Shown here: positions 1-64,000 of the stretch, one piece after another | Position numbering within the stretch: the stretch's first letter is position 1 | How the letters are laid out: every line of letters starts with the position of its first letter | Assembly (NCBI RefSeq): GCF_019320115.1 | Contig: NC_089591.1 | Span: 17,214,502 to 17,278,501 of the forward strand | Source: Miscanthus floridulus | Lineage: Eukaryota; Streptophyta; Magnoliopsida; Poales; Poaceae | Reading direction: 5' to 3' | Length of the DNA: 64,000 nucleotides | Notes under the pieces: generated by a model | Seen by the model: only the letters and a program-made list of their open reading frames with translations | What the model was told of the DNA's origin: nothing | Databases searched by the model: none | Translations under genes and position numbers: made by a program

Positions 1-1200
1 GAGCAAACTAAAGGCATCAATGAAAGCAATCGCCGCATCAACGACGTCCAGGTCTCCATCGATGACTTTCGAGCTGCCAAGGATGATTTCGAGCGTTGCT
101 GTCCTCAGGTTGATTCCAAGGTGGCGGATCTGAGTTTGGGCTTAGATTCTCTTCATGTTCAAGTCGACGCACTCAAATCCGCTACACTGAAGCTGCAACC
201 CACGCTTGGCGAAGGATCCACCTCCATTAAGTCGTTGGGATCCACTCCTCTAGTTCCGTCCTATTTGCAGGCGGTGCACCAGCTGTTAGGCCACGGCGTA
301 CACAACTGTCACCGGGGGTCTGGTTCGGGGGGCGATGGCACCCTCGAACCACCTCCGGTCAAAGGTGAGCCAACTGGATCTCCCACCCCTCATACTGGAT
401 GCATTCATCACTCTTGCAATACATGTCCTGCTCATTTCAATTTTCCCCATGCTATGCCTCAAACTGAATTCCCCAAAGTTTGATGGAACAAACCCCAAGT
501 TATGGATTAAACGTTGTGATTCCTATTTTGATCTCTATAATATTCCTCTTGACATTTGGGTGAAGCTAGCAACAATCAATTTCACTGGCACTGCTACTTT
601 CTGGATGCAAACCATTGAAATTAACCTTAGACAGTTACCTTGGGAAACTCTCTGTGAGCATGTAGTTGCCTGTTTTGATAGAGATCAGTTCAATCATTTC
701 ATTCGCAAGTTTTTCCATGTCAAACAAACTGCATCTGTTCCTGAGTATATTACCTTGTTTGATGAACTGATGCACCAGTTGCTAGCTCATGATCCCCTTG
801 TCAATCATGCATTTCTTACTAACAAATTCATCAATGGCTTATCTGATGATATTAAATAAGGCCCAAAGATCTAGACACTACTAGTTCTCTCGCCTTTTTG
901 CAGGAGGAATTGCTGCTGGGAAATTCTTCATTGCCTTACAAGAAGCTTGATTCTCCCAGTGTGCAGAGCAAGAGTTCTAGTAGATAGTCTTATTCTTCAA
1001 CTGGCTCTACTGTCAAGTCAGTTCCTCAGTCTACTTTTACTGTACCTACAACTCATTCTGCTGGTTCCAAACCACCAATGGATGAGAAGTTGGCGTCTCT
1101 TATGTCTTATCGCAAGGCTAGAGGTCTCTGTTTCAAATGTGGTGCCAAGTGGGGGCCTCAACACAAATGTCAGACTAATGTTCCATTGCAATTGGTTGAG
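1..1200 (+). pseudogene. gag of the chromovirus, frameshifted and with stops
   Basis: Gag forms the particle that packages element RNA. From base 1, frame 1 reads a coiled-coil-like N-terminus. The retrotransposon gag core follows in frame 2 (about 470-859; it contains PKFDGTNPKLW). The CCHC zinc knuckle is back in frame 1 at about 1126-1173 (CFKCGAKWGPQHKC). The switch near 466-474 fits one extra base in a C/A run. The core ends at a TAA (857-859) next to a probable small deletion. A TAG sits in frame at 985-987, where Q would be expected. The gene is therefore dead. The start codon lies left of the window. Confidence 0.8.
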
Positions 1201-1701
1201 GAGGTATGGCAATTATTAGCAGATTACTCTCCTATTCCTTTTGTGCAATCAGAGTCTGATGATGATGATGATGAATCAATGGCTCTGTCTAAACATGCTG
1301 TTAATGGCACTACAGCTCCTCACACCTTAAAGTTTGCTGCCTTTGTTCAGCATCAACCTTCTGTTATTTTGGTAGACTCTGGAAGTTCCCACAATTTTAT
1401 CAGTGAGTCTCTGGCTTCATAGTTTTCACCATTGACAAGGTTAACTAAACCAATGACCGTTAAGGTAGCTGATGGAGTTCAACTTTTCTGCACCCATGAG
1501 GCTGTGAATTGCTCTTGGTCAGTACATGGACAGTTGTTCACTACTACTTTCAAGGTCCTGCCATTGACTTGTTATGATAAAATTCTGGGAATGGAATGGC
1601 TTGAAGCTTACAGTCCTATGCAAATCCAGTGGAAGCAGAAATGGTTAAGTTTCAGCCATCATGGCAAAACAGTTAAACTTCATGGAATACCTGATGAACC
1701 T
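1201..1701 (+). pseudogene. aspartic protease region of the chromovirus polyprotein
   Basis: The frame continues from the zinc knuckle into a retropepsin-like domain with the active-site motif VDSGSSHNFIS at about 1372-1404. This enzyme would cleave the Gag-Pol polyprotein. An in-frame TAG (1420-1422) interrupts it right after the motif, where CAG is expected. The segment LGMEWLEAY (about 1588-1614) is the conserved protease C-terminal region. Coding sequence stops at the Tat1 insertion (1701) and resumes at 18239. Confidence 0.8.
1697..1701. repeat. target site duplication of Tat1, left copy
   Basis: AACCT, identical to 18234-18238 directly after the other LTR. Five bases is the size Ty3 integrases leave. 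Confidence 0.9.
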
Positions 1702-3045
1702 TGTCGGTGTTTCAGACCAGCGGGCCCTCAACCAACTGGTAAATTTGTACTGCGTGTTTCCAGTCCCGGATGGTGATACAAAGAGACACAAGGTTTATAC
1801 TGGTTCGGGTAATGAGCACCCTACGTCCAGTTTGAGAGATTGATCTTGTATTCCTTGCACCGAAGTGCTCGTAGTAGGGGGTTACAAGCAGGGCGAGAGA
1901 GGGAGCTAGTCCCAGGTCTCTACGTGGAGTGGCGTGGATTGCTTGAGATGTTGATCTCAGACAGCGGGGAAGCTCGAGCGTTCATCTGTGTGTTCATGCG
2001 CGACTTCGTTGCGTGGGCATAGGCCTAATCGTTCGTCCCCCTTTTTTTCTAGAAACGGCCCTAGTCCCTCCCTTTTATAGTTTAAAGGGGGACAAGGGTG
2101 ATACAGACGCTAGCTACATGGCGTCGTGCGAACGAAGGCGGCATGTCCGAGCCCTGTAGCCTATTACTGTGGCGGCGAGGGCGACGGAGTGGTCTCATCC
2201 TTGAAGTACTGGGGCGACGCGCCGGTTACATCCGGTCCTATACGTCGTGGGAGCTCCAGTGTTATCTAGAAGCGGGCATGGTGGTCGGCGTGCTGGTCAC
2301 TGTGTGTTGACTATGTGGGAAGCCAAGGCTTAGTTGGTGCCGAGGCCGAGCCATCGCGGGAGGCTCGGCAGACGTGAATTCCGGGATTGCCAAGATCTTG
2401 AAGTGGATTGCCGAGGCTTGGAGGGAGTAGTTGGTGTCATACACTGATTCTGAGGCTATGGTGACCCGGACTTGACCCCCCATGCCGCGTTGTCTCTAGG
2501 GCGGGGGTTAGGTGACACAGTGTAGTGCAGGTGCTGATCGTGGGCACAACACCAGAGCACAGTGGCCGGTAATCCCCGCCGTGCCCTGTCTAGGACGGTA
2601 TGGCGTTGACGTGACTTCCCGTCTCGTCGGCCGCTCCGCAGTGTCGAGCCGTCGTATGGCTGATATTGCGGGAGTGGTTGGCGCATTAATGGGACGCGAC
2701 GCGCTGTCGGGGAGACTGGCCGAGGCGGAAGTGACGGGTTGTTGCCGAGCCGGCTTCGAGCGAAACGGAGAATCGACATCTCGTCCGAGGCTTTACGCGC
2801 GGGGCCTCAGGCGAGACGGAGAATTGGTTCCCTGTCGAGGCCCCCTGCGCGAGGCCTCACGCGAGGCGAAGATTTGGCAGGCCGCCGAGGCCTCCCGTGC
2901 GAGGCCAGGTGCGAGGCGGAGAGCCGGTGGGTTCGGACGAGGCCGGGGTTTAACAAATGGCTTATCCTTTGGCTTTATTTTTGATGGTGTTTAAGTGATT
3001 CTTTTCGATATACGCTCAGGGTACCCTATTTTATGGTACCCGACA
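1702..3045 (-). repeat. Tat1 3' LTR (left)
   Basis: It starts TGTCGGTGTTTC and ends GGTACCCGACA on the plus strand, so on the coding strand it runs TGTCGGGTACC to GAAACACCGACA, a TG...CA LTR. It matches 16890-18233 along its whole length with scattered substitutions. Being downstream of minus-strand pol, it is the 3' LTR and would supply the poly(A) site. A TATA-like CTATAAAAGGG (minus strand, around 2070-2085) is the copy of the one in the 5' LTR. Confidence 0.92.
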
Positions 3046-3061
3046 GTAGCCCCCGAGCCTC
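3046..3061 (-). other. polypurine tract of Tat1
   Basis: On the minus strand the bases just before the 3' LTR read GAGGCTCGGGGGCTAC, purine-rich and directly next to TGTCGGG. This is the expected place for priming of plus-strand DNA. Tat2 has the related GGTGCTCGGGGACTAGC in the same place. Confidence 0.6.
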
Positions 3062-3591
3062 AGGGAGAGTGTGAGCGCTCTTCTTGAGGTTTTGACGAGG
3101 CTTGACTTGCGGTAGCTTCTGGTGAAATAGTATTTCGTACTTCGAGGTTTCGGTGGGTGTGTGCGAGCGCACCCGTCGGGTGTAGCCCCCGAGGCCCTAG
3201 GGGAGTGGATTCATTCCTCCAGGGTCTTTTTCTCGCGTTGATCGAGGGATGTTATCGTATTTGCTGAGCCCACAAGTGCGAGTTCGGGTCGCGGGGTCTC
3301 AGCAAAATTACAGGAAGAATCCCCGAGCCTCTGCATGGAGTGAGAGGGCGATTAGGAGTTCCCCTGACTTTTTGTGCGACCCTCGCGCTTCCTTTTCGCT
3401 CAGAAGGAGGGGAGGAATATGCCAGGCTACCCTCGGTGGGCACGAGTGATGGCACTTCCGGCGAGCTGTTATCGGGTAAGTCCAAGTGGAGGCCCGTGCC
3501 TCGTTCGCTGGGGGTCGGCTAGCAGTCTAGAGACGCACTTCAAGAGTACCAGAGGGTTTCTCTAGTGGGTGCCGGGGCCATTCGCTGGGCC

Positions 3592-3596
3592 CCGGT
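3592..3596. repeat. target site duplication of the solo LTR, left copy
   Basis: CCGGT, repeated at 4403-4407. The uninterrupted copy of this sequence at about 5427-5440 supports the empty-site reading. Confidence 0.85.
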
Positions 3597-4402
3597 TGAT
3601 GAGGACATCGCCACGCTGGACACACCGACGCCATGGTCTTCCCCAAGTTGCAATTCGTTTCCAACTCAGCTGCCACGTCGTCCTCGGATTCAGCAGACAC
3701 GTCGTTACTGTTTCGGTCATAACTTTCTCATACGACATCGAAACGGGCCGTTCTTGGATGCGTTGGAAAGGGGACGACGATGCCGTCGTTTTGGATCTGG
3801 TCCCAGCTCCAGAAGGTCCGTGGATCATTCTGTGTGACCACGGCAAGGTACTGCGTCACCTATTTGGGCCAACTTGGCCATGTATCGTGTCGGGCCTTAA
3901 GCCCAAGTTGTGGGCGCCCAACCCCTGGCCGTCCCCAACCCTAGGTCGAGTCTTAGACTATAAACACAGCCGCCGCCGCCGCTGCTACACAATTGGGTTT
4001 TGTTTAGAGTTTAGTTTTCCCTCGAGAAACTGAATCGTTCATTGTAACTGTGGTGACAAATCCTTTTACAGTGATCCAGGGCCCCCGTTCTTGATCTCCT
4101 CCACTGTGTCGATTAGTCCTTTGGAACCGAGTTCTTGAACCCTCTATTGATATTCGCGTCATTCATATTTGCAATTTCAGATTGCGTGTTTTACCTTCTT
4201 GCTTGTGCTCTTCGATTCGCTTGCTGGAAAAGCCTTCTTGACGAGGTCAATCAAGTTGTGCTTGGTTGATAACCAACGGAGCGGTGGTGTAACGGTTGCA
4301 GGGTTCGAATCGTGTCTGATTTGAAGCCGGATCGCCAATGTCGAGATCTCCACAAATCGAACTTACCGGCTACCTCTCGGAAGATCGGGCCTGTACTCAT
4401 CA
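3597..4402 (+). mobile_element. solo LTR (806 bp) inserted in Tat1
   Basis: The segment begins TGATGAGG and ends ACTCATCA, with a 7-bp inverted terminal match, TG...CA ends and a perfect CCGGT duplication. The paralogous repeat at 5252-5632 lacks it, which gives a near-empty site. There is no internal domain, so it is a solo LTR left by recombination between two LTRs. A TATAAA at 3959-3964 fits plus-strand orientation. The ends and the tract around 4040-4090 remind me of centromeric CRM/CRR-type chromovirus LTRs, but I cannot confirm the family from memory. Confidence 0.85.
3959..3964 (+). promoter_or_regulatory. TATA box of the solo LTR
   Basis: TATAAA in the context GACTATAAACACAGCCGCC, about 360 bases after the LTR start and followed by a CCG-rich leader. 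It would be the U3/R promoter of the parent retrotransposon. Confidence 0.5.
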
Positions 4403-4407
4403 CCGGT
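4403..4407. repeat. target site duplication of the solo LTR, right copy
   Basis: CCGGT directly after the CA end of the solo LTR. Confidence 0.85.
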
Positions 4408-5925
4408 GGCTCGGTGCCTCCCTACGGTGGGATCCCATTCGGAGACCTCCCTACCGGTCTCGGACACGACTTAGGACGTCCCAAGCATTTCGCTTGCTAA
4501 GGCCTTGGCCCCGTACGGGCTTGCCCATAGTCGTCCCTGACTCTGTTGCCCTAGGGCGGCTGTCGAAACCCTTAGGGGCCCAGCCTTCAAACCCCTGGAC
4601 CGTAACGGGCTTGATGCCCTTTATCGCATTTTTTCTAGTCTTCAAGTGTGGGCTTGGGTCGCTCGTCTTTGTCTTGGGTGCAGGATGAGCCCCCGAGCCT
4701 TCGCATGGAGCGAGAGGGCGGTCAGGGGTCCCCCTGACTTTTTTGTTCGACCCTCGTGCATCCTTTTCATTCGGATGGAGGGGTTGTTTGCTGAGCCCAC
4801 TCGTGTGCGAGCCTGGGTCGTTGGGTCTCGACAAAGTTGCAGGAAGAGCCCCCGAGCCTCTTGCACAGAGCAAGAGGGCGATCAGGAGTTCCCCTGGCTT
4901 TTTGTACGCCCCTCGTGCGCGAGGGTTTGTTTGCCGAACCCCCCCCCCCCTCGGGTGTGAGCCTGGGTCGCGGGGTCTCGGCATATCTGCAGGAAGAGCC
5001 TCCTAGCCTCTACACGGAGCGAGAGGGCCGTCAGGAGTTCCCCTGGCTTTTTGTATGACCCTCGCGTGTCCTTTTCGCTTAGAAGGAGGGGTTGTTTTGC
5101 CGAGCCCCCTCGAGTGCGAGCCGGGGTCGCTGGGTCTCGGCAAGATTGCAGGAAGAGCCCCTTAGCCTTTGCATGGAGCAAGAGGGCCGTCAGGGGCTCC
5201 CTTGGCTTTTTGTACGACCCTCGCGCTTCCTTTTCGCTCGGAAGGTGGGGTGGAATATGCGAGGCTACCCTTAGTGGGCATGAGCGATGGCACTTCCAGT
5301 GAGCTATTATCGGGTAAGTCCGAGTGGAGGCCCGTGCCCTGTTCGCTGGGGGTCCGCTAGCGGTCCAGAGACGCACTCCAAGAGTACCAGAGGGTTTCTC
5401 TAGTGGGTGCCAGGGCCGTTTGCTGGGCCCCGATGGCTCGGTGCCTCCCTACGGTGGGATCCCATTCGGAGACCTCCCTATCGGTCTCAGACACGACTTA
5501 GGACGTCCCAAGGGTTTCGCTTGCTTGGGCCTCGGCCCCATGTGGGCTCACCCACGGTCGTCCCTGACTCTATTGTCCTAGGGCGGCTATCGAAACCCTT
5601 AGGGGCCCAGCCTTCAAACTCCTAGACCGTAGCGGGCTCGGCGCCTAGTTCCTTCGTCTGAAAGGAATAGGGTGAGGGGATATCTCCCCCATCGGCTCGA
5701 TAATGGCTGGCGTGCCTTTTGAGGTGATTTTTTGGGGAGGCAGAACGACGCCTGCTGCTACAGCGGTCGGACATGACGTGGTGTCAGTGGATGGGACGTA
5801 ACTGTTCCCGCGATTAATGAGGAAAAGGTGGGCATGTGGGCGGTAAAATCGGATCGAGATTAACCACGTCGGATCTAAGGGAAACTTCCCTGATTTCATC
5901 GCCCATCCGTTTCGCCTTCATCCTG

Positions 5926-5933
5926 CATAAATA
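5926..5933 (+). promoter_or_regulatory. TATA-like box upstream of the Tat1 antisense gene
   Basis: CATAAATA lies about 165 bases before the ATG at 6094, on the plus strand, with a pyrimidine-rich leader (CCTTGCCTCTCCCCTCC) after it. The position suits a promoter for the antisense gene. A (GA)n tract sits at about 6044-6060 in the leader. Tat2 has a TATA-like element in the equivalent place (49199-49204). Confidence 0.5.
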
Positions 5934-6093
5934 CGCAACGAGCCTTGCCTCTCCCCTCCTTACCTTGCCCGCATTAGCTTTGCCGTCTTTGAGCCGTCGC
6001 TAGAGCAGAGAGCCCCGGGAGGAAGAAGGGAGAGAGACGAGGCGGAGAGAGAGAGAGAGACTCACCGCCATAGTCGAAATCTCCATCACGCTC

Positions 6094-9000
6094 ATGACCG
6101 GCGACATTGTTATCATCGAGGTGGGCCCTTGGGGTCCATCCGACGTCACCGTGGAGATGCTTCAGTCGCTCATCGACGGCAGGCTTCTTCGCCCGGTTAC
6201 CGACCCCAGCAGGCCAGAGTGGATCGCTCCGTCGAGCGAGCCGGAGTCGAGGCCTCGTGACAGTTACATTGTAAGCTTTGTGTCCTTTCACGAGTGCGGC
6301 CTCGGCCTTCCGGCGGACCGGTTCATGCAGGCGCTCCCGCACTACTATGGCGTGGAGCTCCACAACTTCAACCCCAATTCGATCACGCAGGCGGCCATCT
6401 TCGTCGCTGTCTATGAGGGGTATCTGAGGATTGCTCCCCATTGGGAGCTATGGCTCCACCTCTTTCGGGCGGGGCATACCACCAAGCCGATAGGTATGTC
6501 GGGCACGAGAAAGGTGGTGAGGGCCGGCGGCTGCACTCTCCAAGTGCGCCAGGACCGTCAACACCTCTACATCCCGGCCCAGCTCGCGTCCACTAATCGC
6601 CGGTGGTACACGAGCTAGTTCTATCTTCGCAACGACGACGGTGGACTCCCCCCCTACACTAGGCGGATCGTGGGGAGCTGCCCGGAGAGGTGGAAGTATG
6701 GCGTCCTAAGGGAGGATCAGCCCAAGCTACAGCCACTCCTGGAGGGGTTAGAGAGGCTGTAGGACCGTGGCCTTACTACGGCCGTGGTCGTGGCCGCCTT
6801 CCACCGCCAAAGGGTGCTGCCGTTGATGGCTTAGCGGCGGCGGTTGTTTGAGATGAGGCCGGAGGAGCCGATCGAGGGCATCCGGATGTCTGCCTCTGCC
6901 CTTTTCGACGAGGAAATTCTTCGCCGAGTGAGGGAGATGGTGGAGGCGAAGCTGAGGGGAGGTGGCCTGACCCCCTTCGTGATGCGCCCGTCATGGGGGT
7001 TCCTCTCGCTGGTAAGTCACGTGCCTCTGCAGCCCCCGAGGCCTCCCCATTTCTTATTGTTTCTTGTTCCCTTATCCGTGTTCGTTGTTCCTGCAGGGGA
7101 TGAGGGACGTGCGAGCGTCCCCGCCGCCTGTTCCCGAGGACGCGAGGCGGCGGGCGGTCAACCGAGCGCACGCCGAGGTGCAGAAAAGGCGGAAGGACAC
7201 CAAGGTGGCGAAGCGCACGAAGAAGATCCTCGCGCGCGAGGAATTGGATAAGCGCCGCCGGCAGCAAAGGAAGGATGGTCTCCCGTTGGAGGAGTCCCTA
7301 TCGCCGTTGCTATCGACGGATGCCTTGGATGGAGATGACGAGGGCGAGGTGGGGCGGGGTCCCCTGGACCATCTCCCTAACATCGGGGAGACGGTGCCTA
7401 GGGCATCGACAAGCAGCCCGGTGCTTCCTGGGGGAGGAGGAGCTACCCCGGGGTCGGCAATCGCCCGCCTCAGGGCCAAGGCCGATGTGCCCGAGGCGCG
7501 GGCGCTAGGGAAGCGTGCCGTCAGCCCAGTGGGCTCATCGGCAACGGTGGAGCAGGTGGCGGCGGGGTCGACGCAACTGCCCCCGCAGAGGACCGAGGGG
7601 GCGCCGGGGTCCATCGAGGACCGGCTGGTGCCGGCGGATACAGAGGCTGTGCCTTCACTGCCACCACTGCCTTTGCAAACGAGGGTTGCCGTGCTGAAGC
7701 GGTTGCAGCCCCGCTCGAGGTAAGTGTATTTTTGGCAGAGCCATAGCATTTTCCGTTCGTTCTTCGGTCTCGTGCTGACCCTGCAAGTGTTTTGTCCTTA
7801 GCCGAAAGCGACCTGCGGAGGTGCCTACCTTGGCGCCCCTTAAGGCGCTCAAGGTGAACCCCGGCTCCACTGCCCACTGGGTGGCGGAGGCACAGGCCGC
7901 CCTACAACGTGGTGCAGCGTCGGCGAGGGCCAACCCGAAGGAGCCGGCCACCCAAGGAGGGGCTGCCGAGGTGGCCCCGACATAGACAGGAGATGGAGCG
8001 CCTCCACCCCACGATGGCGAGGCCCGTGAGTCAGATGGGGCCAAGGTGCCCTCAGCTGCCGAGGCCACCGAGATCGAGGTCCCCGGGGTCTCACAGGCTG
8101 AGGCGACGGGGGTCGGGGCGCCTAGGACCGCTGAGGCCGCAGCGGTGGTGGCCTGAGCCCCCGCGACCACCGAGGCCACGATGGTGAAGGCCGAAGCCCC
8201 CGGGACCACCGAGGCCACGATGGCAGAGGCCGGAGCCCCCAGGGCTACCGAGGCCGACGTGATTGCGGCGAGGCTATGGGCCTAAGAAGAGGAGATGAAG
8301 GCGGCGGAGGCCTCGGTGGCACCCTTGGTTCAAGGCCCGCCGTCGTCGCGGGAGGGCGCCCGGAAGGTGGAGGTCCATCCGATCTCCTCCGATGATACTT
8401 CCCAGGCGCAGGAGGTGGTCGACACCGAGGTGGCTGGCGCCGTGGAGCAGCCGGTTCCGACCTTGAGCGAGGGAAGCTCGGCCCTCGTGCGGGTTCAACC
8501 CGAGCCCCGTGGGTGGGATCACCCGCGTGTCCTATGGCAGAGCCAGGATGACCCTAAGGGGGAGCCTCTATTCGCCCTCGAAGACACGGCCGAGGGCAGG
8601 CGCTGGGACACCTTCGAGCAATACCGCCAGCTGGTGGAGCGGTCACTACAGACGGCGCTGTCCGTGGTGGCCGACGATCTGCCCAGAGTCACCCAGGTTC
8701 GCACTTTCTTTTCTCATGCAGTGTTGCCTTTTTCTGAGTTTCTTGTAGTGAATGCCCCCGGTTCTGCTTACCCAGGAGCTCAAGACCCGGTCCCTCAGGA
8801 AGTCGGTCTTTCTCCAGTAGGAGAGGGACGTCTGGGACCAGCACCAACGGCAGAAGGGCCTGCTTGCTGGCACCAACAAACTTCCGGCGGCGCGGAGCGT
8901 GGAGGTGGAGGACCTCCACCTTCGTTGTGCCGATGCAATGGTCGAGGCGGCCACGGCCTAGGAGCAGGTCGCCCCTCTAGCGGCGTGGGTCAAGGAGTTG

Positions 9001-9940
9001 GAGGAGGAGCTGACCCGTGTGGCCAGTGAGTGGGATGCCTTTAGGTCCTGGGCTGGAGAAGCCATGGCCTCGGGCAAGGTCCTTGCTGGGCAGCTAGGGG
9101 CGGAGCAGAGTGCGCACCAGTTGACGAAAGGTGCCTTGGATGAGGCCCTTACGGTGGCTGAGGCCTCTCGGACCAAGGTTGTGGTCTGGAGGGGAAAGGC
9201 CGAGGGTGAGTCCTATTCCCCTCGTTTTATTTGCTTTTTCTTATGTTCGCTCCCTAACTCCCTGGTGTAACGCAGAGCTGGGGAGAGAGGCTTCCAGGGC
9301 GGCCGAGGCTTCTCAGGTCGAGGCCCAGCGCCTGAAGGAGAAGGCCGAGGCGTCTTGGGTTGAGGCCCAGCGTTGGAAGGAGAAAGCTGAGGCTTCTCAG
9401 GTCGAGGCCCAACGCTAGGGGCAGAAGGCCGAGAGTGAGTCCCGTAGACTTCCGCCCCTGTTCTGGCTTGTATTCCTTCGCGCTCAACCTCATTCCGTTG
9501 CATTTGGCATAGAGCTGGAGAAGGATGTCACCTAGGCAGCCGAGGCCTCCGCCGCCGTGCAGGCGGTGCTTGAAACCGAGATCGGGGAGCACGATGCGTT
9601 GAAGAGCGTTGCCCGTACAGCCTGCGAGGCCCTGGAAGTTGAGGGGGTCTAGTTGGGAAGCTCGCTTGGGAGCTGCCTGATTGCGTTGAGCGGTCAAGTG
9701 GGCATGCGACTCCGAGGGGCGCTACATACGGGCGTCAAGCGTGCGCTGGCTGTCATCGCTTCGCACTATATTGGCATTGACCTCCAAGCCATCAGCGATG
9801 GCTACGTCCTGCCTGACGATGACGAGGAGGTCGACGAGGCGGTCGCGAAGCTGATGGAGGCGGTAGAGGGGCCCAGCACGGCGCTGGCCAAGCTGCTCGA
9901 AGAGGAGGTGGTCCCCAACCGCCGATGCTGGAGGCCCTGA
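6094..9940 (+). pseudogene. antisense gene of Tat1: six exons, PF04195-type domain plus coiled coils
   Basis: Plus-strand gene opposite to gag-pol. Exons: 6094-7011, 7097-7719, 7802-8696, 8776-9205, 9276-9434, 9513-9940. Every intron is GT-AG, 70-85 bp, with phases 0,2,0,1,1; the spliced frame is 1151 codons and ends at TGA 9938-9940. Exon 1 holds the 'putative gypsy type transposon' domain (FVSFHECGLGLPADRFMQAL, then NFNPNSI and LWLHLF). Exon 2 is basic and proline-rich. Exons 4-6 are rich in A, E, K and R and look like coiled coil, including repeats of EASQVEAQRxKEKA. Eleven premature stops (6616, 6760, 6832, 7983, 8154, 8283, 8818, 8959, 9416, 9533, 9650) kill it; nine are TAG. The protein's function is unknown. 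Antisense ORFs of this family are known from Tat elements. Confidence 0.85.
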
Positions 9941-10515
9941 GCCTTGACCTGGGCCTGAGAGGCCATGTAAATAGACTAGGGATTAACTTTGTATCGTGAC
10001 GCTTGTGGCCGTCAAGGCCTTTTTTTAAAGTACTCGTGCTTCTTCATCATTTTTCTTGTATTTCCGAGCCTCAGTCCTCTGTTGTCTCTGATCAGGTGTC
10101 TTTTGCAAAAAAAACCTCTTTGGAACCTAAGCCGCCCCTTGGGTGAAAGGTGGTGAGGAAGTGCCGTAGCCCAGAGGTGTAAGCCGTCTTGCGACTCTAC
10201 CGGCCTTCTAGCCCTGGGACATACTTTCGGTCCTTGGGTTTTTCACAACCGATTCGTTAGAGCGTGCTAGAGAGTTTGGCGTAGGAATTTTTTCGAAAAA
10301 CAACTAAAAAATGGTGCATGGGACTTAGGGGGGAGTCCCCCATCTAGCCCCCGAGGGAGGCTCGGTTCTGCAGAAGCAGAGCCATGTCTCCCTTGTGATG
10401 TTATCGTACTGCCGAGGCCCGTGATGGGGCTCGGGGGGTTTCTCGAGGAACTAGAACAACTGAAGAACGCTTCTTAATTATATTTTGAGAAACAATGTAT
10501 ACAGTGCTTGAAAAT
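9941..10515. other. tail-to-tail spacer between the antisense gene and pol of Tat1
   Basis: These 575 bases separate the stop of the plus-strand gene from the end of minus-strand integrase. No coding frame is supported. The start is AT-richer (AAATAGACTAGGGATTAAC) and T/A runs occur at 10021-10030 and 10110. Convergent transcripts would both have to end here, or overlap. Confidence 0.6.
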
Positions 10516-11600
10516 TTAAGGGTAAAAGAGACGTAGTTGTTCTATGTTCCAAGCGTTGGTGAGGATTTCGCCCTTCTCGTTGGCTAGCTTGTAGGTCCCG
10601 GGCTTCAGCACTTGGGCGACGATGTATGGTCCTTCCCATGGCGGGGTCAACTTGTGGTGGCCCTTGTTGCTCTGCCTTAGCCTCAACACTAGGTCGCCTA
10701 CCTTCAGGTCTCGGCTTTGAATGCGCCGGGCCTGATAGCACCGTAGGGCTTGCTGGTACTTGGCCGAATGTAGTAGCGCCACATCCCGGGCTTCCTCCAG
10801 TTGGTCGAGGGCGTCTTCACGGGTGGTGCGGTTGCTTTGCTCGTTGTAGGCCTATAGCCTCGGGGAACCATATTCCAAGTCAGTGGGGAGGACAGCCTCG
10901 GCTCCATAGACCAGGAAGAAAGGTGTGAACCTTGTGGCTCGGCTTGGAGTATTCCTTAGGCTCCAGATGACCGACGGGAGTTCGACGAGCCATTTCTTGC
11001 CAAACTTCTTCAACTAGTTGTAAATTCTTGGCTTGAGGCCTTGTAGGATCATGTCGTTAGCACGTTCTACTTGGCCGTTTGTCCTTGGGTGTCCTACGGC
11101 CGACCAGTCCACACGGATGTGGTGGTCGTCACAGAATGTCAAGAATTTTTGGCCGGTGAACTGTGTCCCGTTGTCGGTGATGATGGTGTTCGGAACACCG
11201 AACCTATGGATGATGTCCGTGAAGAACAACACCACTTGCTCGGATTTAATTTGATTGATCGAGCGAGCCTCGATCCACTTGGAGAACTTATCGATTGCTA
11301 CCAGCAGATGGGTGTAGCCCCCGGGGGCCTTGTGCAGAGGCCCGACCATGTCGAGGCCCCACACGGCAAATGGCCATGTAATGGGGATGGTTTGGAGGGC
11401 CTGGGCCGGGAGGTGCGTCTGCCGCGTGTAGTACTGGCATCTCTCGCAGGAGCGTACTAACTTGGTGGCGTCAGCAACTGTCGTCAGCTAGTAGAACCCT
11501 TGGTGGAAGGCGTTTTCGACAAGCGTCCGAGGGGCCACATGGTGCCCGCAAGCCCCCGCGTGCAAGTCCCAAAGTAGGGCCTGGCCTACCTTGGTGGTGA
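10516..11600 (-). pseudogene. integrase of Tat1
   Basis: Integrase joins element DNA to the host. Reading down the minus strand there is an N-terminal HHCC-type zinc region (about 11600-11400). The catalytic core follows (about 11364-11014), with the three acidic residues in GLDMVG, IITDNGTQF and NGQVERAN. The C-terminal GPY-like part is at 10782-10516 (VGDLVLR, WEGPYIV, ending LRLFYP). It is broken by a TAG at the end of the piece starting 12393 (codon near 11488, where W is expected) and by a stop near 11014. The upstream frame carries the second RNase H. Confidence 0.85.
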
Positions 11601-12393
11601 TGCATCGTTGGAGGACGCTAGATGGACTTCGCCGGTATAACTCGCCGTTGCAGAGGATGTAAGTTTTGGCTTTTCGCGCAAGCCACCGGGCTTTGGTCCT
11701 GTCAGTAGGAAGCTCTTCACGAGCGAGCCAATCAAGGAATGGGACTCGCCAGTCCGTGTTCTGGTCGGTCTGGGGAGGCTCCGTGTTGACTTCCATGACC
11801 TCGGGCTTGGCTAAAGGAGTCTCGGTGGCAGAGGGGGCGTCGAGCCCTGTGGTGGGTTCAGCCGGCAGGCCCTCTTCCGCTGCCGAGGTGCAGTCGATGG
11901 AAGGCTTGTGGAGGTCTCTGGCAAAGACGTTTGGGGGGACCGGAGCCCGTGCCGATGCCATCTTTGCCAGTTCATCCGCGGCCTCGTTGTATTTTTGCGC
12001 GATGTGGTTGAGTTCAAGACCATCGAACTTGTCTTCTAGGCGATGTACCAACTGGCAGTATGCCTCCATTTTGGGGTCAAGGCAGTTTGACTCCTTCATG
12101 ACTTGATCGATGATGAGCTGCGAGTCGCGCCGGACGTCGAGACGCCATACCCCAAGTTCGATGGCGATTTGCAAGCCGTTGACGAGGGCTTCGTACTCGG
12201 CTGTGTTGTTGGAGGCGGCGAAGTGGAGCCGAACCATGTAGCGCATGTGTACTCCGAGGGGCGAGATGAAGAGTAGACCCACGCCTGTCCCGGTCTTCAT
12301 CAAGGACCCATCGAAGTACATGGTCCAGCACTCCGTCTGAATCTGAGCAGGTGGCAGTTGGGTGTCGGTCCATTCAGCCACAAAATCGGCCAA
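11600..12393 (-). pseudogene. additional archaeal-type RNase H (aRH) of Tat1
   Basis: This domain follows the ordinary RNase H and is the hallmark of the Tat lineage. Visible signature: YFDGS (first catalytic Asp), NNTAEYEAL (Glu), and a DSQLIIDQV segment (Asp), then the D near ADELAKMA. The frame opens as MADFVAEW, but a TAG at 12397-12399 separates it from RNase H in the same frame. It runs about 300 codons without a stop into the integrase zinc region. Confidence 0.85.
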
Positions 12394-12396
12394 AAC

Positions 12397-12957
12397 CTAA
12401 GACTTTATTACTTTTCGAGGCGCAAAGGTCAGGGCTTCCCCCATCAGTTCGACGGCCCACTTGGCTACCCAACCTGAGGCCTCCCGGTTATGGATTATCT
12501 CTCCCAAGGGGAAAGATGACACCATGGTTACCGGGTGGGACTCAAAGTAGTGACACAGCTTGCGCCGAGCCAAGACTATGGCGTAGATCAGCTTCTGGAT
12601 GTGGGGGTAGCGCATTTTGGTCTCGGAGAGCACTTTGCTGACGAAGTAGGTAGGTCGTTGGATGGGTAAAGCATGCCCCTCTTCCTACCTCTCCACTACC
12701 ACGGCCGCGATAACCACTTGGGTCGTTGTGGCGACATAGAGTAAGAGGGCCTCGTCCCTGGCGCGCGGTACTAGGACGGGAGGACTGGTGAGCAGTGCCT
12801 TGAGCTTGGCGAGGGCTTCTTCGGCCTCGGGGGTCCAAGAAAAGCGTTTGGATTTTCTCAAGAGGTGGTACAGAGGCAAGCCTTTTTCGCCAAGGTGCGA
12901 GATGAAGCGGCTCAGGGCCGCAAGGCATCCCATGACCTCCTGCACTCCCTTGAGGTC
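12397..12957 (-). pseudogene. RT connection and RNase H of Tat1
   Basis: Two open stretches in one minus-strand frame, 12945-12685 and 12633-12397, cover the tether (LRKSKRFSWTPEAEEAL) and the Ty3-type RNase H (YPHIQKLIYAIVLARRKL and the FPLGEII region). The TAG at 12685-12687 and the TAG at 12397-12399 both stand where the family has glutamine, so both look like CAG to TAG changes. Confidence 0.8.
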
Positions 12958-13642
12958 TCAGATTGGTCCCATATTGGTTACGGCCGAGACCTTCTCTGGG
13001 TTGGCCTCAATGCCGCGTTCTGAGACTATGAACCCTAGGAGCATGCCTCGGGGAACCCCGAACACACACTTCTCGGGGTTGAGCTTGATGCCCTTCTCTC
13101 TGAGGCATTTGAAAGCTATCTCTAGGTCATCGATGAGATCCTCGGCCTTTCTGGACTTGACCACGATGTCATCCACATAGGCCTCGATGGTTCACCCAAT
13201 GTGTTCGCCAAAGACCTAGGTCATGCACCGCTGGTATGTGGCCCCTGCGTTTCTGAGGCCAAAAGGCATAGTCACATAGCAGTACATGCCGAACGGTGTG
13301 ATAAAAGAAGTCACGAGCTGGTCAGACTCTTTCATCTTGATTTGATGGTAACCAGAATACGCATCAAGGAAAGACAGGGTCTTGCATCTCACATCCCGCA
13401 GGGTTAGCCAACCACACTGGATGGGATACTTCCTTGATGAATCTGGCCGCCAAGAGCTTCTGCATCTCCTCGCCAATGGTCCTGCGTTTTTCCTCGTCGA
13501 ATCGGCGTAGGCGCTGCTTCACCGGCCTGGAGCCGGCCCGGATGTCCAAGGCGTGCTCGGCGACCTCCCTTGGTATGCCCGGCATATCCGAGGGACTCCA
13601 TGCGAACATATCGGCATTCGTGCGGAGAAAGTCGACAAGCAC
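12958..13642 (-). pseudogene. reverse transcriptase of Tat1 with an internal deletion
   Basis: The N-terminal part (MFAWSPSDMPGIPREVAEH, then FIKEVSHPVWLANP) and the later part (FLDAYSGYHQIKMKES, TMPFGLRNAGATYQ, YVDD at about 13165-13176) are clear. Between WLANP and AGCE roughly 40 residues present in Tat2 RT are missing, including the MCVDY...LNK motif. A short insertion beside the junction (about 13395-13410) shifts the frame. Two more stops precede YVDD. The enzyme cannot have been active after these changes. Confidence 0.85.
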
Positions 13643-13648
13643 GGCTTC

Positions 13649-14374
13649 CTATTTGATGTCGAGGGTGGCGCTGATCCTCAGCGCCCGGTCGTCGGGGCAT
13701 GTGGGGTCGACTGGGACGAGTTTGACGGCCTCTGCAGGCTCGAAAGTCCCGACTCGATGCTTGGGCTTGGTCAGCTGGATGCCAAGTCGGTCAAGGTCGA
13801 CGATGAGGGTCTCGGCCTCCACGAGAGCCTCGGCGTACTCGATGCACTGAACGTCGCAGTCATATGCATGTTCGTACGAGGACTCAATCTTGATGACGCC
13901 ATTGGGACCCAACATCTTGAGCTTGAGGTAGGTGTAGTTGGGGACCGCCATGAACTTGGCGTAGCATGGCCGCCCTAGGATGGCATGGTAAGTTCCTTTG
14001 AACCCAACCACCTCGAAGGTAAAGACCTCCTTGCGGCAGTTGGAGGGGGTGCCAAAGCAAACGGGAAGGTCGATGCGCCTAAGGGGTCGCGTGCACTTCC
14101 CTGGCACGATGCCGTGGAAAGGCGCGGCGTCACCCCAGAGCCGCGACTAGTTGATCTCTAGGAGCTCCAGGCTGTTGGCGTAGAGGATGTTGAGGCCGCT
14201 GCCTCCGTCCTTCAACACCTTGGTGAGTCGGGTGTTGCTGATGATCGGGTCGACAACAAGTGGGTACTACCCAGAATTCGGGACATGGTTGGGGTGGTCA
14301 TCCCGATTAAAGGTGATTGCTTCCCGAGACCAGTCGAGGTATCGGGGAGTGGCCACCTTAACCGATAAGACCTC
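13649..14374 (-). pseudogene. protease region of Tat1
   Basis: The minus strand carries a DGGSGLN-type retropepsin motif at about 14205-14180. Then comes MPGKCTRPLRRIDLPVCFG and the conserved YHAILGRPCYAKFMA stretch (14107-13649) that joins protease to RT in Tat elements. A TAG at 13649-13651 stands where Q is expected before the RT. Tat2 has the same layout at 58137-57202, including a TAG at the same place. Confidence 0.75.
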
Positions 14375-16495
14375 TCAGCATTCCCTCTTTCGCTGGCGCA
14401 CCATAAGGCACGCCGAGGGCCCGCCAAAGATCATGAAGGCGTTGTGCACCTCGGGGAACCCTTCGTCCTTGTCGTCATCCCGGTCACCGGCGTCCTTCTT
14501 CTTGGCATCGTCGTCGGGGAGCCCGAGCTTGGTGTAATAACGTCGAAGCATGGTGCAATCCTCGAGGGCGTGCCTCACCAGGCCCTGGTGATAAGGGCAG
14601 GGCTTCTTCAACATATTGTCAAAGAGCCCGGGGCCCCTAGGGCCTTGGGGATTCTTGCGCTCCGTGGTCACAACTAGATCAGCCTCGAGGATCTCCTGCT
14701 TCCCCTGGTGACCCTTTTTCTTTTTCTTAGGGAGGCGGGGAGCCGAGGCCTCAATGGCCTCATCCCTCTGTTTCCCTTTGGCGTTGTTGTCGGGGAAGAT
14801 GGCCCCAACTGCCTCTTCGCCCGAGGCGAAGTTGGTGGCGATATCGAGGAGCACGGCAGCTGAGTGTGGCATGTTTCAGCCTAACTCTCGGACCAAGTCT
14901 CGGTAGGTGGCGATGTCGAGGAAAGCCTAGACGATTTCTGAGTCACCGACGCTGGGCAACTCGGTGCACTGTTTGGAGAAGCGCCGGATGAAGTCTCGAA
15001 GAGACTCGTCCAGTTTCTGGTGACAGCTCTTAAGGTCCCAGGAGTTTCCAGGGCGCACGTATGTGTCCTGGAAATTCCCTACGAAGATCCTAACCAAGTC
15101 GCGCCAGTCATGGATCTGTGAGGGAGGAAGGTGTTCGAGCCAGGCTCGTGCCGAGTCCGACAAGAGCAAGGGGAGGTTGCAGATGATGAGTAGGTCATCG
15201 TCCGCGCCGCCTAGCTGACACGCCAGGCGGTAATCGGCAAGCCAAAGTTCGGGATTGGTCTCACCGCTATACTTCGTGAGGTTGGCCGGTTGGTGAAACC
15301 AGGCTAAAAACTGAGCGCTGCGGATGGCCCTGCTAAAAACTCGGGGGCTAGGCGGTTCAGGAGAGGGGCTATGGTCTTCCCCACTATCATAGCGGCCATC
15401 GCGGTGTGGATGGTAGCCACGGGCGGGCCCCTCGCTGTCGTGGCGTCATCGCCTGCTGACCACCTCATGGTCGTCCCGTGCCTCGCGTCGGTTGTTGAGG
15501 CGGTCGCACAGCAAGGAGACTCTATTGATTGTCGGCGCCTGAGCAGGCTTGGGACAGACCGAGGCCTCCCTATCCTACCGATGCGGTGCCGAGGGGAGGT
15601 TCGAGGCGGCTCCGCGTCGCCGAGAGGTGGAACTCTCGGCCTACTTCACTGTGGCGGTCTCGAGGAGATCCCGGAGCTCACCGCGAACCCATCGCCCCTC
15701 CATGGTAGAGGGCTCGGGCATCGCGCGCACTAGCATCGCTACAGCCGTGACATTCTGGCTAGCACGATTGAAGATTGGGGGATGATCGCCCCCTTTGTCG
15801 TCGTTGATGCGATGATGGACATCGTGGGCTCACCGCCGGGCTCCTCCACCATCACCGTGACCCTGTTGCTCCTGCTCGAGAGTGTCTCAGAGCTGTTGCA
15901 GAAGGAGTCGATCTTGCTCGACCTTGGCCTGAAGCTCACGGAGCTACTCCAGGTCCGGGCGTCGAAGTTGTCTGAGGGCACAGTTCTCGTTCCATGCTGC
16001 CGGTGGGACAATTCATGAGGGCGTGGCATCGCCCATTCCCTAGCGAAGTGGAGTACGGTTGCCTGCCCCCTCATCCTCATCACCCGTGCTTGGCATCCCG
16101 AGTCCGACATGGAAGCACTCACGAGTGGGATCGTAAGTACCTTCATCATCAGAGTCGGAGTAGCCAAAGCAATAGTCACTCATAGCCAGGAAGCGACGCA
16201 TGGCTTCAGGGTCACGAAGCCCAGAGAAATCCGCTCTAGCCCACGCCTCGTCCACCTCCGAGGAGTCGGCATGGGAGTGAGTCGAAGTCGCAGTACCGAA
16301 GTCGAGGGCAAAACATTGGTGGTGTCCCGAGGGCTCCGCGTGAGTGGAAGCATAGGCATAAGCATAGGAGGCGGCGGCATTTCTCAACCCGAAGGGGTAC
16401 GAAGATGGTGCCATCGCTGGGTTCTGCTTTGCCGGAGCTGGCTCCTCAGGCAGTGGCGGGGCAGAGCTTGGTGACGGGGCATTGCCGCACGCCAC
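14375..16495 (-). pseudogene. gag of Tat1
   Basis: One minus-strand frame runs from the ATG at 16495 (MACGNAPSPSSAPP) to about 14375, broken by several stops. It has a proline/alanine/tyrosine-rich N-terminus, a coiled-coil-like stretch near 15.9 kb, the retrotransposon gag core (15169-14927; ARAWLEHLPPSQIHDWRDL), and a basic C-terminal part with a cysteine/histidine motif (CPYHQGLVRHALEDC). Gag builds the capsid and binds element RNA. The stop at 14927 is TAG. Confidence 0.8.
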
Positions 16496-16867
16496 CGGCG
16501 TCTTTCCCTTGTCTAGGCTCAGGCCAGACAGGTCCCCAACAAGGGACCTTGTGCCAACAGCTAGGCATGGGATACCGGTGGAGCGCGGCGTGTCGCCCTG
16601 GGTTCGCGTGGTGTCGGCATGGCCCCGCTCGTGTCGTGTCTAGCGAGCGCGACGAGAGTGGCCGCCCGAGCGCCGCCTATGCCTAGGCTGTGGGTGCATG
16701 ACGTCATCGTCGGCAGGTGGGGCTCAAGGTGTAAGGAGTACCATGTCATACTCATGCCCTAGAGACATGAACTCTAGGCTCCCAAACCAGACCATAGTGT
16801 CGAGACGCAGTGGTCGTATGGGGTCTGCCATCCGGAACTTGTTGGGATGACGATGCTGACACGCAGA
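16496..16867 (-). other. 5' untranslated leader of Tat1
   Basis: This lies between the primer binding site and the gag ATG on the minus strand. Open frames here are short and match nothing I recognise. Confidence 0.5.
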
Positions 16868-16889
16868 GCCCCCTACCTGGCGCACCAAC
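16868..16889 (-). other. primer binding site of Tat1
   Basis: On the minus strand the bases directly after the 5' LTR read GTTGGTGCGCCAGGTAGGGG. Tat2 has GTTGGCACACTAGGTAGGGG in the same position, so the site is shared by both families. I cannot assign the primer tRNA with confidence. Confidence 0.65.
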
Positions 16890-18233
16890 TATCGGTGTTT
16901 CAGACCGGCGGGTCCTTAACCAACTAGTAAATTTGTACTGCGTGTTTCTAGTCCCGGATGGTGATGCAAAGAGACACAAGGTTTATACTGGTTCGGGTAA
17001 TGAGCACCCTACGTCCAGTTTGAGAGATCGATCTTATATTCCTTGCACCGAAGTGCTTGTAGTAGGGGGTTACAAGCAGGGCGAGAGAGGGAGCTAGTCC
17101 CAGGTCTCTACATGGAGTGGCATAGATTGCTTGAGATGTTGATCTCAGACAACGGGGAAGCTCGAGCGTTCGTCTATGTGTTCATGCATGACTTCGTTGC
17201 GTGGGCATAAGCCTAATCGTTCGTCCCCCCTTTTTTCTAGAAACGGCCCTGGTCCCTCCCTTTTATAGTTTGAAGGGGGGACAAGGGTGATACAGGCACT
17301 AGCTACATGGCGTCATGTGAATGGAGGCAGCATGTCCGAGCCCTATAGCCTATTACTGTGGCAGCATGGGTGACAAAGTGGTCTCGTCCTTGAAGTACTA
17401 GGGCGACGCGCCGGTTACATCCAGTCCTGTACATCGTGGGAGCTCTAGTGTTATCTAGAAGCCAGCGTGGTGGTCGGCATGCTGGTCACTATGTGATGAC
17501 TACGCGGGAAGCCGAGGCTTAGTTGGTGCCGAGGCCGAGCCATCACGAGAGGCTCGGCAGACATGAATTCCAGGGTTGCCGAGACCCTGAAGTGGATTGC
17601 CGAGGCTTGGAGGGAGTAGTTGGTGTCATACACTAATTCCGAGGCTATGGTGACCCGAACTGGACCCCCATGCCGCGTTGTCTCTGGGGCGGGGGTTAGC
17701 TGACACAGTGTAGTGCAGGCGCTGATCGTGGGCACAGCACCAGAGCACAGTGGCCGGTAATCCCCGCCGTGCCCTATCTAGGACGGTATGGCGTTAACAT
17801 GACTTCCCGTCTCATCGGGCGCTCCGTAGTGTCGAGCCGTCGTCCGGCTGATATTGCAGGAGTGGTTGGCGCATTAATGGGATGCGACGCGCTGTCGAGG
17901 AGACTGGCCGAGGCGGAAGCGACGGGTTGTTGCCGAGCCGGCTTCGAGCGAGACGGAGAATCGACATCTCGTCCAAGGCTTTACGCGCGGGGCCTCGGGC
18001 GAGACAAAGAATTAGTTCCCTGTCGAGGCCCCCTGCGTGAGGCCTCACATGAGGCAGAGATTTGGCAGGCCGCCGAGGCCTCCCGTGCGAGGCCAGGAGC
18101 GAGGCGGAGAGCCGGTGGGTTCAGACGAGGCCAGGGTTTAACAAATGGCTTATCCTTTGGCTTTGTTTTTTATGGTGTTTAAGTGATTCTTTTTTATATA
18201 GGCTCGGGGTACCCCATTTTATGGTACCCGACA
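16890..18233 (-). repeat. Tat1 5' LTR (right)
   Basis: 1344 bp, colinear with the left LTR. It lies upstream of minus-strand gag and so would drive genomic RNA. Its inner end has TATCGG where the left copy has TGTCGG, a G to A change in the conserved terminus. The outer end GGTACCCGACA is followed by the AACCT duplication. Confidence 0.92.
17261..17268 (-). promoter_or_regulatory. TATA box in the Tat1 5' LTR
   Basis: The minus strand reads CTATAAAAGGGAGGGACC. It lies about 970 bases into the LTR in the direction of transcription, so the RNA would start about 30 bases further on and run toward gag. Confidence 0.6.
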
Positions 18234-18238
18234 AACCT
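18234..18238. repeat. target site duplication of Tat1, right copy
   Basis: AACCT directly after the LTR end ...CCGACA. The chromovirus coding sequence resumes at 18239. Confidence 0.9.
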
Positions 18239-19557
18239 CAAGCTAGTCCTGACATTACATTACATCAGTTGATAGCTATGATGAAGGCAGACGCACTTTT
18301 GGGCATTATACAAGTCTATGCAGTTGAGCCTGAGAATCTGACTCCTACAGTCACTCCACCTGAAATCACAGAGTTAGTGGAACAATTTTTAGATCTTTTT
18401 TTTCTAAACCAACTGTAACTCCTCCATCCAAGTCCCATACGCATACAATTCCACTCATGCCAAGTGCTCAACCCTTTAGGTTAAAGCCTTACAGATATAC
18501 ACCTTTTCAAAAGGATGAAATAGAGAGACAAGTCACTCATCTTCTCAAAACCAACATGATTCAAGAGAGTTCTAGTCCTTTTGCTTCCCCTGCCTTGCTT
18601 GTCAAAAACAAAACTAGAGATTGGCAACTGTGTGTAGATTATAGAAGACCCAATGCTTATACAGTCAAGAACAAATTTCCCTTGCCTGTCATAGAGGAGT
18701 TATTTGAGGAACTCCAAGGAGCAAAATGGTTTACTACCTTGGATCTTAGATCTGGGTTTCATCAGATTATGGTCGAAGAAGTAGATCAGTATAAAACTGC
18801 GTTTCAAACTCATCATGGACACTATCAATATAAGGTTATGCCTTATGGCCTTACTGGTGCTCCAGCCACATTCTAGTCTGTTATGAATCACATTCTTGCA
18901 ACACTGCTGAGAAAGTGTGTGCTTGTGTTTATTGATGATATCCTCGTCTATAGCAAGTCCTTTGAAGAACATGTCCAACATGTGATGATGGTATTTCAAC
19001 TCCTTCAAGAAAATCAATTCAAAGTCAAGCTGTCCAAGTGTACATTTGCCCTACAGACACTTCATTGTTTGGGACATGTGCTGAGCCCACAAGGAGTTTC
19101 TACTGACCCTTCCAAAGTGATTGATGTTGAGAATTGGCCTACACCAACATCAGTGAAGGACTTGAGAGGGTTCCTAGGGTTAGCAGGCTACTATAGAAGA
19201 TTTGTTAAAATTTTTGGCATGATAGCAAAGCCTCTTACCAAGTTGTTGAAGAAGGGTGTTGTCTTTGTTTGGACTACAGAAACTGACCAAGCTTTTCAAC
19301 TCCTCAAGCAGTCACTTATCACAGCACCTGTCCTAGCCATTCCAAATTTCAAGAAACCCTTTGTCATTGAGACAGATGCATCAGATCATGGCATTGGGGC
19401 AGTCTTACAATAGGATGGACATCCAATTGCTTTTGTAAGCAAAGCTTTGGGACCCATGACTCAAGGATTATCAACTTATGAAAAAAGAAAGCTTAGCCAT
19501 ATTGTTAGCTGTTGAACACTGGAAGGCTTATCTGTTACCCACTGAGTTCATAATTCT
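18239..19557 (+). pseudogene. reverse transcriptase and start of RNase H of the chromovirus (second segment)
   Basis: The RT copies element RNA into DNA. The reading starts in frame 2 and moves to frame 1 in the T run near 18398-18406, a one-base frameshift. Visible motifs: YRPNAY after LCVDY, KFPLPVIEELFEEL, TLDLRSGFHQI, PYGLTGAPATF, and the catalytic FIDD (about 18934-18945), then GFLGLAGYYRRF and the first RNase H Asp in ETDASDHGIGAVLQ. TAG stops at 18874-18876 and 19411-19413 both stand where Q is expected. An extra A at about 19481-19486 shifts the frame again. The segment ends at the LINE insertion. Confidence 0.88.
19542..19557. repeat. target site duplication of the LINE, left copy
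   Basis: CTGAGTTCATAATTCT, identical to 26480-26495. A 16-bp duplication is typical of target-primed reverse transcription. Confidence 0.9.
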
Positions 19558-19705
19558 TTTTTTGACAAAAAAGGTCCCCCCTGCTTTTATATTTCAAAAA
19601 GCAAATAACAATTCAAGTTCATACAAAGTTTAGGCGCATAAGCGCAACACACTAAAGCACACAGTATAGTCCATCTGCTTATTATAGAACCCTAGCAAAA
19701 GCTAA

Positions 19706-22700
19706 TCACTCCTGGCATTTGTTGAAGACCGAGACTCCGATGGAACCAATTGTGATGATGTAGTTGTTGCCATCTCCTTCCACTCGATCTGTGCTGGGTG
19801 CCTTGACAATTCTTCCATCCTGATGATTCTGCTCTCTAGCAACACTCCAACCTCCTGCTTGAACATTGAAAGCTAGCCTCTTAGCATCTTTGTAATCCTG
19901 ATCAGCACCATCCTTGTACCTAGCCAACCCCCCCCCCCTAAAAGCAAATTTCATTTCTTAACTTCCATAAGGATCACAAAATAGCAGACGAAATCACATT
20001 AGTAACCACATGTTTCTTATTAGCAACCCACAACTTAGCTACAGACTCATAGTCAGAACCGATATTCACACCTATCACCTCAGCAACCAACTTCCAAACA
20101 TTCACAGCTACACAACATTCAAAAAATAAATGCAGAATGGATTCATGTTCACTACAAAAAAAGGCAAGTGGGATCTGAAACATCCCTTCTTTTTTGTAAA
20201 TTGTCTCTCGTAAGAGTTCTATTATGAGAGAGCAACCATAGAAAGAACTGTACTCTAGGTGGAATCACAAGCTTCCATATGGTATGAGTATAAACTGGAA
20301 ACACACCTCTACAATTAATCCTAGCATAAAGAGATTGGACTGCATATGTGCCATGAGAGGTATAGCTCCACAATATCTGATCCTCATCATCATTGAGGAT
20401 GGTTCCCTCTATTACACCACAGAGCTCCCACCACATGCTCATAAGAGCATCAGATACATTTCTTCTAAAAGTGAGCATAAGCTCATGTCCATCCCAGACC
20501 TGGCTTATAGCCTTACCATGTTGTTCATTAATGACATACAACGGCTAGAACATAATGGCCAAACTTGTATTTCTACCCATTGGTCTTCCCAAAACCTTAC
20601 CTTCTTCACATTCCCTACTACCCATTTGACGCCCATATGGGCAGCTTGAGCTGCCCAGAGGACCCCTTTTCAAAAAGGGGAAGATCCGAGATCTGGGCAG
20701 CAAAATATGTTAAGATCATTGGTATTATACTTAAAGTCTACAATTTTAACCCAAATAGCGTTCTTATGCAGATGGTATCTAAAGATCCAAGAAGCTAACA
20801 AAGCTAAGTTTAGGCTTCTCAAATTCAGGATACTTAGTCCTCCTTCTTCCTTCTTTTGAGCTACTAACTGCCAGCTGGCTAAGTGATATTTATGTTTGTC
20901 TTCAGTGTTGTTCTAGGAAATGCCCCATCTAAGAGTTTATCGTTTTGATAGCCCACTTAGGGAATTTTATAATGGACAACAAATAAATTGGAATACTAGC
21001 CAGACAAGCTTTTAGTAAAACAAGCCTCCAAGCATAAGACAGAAGCCTACCCCTCCAACCTACTATCCTTTTGATAATTTTGTCCACCACATGTTGCAGG
21101 TCTTTCCTTGTCAGCTTATTATAATGAAGGGAACCCCCAGGTACTTAATAGGAAATTCACCTTTTTTGCAACAGAAAAGTCTAGCAAACTCATTAGCCTG
21201 ATCTTCTTCTAAACCCACCATCAACAAATCACTCTTATCATAATTAATTTTCATGCCTGACATTTGCTCAAAGCAAATTAGAAACCATTTCAAATTGCAA
21301 GCTTTTTCTAGATTATTTTCTAAGAAAAGTAGTGTATCATCAGCATATTGCAAGCTGATGATACCACCCTCTAACACTTGTGGTAATAACCCAATGATAA
21401 GGCCATGCCTAGCTGCTTTCATAAGCATTCTAGAAAAAAAAATGCCAGCTACTAAATTGAACAACAGAGGGGATAAAGGGTCTCCCTGCCTCAGACCCTT
21501 CCCAGGTTTGAAAAAGATACTATTCTCATCATTGATACGAATACACATAGAACCTCCTCTAACAATCTGTTGAAGCCAGCCTCTCCATCTTCCACCAAAC
21601 CCCCTAGTCTCAAGCATCTCCTCAAGGAAAGACCAGCTAGCCCTATCATATGCCTTTTCATAATCTAGTTTCAACACCACGCCTTCCTGTTTTTGTTTAT
21701 GGACCTCATGAATAATTTTATGGGCAGCCACAACACTCTCCAAAATAAACCTGCCTTTAATGAAGGCCATTTGGTTTGATGCCACTAGCCTATCAGCTAC
21801 TCTCACCATTCTATTATTCAACAATTTGGAGAAATTTTTGAAACTACAGTTTATTAGGCTAATCGCCTGAATTTCTTCAGCACCTTAGCCTCAGGTTCTT
21901 TAGAGATCAACGTTATCATGACGTAATTCAACCTGTCTAGATTCAAATCCCCTTGTTCAAACACTCCTATTAGATTCATAAGATCCACCTTGATCAGATC
22001 CCAAAAGACTTGATAAAAAAGAAAAGAGAAACCATTAGGGCCTGGGGCTCCTTCAGCATAAGAGCTAAAGACAGCCTCTCTAACTTCATTTTCAGTAAAA
22101 GGTACCTCTAACGGCTCATTTTCTAAGGCAATCACTTTTTCATCCACTTCCCAAAAATCTTGTCCTAACTTAACACCACTATTTTCTTCTTTACCAAACA
22201 GTTTTCTGTAAAAGTCAACAGCATGCACAAGCATGCCTTTGTTATCATCTATCCAACCATCAGGGCCTTCTAAGCCAAAAATATGTTTTTTCCTATTTCT
22301 TTGATTTGCCACAACTTGAAAATATGCTGTGTTTCTATCACCCTCTTTAACATATCTATCCCTAGATCTCTGTCTAGCTTTAATCTCCTCTAACTTCCAA
22401 ATAGATTCTAGGTCTTTAACAATCTCCTTCATCCTTTGTCTTTCCATCTTAGTAATTACAAAGTTCTCATATTTCAAGTCTAGCGGATCATACTCCTTAA
22501 GGAGTTCTAACTTTTGTTTTCTAACTTGGGCATTAATATTTAAGGCCCACCCCTTAACCTTCTTCCTAACCTATCTAATTTTAAACTGCCAAATGTCTAA
22601 AGGGTCCATGAAGGCACAAGAAGTGTTCCATAATTTGGCAATAAGCTCCTTGAAATCAGGCTGTTGTAACCACCACTTCTCAAATCTAAAAATACTAGGT

Positions 22701-23410
22701 TTCCTTCTCTCCTCCAAGCCAAAATTAAGGAGAAGAGGAACATGATCATTGCTTGCTCTAGAGCTAGTAGACACAAAGGCCAAAGGGAACTTATGTTCGA
22801 AATTGGTTGTGCAAAAATTTTTGTCAATAGCAGCCAAAATAGGCCGCTCTTGATTATTTGTCTAGGTAAACGCTCTAGATGAAGGTTTTAATTCAATAAA
22901 ACCAAACTTGTTAACCCAGTCCATGAACAAATCTGCCTATTTGTGGTTAATGACTCCATTACTTTTATCCTTAACATTACAGACTAAATTAAAATATCCA
23001 CCTATCACAGTAGGGTCATCCCAATTATCAAGTAAATTTTCAAGTTCATTAATGAACTCTTGTTTTCCTTCATCATAAGGTGAACCATAGACCGTAATCA
23101 GCCTCCACACAAAATTGTTGTCACAGTTTATAATTATTGTAGCTACACTGTACACTCCTATCTTCCAGGCAAAGACCTCAAACTTTCTCTCACTAAAACC
23201 AACAAGGATACCACCAGCCGTACCATCCGCAGGGAGGTATTGCCAGTTAAAGTCTTTTTGAACATATTTTAGGAAAGAATCTTGAAAACTCTCTTTTTTT
23301 GTTTCTTGAAAGCCAACAAAATCTAAATGATTTTCTTTAACAAAGTTTGTGATACATTGAAACAGGCCTTCTTTATTAAGGCCTCTAATATTCCATAGAG
23401 CTCCTATCAT
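19706..23410 (-). pseudogene. LINE ORF2: endonuclease, reverse transcriptase, C-terminal zinc region
   Basis: ORF2 nicks target DNA and reverse-transcribes on it. The endonuclease starts near 23410 (WNIRGL, GFQETK); the later SNDH motif is at about 22770. The motif normally written GGDFN reads GGYFN near 23000-22985, so the catalytic Asp is Tyr. The RT spans 22477-21111 with FIKGRFI, KLDYEKAYDRASW, GLRQGDPLSPLLFN and the catalytic YADD. One base is missing near 21866, which splits RT into two frames. The C-terminal region near 20541-20100 (PPRVQFFLWLLSHNR, then a CX..HX..H-type motif) ends with a SLWKLRNE stretch. TAG and TGA stops occur at several places. Confidence 0.88.
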
Positions 23411-23734
23411 TGCTCAACCTAAATGGACTCTTATCACAGCTTTTAGAAGCTACTTGCACCGAAGACTGTTCCCTCAAATCTAACTGATCCTTTAAAGGAG
23501 GGTCAGTATCAGAAATCAGTGGAGGGAAATCCTCACAACTTAAAACACTATCCAGGTTTGCAGGTAAAGTAGTCTCAGGATTACTTTCCTCAAACTCCCT
23601 TCTATTAGATAATTCCTTCTGCTTCCATAATCTTTTCTAATTGATTACAGGTATTAGTACCCAAAGATATATTAGCAATATTAGCTTTTTCAAGTAAACT
23701 TGTACTGCTTTCAAAAGCAAAAGAAGATTTGTGT

Positions 23735-25857
23735 TTAGTACCTGTCTCCAGATTCCTTAAATTCTTGAGCCTTCTCCAGCATAGTGCGTCCATCCTCCGG
23801 CTGTCTTCTGGATCTGGGGAACCTAAGAGTTGGACCCCACTTGTTTTTCCTTTTCTGGCCCTTGTTGATCAGCTGCTCCTCAATGATTAGAGCTTCCCTG
23901 TTCAACTCTGTCTGAATAAATCCCTCTTCTTGCAGACTAGATAATTCTTCACCTTCATCCATAAGTTCAGCATCACTTGCTTCCACCTCTTCCTCAGAAA
24001 TTTCCAGCTCTATTCTTCTTAACAGAGATGAGCATTCCTCAGTTGCAATATCCTGCTTAGCCATTCTTCTGAATTCCTCCCACTTGGATTGATGTGATTC
24101 CGCATTCAGCAAACTAAGAAGCTTGTTGCCAACTATCTTACAATCCGAATCCTTCACTTGGTTAGTTACCGGTGTTTCATATTTATCCATCTCAGCGCAT
24201 CCCTCAAGGGTACTCTGAAACTTTTCATTATCATAGCTCTTCACACCAGAACATCCCTCAAGGGAGCTCTGAAACTTTCCTCCAAAAGACTGAGTTGTAT
24301 TCACATAACCCGATTCTTTCTGTAGACTGTTCTTCCTTAAATAAGTATGTCCGTCCTTCAGATTTAGGCATGAATCTTCCATCTGAGTTACATCAATTTA
24401 ACTCGGCTGCAATACCATTAGTTCATCCTGAGCAGTCAACTACTTATCTTGTTCCGACATCATCTGCACCATAATAGAACCCTGATTCATTACGTCCTTT
24501 GTCATCAACTCCATATTTACTATCTTGCTTCCTGTACTCTTAGGCATAGAAGTTTTTGGCGTCTGTTGTTTTGTGTCTTCAGCAGGCTTGGACAGATGGT
24601 TCATCTCATCATCAGAATCATACAAGTCATCTGTCTCATCATCATTACCAGGATTTCTTTTATCATCGCTCCCACCATCATCATTACCCTTGTCATCAGC
24701 AGCTTTACCGACATCAGCTTCATTTTCCATTGTCAGCTCAATAACATACAACTTCATCCCCATCTCGTATAACCTTTGTCTAGGAATTTTCTTCCCATTC
24801 CTACATGCCACTTTAACTCTGACGACCTCATAAAAGGTCTTGAACACTGTGGACCAGTCAACCTCAGTCAGTAAGCCAAACCCAGAAGCTGTTTGAGCAA
24901 AAACTTTCCAATGGCAATATCTAGGTAGTATGCCTCTTATCTCAACCCATACCTCCTCCAATTCACTGTGAGGTTCCAGATCTCCAATCCATTCAAGCAC
25001 CTCAACTTGAACCCCATCCTTCCTCAGATTGAAGGAAGGGTAATTTTTTATGTCACTGACCCTCTTATGAGGAGGAAATCTCACCAAAAATCTCCCAGGT
25101 TCCAATTCTCTGATTTGCCAAGGCCAGTCCTTACTGTATATATGTCAGATAACTCCGCTTCCAATTCAGCCAAGGTAATCTGACCATTCTTAACTCTAAC
25201 CACTCCACAGTTAGTCAGGTTCAGCCATTGAGTAGATTCCACACTTGGCACCTCTAAGTGATAAAAACCAAGTCCCAGACTAGAACTACCCACATACGCT
25301 GCAACAGGGTGATCTGATTTCCACTTTGGACAAACATTCATATGATGCCCAGGAACTCCACAGATAAAACAGACCTTAGGACGAGTACAATTACCCACAA
25401 AGTGACCAGGCTCTCCATAGTTATAGCAAGTAAGCTTCCTATATCTAGGATCTATGATGAACGGTGGATCAGGAATCTGAGTACCTTGCCCCCGCCCCTG
25501 TGCAGGTGCTCTCCGAGGTAGAGGTTGCTGTGGTTGTCGCAGTTGCAGAGGCGGCGGTTGCTGTTGTTGCGGACGGGGTGGTGGAGGTGGGCGAGTAGCA
25601 CCTTGCTGCCTCTAGCCGAGGTCCTGCCACCCCTGTTGGATCGGAGCCCTGTGGTTCTGCGGTGGCGGTGGAGGACGAGCCGGCCTTTGAGGGGGCGGAC
25701 GCCGCGGCTTAGGCTGCCATACCCATCTTCCACCCTCCTCCATCTTCTCCTTCCGAAGCACCTCAGCAAAAGTCTCCTTCTCACCCCCTCTCCCCCAGAT
25801 GTCCCTCGCGAAGTTGACCTTCATAGGCGGCTTCACTAGCCGATCCGATTTCTGCAC
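23735..25857 (-). pseudogene. LINE ORF1: RNA-binding protein with CCHC knuckles
   Basis: The first methionine is at 25857, after a GC-rich leader. A proline-rich stretch (about 25700-25450) leads to two CCHC knuckles. The first reads CYNYGEPGHFVGNC, with Tyr in place of the second Cys. The second, CFICGVPGHHMNVC, is intact. A conserved domain follows in another frame (25105-24440, starting MEPGRFLVRFPP), so a frameshift lies near 25090-25150. An acidic linker and a basic C-terminus containing KWGPTLRFPRSRR (24382-23735) follow. A TAG lies near 25612. Confidence 0.8.
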
Positions 25858-26479
25858 CGGGTGGCAATCCTTTGACGAGAAACTTCACGATTCCACCAAA
25901 TCTCACTGGATCCAGAACAAGCTATCGGCGCTCAGGAGTTTGGTGGAGGGGGCTAGTGATCTAGGGTTACGGCGAGGCGGCGGGGAATCGATGGCCCAGA
26001 GTTGGCCGAAGAACTCGACCACCACCTCGTCCTCGTGCAGCTTATCCTCCAGATCCAACTGCTCCCTGATGAGTCACGCTCCCCTCTCTTCCCACTGAGT
26101 TGTGGGGCAGAGGGCTTCCTCCTCTGGCTTGCGGACCCGGCCTTATTGTGGGGCCGCGTCGTCATCCATGGAGGGTAAGGCCATGGCGGTGGATCGAGCT
26201 CGAGCCCGGTGCGCCCCCACGTGGCAGTCTCTAGAGACGAGGCCATTTCAGTCCATGTTTGGTCTAGCTTCTGCAAAAGTCAAAGTGGTGTGGCATTCAC
26301 GAGACGGCGCGGATCGGATCGAAGAGGAGCCGGCCGGCCGGCCGACGTGGGCGCGCGGGCCGCGGCAAGCGGCACCCGTGCTACAAGCCTACAAACGGGG
26401 ACAGAGTGCTGCTCGTGCTGCTGTCACGGCGCGCGTTCAGCTTTTTTCACAAGGTGGGGAAGACCCGATCCGATCCTGT
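25858..26479 (-). promoter_or_regulatory. 5' UTR / internal promoter region of the LINE
   Basis: About 620 bases between ORF1 and the 5' end of the LINE. They are GC-rich, including a CCGGCCGGCCGGCC tract at about 26331-26344. Plant L1 elements carry their promoter in this place. I see no TATA box. Confidence 0.5.
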
Positions 26480-26495
26480 CTGAGTTCATAATTCT
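26480..26495. repeat. target site duplication of the LINE, right copy
   Basis: CTGAGTTCATAATTCT, the same 16 bases as at 19542-19557. Confidence 0.9.
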
Positions 26496-28120
26496 CACTG
26501 ACCAAAGAAGTTTAACTCATCTTCAAGACCAGAAGTTAAATACTTACAAGCAGCAAAAGGCCATGACCAAGTTAATGGGCTTTCAACATAGAATTTTATA
26601 TAAAAAGGGCTCAAGTAATTGTGCAGCAGATGCTCTTTCAAGGAAGCCTAGTGATACACCAGTATTGTCGGCTTTGTCAGTAGCTCTTCCAACTTGGTTG
26701 CAGTCTGTTCAATCCAGTTATAATGATCATCCTGAGGCTCAAAAGTTACTGGCATCTCTTGCAGTTCAATCTCCTCAAGGCCATTACTCACTGGACCAAG
26801 GTACTATCAAATATAAAAAATGTCATTTGGCTCGGTCACTCTGTTGAAATTCAGGAAACAGTGACTGCTCAGCTTCATGCAAGTCCTATTGGTGGACATT
26901 CAGGGTTCTTAGTTACTTATAAGAGGATTAAAGCTCTTTTCTATTGGCCTCACATGAAAGATACAATCCAAAAGTTTGGGGCTGCTTGTTCTGTCTGTCA
27001 GCAAGCAAAAGCTGAACACGTTCCTTACCCTGGCCTCCTTCAGCCTTTGCCAGTTCCTGATCAGGCATGGAAGGTGGTAACAATGGACTTTATTGAGGGT
27101 TTGCGTGTCTCTGATCACTATACTTCTATCTTGGTTGTTGTGGATAAATTTTCAAAGTATTCACACTTCATTAAGTTGAGACACCCATTTTCTGCAATGC
27201 AAGTTGCTAAACTGTACAAGGAACATGTTTACAAGTTACATGGCATGCCTTTAGCCATTATTTCTGACAGGGATAAAGTTTTCACTAATATACTTTGGAA
27301 GGAATTGTTCAAACTGTCTGGAACTGAATTATGCATGAGCACAGCTTATCATCCACAAAGTGATGGCCAAACTGAAAGAGTAAATCAGTGCATTGAAGCT
27401 TATCTTAGATGTTTCATTCAGTCTACACCTAGTAAATGGTCACAGTGGCTCCATCTGGCTGAATTTTGGTACAACACTTGTTACCATACTGCAACCAATC
27501 ATACTCCTTTTGAAATTCTTTATGGTCATGCCCCACGCCACTTTGGCATGAACCCTGAACAAGATTGTGTTATTGCTGAACTTGATGATTGGCTTACACA
27601 GAGACTGACTGTCACTACTCTGCTTCAACAGCAGCTCCTCAGGGCTCAACAGCGAATGAAGTTGCAAGCTGATAAGAAGAGAATAGATAGACAGTTTGCT
27701 GTGGGTGATCTTGTGTGGCTTAAGCTTCAGCCTTATGCTCAGAATTTTGTGACTCCTAGGCTGTGCACCAAGTTGGCTTACCGTTATTTTGGTCCTTATG
27801 AAGTTGAGTCCAAAGTTGGTTAGGTGGCTTACAGGCTCAAGTTGCCTCCACAGTCCAAGGTTCACCCAGTTTTACATGTTTCACTTCTGAAAAAGGTAAC
27901 TGGTGCTGTTCCTGTTCCATTTTCTCCTCTGCCAGAAGAACCATCTGTTATGCAGAGTCCAGAGTTGGTGCTGGATCGCCGTGTCCACAAGGCTCATTGT
28001 ACCAGTTACCAGTTGCTGATCAAGTGGCAAGGTTATCCACCAGAATTGGCAACTTGGGAGGATGAAGATGACATTCTTTGGAGATACCTGGAGTTCACGG
28101 CTTGGGGAAGCCATTGCTAA
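26496..28120 (+). pseudogene. RNase H end, integrase and chromodomain-like tail of the chromovirus (third segment)
   Basis: RNase H resumes as LTDQRSLTHLQDQ and ends near NCAADALSRK (about 26620-26645). An A run near 26815-26820 then shifts the frame. The integrase has an HHCC zinc region (HASPIGGH ... CSVCQQ) and catalytic residues in TMDFIEGL, IISDRDKVF and GQTERVN, then the GDLVWL...FGPYEV module. A TAG at 27821-27823 interrupts it. The tail (about 27974-28100) reads VLDRR...YQLLIKWQGYP..LATWED, a chromodomain-like fold that in chromoviruses helps guide integration to heterochromatin. It ends at TAA 28118-28120. Confidence 0.88.
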
Positions 28121-28132
28121 TGGAGGGGGAAA
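28121..28132 (+). other. polypurine tract of the chromovirus
   Basis: TGGAGGGGGAAA, a purine run directly before TGTCATGG of the LTR and directly after the pol stop. Confidence 0.65.
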
Positions 28133-28480
28133 TGTCATGGTGCGTAAGATGCCAGACGGCCCAGGAAGCAAGAAGAGCAAAAGGTCCAGGAAGCCCAATC
28201 CGAAGTACAATGGCCCAAGCTGGAAGAAGTAGGCCAAGCCCAACATTGCCAGCTGCGTCTGGAATATTGTTGCTAGACAGCTGTAACAAACATCGTTTAA
28301 GAGGGGGAGAGGTAGCCAAGTAGAACTCATCTTGGAACACGCCGGCTTTGATGGTGGCGAGCTGCGGCTCGAGTTCACCGGCGGTGTCCGATTCCATTTA
28401 TCGTTACTTGTAAGCACTCTATTGCTACCTGATATCCTAATCCAGACACTATCCGTAGCAGCATAATCCGAGTTGTTACA
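28133..28480 (+). repeat. 3' LTR of the chromovirus (348 bp)
   Basis: It begins TGTCATGGTGCG after the polypurine tract and ends GTTGTTACA. The right edge is fixed by the neighbouring copia gag frame, which starts at once at 28481 on the other strand. The partner LTR is left of the window, so identity and TSD cannot be read here. The copia sequence predicts AAATC (28481-28485) as the duplicated target. Confidence 0.7.
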
Positions 28481-29190
28481 AAATCGCGCGAGCAGTGACG
28501 CCGGACTCGTGGAGAGTCTCCTCAAGGTCGTTGGAGAGTGTCCCATAGAGCCAGGACAGGACTACGTAGTCCATGCGCACCCAATCTGGATGATCAGGAG
28601 CAGCGGCTCGGTGAGGACGTGGCTCTGGAGGGAGTACTTGCTAATCACGAGTAGGAGTTGGCCGCGCCAACAGGAGTAGTGGAGTCAACGTCGAGGACTG
28701 TGGGCATGAGGATGCAGATATTATGCACGCCGAGGACTGTGGGCACGAGGGTGCGGATATTCTGCACGCCAACAGCCTTGGCGTGCACATTGAGTACCAC
28801 AGCAGCTTCGTGCAAAAGCAGAGCATGCTGAAGTGTAGCGTTGGAGTGGATGTCGTCCCTCTCATCTTCAGGCAGACACGGATTGGCAGCTTTGCGTTCA
28901 CGACGGGCGCATTCAAGGGCAGCGTGGGCGTGAGCGTTGGCAGCATCTCACTCCTGGACGGTGGCATCGGCTTCCCACTCAGCATCAGCGGCACGGGCGA
29001 GGGCGGCTTCCCGGTCCGCCTTGGCTTTTTTCACGTCAGTCGTGAATTGGACAGATTTGGCTATCTCGGAGTCGGAAGGCAGCTGCCTTGGCCTTCGCGG
29101 GGCGCCTCAGCAGCGGAGGCCGTGGCTGTGAGGTCGCCGGACAGACCGTCGAGCGCAGACAGGGTGCACCAGGCGGATGCGAGAACCTAG
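28481..29190 (-). pseudogene. copia-type gag N-terminal part
   Basis: Minus-strand reading, with frame changes, gives a coiled-coil-like AKADREAALARAADAEWEAD segment. The copia gag lead AVGVQNI..LVPTVLD follows, then near 28560-28490 MDYVVLSWLYGTLSNDLEE and TARAI, a well-known Ty1/copia gag (UBN2-type) stretch. It stops at the chromovirus LTR. The lead segment is present twice as an imperfect 41-bp tandem repeat (about 28692-28773). The plus-strand frame 28723-29190 over the same DNA is its shadow. Confidence 0.7.
28692..28773. repeat. two imperfect tandem copies of 41 bp
   Basis: GAGGACTGTGGGCA...GCACGCC occurs twice in a row with a few substitutions, inside the copia gag relic. It duplicates the segment encoding the conserved VGVQNI lead. 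Confidence 0.75.
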
Positions 29191-29203
29191 TCTCATGATA
29201 CCA
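29191..29203 (-). other. primer binding site of the copia fragment
   Basis: Minus strand TGGTATCATGAGA directly follows the LTR end CTTTCA. It resembles the 3' end complement of initiator methionine tRNA. Confidence 0.65.
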
Positions 29204-29262
29204 TGAAAGCAAAGGTATGCAGCGGGTAATAGTAGATTGATTATAGAGATACATCGTACATG

Positions 29263-29270
29263 TATATATA
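29263..29270 (-). promoter_or_regulatory. TATA box of the copia LTR
   Basis: TATATATA, in minus-strand context CCTATATATACATG, about 60 bases before the LTR end and gag leader. Confidence 0.5.
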
Positions 29271-29321
29271 GGTACGGATAGGGGTGGCTTGTAGAAACGG
29301 AGCCGTCCTTCGATAAATCAG

Positions 29322-29446
29322 CTCCGTTCCAAATTATAAGACGCTTTTGGTTTTCCTAGATAGATTGTTTTTGGTATGTATTTAGACATAGTGTATATCT
29401 ATGTGCATAACAAAAGCTACGTAAACGTCTTATAATTTGGGACGGA
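29322..29446. mobile_element. Stowaway-type (Tc1/mariner) MITE
   Basis: About 125 bp with terminal inverted repeats: CTCCGTTCCAAATTATAAG on the left and CTTATAATTTGGGACGGA on the right, mirrored. This sequence is the familiar grass Stowaway terminus. The outermost bases and the TA duplication are eroded. It is noncoding. Confidence 0.8.
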
Positions 29447-29547
29447 TTAAGTACTAAGTTAATCTATAATACACGCCGGACTTGGAGTCCAAGGCACACG
29501 GCCTAGCCGACTTCGTCTAACAGGCATCTCCACCTTCATGGAGAACT

Positions 29548-29773
29548 ACTTCTGAAACCATATTCCATAGGACAAAAACTCTGCTAGTACTGCCACCGTG
29601 AGCGCCCCCTGAACGTCGGATACCCAGGATTGTGCACTTCGAGCATCAGCCACTGTCCTCTTGATCACTCTTATCTTGGGCACTAAAGTAAATACTTGAG
29701 GTGCAAGATTAATGCCTCTCTGCCCCTGAATCTAATGATCAGTCCAGAAAAAAGTGTTGGTCCTATCTCCCAC
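29548..29773 (-). pseudogene. LINE ORF2 fragment
   Basis: The minus strand reads VGDRTNTFFWTDH, then IQGQRGINLAPQVFTLVPK, then VADARSAQSWVSDVQGALTV in one frame with one stop. This is the segment between RT and the C-terminal zinc region of plant L1-type LINEs, about 75 residues. Both ends are lost. It differs from the LINE at 19558-26479. Confidence 0.65.
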
Positions 29774-30108
29774 CTCAGAAGTTCTACCGAGAAGATGATC
29801 GTTGAATTCTATCAGCGCGCCATCAAGGCGCTCGATGTCTAGAACGCCGCGTGTGACAGAATGGACCAGGTGCGCCGCTGGGATTGCCTTGCCGACATTG
29901 CCGCCTCCACGCTGTGGGCGCCCAGGAGGTCCCCAAGGGCCTACTCCGCCGCACGCGCAAAGGCGCTCACTGACCTCTCCTCCCTAGCTCCTCGTCGACG
30001 ATACCGCCACGTCCGGCGCCGGTGGCATCGCCTCCTTCCTCTCCTGCTCCCACCACAACTACCATCATTGCTGCCACCGCCTTTGCCTCCTCCTCCCACT
30101 CCTGCTCC
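29774..30108 (+). other. unassigned coding-like segment
   Basis: One plus-strand frame reads MIVEFYQRAIKALDV, a TAG at about 29838, then NAACDRMDQVRRWDCLADIAA. The composition is coding-like, but I do not recognise the family. It may be a captured host gene piece or the end of a retroelement. From about 30000 the DNA turns into CCT/CCG-rich simple sequence. Confidence 0.3.
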
Positions 30109-30925
30109 CTCTCCTGTACCTGATCCGCTGTGCACCAGCTATACATGGCCAACCGAGCCGCACGGCATGGCACGGGCACGGGCACGGGCACGGGCACAAC
30201 CATGCACGGCACGGGTAGGCACAGCACTATGCGACATAACAGCTTAGTCGTGCCATGCTTGTTAGTGCCGCCGTGCCAAGGTCGTGGCCCAGGCATGGCA
30301 CTATGGGAGGTTAGCCGTGTCATGTCGTGTTCCTAGGCACGATAGCCCGCGTGTGCCCGTGCCAGTCCGCAGCTGAGCCCCGCGCTGCCACGTTTTGTGC
30401 TCATGGGGGCCGCGTTGCCACCACAGCAGCCGTGCTTTGCGTGAGGACGTCGTGCCACCGTAGCGTGCCTCCGACGAACGCCGCCGCGCCGCGGCAGCGC
30501 CTTGCCACGCCGTCGCGCCCCTCTCCTGTACCTGATCCGCTGTGCACCAGCTATACATGGCCAACCGAGCCGCACGGCATGGCACGGGCATGGGCACGGG
30601 CACGACCATGCACGGCACGGGTAGGCACAGCACTATGCGACATGATAGCTTAGTCGTGCCATGCTTGTTAGTGCCGCCGTGCCAAGGTCGTGGCCCAGGC
30701 ATGGTACTATGGGAGGTTAGCCGTGTCATGTCGTGTTCCTAGGCACGATAGCCCGCGTGTGCCCGTGCCAGTCCGCAGCTAAGCCCCGCGCTGCCACGTT
30801 TTGTGCTCATGGGGGCCGCGTTGCCACCACAGCAGTCGTGCTTTGCGTGAGGACGTCGTGCCACCGTAGCGTGCCTCCGACGAACGTCGCCGCGCCGCGG
30901 CAGCGCCTTGCCACGCCGTCGCGCC
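30109..30925. repeat. 412-bp tandem duplication with GGCACG microsatellite
   Basis: Copy 1 (30109-30520) and copy 2 (30521-30925) both start at CTCTCCTGTACCTGATCC and end at GCCACGCCGTCGCGCC. They are almost identical; the main difference is the number of GGCACG units (30167-30197 versus about 30579-30604). Both are rich in GTGCC/GGCAC motifs. Open frames across them are repetitive and I do not treat them as genes. Confidence 0.85.
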
Positions 30926-31034
30926 GTCGTCGTAGCCACATCTGGAGGGGAGAAGACATAGGGAGCAGGGGAGGGAGTGGCCTATGACCTACGGCCGTTG
31001 GCCTAGCAAAGTAGCGAGTGAGAGGCGGAGAGGG
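30926..31034. other. unassigned flank of the copia insertion
   Basis: GC-rich sequence ending in GAGGCGGAGAGGG. It continues directly at 34818 once the copia element is removed. Nothing else recognised. Confidence 0.4.
31030..31034. repeat. target site duplication of the deleted copia element, left copy
   Basis: GAGGG, matched by 34813-34817. Confidence 0.85.
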
Positions 31035-31469
31035 TGAAAGGTCCTAATGGCTAGAGGGCTGGTGAATAGCCTAATAAAAATTTCTACAACAACACTTAAC
31101 AAACCAGTTAGACAATTATGAGGCGAAGCAAGTGTTGCACTAGTCTACTAAAAATGCAAGCCACCTACCACAATTTTAGTTTCTATTGTCTCTAACCACA
31201 CAATAGCTATGGCACTACACTAAGTCAGTGTGCTCTCAAAGACTAACTAAAGAGCCACACTAACCAAACTAAACAAGCTCTCACAACTAGGTATACTAAA
31301 GAGCTTGATAACTAGTTTACAGTAATGTAAAGAGAGAGAGAGCAAGATAGTTATACCGCCGTGTCGAGGAGTGAACCAATCAATCATAAGAATCAATATA
31401 AATGAAGACCAATCACCTCGGAATCAAATGATGAACACAATGATTTTTTACCGATGTTCACTTGCTTGC
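31035..31469 (-). repeat. truncated 3' LTR of the copia element
   Basis: It matches 32905-33340 from TGAAAGGTCCTAATGGC to TTCACTTGCTTGC, then diverges abruptly into gag coding sequence. Confidence 0.88.
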
Positions 31470-32847
31470 CGGCTTCCTCTAGCTTCTCATGAGATGCATT
31501 GAGCTCATCAAAGGCTTGCTTAAGGGCTTTTAGTTCCTCACGCAAGCTTTTGCATTCCCTTCTCTTGATGTCAAAGTTTTCTCTAGCATCTTCTAGCATG
31601 TCAAATAGTTCATCCTTAATAGGTTCATCATCATCACAATCACTTTCATTTTCTTTTTCATTATCATGTTCCTCATAACTTCCATCATCACAAATTTGTA
31701 CCTTAGTGGCCTTAGCCATGAAGCATGATGGAGTGTCAAAGAGAGAAGGCTTCTAATTGATTGCAATGCTTGCAAGTGCCTTCTACTTGGTGGTCTTGTC
31801 ATCATCACTATCATCATTATCACTTGAGAAAGCATCACTATCCCAAGTGACCACATATGAACCACCATTCTTCTTCTTGAAGGTCATCTAGTCCTTCTTC
31901 TCTTTCTTTTCCTTTTTGTCCTTCTTGTTCTTCTTGTTGTCATCATCATTGTCGCTATTGTATGGACATTGAGCAACAAGATGATCTTTGCTTCCACATT
32001 TGAAGCACCTTCTTGGCTCTTCCTTATTCTTGGATGAAGATTTCTTTCTTCTAACATGGTACCCTTTCTTCATGAACTTGCCAAATTTCTTGACAAAGAG
32101 AGCCATCTTCTCATCATCATCATCATCATCTCATGAGTTATCATCTTCACTTGATGTTTCTTGCTTTGCCTTGCCCTTGGATGATGTGGCCTTGAATGCC
32201 ACGCTCTTCTTCTTCTCATCTTTCTTATCCTTCTTTTCTTCCTTTTCATCATCATCTCTATATGTATCATCGGTCATTACATCTCTCAACACTTGGTTTG
32301 GTGTCATGGTGTCCAAACCACTCCTCACTAGAATAGTGACCAATGTGTCAAATCTTGAAGGCAAACATCTCAAGAACTTGTGGGAGAAGTCCTTGTTCTT
32401 CACCTCTTCTCCAAGTGCTTTGAGATCATGGACAAGCACTTGAAGCCTATGGAACATCTCCGGCACACTATCATCCTCCTTCATCTTTAAGCTTACAAAC
32501 TTCTCTTTGAGAATATATGCTTTTGCACCCTTTATGGCTTGAGTGCCCTCAAATGATTCTTCCAACTTCTTCCATGCCTCATGAGCTCTCTCAATGTTCT
32601 TAATTTGCTCAAATGTTCTCTCATCTAAAGCATCATGGATGGCACTAAGAGCAATGTCATTATTTTGAAGTAGTATTTCTTTGGTGGCGGTGGGAGCCTC
32701 TTCACCTTCAATCTCAATCTTTGTCTCTACCACCTTTCAAACCTTCCTATTGATTGACTTGATATAAGTTGTCATCTTAGCTTTTCAATAGGGATAATTT
32801 GAGCCATCAAATTAGGGTGGCTTCTTGATGTTGTTGATTTGAGCCAT
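31393..32847 (-). pseudogene. gag of the copia element
   Basis: It starts at the minus-strand ATG at 32847 (MAQINNIKKPP) soon after the primer site. The first 40 codons carry stops, two of them TGA where W is expected. From 32733 to 32131 the copia gag (UBN2-type) domain is open: ALDERTFEQIKNIERAHEAW, LKMKEDDSVPEMFHRL, PSRFDTLVTILV. A lysine-rich linker follows, then the zinc knuckle CFKCGSKDHLVAQC (about 32013-31972). The last part (31719-31393) is acidic with a coiled-coil-like EELKALKQAFDELNASHEKLEEA stretch. No protease follows because of the deletion. Confidence 0.82.
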
Positions 32848-32890
32848 TTTTACACCGAAGGTTGTTAAGCCTCAAATCACGGTGACCTCG

Positions 32891-32904
32891 GCTCCGATAC
32901 CACT
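32891..32904 (-). other. primer binding site of the copia element
   Basis: The minus strand reads GTGGTATCGGAGC one base after the LTR end. It resembles the initiator-Met tRNA complement TGGTATCAGAGC with one change. Confidence 0.7.
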
Positions 32905-34812
32905 TGAAAGGTCCTAATGGCTAGAGGGGGTGAATAGCCTAATAAAAATTTCTACAACAACACTTAACAAACTGGTTAGACAATTATGAGACGAAGTAAG
33001 TGTTGCGCTAGCCTAATAAAAATGCAAGCCACCTACCACAATTTTAGTTTCTATTGTCTCTAACCACACAATAGCTATGCACTACACTAAGTTAGTGTGC
33101 TCTCAAAGACTAACTAAAGAGCCACACTAACCAAACTAACAAGCTCTCACAACTAGGTACACTAAAGAGCTTGATAACTAGTTTGCGGTAATGTAAAGAG
33201 AGAGAGCAAGATATTTATACCGCCGTGTCGAGGAGTGAACCAATCAATCACAAGAATCAATATAAATGAAGACCAATCACCTTGAAATCAAACGATGAAC
33301 ACAATGATTTTTTACTGAGGTTCACTTGCTTGCGGCATGCTACTCCTCGTTGTGGCGATTCACTCACTTGGAGGTTCACGCGCTAATTGACATCACACGC
33401 CAAACCCTCAATAGGGTGCCGCACAACCAACACAAGATGAGGATCACACAAGCCATGAGCAATCCACTAGAGTACATTTTGGCTCTCCGCCAGGGAAAGG
33501 TCAAGAACTCCTCACAATCACCACGATCGGAGCCAGAGACAATCACCAACCTCCGCTCGACGATCCTCGCTGCTCCAAGCCGTCTAGGTGGCGGCAACCA
33601 CCAAAAGTAATAAGCGAATCCCACAGCAAAACACGAACACCAAGTGCCTCTAGATGTAAATACTCAAGCAATGCACTTAGATTCTCTCCCAATCTCACAA
33701 AGATGATGAATCAATGATGGAGATGAGTGAGAGGGCTTTGTCTAAGCTCACAAGGTTGCTATGTCAATGCAAATGGCCAAGAGAATGAGCTTGAGCCGGC
33801 CATGGGGCTTAAATAGAAAGCCCCCACGAATAGAGCCGTTGGGCTCCTCACTGCACTGAACACGGGGCAACCGGATGCTCCGGTCAGATTGACCGGACGC
33901 TGGACCTCAGTGTTCGATCGCACGATGCACGTCACATGTCCCCTCTTTAAATACTGAGCACCCGATCCTAACGGTCAAGTGATGACCGGACGCGCTGCTG
34001 TGAAGTGACCGGACGCTAGATCTCAGTGTCCGGTCGTTTCCAGTAAGTATCCAGAAACAAGAAATCACGACCGGACGTGTCCGGTCGTGCACGACCGGAC
34101 TCACCCAGCGTCCAGTCACTCAGCGTCTCCTCTGTGCACTGCCACATCAGCGGGACCGAACGCAGCCCTCCAGCGTCCGGTCAGAGACCGACGCCAGCGT
34201 CTTCGCTACTTCTACTGGCCGGACACGCCGGTCCTTCTGAGACCAGCGTCCGGTCACTTACAGTGACCTCCGTCTTTTCTGTATAGGACGCCGGTGGCAC
34301 CGTCGGACTGTCCGCACTCTACAAGCAGACACTCCTCTAGTGAAGTTCCTAACCCTTGCTCAAATATGCCAACCACCAAGTGTATTACCTTGTGCACATA
34401 TGTTAGTATATTTTCTCAAACATTTTCAAGGGTGTTAGCACTCCACTAGATCCTAAATGCATATGCATTGAGTTAGAGCATCTAGTGGCACTTTGATAAC
34501 CACATTTCGATACGAGTTTCACCCCTCTTAATAGTACAACTATCGAACCTAAATATGATCACACTCACTAAGTGTCTCGATCACCAAAATAAAATGGTTC
34601 CTACCATTTATACCTTTGCCTTAAGCCTTTTATTTTTCTCTTTCTTCTTTTCAAGTCCAAGCACTTGATCATCACCATGGCATCACCAACATCATGTCAT
34701 GATCTTCATTTGCTTCACCACTTGGAATGTGCTACCTATCTCATGATCACTTGATAAACTAGGTTAGCACTTAGAGTTTTATCAATTCACCAAAACCAAA
34801 CTAGAGCTTTCA
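32905..34812 (-). repeat. 5' LTR of the copia element (1908 bp)
   Basis: The termini are TGAAAG and CTTTCA. The middle (about 33840-34310) holds many short copies of CCGGACGC / GCGTCCGG in both orientations, a degenerate repeat cluster. No coding region is supported inside. It ends at the GAGGG duplication. Confidence 0.85.
33840..34310. repeat. cluster of GACCGGACGC-like short repeats in the copia LTR
   Basis: Motifs such as GACCGGACGC, CAGCGTCCGGTC and GTCCGGTCGTG recur about a dozen times in direct and inverted orientation. They could be regulatory sites or slippage products. Confidence 0.6.
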
Positions 34813-34817
34813 GAGGG
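34813..34817. repeat. target site duplication of the deleted copia element, right copy
   Basis: GAGGG directly after the LTR end CTTTCA. Confidence 0.85.
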
Positions 34818-36705
34818 TTCGGTCGGACCCAGAAGAAGGAGGGAGCGAGACAGAACTGCAGCTTGGAGGGAGGAAAATGAGAGAGAAATATGATGGAGGC
34901 AGCTTTTATACCTAGGTTTTCTATCAAGAGATACATCCAATGGTGATAAATGCTTGAAGTTAATCCAACGACTGAGAACAACTGGACCGTTATCGTGCTG
35001 GCCTGTAAGCCATGCCGTGCCTGGGCTGGCACTACGGGCCAATATGGCGGCCTAGGCACGGCACTACGACCAGTCCATGCCAGGCACGAGCACGAAGGGG
35101 GCCGAGCCGGGCCATGCCTCGGCTGTGCTTTTTTAGTGTTGTGCCTGGGTCGGCCCAGCGGGCCTGGCCTAGCTGGCCAAGTATAGCGCCAGCTGTAGGC
35201 CATTGGGGCCAGACTCACTGTGCAACACTTGCATGAGGTGGGCCTCAGCATCCCGTGTACTCCATGGGCTGCGTGCAACACCTTACCGTGTGGGCGCTCG
35301 TCACCGCTGTCATGTGCCCAGACCACGGCAACGCGCTGTAGACCCACCACCTACCAGGCACGCCGCCATGTGGCGTGTTCCCCTAGGCGCCGCCTCTCCT
35401 TGCCCTACAACAACACCTAGCCGAGGAGGGTAAGCTCAAAGACTTGGGAGTGAGAAAGAGAAAGGGGGCAGGGTTTTTTTGAGAAGTTGGTACGGCCACA
35501 ACGCCCAGCTGCCACTTGGCATAGCCATGTCTGATGCTGGCACAGGCATGGCAGGTTTTGGACCATTTGTGCACGGCGGCGGTAGATCAAGGACCTAGAT
35601 AGATGTTATTACCCCAAAAGTTTAAGGACTCAATGTGCAATTTACTCTATATGAAAATGCATAAAGTTTTCAATGGACTAGGGAACCTACTCTTCGGTAG
35701 CTTTTTCTTCTTTTCTTTTTGCAGTTCACTGGAATGAAATTCTGTCAAAAACAGCATGGAGCATCCTAAGATGTGCAAGTAGTAAGTTTATCAGAATAAT
35801 AAATAAATGGGACGAACAAATGTTGTGAAAAAAATGGACCTAAAATGATTGACAAGGAAACACAAGGCAGAAAACGTATGCACGGAGACATGGAGTGGAA
35901 CAAAGAATTATCTGAAATGGTTTTATTCTCAGAATTGTGGAGGTTGATATATCTGTTGTTTTTCTTGTTAATAATCAGTCAGAGGAAGAAGGGTTTATTG
36001 TTGAAACTAAAATATTTGGCTCAAAATTCTTATTTAAACTTCTGAGGGTACAAGAAGCTTAAATTAGTTTATGCTAATTATTTGAAAATTTGAAACTGTT
36101 ATCAATGGTCATTGTGGCTGGTACACTAGCAAACAGTTTTCAGGGCAGAGGATACCTCAACTCAAATTCCAACATCGTTTTCTCCATAATTGTGCGAAAT
36201 TAATAGTTAAATGTCCTCATAGATGCTTAGTTTCCAGATAAGTTGGCCAAGGTTATATGGGAAACTCGTGCAAAGGTACATGATGATAGTGCAATGTTCT
36301 CTTTGACAGCGCTCTCGAAAAAATCAAGCTTGTATCAAACTAAATGCCTAAAACAAGAACATCATTAGTGCCATGATTCGTCAAATTTTTTGGTGTTGTT
36401 TAAAGATAGCGAATAATCAGCAGCATGGCCGGATGGGGCTGCATCCTCCATGAGATTAAGCAAAGCTAACTAGCTAAGATAACGAAGTAAAGTAGAGAGC
36501 AGCGAGGTGCGCTGGATACACGAGACAGTGGCTAGTTTCTCAGACATGTCTCTATCCGCCTATTAATCCTGGATGCCATTCTTCACCGATGAAAAAGCAG
36601 TGTGACAACTGACAAGTAGTGCAGGAGCTGTCTACTAGATGATTCTTCACCGATGAAATTCAGATGCCAATATGCATTCGAAGGCCACTGCCTCTGTCAC
36701 ATCAG
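34818..36705. other. unassigned intergenic or old-repeat sequence
   Basis: From 34818 to about 35580 the sequence is GC-rich with many GTGCC/GGCAC words like those at 30109-30925, which suggests both flanks belong to one older repetitive element split by the copia insertion. From 35600 to 36705 it is AT-rich with no supported frame beyond short open stretches (for example 35845-36045). I see no tRNA, promoter or repeat pair here. Confidence 0.4.
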
Positions 36706-36713
36706 ATGCTGAG
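36706..36713. repeat. target site duplication of hAT copy 1, left
   Basis: ATGCTGAG, repeated at 37571-37578. Eight bases is the hAT size. Confidence 0.8.
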
Positions 36714-37570
36714 TCAGACTCAGACTGGGCAATCGGTTTAAATCGACATTTCAGGTCGGTTTGTTCGGTTTCGCAAAATTTCGGTTCTCAAGAATCCAAA
36801 ACCAATCGGTTGCAGTAAGAATTGAAAACCGGCCAATTCGGTTTCGGTTTTGTACATCGGTTTTTGGTTTAAACCGTACTAACCGAATCCTCGCTAGTTG
36901 GAGTCGTAGACGCAGAGACGCTGTCGGAGCGGCTCGATGCCTCGCCGCTACCTGCTCGGTGCTGCCTGCAGCCGTTAGCCGCTGCCACCCGCGTGCCCTG
37001 CTCCGGCTTGCTGCTGCCGCCCCCGCGCGCGGCACCCTATCTGCGTCACTTGTAGCCGCCGCCGCCGCCGCTCCTTCCTCGCGGCCGCGAGCACGCGGTC
37101 CTTGCTCGCCGTCGTCGTGTGCGCCCTGCCGCCCTGCTTGCGTCGCCACGCGCGGCCTGCCGCCCTCCTTGTGTAGTCACGTGGTCACTGCCGCATCGCG
37201 CCGCCGCCAAGAGGCTAGGAAGGGCTGCCTGCTAGGGTTTGGGCTTCGACTAGAGAAGACCAAGTGGGAGTGAGGGAATCGGCCTGTGGAGGATGGGATT
37301 GTTCTCAGCGACACATGCGCTCAACTGGGCCGTGGGCTGGGCTGGGATACGTGGGAGAGGGTGGCGTGTGCGCGATTCGCGTCTAGGACGGTTGTACGGG
37401 GTTGACATTTCAGTTTCTCGGTGTTATGGTTCTGTTCGACGTGGGAACTGAAGCCGTAACCGATGACCGAAGTTCTCAAATACAAAAACCGAAACTGAAC
37501 TGAAGAACTGAAAAACCAAACTTTCGGTTCGGTTTCGGTTCGGTTTTCGGGTGAAATGTGCCTAGCTTGA
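36714..37570 (-). mobile_element. hAT-type nonautonomous element, copy 1
   Basis: 857 bp between perfect 8-bp repeats ATGCTGAG. The ends carry CAGACTGGGCAATCGG (left) and the reverse of TAGGCACATTTCACCCG (right). Subterminal parts are full of CGGTTCGGTTT / AAACCGAACCG words, probable transposase-binding repeats. The middle is GC-rich, alanine-codon-like, and makes long open frames on both strands by composition. No transposase is present. It is homologous to copy 2 in reverse orientation over its whole length. Confidence 0.82.
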
Positions 37571-37578
37571 ATGCTGAG
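37571..37578. repeat. target site duplication of hAT copy 1, right
   Basis: ATGCTGAG, directly after ...CTAGCTTGA. Confidence 0.8.
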
Positions 37579-37651
37579 CATAGAGAGCATGTTACATTTA
37601 CGCATCACATGCTGAAAGCATAATGACACCGACGTATGCATACTAGCACTA

Positions 37652-37659
37652 AATGAACA
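37652..37659. repeat. target site duplication of hAT copy 2, left
   Basis: AATGAACA, repeated at 38509-38516. Confidence 0.8.
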
Positions 37660-38508
37660 GTTAGGCTGGGCACATTTCACCGGAAAATCGAAAACCGAAC
37701 CGAACCAAATCGAAATGTTGGTTTTTGGTTCTTCGGTTCGGTTTCGGTTTTTGTGTATTTGAGAACTTCGGTCGTCGGTTATGGCTTCGGTTCCCACGTC
37801 AGAACCATAACACCGAGAAAACAAAAATGTCAACCCCGTACAGCCGTCCTAGACATGAATCGTGCACACGCCACCCCCTCCCACGTATCCCAGCCCAGTC
37901 CACGGCCCAGTTGAGCGCATGTGTCGCTGAGAACAATCCCGTCCTCCACAGGCCGACTCCCTCACTCCCACTTGGTCTTCTCCCGTTGAAGTCCCAAACC
38001 GTCGCAGGCAGCCCTTCCTAGCCTCCTGGCGGCGGCGCGACACGGCCGCAACCGCACGACTATGCGAGGAGGGCGGTAGGGCGCGCGCGGCGACACAAGC
38101 AGGGCGGCAGAGGGCGCGTAGCAACGGCGAGCAGGGAGCGTGTGCGCGTGGCCACGAGGAAGGAGCGGCGGCGGCGGCTACGAGCGACGCGGACAGGGAG
38201 CCGCGGCGGCTGCAGCGGCGAGCCCGAGCGGGCGCGCGGGTGGCAGCGGCTAACGGCTGCAGGCAGCACCAAGCAGGTAGCGGCGAGGCATCGAGCGGCT
38301 CCGGCAGCGTCTCTGCATCTGCGACTCCAACCAGTGAGGATTCGGTTAGTACGGTTTAAACCGAAAAACCGATGTACAAAACTGAAACTGAATTGGTCGG
38401 TTTTCAATTCTTACTGCAACCGATCGGTTTTGGATTCTTGAGAACTGAAATTTTGCGAAATCAAACAAACCGAACCAAAATGTTGGTTTAAACCGATTGC
38501 CCAGTCTG
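37660..38508 (+). mobile_element. hAT-type nonautonomous element, copy 2 (inverted relative to copy 1)
   Basis: 849 bp between perfect 8-bp repeats AATGAACA. It starts GTTAGGCTGGGCACATTTC and ends CCGATTGCCCAGTCTG. Read backwards it follows copy 1 base for base with substitutions, including the GC-rich core. Because each copy has its own TSD, these are two insertions and not one foldback element. Orientation is arbitrary, set opposite to copy 1. Confidence 0.82.
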
Positions 38509-38516
38509 AATGAACA
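38509..38516. repeat. target site duplication of hAT copy 2, right
   Basis: AATGAACA, directly after ...GCCCAGTCTG. Confidence 0.8.
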
Positions 38517-39194
38517 AGACATGACAACGCCTAAGAAAGTTTGATGCTGATGGACGCATCATTCACATCACTGACCTAACGGCGAAATAACCAAGTCATC
38601 AGTTTGTTGAATCAATGGGAGTACATATGTACGCGGTGGAGACAACCTGGACAATGATCTTAAGACTTAATTATAGAAACAGAGTCATGTGAGAGAGCAT
38701 GGTTTTGCATGCTACTCATACGTGCCAGGCGAGCAGAAGGCTCAAGCCTGACAAACCAGTAGGGCACAGGGCCCACGCCGGAAAAGCTACAAGGACTTTC
38801 CAACAATCACATTAATTGGACTCATCCAGAAAGATTGGTAATGCTACTAGAAATATTTTCTGTTACTAGTTTCTTCTTTCTGAACAGTGCAAAACCAAAA
38901 TATGATCGATCAAGTTCACAGACTCCAGTGTACTAAAAATATAACGAATCACAACCAGACAAAACATCGTCCCTGTGAATTATTGTGGCGAGATATGGAG
39001 GCCCAAATTGACATAGAAATGAGCAGTCAGATTATATGTCATCAATAAGGTTTATGGAACCAAACGAGCATATTATTGATGTACCTGTCCAATATCTTCT
39101 TTTTTTTCTAGAGAGGCCTCAGCAGCGTTGCAAGCAAAATAGTGGAAAGCGAGCATAATCATACATCAGTTCCACACATATTCTAGGTGTGCCC
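38517..39194. other. unassigned sequence before the large LTR element
   Basis: AT-rich, no supported reading frame and no repeat pair recognised. The last five bases, TGCCC (39190-39194), are the predicted target duplication of the large element; its partner lies right of the window. Confidence 0.4.
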
Positions 39195-39884
39195 TGTAAC
39201 AGAACCGTCCAATTTATATAAGATCAAGTACGGTTGTCCCCGTTTAGCATGTTGACGTGCACATACTTTCACTTATATAAACCCGGTAGTCTGTCGAGTG
39301 TCACGAAGGACCTCGGTAAATCAACATCACAACCAAGATCGCGTGATTAAGCAAATACACATCACATACGCAGAGTTGCAGCGGAAATAATATTACAAAT
39401 GGGTTCACAATAATAAAACAAGTTTGGGTTTCAAAACCGCTTAATGAAAACAACATAATAGTTTTCAAATAACTACATTAATATAAGTTTCAAATACAAT
39501 GCTAGCATAAGTGACATCGTCAGACAAAAGCATATAGATGAGAACTAAATATAGAGTCACCGAGCCCACCGGTGGTTAGCCACCATCTTCAACAGGTCGA
39601 GAACTTCACTTGCAACATGGTGGGATAAACCCTGAGTACTCGAATGTACTCAGCTAGACTTACCTGTCATAAACCAGAAATAAAGTGACACCAAGGATTA
39701 TGCTAGGCTTTATTAGTGGATCTTGCTGGACAACCTCTTTGCATAAAAGCTTGAGTAATCATTAGCATTATTAACCTGTACTAGCAGCGACTTTTGACCA
39801 TTTCCTACCATCTATATTAGCACATGCACTAATCAATCACTTGATTAAGTTGCAAACAATAATAACCATATTAGGTATTTCATG

Positions 39885-39921
39885 GCTCATTATCATTATC
39901 ATTATCATCATCATCATCATT
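39885..39921. repeat. CAT/ATC microsatellite in the LTR
   Basis: Runs of ATTATC and ATCATCATC. The right LTR copy has a similar tract at about 62995-63031 with one interruption. Confidence 0.75.
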
Positions 39922-41149
39922 TAACCATATCTTTAAATTTAGTGAATCTACGTTGCCGCTGCTCAGTTAAGTTCTCACTATCCGAGAGAACCGATGATTC
40001 GAATCGATTCCTATCCAGCTGGAGGGGTATTCCTCACACAAACCCTGCTTCCCTCGTCAGGGTCGCAATTAAGTCATCTTTGGTACAACTCAGGAGAAAA
40101 AAAGAAAAGTCACGGGTCCAGACAGCGCCGCATTCTCAAGGGTGACACTCTACCAGGAAGTGCAGGACTTTTAAACACCTGACCCCTTGGACTCACGCCA
40201 ATGTCCCCAAGGACATCCTTACTGCCTCCAGAATACGCATGACCCCCCGGTTCCTGGCCTGAGTCGAACTACAAGGCTTCGCGGTCGGAACGACTTATCC
40301 GGCCAGCTAAGTGTTAGGCTGCGTTCAACATGATATGAGGACGTATAGCGAATCGGTCCTTAAACGACACAGACGGGGATAGATTCACACCCAAGACCTC
40401 TATGTCTTGTTGTAGCACTACTGTCATCCCGTCCAGTCTCTTTTCATTATTAACACATGGTTCTTTTCCACGATAGCAAATATAGCCAACCGTGACCAGA
40501 GCTCATCCTACATCTCGCAGGTGACAGGAAATCACCCAACTTTTACTGGTCTAAGTATAGCTAAGCATCATTCGATCCTACACTTATTTAGGATTCATAG
40601 GATTTTATCTGGACAAGGTAAGGATATAATGCAACAATTGGTTCTAACCAATTCCTATACTTAATGCATCATCAACAATAAAAGATACTCAAGATATTTG
40701 TAAAAACATGGGAGACTTAGAATGCCCCGGAGCTTGCCTGGAATCCAACACTTGGTTAGTGTTTGTTAGACGACACTCGCTTGGTGAGCATCTCCTGTTC
40801 AGGCATGTACTCCAGGGGTCCTTCCATCTTAGTGTTCGGCTCCAACATCCCGTCCTTCACCAGGTTCATCTAGCGTACCTAGATGAGATGCAAGATGCAA
40901 GTGCATGCATATGAAGAATGGTAATATGAGATGCATCACATAATAGCATTCAAGGCAAACATAAGACCATGCAAGACATAGGCACCTAGAGTTATTTAAC
41001 TAAACATCACACAACCTATTATAAAGGGATAGTAAACATATTAGGCATAGCACACAAGTGAACTTAAGTTCAAACATTGCACACATGCATTAATCAAGAA
41101 CTAACCAACATGTTTAGCCAAAACAAAAGCAAGCTAAGGCAATCACCTA

Positions 41150-42660
41150 GCACATGTATAGAAATCTAGACAGCAGTACAACAGTCAGTTGTTTTATCCA
41201 TAACTGGTGATATACGCATCAAACAAGGGTGACCCTAGACTTTATGGAAAGCTAATGAAATTTCATACAATATTGTTATTATCACCAAAATCTCATTCCA
41301 AAGCTAACCAGGTCAACCATACCAATGTTTTAGATCTTCCCAGAACTAGAACAGAAAAGTAGTAGTACTTTCAAAAATGTGAAACTAGAGTTACAGACAT
41401 CAAACAAGCATGAACCTTAACTTTCTAGAAAGTTTATTAAATTATCTAAAACATGTTTATTATCACCACAAGGTGATTATACCATTAACAAGGTCAATCA
41501 AGCATAATTGAGCACCATTGTCCAGACTTGGACAGATTCTGCCATGCAACTTCGCAAGCTTATAACTGGAGCTCTACAACACCAAAAGGGATGATCTTTA
41601 ACAATTTGGAAAGCTCATGAAAGGCACTACACTTGTTCTATCTATAAGACAAGATTCAAAGCGTAGCTAAGTCAAACAAGACAATCATGCAGATCTCTAC
41701 AGAGAGCATGCAAAATCTGACAATGAACTTACAAAATCTATAGCTCCAACATTATCTGGCCTATGTCCATGCAATTTGAACACAAGCAAGATTATGAAAT
41801 TAGCTACAACTTTGGTATTCACTACAACCACAGCAAACATCATTTCCACCACAAAAATGATTGCACAAGCAAAACTACAAATGCAGCCCAACAACAGTGG
41901 TACATAAAACTGATAGGAACTTCAGAGAAGCATAACTGGAGTTGTAGACCTCCAACAATCATGAATCATAACTTTTTGAAAATATTATGAAGTTACCTAA
42001 AACTTTCTTATTATCATCATAAGATCATTCTACAGCTAACAAGGTCAATTAATCCAATGAATGCATCCCTGTCCAAAACATGGACAGAACCTAACATGTC
42101 ACTTTAAACAGCTATAACTAGAGTTCTACATGTACAATAAATGTGGTTCTAGACTTTTTGGAAAGCTTAGCAAATTCTAAACAACTTTGTTATAAACACC
42201 TAAAGCTAACTGTACTACTAAAAAGTCCCCACAGTACCAACAAGGCAATCCTGTCTGGGTTTATGCAGAAACAACCACAGAGATTTAAGCAACTATAACT
42301 CAAGATCTACTTAACCAAAAATCATGATATTTAGCTTTTTAAAAATATTAAGAAAAGTACTACAACTCATGTATTATCATAAAGTCATTATTCATAACTT
42401 ACCTAAGCCAATTAATTCAAACATGTAGGACTATTCAGAATAGGAGCAAAGCAATACAGGTAATTTGTTATTTTTATAGATCTTAAACTGTCAAGTGTAA
42501 AATAATGAAATTTTTACCAGACATCAAGAATAACCTTAGTAGCACTCCACAAAAAGTTCACAATTATTTGAGCAAAACAACTACAGTTATGAAAAAGACA
42601 AGACGCAACTAGTATAAAAAACCTAACTGCATAAATCTATTTTTACAGCAAACTATTTAA
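41150..42660. repeat. degenerate tandem array, about 220-240 bp units, in the large LTR
   Basis: A motif block recurs about six times: ATAACTGGAGTTCTACA-like, then CTTTTTGGAAAGCT-like, then TTATTATCACCA-like, then AGCTAACAAGGTCAA-like (for example near 41210-41325, 41390-41500, 41560-41680, 41930-42060, 42110-42230, 42295-42420). Units are strongly diverged, so the array is older than the insertion. I estimate the unit length by eye. Confidence 0.65.
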
Positions 42661-44524
42661 ACTAAAGCATGCTATATTATAGATCTACTGCATAGATAAC
42701 TTCACAAGGATTCCAAAAAGTCATCATTTACTGTTTTACAATTTTTCTACTAATTACTATGAATTTTCAAAGATGATAATTCAAATCTGCATAAATGAAA
42801 GAAAAAGGGATGTAGATCTTGCATCGGGGTCCCTACAGAAAATATAAATCAACGTCAGCGAATAGGTCCTGTAGGCACTATTCAAACAAGTCATATATGT
42901 GCATTTGGGCCCCTACTTTCTTTCGAATTTTAACCCAAGGTCCCTGGCAGGATTTTGGAGCAGAGGAAGTTGGGGCCGGCCGTGGGGGTGCTCGTCGGCG
43001 GCGGAGAAGGGGCGGCAGAGCACAAGGGGGGGCCCGCACATAATCGCTCGAGGTGGCCTAGCCACGCGCATAGGTGGCCACAACGGGCGACTGCACGGCG
43101 GCGGCAGAGCTCCTGACGACGACGAGGCCAGGGGTGGGTGGTACGGTTTTGGGGAAACCATGAGGAGGTGGTGGTGCTACTGGCTAGGAGCAAGGGAAGC
43201 ACAGAGGCAGGGAACAACGGCGGTGGCAAGCTTCACTGCTCGGCCATGGCGGCGGCGCACCGTTCAGCGTGCATGGTGACGATGAGAGCAAGTAGAAGAG
43301 CGAGAAGTGGCGAGCACGAGTGAGGAGCAGAGGGCGCCAAGCGCTCGGTTTACATGCACAAAGGTGGGGGCGAGGTGGCAAGCGAGGGCGGCACAGAGGA
43401 ACCACGCGGCGGCAAGCCTCTCTATATGTCGGCCACATTCAAAAATTCCAGGCTAGCTCAAAAATGTCTGAACACACGATTGAACCTCCATTTTCTCGCC
43501 TCTCTATCTCCTAAACCGTTTAGTTTTGGCACGAGAGGTAGTAACAAATGTTGTATATCTACGGGTAAACTCCAACATTGCCAATATCAACATCGTCTAA
43601 AACTCCACAGTTTTCAAACTATGAGGCACCAAAGTACACTACACAAAAACTGAAAAGCATTAAAAGACTTAGAAATATTTCCAAGTTTTCAAACAGCAAT
43701 ACAATGATCTTTGTGATCCAAATTCAAGCATGTTAGGAGCTGAACTAGCCTATGACTCAAAAATAAAAGTTGTTACACTCCTCAAGTACTACAACTTTGT
43801 TTTAGGGTGCACATCCATGCAAAGTTTCTAAAATGCAATTCAACTCTAGTCAAACATACCACATGAAATTGGTACTTCACACTATAGGTATGACTTAGAG
43901 ACCAAACTAGCTTTAGTCATGAATACCAAAGTAGTTCCTAGTGACATTCTAAACATGTTAGAAGCATTCTTAAGGTTCCACAATCCTTTCAAACATTGGT
44001 CACATGTAAATCCTTGGTCAAAGCAAGCATATCATCACTTAGGAGCTTAATTAGGTGAAGTGATCCACATGAACATTGCTCCAATAGGCATTCTAAGTGT
44101 AGCTAAGGTATTTTAGTGACCAACATCAACCACATGCACTCAATCACACATGATCATAACCATACACATAGGGAAAATGTAAAATAACAAGTCATGTTTC
44201 ATATGTTCTCATTCACCTAATAAAGCTATCCAAGAAATATTATAACTTATCATTTCATGTGACTTCTCGATTCCAAACTTCATGAAACTTTTCCAATCAT
44301 CCATGTGGGTGGAAAATTGATGTGAGGTACATGAAAGAAGCACCCTCAACATTACTTAGGTGTATATCTGAAAAGGGCCAATATGCAAGCAAAGGTGTGT
44401 TGCCCAAGTTTAAGTTGGAGCTCACTCTTATAGATTTGATCTTGACACCTTCATCACCACTTAACATGTCATGTTTGAGCTCAAATCCATTGCTTAACTA
44501 GTGACAAACACCTGGGGTGTTACA

Positions 44525-44538
44525 GCCCTCTCCCCTTA
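44525..44538 (-). other. polypurine tract of the large element
   Basis: Minus strand TAAGGGGAGAGGGC, directly before TGTAACACCCC. It is preceded by an ATCTTGGGGCAAGATT palindrome-like stretch common before this kind of LTR. Confidence 0.7.
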
Positions 44539-47500
44539 TAGGAATCTTGCCCCAAGATTCAGTGCGAAAGACTTTTAAGGGAAGAGAAGCATGTCATCTT
44601 TTTTCCAACATCAGTGATAGCGTTAGGCTACTTAATTTTGGAGTATTAGAGAGGCTAATTTGGTCAAGACACTTTCTGATACTTGTTCTTCATAGTAAGT
44701 TTTGTCTGAAGAATTTCCTTCATTGGCTTCCATGAAGCATTGTTACTTTGGGAGGAATCCAAGATAGCACAACAGTTTGTTCTCGGGATATGAAGAGTAC
44801 TACGGAGCATAAACCAATCACCCACAATCTCTACTTCCCTAGTGGATATAGCATGGACCATGTGAACTTTGCACTAGACTACAAGTTTCTAAAAGCTACT
44901 CATTACAATGGTTCCATGTTCATTCACAAAGTTCAAAAAGCTGTTCTCTACCAATGTAGCTTGATTACAACCTTTCATAAGGGATGAGATCGCAGATGGG
45001 GTAAATGTCCTCTGAGGTTGTGAGAAAATATCTATGCTGGTCATAACTGTTCAATCACTCAAATGTCAACCGATGGAAAACTATATCATGTTCCATGGGT
45101 GTAGTTCACTTTCTCTAATGATAACACTGTATTATTTGAGTCCGTTGAGTGAGTGGTGAATATGATAGCTGACTCTGTTGACTTAGCGTTTTCGATGATC
45201 ATTATTTGAGGGAATCCTTGTATCCAAGCGGCAACACTTATCTGGGTTGAATTTGAGGCAACCTCTTGGGTAAAAACACATGGAAGGTACCCAAGGACGA
45301 GTCCACCTTGGAAATTCTTGCTGAAGAAGGATGACAACGTGTTCTGAAGGTCAATGAAAGTTGTAGGTATACGCTAACTTGAAAAACAATACACTACTAA
45401 GCAGGTTGAGCACAAGTTGCCTTCATGGTGCAGTGGCGCAGTAAGTTGGGTTGACTTGCACTGTCGCAAAATTAGATTTGTTGCACTACATTTGCCATTG
45501 GAGCTTTCTTTCTAATGTCAATCAACAACTCATACTCGTAATCTGAAATATGTTGTTTGACACCTTTCCAATTGTTTTTGACTCAAAAAGGCACAAATTG
45601 ACTTTGTAGAACACCTTGACTACGCAAGCATTATTGATATGAGAGGGCAAAAGCAAGACACAAAGGGGTGCAAGGAGTCTTCTCTAGGGTATCTAAAGTA
45701 TTACAATCATCACATTGCTAACATTACCTAAGCTACAAACACAACCTTCTAATATGAGATATGATAGTAGTCAGCAGAGAAATCACAGATTCTGTACCTC
45801 TCGGTAATTAGTCCATATCCTGCAAAATACTGATCAATTGTGCACAAATTTTTCTAGGCATTTTGATCCAAGAGTCCTTTAACTATTGACCAAAATTCGG
45901 CTCAAACAGACACCGTTTGTCTATCCAAACAAATCATCTGCCAAAACTGCTTTGTTCTAAAATTTTGATGACCGAACTGTCAAAACATCTCTCAAATATG
46001 ATACTTTACTCAACCAATACTCAAGCCAACTTAAGACACCAAAGTACCTTAAGTGAGGAATGAGATCACCAAGTTTGGTGTGAATTCAACCATGTTTAAG
46101 CCACCAATCACTGGCTTAAGATAACTAGTGGAGTGCCATAAAACCTTGACAGATTTCCCGCTCTTCTTTTTCTTTGCTTCACGCATTGTGGAGTGTGTTC
46201 TGCACTCTCTAATGCTCTTTATAACCATGGTAGCTTTCTCACTAAGGATGGAGGCTAGGGTTTTCCTCATATGCTTCCCAGGGAACAACTTCAACCATTG
46301 ATGTAGGCACCAGCTCGACGATACACAAGCATTAAACTGGTGGGATAATCTTGCAAGGCACAATGCATACTTCACGTGGAGTGACAGTCCTACAAAAATA
46401 AGGGAACGTCTCTGATTATCCTTCTGTGCTTCATCCAATAGCGTCCTAAACAAATCCTTTGATAGCACCATATACATGACGATGCTGACCAAAACTAGGG
46501 ACGTGCTTTCCTAGCTCTTCACTTAGCTAGTATAGTATCTTACACTACTCGTGTGATTGTCCAAGATGGAATTGACTTGATGACATAGGGCTTGGAGAAG
46601 AAAGTTGTACTGGTATCGCTGACTGGCTTTGTTGTTTCTTCGTCTAACATTGTTCGGTGAGACATAACCTTCGAAGCTACCAAAGAATCGTTACCTAGCT
46701 AGAGATTGATCTTCCTACTGGTAACTAATCAATTGTCTTTGAACACCAAAAAGGTTCCAAATCTTCACTCTTGACAATAGGAATTGTGGTCAAAGCATAA
46801 ACAGATGGTTGTCATTGAAGTCAGCAAAAAGGGGTCACACCGAAGAAGGTCGGTTTGTCTACATGATCCTTATGCACCTAAAGATTGAGAACTTGGATAG
46901 GAAAGTCATGAGTACCAGGTGACCTATTATAGCACATGACATCCTGGTCCATTTATCATATGTCTGATAACTTGTTCAACTTTAAGTGTGGTGCACCCTT
47001 TTGATCCAACGGGAATGACATAAGTTGCTCACTAGATGACCGATGTCATTACAGGGACAGTCATGTAGAGTCACTTGTCTACCATCTCTTGTAGTCTGTT
47101 AAGTTCATATCGGTGACCTGTTTTCAAAGGTTATCCTTTGGACTACTCCAGAAGGAAGTCCTATGGTATCTAGCTCGACATATAGATCTTCTGACATGAT
47201 AAGGAGAGATAACCAAGGAAGAGCTCATGTGAAAATAACACATCGGTGCAGTTCAGCAATGGATCATGACTAGGAACCTCAATACCAGCATGTGCCAAGC
47301 AGCACATCCTTGTGTGTGCACCCATAGGAGGCTCTCGATTTCATCACAGCACCGTAGATCGCTAATTGTGGCACCATTACTGAACATACAACCCACAAGA
47401 AATCTCACGTGGCACAAATTGGGTTGCATAGGAGCAAGCACTATGCGAAGGAAGGATAGCAAACAAAGGTAGTCACAAGGTTAGGAGGCAACAAGGAGGC

Positions 47501-47876
47501 GATCAGAAGATCAAAACATAGCGCAAGAGAACATAGCCTAATTGCCGAAGACAACTGAGCAGGGGACTCTTTCTTAACTTCCTTATACGCCTTGTGTTCA
47601 CCAAAGTGATTACCAGATAAAGATTAACATGAGATTTGGTCTTACCGAGGAGCAACATGAGATTAAGACTGATAAACATCCAGAGACTTGAAAGAGTTGG
47701 AGACAAAATACATGAGATTTGAGGGATAGAGCCAAGGCACTGACTAGGGATTTAGTTGATAAAGCAACGACATGATCTGCAAGGAAAAGGTTCCAAAGCC
47801 AGGGTAGATAGCGATTAGCGTTGCACCAGATCATCAGTAGGAGAAGAGCAATAAGGCTCAACAAGGATTTTTGAGC
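44539..47876. other. internal domain of the large element, 3' part, no recognised gene
   Basis: About 3.3 kb. Frames up to 147 codons exist (46492-46049, minus), but none shows gag, protease, RT, RNase H or integrase motifs that I can see. It may be conserved noncoding LARD sequence or pol eroded past recognition by eye. Confidence 0.5.
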
Positions 47877-47881
47877 AAGGT
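47877..47881. repeat. target site duplication of Tat2, left copy
   Basis: AAGGT, repeated at 60863-60867. Confidence 0.9.
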
Positions 47882-48354
47882 TGTCGATAGAATATTGTCG
47901 GCAGTCCACCGAGGGGCACCCCGTGATGGTAGATTGATTGGTAGAGGAGCGTGTAATCAAGAACAAGAAGGCAATAGAGACACACGAGTTATACAGGTTC
48001 AGGCCGTCGGTAGGATGTAATACCTTACTCCTGTGGTCTGTTGGTTTGCATTAGCTATCGTATGATTTGCCGTGAATTCGTAGGGGGTCCCTGCCTGCCT
48101 TATATAGTTTGGGGGGCAAGGTTACAAGTCGGTTAGATCTAAGAGATAACTAGAAAGTAATAACAGATTACAAGAAACATGGGATCGTACATATCCTATC
48201 AGATCTCATAACATCTTCAGGATATCCTCTCCGTGCCTTGCGGGGGTCGCCGAGCAGAATCGTGCCCCGCAAGTCTCCTTCTTGCAGGCTGGGCCACCCC
48301 TAGAGGCATAGCCCATGTAACCTGCTATGGGTATCTAGGGTTGTACCCCCCACA
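47882..48354 (-). repeat. Tat2 3' LTR (left)
   Basis: 473 bp, TGTCGATAGAAT ... ACCCCCCACA on the plus strand, colinear with 60390-60862. It lies downstream of minus-strand pol. Confidence 0.92.
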
Positions 48355-48371
48355 GCTAGTCCCCGAGCACC
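48355..48371 (-). other. polypurine tract of Tat2
   Basis: Minus strand GGTGCTCGGGGACTAGC directly before the 3' LTR, related to the Tat1 tract. Confidence 0.6.
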
Positions 48372-49198
48372 TTGTACCCATTGTGCAACACCGTCTTTAG
48401 ACTTACCGAGCAGGTGCGAACCAAAATCGAGCTATCCAAATCATGATCCGACCACCATAAGGAGTTGCCGAGCAGTTGTGAGAAACTGTCGAGCAGCATA
48501 CAACATCGCCGATGTATGTTCTGAACATGGCTTGTCATAAGGGTGTAAGGAGCTCAAATCCAAAATTAAAAATTCCTGCATGGTTAAGTGAAGTGTGCCC
48601 ACTTAGAATCCAAAAACAATGGTAAAGATACCTGGTTTATCCTTTGGATGCTCAGAGTCTTTCAGAAAAACAAACACATTCACCACAAGGTGAAGTGTGC
48701 CCACTTAGTCCCTGAGCCTGACAGTAGGTGACGTAGTCATGTGGTGCCAGGCTCAGAAATTAGTGAACCGTCCGAGCAGGTAGCCAGTCCCCGAGCGTAG
48801 CCTCGAGACAAAAAACAAGCACATTCACCACAAGGTGAAGTGTGCCCACTTAGTCCCCAAGCCTGACAGTAGGTGACGTAGTCATGTGGTGCCAGACTCA
48901 GAAATTAGTGAACCGTCCAAGCAGGTAGCCAGTCCCTGTGTTTTTGGCGTAGATATCGGATAAATCAAATCGCAGCGAGAAATTCGGAGTAATGGCCGTA
49001 CAGTATCAGTTACTAAGCCTCATTAAAATGTGGAGAATTCAGAGAATGTGGTGGCGATAAATGAGCGGCGTGGGCTACTGTGACGCGATAGCCCAAGTTG
49101 CGGCCCATTAAACCATTTTGGAGGAATCGATGTAGCGCTAATCGTGGGAACAGTTTCCCAAAAACCCTTAGAGTCAAGGCAGAGTGGGGGAAGTGCTT
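48372..49198. other. 3' untranslated region of Tat2 before the antisense gene
   Basis: No gene is supported. It contains a two-copy tandem repeat of period 145 bp (48666 and 48811) and a partial third match near 48585-48612 (GTGAAGTGTGCCCACTTAG). From about 49080 it grades into the leader of the antisense gene. Confidence 0.6.
48666..48942. repeat. 145-bp direct tandem repeat, two copies
   Basis: The copies begin AAAAACAAACACATTCACC (48666) and AAAAACAAGCACATTCACC (48811), and run through GGTGACGTAGTCATGTGGTG to GTAGCCAGTCCC with few changes. They lie in the same element region as the Tat1 repeats. Confidence 0.85.
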
Positions 49199-49204
49199 TA
49201 TAAC
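49199..49204 (+). promoter_or_regulatory. TATA-like box upstream of the Tat2 antisense gene
   Basis: TATAAC within GTGCTTTATAACCGCGCC, about 135 bases before the ATG at 49334, with a C-rich leader. Position and strand match the box before the Tat1 antisense gene. Confidence 0.55.
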
Positions 49205-49333
49205 CGCGCCGCCACACACATCGCCTCCTACCTCTGTCAAGCCACCTCGCTTCCTGCCTTCGCAATCCCTGTGCTCCACCTTCTACACCAATCGCGAGCA
49301 TTCGCCTCCAACCCGAGGACCAAACCATAGGAG

Positions 49334-52300
49334 ATGGCGCCGAAAAAAGGAGCCACAAAGCCAAAGAAAGTGGCCACCAGAGCCAGCCGCGATGAGGAGT
49401 GGGTGCTGTCGAAGACGTCGGCGGTGGATCTCGATAAGATGGTGGCGGCGGGCGTTCTCCCCGACCATCTTACTGCTGGATGGCGGCCAGCTAGTGGTGA
49501 GCCCTTCCCGACACCACATACTGATGAGGCTGTAGTATTTAAGGATTATTTCTGGTGAGGATTAGGGTTTCTTGTCCACCCTTTTTTGAGGGATCTTATG
49601 GAGTTTTGGGCGGTTAGCCTCTGTAATCTGCACCCCAACACCATTCTGCATGTTTCTATCTTTATCCATTTCTGCGAGGCATTTCTCGGTGTTCTGCCGC
49701 ACTTCAACCTCTTTAGGCACTTGTTCTGTCTGAAGAAGAAGGGGGGTAGCGGTTCCAAGGTGGTCAGCGACGTGTACCTGCAGCTCAGGGATGGGATGGC
49801 CAGTGAATATATCAACGTTCCGCTGAATACCTCCCTGAAAGGTTGGAACTCTAGATGGTTCTATATCAAACAAAGTCACCCATTGATTCGATGTGACATC
49901 CACCACATCCTGGTTAACCATAGTAACTGGTCAGAGCGACCCAACATCGCTGACATGGAGCAAGTAATGGAACTTCTGGAATTGAGTAAAGGCTTGGAGC
50001 TTAGGGGTGAACTGGTTGTAGCTAGTTTCATAGTTCGGCGCATCCAACCCTGCAAAGAGAGGGCCCACCCGGCATTTGACTATAAAGGTGACAACGACGA
50101 TACCCGTGAAAACACAGACCGCCTGATGAAGAAGGAAGTGATAGACCATGCCATGGATCTATTTACTTCGAATGTCTCGTTCAGCTGGCCAAAAGGAACG
50201 AAGGCTTTCAACTACACCAACCCGCCTCCTTAGGTAACCATTTTGCTTCGCATCTATCAGGCATTAATTGCCGAGCATAGGACTAACTCACTTATGAAAA
50301 GATTCATTCGCAGGATAGGGCAATATACTTTTTAGACGTGCCGAGAGCCGATTGGCCAAAAGGAGTAGATACTCGGTGGCCACTGTAGCATGAAGAGGGT
50401 GAGCCGAGCTCCTCGTCGGATAGTCCATCCCCAGTGTCAGAGAAGGTCTGCGGGAAGAGACCGGCAGTAGACGAGCCGGTCCAAAAAAGGAGAAAAACCG
50501 CTAGCTCTCATGCACACAAACCAGGAGGCATCTCTCTTGGAGAGGACCGAGCAGTTCGGCCATGATGAACTGCTGTGCTAGAGTGGTCGGACGATGACAA
50601 GGACCAGTCAGCACTTCTGTCGAGCACGACGAAGGTACCGGTGGATGATGTCGCTCCCAAGCATTGAGCAGGGGAAAGTTATGGTCGGGCAACGATGGAC
50701 GCCCCGGTGATGCAAACTACCGAAGTCCCCGAACAACGCACGGAAGGTGGGGCCTCTGAGCACCAAGAAGAGCGGCAGCCCGCTGCAGAGGCGCAGGAGT
50801 CCTCCCACAAGGCTGACCAAGCAGCCGCGCCTAGGGGGTCAGGCAGGCATCGCCGATTCAAGAAAATCAATTGGAAGACCAAACCGTAAGTATATTTGCC
50901 TTGGAGTAATTATATTATTCTTTGATTTCACCTTCTTTCTGAGAAGCCGATATTACACAGTGCGACGCCGAGGCCCATGACCTCAGAAGAAAAAACAACG
51001 ACTGCTCCCGTCCGGGAGTCCCCTAGTGCTGGACAAACAGTGGACGGGCCAGCCGCCGCTCCCAGCAGACCTGGTGATGGTGAATCGTTGGCGCACACCA
51101 CCGGCGCGTCGGCGACCGCAACCGCAGCTACGACCGAAAAAGTCGTTACCTTGGAAGCGAAAACTGTGGCTATTGTTGATGCGCCAGAGGTTACAGATGC
51201 GACTCCGTCAACTGCTGAGGAGCGAACATCGTCACCCGCAGGGGTGCCAGGAGTGGTCGAAGCGGCGGTCTGACCACGGAGCCGCCCAAAGGTGCCTCAA
51301 GCGACAGTGGAGGAGGACAAGGTCGTGGAGATCGAGCGTGCTGCGCCTGAGCCCTAGTCCGTCCGAATTCTCCGGAAACGTGGGGAAGAGGTGGTAGTCG
51401 TCAAGGAAGAAAACACCACCAGAGAGATAAAGAGGTTGAAATCCGCCGTCGCCAGAGTAATGACTCAAATCAAGGTGAGTTCCACGCCAATAACACCAAT
51501 ATATGTTGTCGGTAGATCAAGGTTTATCTCTTGCATTGTTAATCCACAGGGGATAGCTCGGACAGCCGACCAATGGCACCAGCTGATAAAGAGGATGGAG
51601 CCCCTCGCCGAGGAAAATAAGATACTCTAGGAGGCTTTAAGTCTTTCAGAGAAAAGTATTCAGAGGGCTCAGCACGAGCGGGACCTTGCAGAGTCAAATT
51701 CGTGGGACCTTGAACATCAAAATGGGGTTCTATCCGAGCGACTAACGGCTTCATCCGAGCAGCTGAAGAAGACATCCGAGGAGCTAGCAATTGTATTCGA
51801 GGAACTTAAGAAGATCGAGCAGTTGAGCAAGAAAAATGGGGAACTCGATAGTAAAACTGAACAGCTCGACCGGAAGTGCCAACAGTTGGAGGATGTATCC
51901 AAGCTAAAATCCGGTATTCTTTTTCACATAATGTGCTTTGTAGTAAGTGGCCATATATTTTTCCGTTTCTTATCTTTTGTGCTTGCAGAGCAAGATGTAG
52001 AACTCAACCAGCTTCGCCAGACCGTCGAACAAATCCGACAAGAGAAAACGAAGGAGTCAGAGCGAGCCTACAAACTGGCCGAAGAATTGAAAGGTAGGTT
52101 TCTGGTGATCAAAGTGACGCCGTAATACTTTTTTGTCGTGATGAACCATTGTAATTCTTGTAGATTATCGACATAAAACCAAGGCATAGTTCAATGTGCT
52201 GGTGCAAGAAGCCAAAGTCTAGAAGGACAACTTCAACACTATAACTACCGCAATAAAACCAGTGCTGGACTGCGTCGACGTTGAACCGGTGCCCCGTCCT

Positions 52301-52588
52301 GATGGTTGGCAGCAAGGGCCAGTCACCATTGTTCAGAGATGCAAGGCAGCATGGGAGAACTTCAAAAACTTCAACCGCGACGTCGTTTTGACCGCTGCTA
52401 CTCATGCCCTTGCGGTGGTTCGGTTCCATTATCCATCCGTCAACATCTAGTCGATAGGTGGTGGGTTCGCCGATGGGCTGAGCGACGCGCAGACCCAACA
52501 GCTAGAGGATGACGTTGAGGATGTGGCGAAAGTGCTTGTCGGCGATATAGACCTGTTTGGCGAAACAGAAGGTGTTGGTGAAGCTTAA
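49334..52588 (+). pseudogene. antisense gene of Tat2: six exons, PF04195-like domain plus coiled coils
   Basis: Plus-strand gene opposite to gag-pol. Exons: 49334-50233, 50314-50885, 50961-51474, 51550-51913, 51989-52093, 52164-52588. All introns are GT-AG, 70-80 bp, with phases 0,2,0,1,1, as in Tat1. The spliced frame is 960 codons. Exon 1 has a basic start (MAPKKGATKPKK) and the gypsy-type domain (FWAVSLCNLHPNTILHVSI, FLGVLPHFNLFRHLF). Exons 4-5 are coiled coil (QLKKTSEELAIVFEELKKIE, then QLRQTVEQIRQEKTKESE). Exon 6 has a KNFNRDVVLTAATHALAVVR-like helix. About a dozen stops disable it, including 49556, 50386, 51271, 51355, 51628, 52187, 52220 and 52448; most are TAG and the rest TGA. Function unknown. 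Confidence 0.85.
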
Positions 52589-53277
52589 AGAACTGCTCAG
52601 ATATTACCGCCTGTAATACTTGATTTGTCTGGCTATGAAGAATCTGCGTATTATCAACCCGATGCACTTTTTCCCAATATAAGCTGTGTTCGATCATTTA
52701 GTTTTCACTAAACTAGATGCCTTAGTTAGGTCGTGATCCGTAACACCGTACGTGGAGCCCATGCGTATGTTGGAGAAATAGGCGTTGTCATAAGACCGTG
52801 TCCTACCGCCCAACACGCAGAGCACCGAGCTCATGGTACGTTTGGTGGGATGTTAGAGCCTTGGTGTCCTCCAGAATTACTATTGCGAAAAAATGTTCTG
52901 CCTAGCAGCCAACTTGAGTAACGTGGCGAGAGAAATGGCTAAAGCAGTGTCCGAGCGGTTAGTTCATATCTGAAATCTAGGCCTTGACTAGCCCATAGTC
53001 CATAACTTCGAGCGCAGAGGCGCTGACACGTGTAGGATGAACAGGCATGGCCAAGGAACCATAGCCGACCAACCATAACGCAGAGGGCGGAGCCCCTAAG
53101 CACATGTAGGATGTAGTCTGGGACTGGGTCATTTCCATAGAAAACAGAAGGAAAAAAGGTGTGTTGTTTGACGATCGGCGGGCTATGTTGCGAAAATTGG
53201 AAGTGCAACACCGTCGTTGTTTTTGTAGCAAAACCTACGCGACCCGGAGGAAGCATAGTAGGTGATTTTTGGAAAAA
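52589..53277. other. spacer between the Tat2 antisense gene and the minisatellite
   Basis: Tail-to-tail region. Short open frames occur on both strands, none recognised. AT-rich stretches near 52675-52715 could hold poly(A) signals for the plus-strand gene. Confidence 0.4.
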
Positions 53278-53873
53278 TCGTGTTCGGTGATTGGGAGTTA
53301 ATGTGTTCATCGAATTGGAGATGTCGTGTTTGGCGAATTGGAGAGGTCGTGTTCGGCGAATTGGAGAGGTCGTGTTCAGCGATTTGGAGAAATCATGCTC
53401 GGCGATTTGGAGTTGCCGTACTCGGCGATTTGGAGAAATCGTGCTAGGTGAATTGGAGAAATCGTGCTCGGTGATTTAGAGTTGCCGTTCTCGGCGATTT
53501 GGAGAAATCGTGCTCGGCGAATTGGAGAAATCGTGCTCGGCGATTTGGAGTTGCCATACTCGGCGATTTGGAGAAATCGTGCTCGGCGAATTAGAGAAAT
53601 CGTGCTCGGCGAATTGGAGTAATCGTGCTCGGCGAATTGGAGAAATCATGCTCGGCGAATTGGAGAAATCGTGCTCGGCGATTTGGAGTTGCCGTACTCG
53701 GCAATTTGGAGAAATCGTGCTCGGCGAATTGGAGAAATCGTGCTCGGTGATTTGGAGTTGCCATACTCGGCGATTTGGAGAAATCGTGCTCGGCGAATTG
53801 GAGAAATCGTGCTCAGCGAATTGGAGAAATCGTGCTCGGTGAATTGGAGTAACCGTGCTCGGCGATTTGGATG
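53278..53873. repeat. 23-bp minisatellite array in Tat2
   Basis: The unit is GTGCTCGGCGAATTGGAGAAATC or a close variant (GATTTGGAG for GAATTGGAG, GTTGCCGTACTCG variants). About 26 units fill 596 bases with no spacers. Higher-order alternation of the variants is visible. Because 23 is not a multiple of three, translated frames repeat every 23 residues and stay open; I do not call a gene. It lies between integrase and the antisense gene. Confidence 0.92.
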
Positions 53874-54021
53874 TACTAGTTGAGCGTATTGGAGGCCGTC
53901 GCGGAGTGGCTTACATCCCGCTAACTGTAGTTGCAGCTTATGATGAAGGAAAAAATGTAGAGAAATTATGGAGGCCCGAACTTTATTAATATTAAAGTAA
54001 AGAATACATGTCTATGTTATT

Positions 54022-55167
54022 TCAGGGGTAGAAACATATAAGGTGCTCTATGTGCCAGGAGTTGGGAACATCAAGTCCATCTAAGTCACATAAGCGATAA
54101 GACCCTGGTCGAGTAACACCTTTTATGATGTAAGGGCCCTCCCATGGTGAAGACAGCTTGTGAAGCCCTTCGGTTTTTTGTTTTCGACGTAAGACGAGGT
54201 CACCGATCGTGAATGAACGACCTTTGACGTTACGGTTGTAATACCTCCGTAGACCTTTGAGGTACTTGGTTGTGCGAGCACAAGTAATCAGACGTTCTTC
54301 CTTGGCCCGATCAATGTCTTCTGTCCGAATAGCTGCGGCTTGGTCTTCATCGTAGTTTTCTACTCTGGGTGCTTGGAATGCAATATCCGCTGGAAGTATG
54401 GCCTCTGAGCCATAGACCATTAAATATGGAGATACGCCGGTACTGCAACTAGCTTGAGTGCGCAGTCCCCAGACCACAGCTGTTAGTTCTTTGAGCCATC
54501 TGCCCGGGTGCTTTTCTTCTTTCTGATAGAGCCTTTTCTTGAGGGCGTCGAGGATCATACCGTTAGCTCGCTCGACCTGACCGTTAGCTCTAGGATGAGC
54601 AATGGAAACGTATTTAACAGAGATGTACCTGTCCTTGCAGAAGTCCCAAAAATGATGGCCGGTAAAAGTTGTCCCGAGGTCGGTGATGATGCTGTTCGGG
54701 AGTCCGAATCTGTGTACGATGTCTTCAAAGAGCCCGACTGCTTTCTTAGCAGTAGCTGCGACGAGTGGTTTGTACTTGATCCACTTGGAGAACTTATCAA
54801 TGGCGACGTACACGTACCGGAAACCTCCTGGCGCAGGTCTGAAAGGCCCGATCATATCCAGTCCCCAGCATGCGAACGGCCAGGAAGCTGGAATGGTTTG
54901 TAATTCTTGTGCCGGCACATGTATTTGTTTGGTGAAAAATTGACACCCCTCACATCGTCGAACGAGATCTTCTACATCAGTAATAGCTGTGGGCCAGTAA
55001 AAACCTGCCCGGAAAGCTTTGCCGACCAGTGTTCTTGAAGCCGCATGATTGCCATAGGAGCCAGAGTGAATTTCAGATAGTAGCTTCATGCCATCGTCTT
55101 GGATGATGCACTTCTGCAGTATCCCTTCCTTGGCACTTTTCCTCATCAGGCTACCGTCTACCAACAC
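54022..55167 (-). CDS. integrase domain of Tat2 pol, uninterrupted 381 codons
   Basis: This cuts and joins element DNA into the host. The minus-strand frame shows an HHCC zinc region (EIHSGSYGNHAASRTL ... RRCEGCQFF). The catalytic core has its acids in GLDMIGPF, IITDLGTTF and NGQVERANGMI, and the C-terminal part reads GDLVLRRKQ and WEGPYIIKGV, ending ICFYP. TAA or TAG does not occur inside. It is the last part of the Gag-Pol polyprotein, so the methionine at 55167 is not a true start. It is the best preserved domain of the window. Confidence 0.88.
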   Translation of the reverse strand: MLVDGSLMRKSAKEGILQKCIIQDDGMKLLSEIHSGSYGNHAASRTLVGKAFRAGFYWPTAITDVEDLVRRCEGCQFFTKQIHVPAQELQTIPASWPFACWGLDMIGPFRPAPGGFRYVYVAIDKFSKWIKYKPLVAATAKKAVGLFEDIVHRFGLPNSIITDLGTTFTGHHFWDFCKDRYISVKYVSIAHPRANGQVERANGMILDALKKRLYQKEEKHPGRWLKELTAVVWGLRTQASCSTGVSPYLMVYGSEAILPADIAFQAPRVENYDEDQAAAIRTEDIDRAKEERLITCARTTKYLKGLRRYYNRNVKGRSFTIGDLVLRRKQKTEGLHKLSSPWEGPYIIKGVTRPGSYRLCDLDGLDVPNSWHIEHLICFYP

Positions 55168-55248
55168 GTAGTGCTTACTTCGGCGAATTAATCGTTCAGT
55201 TTCGATTTTGTCGGCGGGTACTTCGCCGTTGGAGAGGTATTTGATGAA

Positions 55249-55764
55249 CTATTCCCTCCAATCGGTGACCTGCGAAGGTATCGTGAGTACCAATTGCTTG
55301 GCAGGGGTTACTTCTACAACTTCCTTGTCTTCCTTAATGGATGGTGTCAAGAGGTCTTGAACGAAGACCCCCGGCGGAGCCATGGTGCGAGAAGATCCTA
55401 TCTTCGATAGCTGGTCGGCTATTTGATTTTGATCCCATACCACGTGGTGGTACTCGATGCCGTAGAATTTCCCTTCAATCTTCCTGATTTCGGCGCAGTA
55501 AGCATCCATTTTCTCACTGGAGCAGGACCAATCTTTATTAAGTCGATTGATAACTAGCGCGGAATCCCCGTATACCATGAGGCATTTGACGCCGAGCTCG
55601 ACGGCTATACGGAGGCTATGGAGACATGCTTCGTATTCCGCGGTGTTGTTGGAGACCGCGAAGTGTATGCGAAGAACGTATCTGAGTTTATCCCTTATCG
55701 GTGTGATGAACAGAATGCCCGCACCGGCCCCATTGATATTAAGGGCGCTGTCGAAGTACATCAC
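55249..55764 (-). CDS. additional archaeal-type RNase H of Tat2 pol
   Basis: It shows YFDSALN, NNTAEYEACLHSL, and YGDSALVINRLN with HHVVWDQNQIADQLSK, the acid and histidine pattern of this RNase H. The first motif has YFDSA where Tat1 has YFDGS. A TAG just upstream (at about 55837) stands where Q is expected before ALADFIAEW. A stop at 55249 separates it from integrase. Marks the element as Tat lineage. Confidence 0.85.
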   Translation of the reverse strand: MMYFDSALNINGAGAGILFITPIRDKLRYVLRIHFAVSNNTAEYEACLHSLRIAVELGVKCLMVYGDSALVINRLNKDWSCSSEKMDAYCAEIRKIEGKFYGIEYHHVVWDQNQIADQLSKIGSSRTMAPPGVFVQDLLTPSIKEDKEVVEVTPAKQLVLTIPSQVTDWRE

Positions 55765-55769
55765 CCAGT

Positions 55770-56346
55770 GCTCGGGGCAAGTGGCGGCGATGGGTTCTTG
55801 GATTTCGGTCCACTCAGCGATGAAATCGGCGAGCGCCTATGACTTTATGGTCGGCCTGCTTCTGAAGTCAATAGAGTAGGTGCCGAGCTCAACAGCCCAC
55901 TTGATGATACGACCATTGGCCTCTTTATTTCAGAGAATGTCTCTCAGAGGGAACTCAATGACCACGGTGATCTTGTAGTATTCGAAGTAATGTCGGAGCT
56001 TGCGTGAGGTGATTAAAATTGCATATAACAGCTTTTGCACCTGAGGATAACGAGTTTTGGGCTCATTAAGTACCTCGCTGATGAAATAGACCGGACGCTG
56101 TACCTTGTAGGCGTGTCCAGTTTCCTTGCGTTCGACGACAATAGCCGTACTAACAACTCGAGAAGTGGCGGCGATGTAAACCAGCAGAGTTTCATCTGGT
56201 CGTGGCGCTGTCATGATTGGAGGTTTTGTTAAAAACAATTTGAGCTGCTCGAAAGCTGTGTCTGCCTCCTCCGACCAAGAAAAAAGCTTGGAGGCCTTGA
56301 GGAGCTTGAAGAAAGGTAGCCCTTTTTCACCGAGGCCCGAGATAAA
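55770..56346 (-). pseudogene. RT connection and RNase H of Tat2 pol
   Basis: A minus-strand frame from 56238 reads the [21 protein letters not shown] tether and RNase H ([27 protein letters not shown]), with stops at each end. The TGA at about 56347-56349 stands where R is expected, fitting CGA to TGA. The remaining frame to 55840 continues in pieces. Confidence 0.75.
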
Positions 56347-57162
56347 TCAGCTTAACGCAGCCATGCAGCCTATAAGCTTCTGTACATCCTTGACACACGT
56401 CGGCCATTTCATGTTGGTGATGGCAGAGACTTTGTCAGGGTTTGGTTTGATGCCCCAAGCACTGACGATGTAGCCAAGCAGGATACCGGATGGAACTCCA
56501 AAGATGCACTTTGAAGGGTTCAGCTTCCATCGGTATTTGCTTAGGTTGGAGAAAGTTTCTTCAAGGTCGGTGATAAGATTATCGGCGGTTCTAGTCTTGA
56601 CGACCACATCGTCGATGTAGGCTTCGACGTTGAGGCCGATCTGTTGGTCGAGGCATGTCTGGATAGCCCTTTGGTAGGTCGCGCCGGCATTCTTTAGTCC
56701 GAAGGACATAGTGGTGTAGCAGTATGCACCGAAAGGCATGATGAACGATGTTTTAACCTGGTCTTCCTCCTTGAGGGAGATCTGATGGTAGCCTGAGTAA
56801 CAGTCGAGAAAGGAGAGCAACTCGCAGCCGGCGGTGGAGTCTACAACCTCGTCTATCCGAGGCAAGCCGAAGGGGTCTTTAGGGCAGTGTTTGTTAAGAT
56901 CAATATAATCAACACACATTCTCCATTCTTTATTCTTTTTCTTAACAAGAACAGGATTAGCTAACCAATTTGGATGATACACTTCTTTTATAAATCCGAC
57001 AGCTAAAAGCCGTTTTATTTCTACCCTAATAGCCTCCTTTTTGTCTGGCGCGAATCGGCGAAGTTTCTGCTTGATTGGCTTAGCGGTCGGCGAGACATTC
57101 AAGGAGTGCTCGATCTTCTCCCGTGGTACCCCCGGCATGTCTGTAGGTTTCCAAGCAAACAC
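56347..57162 (-). CDS. reverse transcriptase domain of Tat2 pol, uninterrupted 271 codons
   Basis: Copies element RNA into DNA. The frame covers MFAWKPTDMPGVPREKIEH, WLANPVLVKKKNKEWRMC, VDYIDLNKHCPKDPF, FLDCYSGYHQI, TMSFGLKNAGATYQ and the catalytic YIDD, then LGYIVSAWGIKPNPDKV. It is complete where Tat1 has its deletion. The true protein starts in gag; 57162 is just the first methionine after a TAG at 57202-57204. Confidence 0.88.
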   Translation of the reverse strand: MFAWKPTDMPGVPREKIEHSLNVSPTAKPIKQKLRRFAPDKKEAIRVEIKRLLAVGFIKEVYHPNWLANPVLVKKKNKEWRMCVDYIDLNKHCPKDPFGLPRIDEVVDSTAGCELLSFLDCYSGYHQISLKEEDQVKTSFIMPFGAYCYTTMSFGLKNAGATYQRAIQTCLDQQIGLNVEAYIDDVVVKTRTADNLITDLEETFSNLSKYRWKLNPSKCIFGVPSGILLGYIVSAWGIKPNPDKVSAITNMKWPTCVKDVQKLIGCMAALS

Positions 57163-57201
57163 ATCGGCGTTGGCACGTAGGAAGGAGACGAGCGCGCTTT
57201 C

Positions 57202-58137
57202 CTATTTGGGGTCAAGGTGAGCTCCAATTTTCACCGTCTTAGAAGGGTCGTCGAGGCCAAGGCCGATCTCCTTGACTTCCTTGGACTTGGCAGAGGCCCG
57301 GGGAGGCTCTGGGATCTCCATGTCGTCAGCAGATGCGGTCTTGGCTTCGGCGACCACGCTGGCCATCTGGATGGAGAGGTCGGTGGCTTCGGCGAGGGCG
57401 AGACTTTCTATCTTGCAGGCATAGGCGACGGAGAGGTTGGCCCATAGAGACAGGACTCCTGCAGGCGAAGGCATCTTCAACACTAGATACGCATAGTGCA
57501 GAACGGCCATGAACTTGGTCAGAGCCGGACACCCTAGTATGGCATGGTAGGTGGTGTCGAAGTCGGCGACATAAAAGTTGATATGCTCCACTCTATTGTT
57601 GGTTGCCGTGCCGAACTGTACTGGTAGGGTAATTTCCCCAAGTGGTCTGGATGCCTTGCTAGGTACCACGCCCTAGAAGGAGGAGTTTGAGGGCATGAGG
57701 TCTGTTGTCCTGAGTCCGAGCTCCCTTAAAGCCCCGGCGAAGAGTAGATTCAAAGCGCTCCCACCGTCGATGAGGACTTTTCTAAATAGCACCTTCTGGA
57801 CAGTCGCATCAAGGATGAGGGAAAAACGCCCTATGTAGGGTATGTCCACCCACTGGTCAGCTCTGCTGAAGGTGATGGAGACTTCGGACCATGGACGATA
57901 GCTAGGGTTGGCGGTAGTTTCTTCTGAGACTATGGCGAGCACTCGTCGGGCGGTGAGCTTCCGTTCCCTTCTGCTTTCGTTGGAGGTGAAGCCCCCGAAG
58001 ATGGTGGTGACCACCTTGTCGTGGTCCTGGAAGGCGTTATTATTATCCCCTGGTGGTCGGCGTCCTCCGTTCCCACCATTGTCGTCGTTGTACTTTTTCT
58101 CCTGGAACTCCTTAGCCAAACTAAGGCAATCTTTCAT
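57202..58137 (-). pseudogene. protease region of Tat2 polyprotein
   Basis: The minus strand reads the end of gag (MKDCLSLAKEFQEKK), then the retropepsin motif VLIDGGSALNLLFA at about 57775-57735. A TAG (about 57673-57675) follows, then MVPSKASRPLGEITLPVQFG and YHAILGCPALTKFMA. The frame ends with a TAG at 57202-57204 in the same place as in Tat1. Both stops stand where Q is plausible. Confidence 0.8.
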
Positions 58138-60341
58138 CTTGTGTTTGGCGGTTTTGTGCAGGGGGCACGGGCCATCGAGGATCTTCTTGTACTGCTCATC
58201 ATAGTTACGCTTTGCGTGCGGCTCATTGACGTTGGCAACAAAGTGATTTGGTTGGCAGCGGCGATTCTGACCAGGTTTGAATCTATCTGGCCGATCATGT
58301 TCGCTGTCCCGGTGGAAACTATGGTCATCGTAGCGGCGATCATTGTACTGTCAGTTGTCGTTGCGGTCATCATGGCGGTGAATGTTGTGCTATCGGTCGT
58401 CGTTCCAGTCGTCATGGCGGCGAGGCGAGCGATTAGTGCCCGTATCTTCGTTAAAATGCACCTTCGCTTCCTCGGCGTCAGCATACTGGTTGGCGGTTGT
58501 GATCATCTCGCCGATGCCGGTAGGTGGCTTTCTATTGAACTTAGAACGGAGTTCTCGATGATGAAGTCCTTGGACGAAGGCGGTGATGACTTCGGCTTCT
58601 GTGATGTTGGGAATAGAATTCCTCATCTCGGAGAAGCGTCTGATGTAGCTGCGGAGTAGTTCGGATGGCTTTTGGTTGATGCGGTTGAGATCGTGCTTGG
58701 TGCCTGGCTGCCTGCAAGTGGCCATGTAGTTGTCAGTGAAAACTCTCTTCAGATCTTCCCAAGAGCCGATGGAGTCCGGGGCGAGGCTTGTGAACCAGCT
58801 CATGGCGGCTGGCGTGAGCATAACAGGGACATAGTTTGCCATGACGTTGGTGTCTCCTCTGGCGGCGCGAACGGTGGTGGCGTAAGCCTGTAGCCACTGA
58901 GTTGGGTTCATCCTTCCTTCATAGGACTCGACTCCAGTGATTTTGAAACCATGGGGCCACTGGAGCGTTCAAAGTGCCCTGGTGAACGTAGGGGGCCCTT
59001 CTGGGCTGCCGGGACCGACATCGGCAGTATTGTCGACGACGATTGGCTCCAGAGCTGAGTCTGGGTTGCCATATTCCTGCTTGTACTCCTGGCGACGTTG
59101 TACTTCATCTTCATGGCACCCGAAACGTCGTTGGTTGATACGCCGTCGTGCGTCCCGAAGGTTGCTGAGGTGCACTCGGGCGTCCTGTTTGACCTCTTGG
59201 TCGTGCTGGCGATGATGCTCGGCACGGTGGCCTCCAACTCCCCCTTGGGGAGGTGGTGACTGGTCGGCGAAGCGGCTTTGACTAGGGTGGTGATTGGATC
59301 TAGGATCAACTGATCAGCGGATCACGCTTGTGGAGCATGAAGGTCTCTAAACTTCTTGGATCTCGTTAACTTGACAGTGTGCCGCTTTAAGCATAGCGGC
59401 GACCTTGGCGAGCTCGGGCATCTACGGGAGGTGAGCAAGTTCATTGGCGGCCACTGCCAAATTAGCGCTCGGAGTCTTGAAAATGTCATGGTCGTCAACG
59501 CGGAGGAATTCTTCGTTGAGGTTATGATGGAGGGGCCTTCCTTGTGAATCAAACTAGTTATCATGAGTGGCCTTGGCCATTGTGATGGCGCATTCATTAT
59601 CACGCCGTTGTGCGCAGTTGGCGTTCCTGTTTTCATGGGCGGCGCGTTCCTCATCTGTTTCGCCATTCCGGGGGGGCTGTCGATACTGACGTTGAAAATC
59701 GCGCCACCCTGGAAAGGCAAGAGAGGAGGTTGCTTGGTGAAGGTCTCGGCGAGGGGCTCAGTGGATCCTTAAGATTCAGAGTCCGGATTTTCCTCAAGGA
59801 TAGTTTGGAGAGATGCTCTGAGACCCTGGCCGGCGTGCAACATGTTGACGGTTGGTGGAAATTGGTCGGCGAGCTGGTCGGTGAATTTGCCCCTTAGGGC
59901 GTCTTGATATGTAGTTGTGGTGTTGGTGAGCCCGAAAGGCAGGGCAGCGGACCCTGGAGTCTATTGAGCATTGAACGTTGACAGATCAGGATCGGAGGGT
60001 GCTCAGTGCTGAACAAGGGTGTCTAGAGCCAACTCAGCAATGGAGAGGCAATCGGCGAGTTTTAGGCCGACCTGATCGATAGATTCGATCAGATCGTTGT
60101 TGTTGACATGCCTCCTCTGGTAGCAAGGAAGCGAGCAGCGGGTGGCTGATGGAGTCAACCCCAAAAGTGGTTCCAAGATTGGATCTATAGTTGTAGGTAC
60201 AAGGGTGGTCGGTGCAGAATAGATCTGCATTGGCTCGAGAAGCTCTCCAACTCCGTCGGCGCTGATGACCCACGTGATGGATCCAACCGTGAAGATCTGG
60301 CCGGGCTGCGGGAGGGACGAAGAGCCTGTAGAAAAAACCAT
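58138..60341 (-). pseudogene. gag of Tat2
   Basis: It starts at the minus-strand ATG at 60341 (MVFSTGSSSLPQPGQIF), 48 bases after the LTR. The N-terminal half runs to about 59320 with stops near 60003, 59940 and 59770. A frameshift near 59240-59300 follows, then VHLSNLRDARRRINQRRFG and the gag core (58911-58390; NPTQWLQAYATTVRAARG, WFTSLAPDSIGSWEDLKRVF, SYIRRFSEMRNSIPNI). The C-terminal part is rich in D, H and R. A TGA lies near 58969. Confidence 0.8.
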
Positions 60342-60369
60342 CTTGTTCAACAAGGAAACAGCACGCACA

Positions 60370-60389
60370 CCCCTACCTAGTGTGCCAAC
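60370..60389 (-). other. primer binding site of Tat2
   Basis: Minus strand GTTGGCACACTAGGTAGGGG, directly after the 5' LTR. It matches the Tat1 site at most positions. Confidence 0.65.
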
Positions 60390-60862
60390 TGTCGACAAAA
60401 TATCATCGGCAGTCCACCGAGGGGCACCCCGTGATGGTAGATTGATCGGTAGAGGAGCGTGTAATCAAGAACAAGAAGGCAACAGAGACACACGAGTTAT
60501 ACAGGTTCAGGCCGTCGGTACGACGTAATACCTTACTCCTGTGGTCTGTTGGTTTGCATTAGCTATCGTATGATTTGCCGTGAATTCGTAGGGGGTCCCT
60601 GCCCGCCTTATATAGTCCGGGGGGCAAGGTTACAAGTCGGTTAGATCTGAGAGATAACCGGAAAGTAATAACAGATTACAAGAAACATGGGATCGTACAT
60701 ATCCTATCAGATCTCGTAACATCTTTAGGATATCCTCTCCGTGCCTTGCGGGGGTCGCCGAGCAGAATCGTGCCCTGCAAGTCTCCTTCTTGCAGGCTGG
60801 GCCACCCCTAGAGGCATAGCCCATGTAACCTGCCATGGGTATCCGGGGTCATACCCCCCACA
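60390..60862 (-). repeat. Tat2 5' LTR (right)
   Basis: 473 bp, TGTCGACAAAAT ... CCCCCCACA. It lies upstream of gag on the minus strand and would drive genomic RNA. Confidence 0.92.
60607..60615 (-). promoter_or_regulatory. TATA box in the Tat2 5' LTR
   Basis: Minus strand GACTATATAAGGCGGG. The left LTR has CTATATAAGGCAGG in the same place. About 250 bases into the LTR in the direction of transcription. Confidence 0.65.
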
Positions 60863-60867
60863 AAGGT
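60863..60867. repeat. target site duplication of Tat2, right copy
   Basis: AAGGT directly after ...CCCACA. Confidence 0.9.
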
Positions 60868-62290
60868 CCTCCCACATAGGAGCGGGACAACCACGACACA
60901 AGCAAGCATTCAAGGGAACTAAGCTTGGGCCTAAGGTCAAGCCAAGTCATGGATAAAGGTCTTCATAGCACAACGTTCAAGGGCTAACAACCACGTATAC
61001 AGGCTCAGGCTCCTAAGAGAGAACTTAATTAGAGACGGCAACCATGAGATTCCCAAAACTTGGACGCTGTTCTAGGATAGTGATCTTCAACACTCGTATG
61101 CTTACCGAGGACACAAGGGTGACAACTACGGCACTACCTAGATAACAAGCATCCACACCTACATCATGGTCTTAAGCAAGCATTTCGAAACACTCAATCT
61201 AATTAGCTTAAGAGACTATCACTAAGCACAAAGCTCGCACCTAACAAGTAGAACCTACAGCAACACTACTACACATAAACATGAGAAACATGATGGTAAG
61301 GTTCTGTTATCTGTTATTTCCTTTTTACTAAGTAGGTCGATATCTCTACAAAACAAGTTTTACCTACATTTAGCAATTTAGTTTTCAAAGGGGTGATTTT
61401 TTTGCTAACTATTAACCTGTCATCTATTTCCTTTGGAAGCAAATATACAAGGCAAAACTAATCACACACTACCTTCAAGCATAGCTATTCAAACAACATG
61501 GGACAATGCATTTTGTCTAGCTTCACATAGGGAAGATAGTAACATCACATTGATCACAAGTTACTTAGTATTAGAACAAAGTGAGGGAAGCATATTTATG
61601 TACAAGCACAATCATGATGCATGCTCGTCCTATTCATCCTCACAAAATTGCCAGCATAAGGTGGCAATCACGTTCTATGTCAGTGGCATAACATGTACTC
61701 TCTCGATATATAGCTAGTCGTCAGCTACATTCAATCTATGCATTCGTGGTTACCGTACCTGCAGGTAAACTCATCGTAGCCCATCCCCACAAGAGATAAA
61801 TAAGCACACAATGAAAGCAGTAAACTAAGATACTCTCCATATATACATCCCCAGATGTATATACTTTAGTATCCATAGCTACCTAATAGATATACCCATA
61901 ATTAAGTACCTTCATATATACGTGTGTGTAACATGTAAATATTCTAGTAACCACAGCTAACTCTCCCCTAGATCGACAGTTGGATGGTCATGCTCTCACA
62001 ACTCACACTTACCTGGGCATAGAGGCAATCGATCCATACATTACCATTCAAGCGAATGTCATCCACACAATAGCATGCCGTATGGACGACGAAAGTAAAA
62101 ACCCCCATGTTAGTACTTAGATAGCCACCTAATAGTCCTTAACTAGGCATAAAGGAGGATGTCGCTAGCACAGTTTTGCAAATAAGTTTTGACAAATTTG
62201 CCTGTAGCTAAAGTTTTAGTCAAAATAGGATTTTTAAAACCAAAACTTTGTTTATAAAACTATGTACATGATAGTATTATGCTTAATCTT
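60868..62290. other. internal domain of the large element, 5' part, no recognised gene
   Basis: About 1.4 kb of AT-rich sequence between the Tat2 insertion and the primer site. On the minus strand this would be leader and start of gag, but I see no gag core or zinc knuckle. Confidence 0.5.
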
Positions 62291-62302
62291 GCTCTGACAC
62301 CA
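62291..62302 (-). other. primer binding site of the large element
   Basis: Minus strand TGGTGTCAGAGC, one base from the usual TGGTATCAGAGC complementary to initiator methionine tRNA, two bases after the LTR end. Confidence 0.75.
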
Positions 62303-62304
62303 GC

Positions 62305-64000
62305 TGTAACAGAACCGCCCAATTTATACAAGATCAAGTATGGCTGTCCCCGTTTAGCATGTTGACGTGCACGTACTTTCACTTATATAAACCCGGTAGT
62401 CTATCGAGTGTCACGAAGGACCTCGGTAAATCAACATCACAACCAAGATCGCGTGATTAAGCAAATACACATCACATACGCAGAGTTGCAGCAGAAATAA
62501 TATTACAAATGGGTTCACAATAATAAAACAAGTTTGGGTTTCAAAACCGCTTAGTGAAAACAACATAATAGTTTTCAAATAACTACATTAATATAAGTTT
62601 CAAATACAATGCTAGCATAAGTGACATCGTCAGACAAAAGCATATAGATGAGAACTAAATATAGAGTCACCGAGCCCACCGGTGGTTAGCCACCATCTTC
62701 AACAGGCCGAGAACTTCACTTGCAACATGGTGGGATAAACCCTGAGTACTCGAATGTACTCAGCTAGACTTACCTGTCATAAACCAGAAATAAAGTGACA
62801 CCAAGGATTATGCTAGGCTTTATTAGTGGATCTTGCTGGACAACCTCTTTGCATAAAAGCTTGAGTAATCATTAGCATTATTAACCTGTACTAGCAGCGA
62901 CTTTTGACCATTTCCTACCATCTATATTAGCACATGCACTAATCAATCACTTGATTAAGTTGCAAACAATAATAACCATATTAGGTATTTCATGGCTCAT
63001 TATCATTATCATAATCATCATCATCATCATTTAACCATATCTTTAAATTTAGTGAATCTACGTTGCTGCTACTCAGTCAAGTTCTCACTATCCGGGGGAG
63101 ACGGCGATTCGAATCGATTCCTATCTAGCTGAAGGGGTATTCCTCACACAAACCCTGCTTCCCCCGTTAGGGTCGCAATCAAGTCACCTTTTGTACAACT
63201 CAGGAAAAAAAAGAAAAGTCGTGGGTCCGGATAGCGCCGCATTCTCAAGGGTGACACTCTACGAGGAAGTGCAGGACTTTTAAACACCTGACCCCTTGGA
63301 CTCACGCCAAGCACATCCTTACTGCCTCTAGAATGCGCACGACCCCTCGGTTCTTAGCCTGAGTCAAACTACTAGGCTTCGCAGTCAGAATGACTTATCC
63401 GGCTAGTTAAGTGTTAGGCTACGTTCAACATGACATGAGGACGTATAGCGAATCGGTCCTTAAACAACATAGACGGGGATAGATTCACACCCAATTCCTC
63501 CATGCCTTGTTGCCATCATCCCATCCGGTCTCTTTTCATTATTAACACATGGTTCTTTTCCACGATAGCAAATATAGCCAACCATGACCAGAGCTCATCC
63601 TACATCTCGCAGGTGATAGGAAATCACCTGACTTCTACCGGTCTAAGCATAGCTAAGCATCATTCGATCCTACACATAATTAGGATTCATAGGATTTTAT
63701 CTAGACAAGGTAAGGATATAATACATCAGTTGGTTCCAACCAATTCCTATACTTAATGCATCATCAATAATAAAAGATACTCAAGATATTTGTTAAAACA
63801 TGGGAGACTTAGAATGCTCCGGGGCTTGCCTGGAATCCAACACTAGGTTAGTGTTTGTTGGACGACACTCGCTTGGTGAGCATCTCCGGTTCAGGCAAGT
63901 ACTCCAGGGGTCCTTCCATCTTCAGGTTTGGCACCAACAATCCCATCCTTCACATGGTTCTTCTAGTGTACCTAGATGAGATGCAAGATGCAAGTGCATG
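62305..64000 (-). repeat. 5' LTR of the large element, partial
   Basis: It matches 39195-40890 closely, with substitutions and small gaps (for example near 63308, where about nine bases are missing, and near 63510). It runs to the window end; some 3.6 kb should follow outside. Confidence 0.85.

Follow-up and report, generated by a model that had tools for sequence, protein, structure and literature searches.

An antisense open reading frame (ORF) with a TRP28 domain is a recognised trait of Retand elements (PMC11963269, PMC6317226), a lineage marked by an additional RNase H domain (aRH), which is located between RT/RH and integrase (PMC6317226). In Vicient 2025, where ORFs of at least 600 bp are listed, the Retand TRP28 domain (Transposase_28, PF04195) lies in antisense between pol and the 3′ LTR with tandem repeats nearby, and other Retand antisense ORFs match Smc, Mis12 and similar proteins (PMC11963269). 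In Neumann 2019, reverse extra ORFs located 3′ of the polyprotein are termed eORF-3′R, Transposase_28 is reported in 23% of Retand elements, and the extra ORFs, taken as uninterrupted frames of at least 250 codons and forming 314 groups in Ty3/gypsy, are read as independent acquisitions (PMC6317226). The maize element Grande carries gene23, an accessory gene in antisense that has a promoter of its own and encodes a nuclear protein (PMC7264820). Regarding introns, the antisense region is treated as ORFs in the main text of Vicient 2025, in which the word 'intron' does not occur (PMC11963269); the sections of Neumann 2019 consulted mention an intron only for Ogre (PMC6317226); those of a 2020 review do not use the word, yet call for the study of antisense and spliced transcripts (PMC7264820); and a 2025 review describes plant LTR elements as generally intron-free, Ogre and EVADE excepted (PMC12786077). 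Mobile-element genes with spliceosomal introns are likewise known among the antisense homing endonuclease genes of group I introns, although element and protein differ from those of the Retand antisense gene (PMC9548176).

The window analysed here, a stretch of 64,000 nt from Miscanthus floridulus (NC_089591.1, positions 17,214,502 to 17,278,501; source genome of 2.68 Gb), contains two putative members of this lineage, Tat1 and Tat2 (Table 1). Tat2, of the Ty3/gypsy type, lies on the minus strand (47882–60862) and is bounded by LTRs of 473 bp, with its domains in the order gag, RT, RVT_3-type RNase H and integrase; this RNase H, placed between RT and integrase, occupies the Retand position for aRH and is putatively of the archaeal type. 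Both the six-exon gene of the plus strand and the minisatellite sit between integrase and the 3′ LTR, the latter representing the Retand trait of tandem repeats from pol to the 3′ LTR, found in about half of the elements. The PF04195 domain of exon 1 (E 3.4e-16 in Tat2, 5.3e-17 in Tat1) is encoded on the strand opposite to pol, between pol and the 3′ LTR, so that domain, position and nearby repeats agree with the TRP28 frames of Vicient 2025, from which the present case differs in being modelled as a multi-intron gene (PMC11963269); several eORFs as defined in Neumann 2019 would be united by a spliced model (PMC6317226). The introns of Ogre and EVADE, also in plant LTR elements, belong to the sense gag-pol RNA, whereas those considered here lie in an antisense gene (PMC12786077). 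The likeness to Grande gene23, compared by description only, comprises antisense orientation, a conserved TATA box and NLS-like stretches (PMC7264820). In the literature consulted, which was covered in part, an antisense gene with several introns was not found described. The gene is of a known kind, its architecture seems undescribed, and there is evidence of its age and of selection.

Table 1. Features of the Tat1 and Tat2 elements in the window (positions counted from its first letter)
Feature	Position	Strand	Remarks
Tat1 3′ LTR	1704..3045	-	Partner 16892-18233; 92.5% identity
Tat1 TATA-like box CATAAATACG	5926..5935	+	168 nt upstream of ATG; CATAAATA in 20/20 rows
Tat1 gene, exons 6094-7011, 7097-7719, 7802-8696, 8776-9205, 9276-9434, 9513-9940	6094..9940	+	Six exons
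Tat2 3′ LTR	47882..48354	-	5′ copy 60390-60862; 95.3% identity; 5-bp duplication AAGGT at both ends
Tat2 TATA box CTTTATAACC	49196..49205	+	138 nt upstream of ATG; core in 20/20 rows
Tat2 exon 1, 900 nt	49334..50233	+	Ends in phase 0; TRP28 domain; in-frame stops 49556, 50231
Tat2 exon 2, 572 nt	50314..50885	+	Phase 2; disordered linker; bipartite NLS-like stretch, residues 348-361
Tat2 exon 3, 514 nt	50961..51474	+	Phase 0; linker
Tat2 exon 4, 364 nt	51550..51913	+	Phase 1; coiled-coil-like
Tat2 exon 5, 105 nt	51989..52093	+	Phase 1; 105 nt also in 40/41 copies and in family A
Tat2 exon 6, 425 nt	52164..52588	+	Conserved C-terminal motif; stop TAA in 38/41 copies
Tat2 introns 50234-50313, 50886-50960, 51475-51549, 51914-51988, 52094-52163	50234..52163	+	80, 75, 75, 75, 70 nt
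Minisatellite, 23/69-bp units	53269..53871		Between six-exon gene and integrase of Tat2
Tat2 gag 58393-58911, RT 56350-57162, RVT_3-type RNase H 55252-55764, integrase 54025-55167	54022..58911	-	Antisense to six-exon gene

With a rate of 1.3e-8 substitutions per site and year, the LTR identities correspond to insertion ages of about 1.9 My for Tat2 versus 3.0 My for Tat1. Elsewhere in the window, direct repeats of 93.9% identity (39194–40907 and 62304–64000, the second truncated by the window end) flank Tat2 and are perhaps the LTRs of an element hosting it as a nested insertion; a long inverted repeat (36720–38509, 85% identity to its own reverse complement) is perhaps a foldback or Mutator-like element; and two direct repeats spaced by 1.9 kb (31035–31473 and 32905–33336, 94.3% identity) are perhaps the LTRs of a short element.

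The gene of Tat2 is likely to be the degraded remnant of an accessory gene long carried by Tat/Retand Ty3-gypsy elements, a gene which would be transcribed in antisense from its own TATA box, spliced by the host and translated into a nuclear protein. An earlier note had drawn its six exons and those of Tat1 by eye; the coordinates given for the Tat2 gene are correct, and the exon lengths of both genes (for Tat1, 918, 623, 895, 430, 159 and 428 nt) were reproduced exactly, together with the phases 0,2,0,1,1 in each. Both genes are antisense to gag-pol, all ten introns are GT-AG, and those of Tat1 measure 85, 82, 79, 70 and 78 nt. With 12 in-frame stops in Tat2, where the final codon of exon 1 is an in-frame TAG, and 11 in Tat1, both window copies are dead; TAG accounts for 16 of these 23 stops, which would fit decay of methylated cytosines. 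Exons 5 (9301–9433) and 3 (8156–8255) of Tat1 contain tandem repeats with unit lengths of 42 and 39 bp, multiples of three, so that coiled coil and linker appear to lengthen by in-frame repeats. A blind test with a simple gene finder was run on Tat1, Tat2 and two further families, A and B; on the stop-ridden window copies it recovered only intron 1 and the intron 2 donor of the Tat1 model and only intron 5 of the Tat2 model, and it found none of the family B introns and the first three of family A.

The two genes had been described as unrelated-looking, a view that does not hold, since their proteins are homologous (BLASTP E 1.2e-19, with 25% identity across 245 aligned columns). This match stops 19 residues short of junction 1 in both proteins, a second one is C-terminal (E 3.6e-4), and the family profiles match over exon 1 with E 1.3e-26. 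Past exon 1 the profile alignment is loose, with junctions 1 to 5 of Tat1 and Tat2 offset by 17, 5, 4, 17 and 7 residues; junctions 1 and 4 are not brought together, which counts against shared positions. Protein searches found ten annotated proteins, nine with exon 1 of Tat1 and one, Lolium P0001, with the whole of Tat2; exon 1 of Tat2 as query matched no protein, and no match was obtained among PDB sequences or viral contigs. Six of the ten are from M. floridulus (P0002–P0004, P0008–P0010), and among these the Tat1 junctions are crossed free of intron-derived residues by three (junction 1), six (junction 2), three (junction 3) and three (junction 5); junction 4, judged by eye, is crossed by P0003 and P0004, and in the remaining proteins the stretch is missing or exons are skipped.

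The age of the introns is addressed with families A and B, for each of which one gene was read, the evidence base being one genome together with annotated Digitaria and Lolium proteins. In family A the gene (L082, reverse strand) forms an uninterrupted frame of five exons (148–1020, 1100–1473, 1550–2298, 2381–2485, 2549–2763; last intron placed by eye) with phases 0,2,1,1, a penultimate exon of 105 nt as in Tat2, and no intron 3. In the family B gene (L083), introns 1, 2 and 3 are present, as placed by eye, introns 4 and 5 were not seen, and the junction peptides match on both sides (MRPEPGFFEF/ and PTSQ/ILVARSRKKS, the slash marking the junction); phase 2 was taken from the exon-3 side because exon 2 is frameshifted. 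A tree of seven exon-1 sequences places Tat1 with Digitaria, and B, Lolium, Tat2 and A on the other branch; with Lolium P0001 as query, 63 matches were obtained, some of them within the Tat2 family. Introns 1–3 are thus found in Tat1, Tat2 and B and introns 4–5 in Tat1, Tat2 and A, and both sets therefore probably predate the split of Tat1/Digitaria from B/Lolium/Tat2/A, some having been lost in A and B. The proposal that an intron-bearing gene preceded the separation of the families agrees with these subsets of the same introns in the same phases, no differing intron positions having been seen in the one gene per family. The six-exon layout itself stands for Tat1 and Tat2 and is not universal, since A is without intron 3 and B without introns 4–5; because both keep subsets, the layout is probably older than the separation of the families, although not every intron is kept.

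Regarding selection, each exon-1 search scored 150 candidates, out of 29,583 with Tat2 and 27,647 with Tat1, and the window copy of Tat2 was joined by 40 whole genes taken down the exon-1 ranking (73–94% identity to the window copy, median 86%); this sample of 41 is biased to well-kept copies, because they were chosen by exon-1 matches, with 30 of the 40 stop-free in the matched stretch. The start codon is ATG in all 41. Donors of introns 1–5 are GT in 41, 32, 40, 39 and 40 of the genes, and acceptors are AG in 41, 41, 39, 40 and 39. Taken singly these sites are unremarkable, as elsewhere in the gene GT is kept in at least 95% of the copies at 50 of 179 sites and AG at 114 of 267. Taken as pairs, the GT..AG of the model have a mean conservation of 0.911 versus 0.544 for 254 other pairs of the same spacing; among 20000 random sets of five pairs, 24 were as well conserved as the model set. 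At the intron 2 donor (50886), GT is missing in nine copies, seven of which have AT with the rest of the donor intact; either the G has decayed to A or an AT donor is tolerated there.

Under the modelled phases, diversity is highest at codon position 3 in every one of the six Tat2 exons (overall 0.196 versus 0.106 and 0.099 for the other positions; introns 0.170). The pN/pS falls from 0.91 for changes in one copy to 0.55 for those in two or three copies and 0.32 for those in at least four; for the last class it is 0.32 in the model frame (bootstrap 0.27–0.36) versus 0.85 and 0.89 in the wrong frames, and 0.39 in the model frame when exon 1 is left out. Wrong frames give 0.80 and 0.64 for one-copy changes, and introns read as codons 0.64, 0.83 and 0.62, with wide intervals. 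The Tat1 sample, 20 genes covered over exons 1–2, behaves alike, with ATG in 20 of 20, GT in 20 and AG in 19 for intron 1, GT and AG each in 18 for intron 2, and pN/pS of 0.75, 0.40 and 0.24 for changes in one, two and at least three copies, versus 1.28 and 1.22 in the wrong frames for the last class. A 1705-aa 'open frame' in the Tat1-family copy L081 was rejected as an assembly gap, with 4500 N in 5401 bases. The earlier claim that the gene has been kept under selection is borne out by the values for shared changes in Tat2 (0.32, at least four of 41 copies) and in Tat1 exons 1–2 (0.24); both, calculated over copies rather than on a tree, stand in for a dN/dS on internal branches and are not near 1. 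The pattern is that of a gene apparently selected while the elements were active and then decaying after insertion.

The decay itself is extensive, as the frame is open in only one of the 41 Tat2 copies and all ten canonical splice dinucleotides are kept in 28. Stops are no rarer among shared changes (0.049, 0.047 and 0.047 stops per N change), and every stop change shared by at least four copies is C/T or G/A, which may be explained by recurrent cytosine decay or by help in trans from intact copies. Between 49556 and 52448 there are 77 in-frame stop sites across the 41 copies, 16 of them common to 5–11 copies, and TAG makes up 151 of the 224 in-frame stops, suggestive of recurrent cytosine decay or of a spread of broken copies. 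The length change of exons 1 to 6 is divisible by three in 39, 24, 30, 35, 40 and 37 of 41 copies; exon lengths were used for this frame test because the count of exon gap runs shared by at least three copies (six not in threes, one in threes) is uninformative.

In working copies, transcription would run against gag-pol from an internal TATA promoter belonging to the gene; the conserved TATA boxes of both families would fit a gene with its own promoter, as for gene23. The host would splice the antisense transcript at up to five short introns, and the product, of about 1000 residues, would comprise a TRP28 domain, a basic NLS-like stretch, a disordered linker, a long coiled coil and a C-terminal motif. 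NLS-like stretches occur in exon 2 of both Tat1 and Tat2, the last exon ends in the conserved motif, and the later exons look like linker plus coiled coil in a structure prediction of Digitaria P0005 with 10 sequences, whose mean pLDDT is 43. These features would fit a nuclear, self-associating accessory protein, most likely a factor for the expression, nuclear entry or integration of the element. Transposition would leave such introns in place, since it proceeds through RNA of the other strand, where they are not recognised as introns. Precise intron loss was found in 0 of 205 cases (five introns in 41 Tat2 copies), with three introns shorter than 50 nt; a spliced exon 1/exon 2 probe had no match in the genome, a negative without a genome-wide positive control, and 40 of the 41 Tat2 copies would match this junction-1 probe if spliced. 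The sequence itself shows the homology, where the introns lie and in which phases, the conserved TATA boxes, and selection on both reading frame and splice sites; transcription, splicing, nuclear location and function are predicted from these.

The shared layout would not date to a single acquisition if Tat1 and Tat2, or their ancestors, had separately captured related genes of a single intron-bearing host family, or if their introns had arisen later at matching sites. This is in line with Neumann 2019, where the diversity of extra ORFs is taken as independent acquisition (PMC6317226). However, both window elements share the place of the gene between integrase and 3′ LTR, its antisense orientation and the type of TATA promoter, subsets of the same introns recur in families A and B, and similarity to TRP28 is not reported outside transposable elements in the text consulted of Vicient 2025 (PMC11963269), so that separate origins appear unlikely. 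Alternatively, the antisense RNA rather than a protein may be what matters, with spliced antisense transcripts regulating the sense RNA through pairing or silencing; non-coding antisense transcripts are known from other elements, a dual function has been discussed (PMC7264820), and most Tat2 copies are broken. Purifying selection nevertheless tracks the reading frame, and the frame-specific pN/pS already disfavours such a role, which is accordingly considered improbable.

The model might also be a fit by eye, in which GT/AG pairs were picked until the phases agreed in two unrelated ORF-rich regions. The sites in the earlier note were indeed chosen by eye, blind gene finding did not recover the model in either stop-ridden window copy or in family B, and single splice dinucleotides are no better conserved than many others. 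Nonetheless, the conservation of the GT..AG pairs in 41 copies, the codon periodicity in every exon, the annotated proteins that cross the junctions and the three family A introns found blind make such an artefact very hard to credit.

The reading as an old antisense accessory gene bears on the other frames described in this lineage, and the Smc- and Mis12-like antisense ORFs may be the coiled-coil exons 3–6 of the same gene. By extension, it is somewhat favoured that the diverse Tat/Retand antisense ORFs are exons of one ancient multi-intron gene, and that their heterogeneity and multiple acquisition are largely an artefact of unspliced ORF calls and of fast middle exons. Grass genomes are rich in Retand elements, with at least 150 scored of more than 27,000 first-look candidates in each of the Tat1 and Tat2 families here, and the origin and function of the antisense ORF they carry are a standing puzzle. 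A single gene model with fixed phases makes this puzzle testable, through junction transcripts, whole-protein alignment and a search for the origin by intron positions, and it would provide a case of introns that persist within a retroelement by lying antisense to the RNA that is copied.
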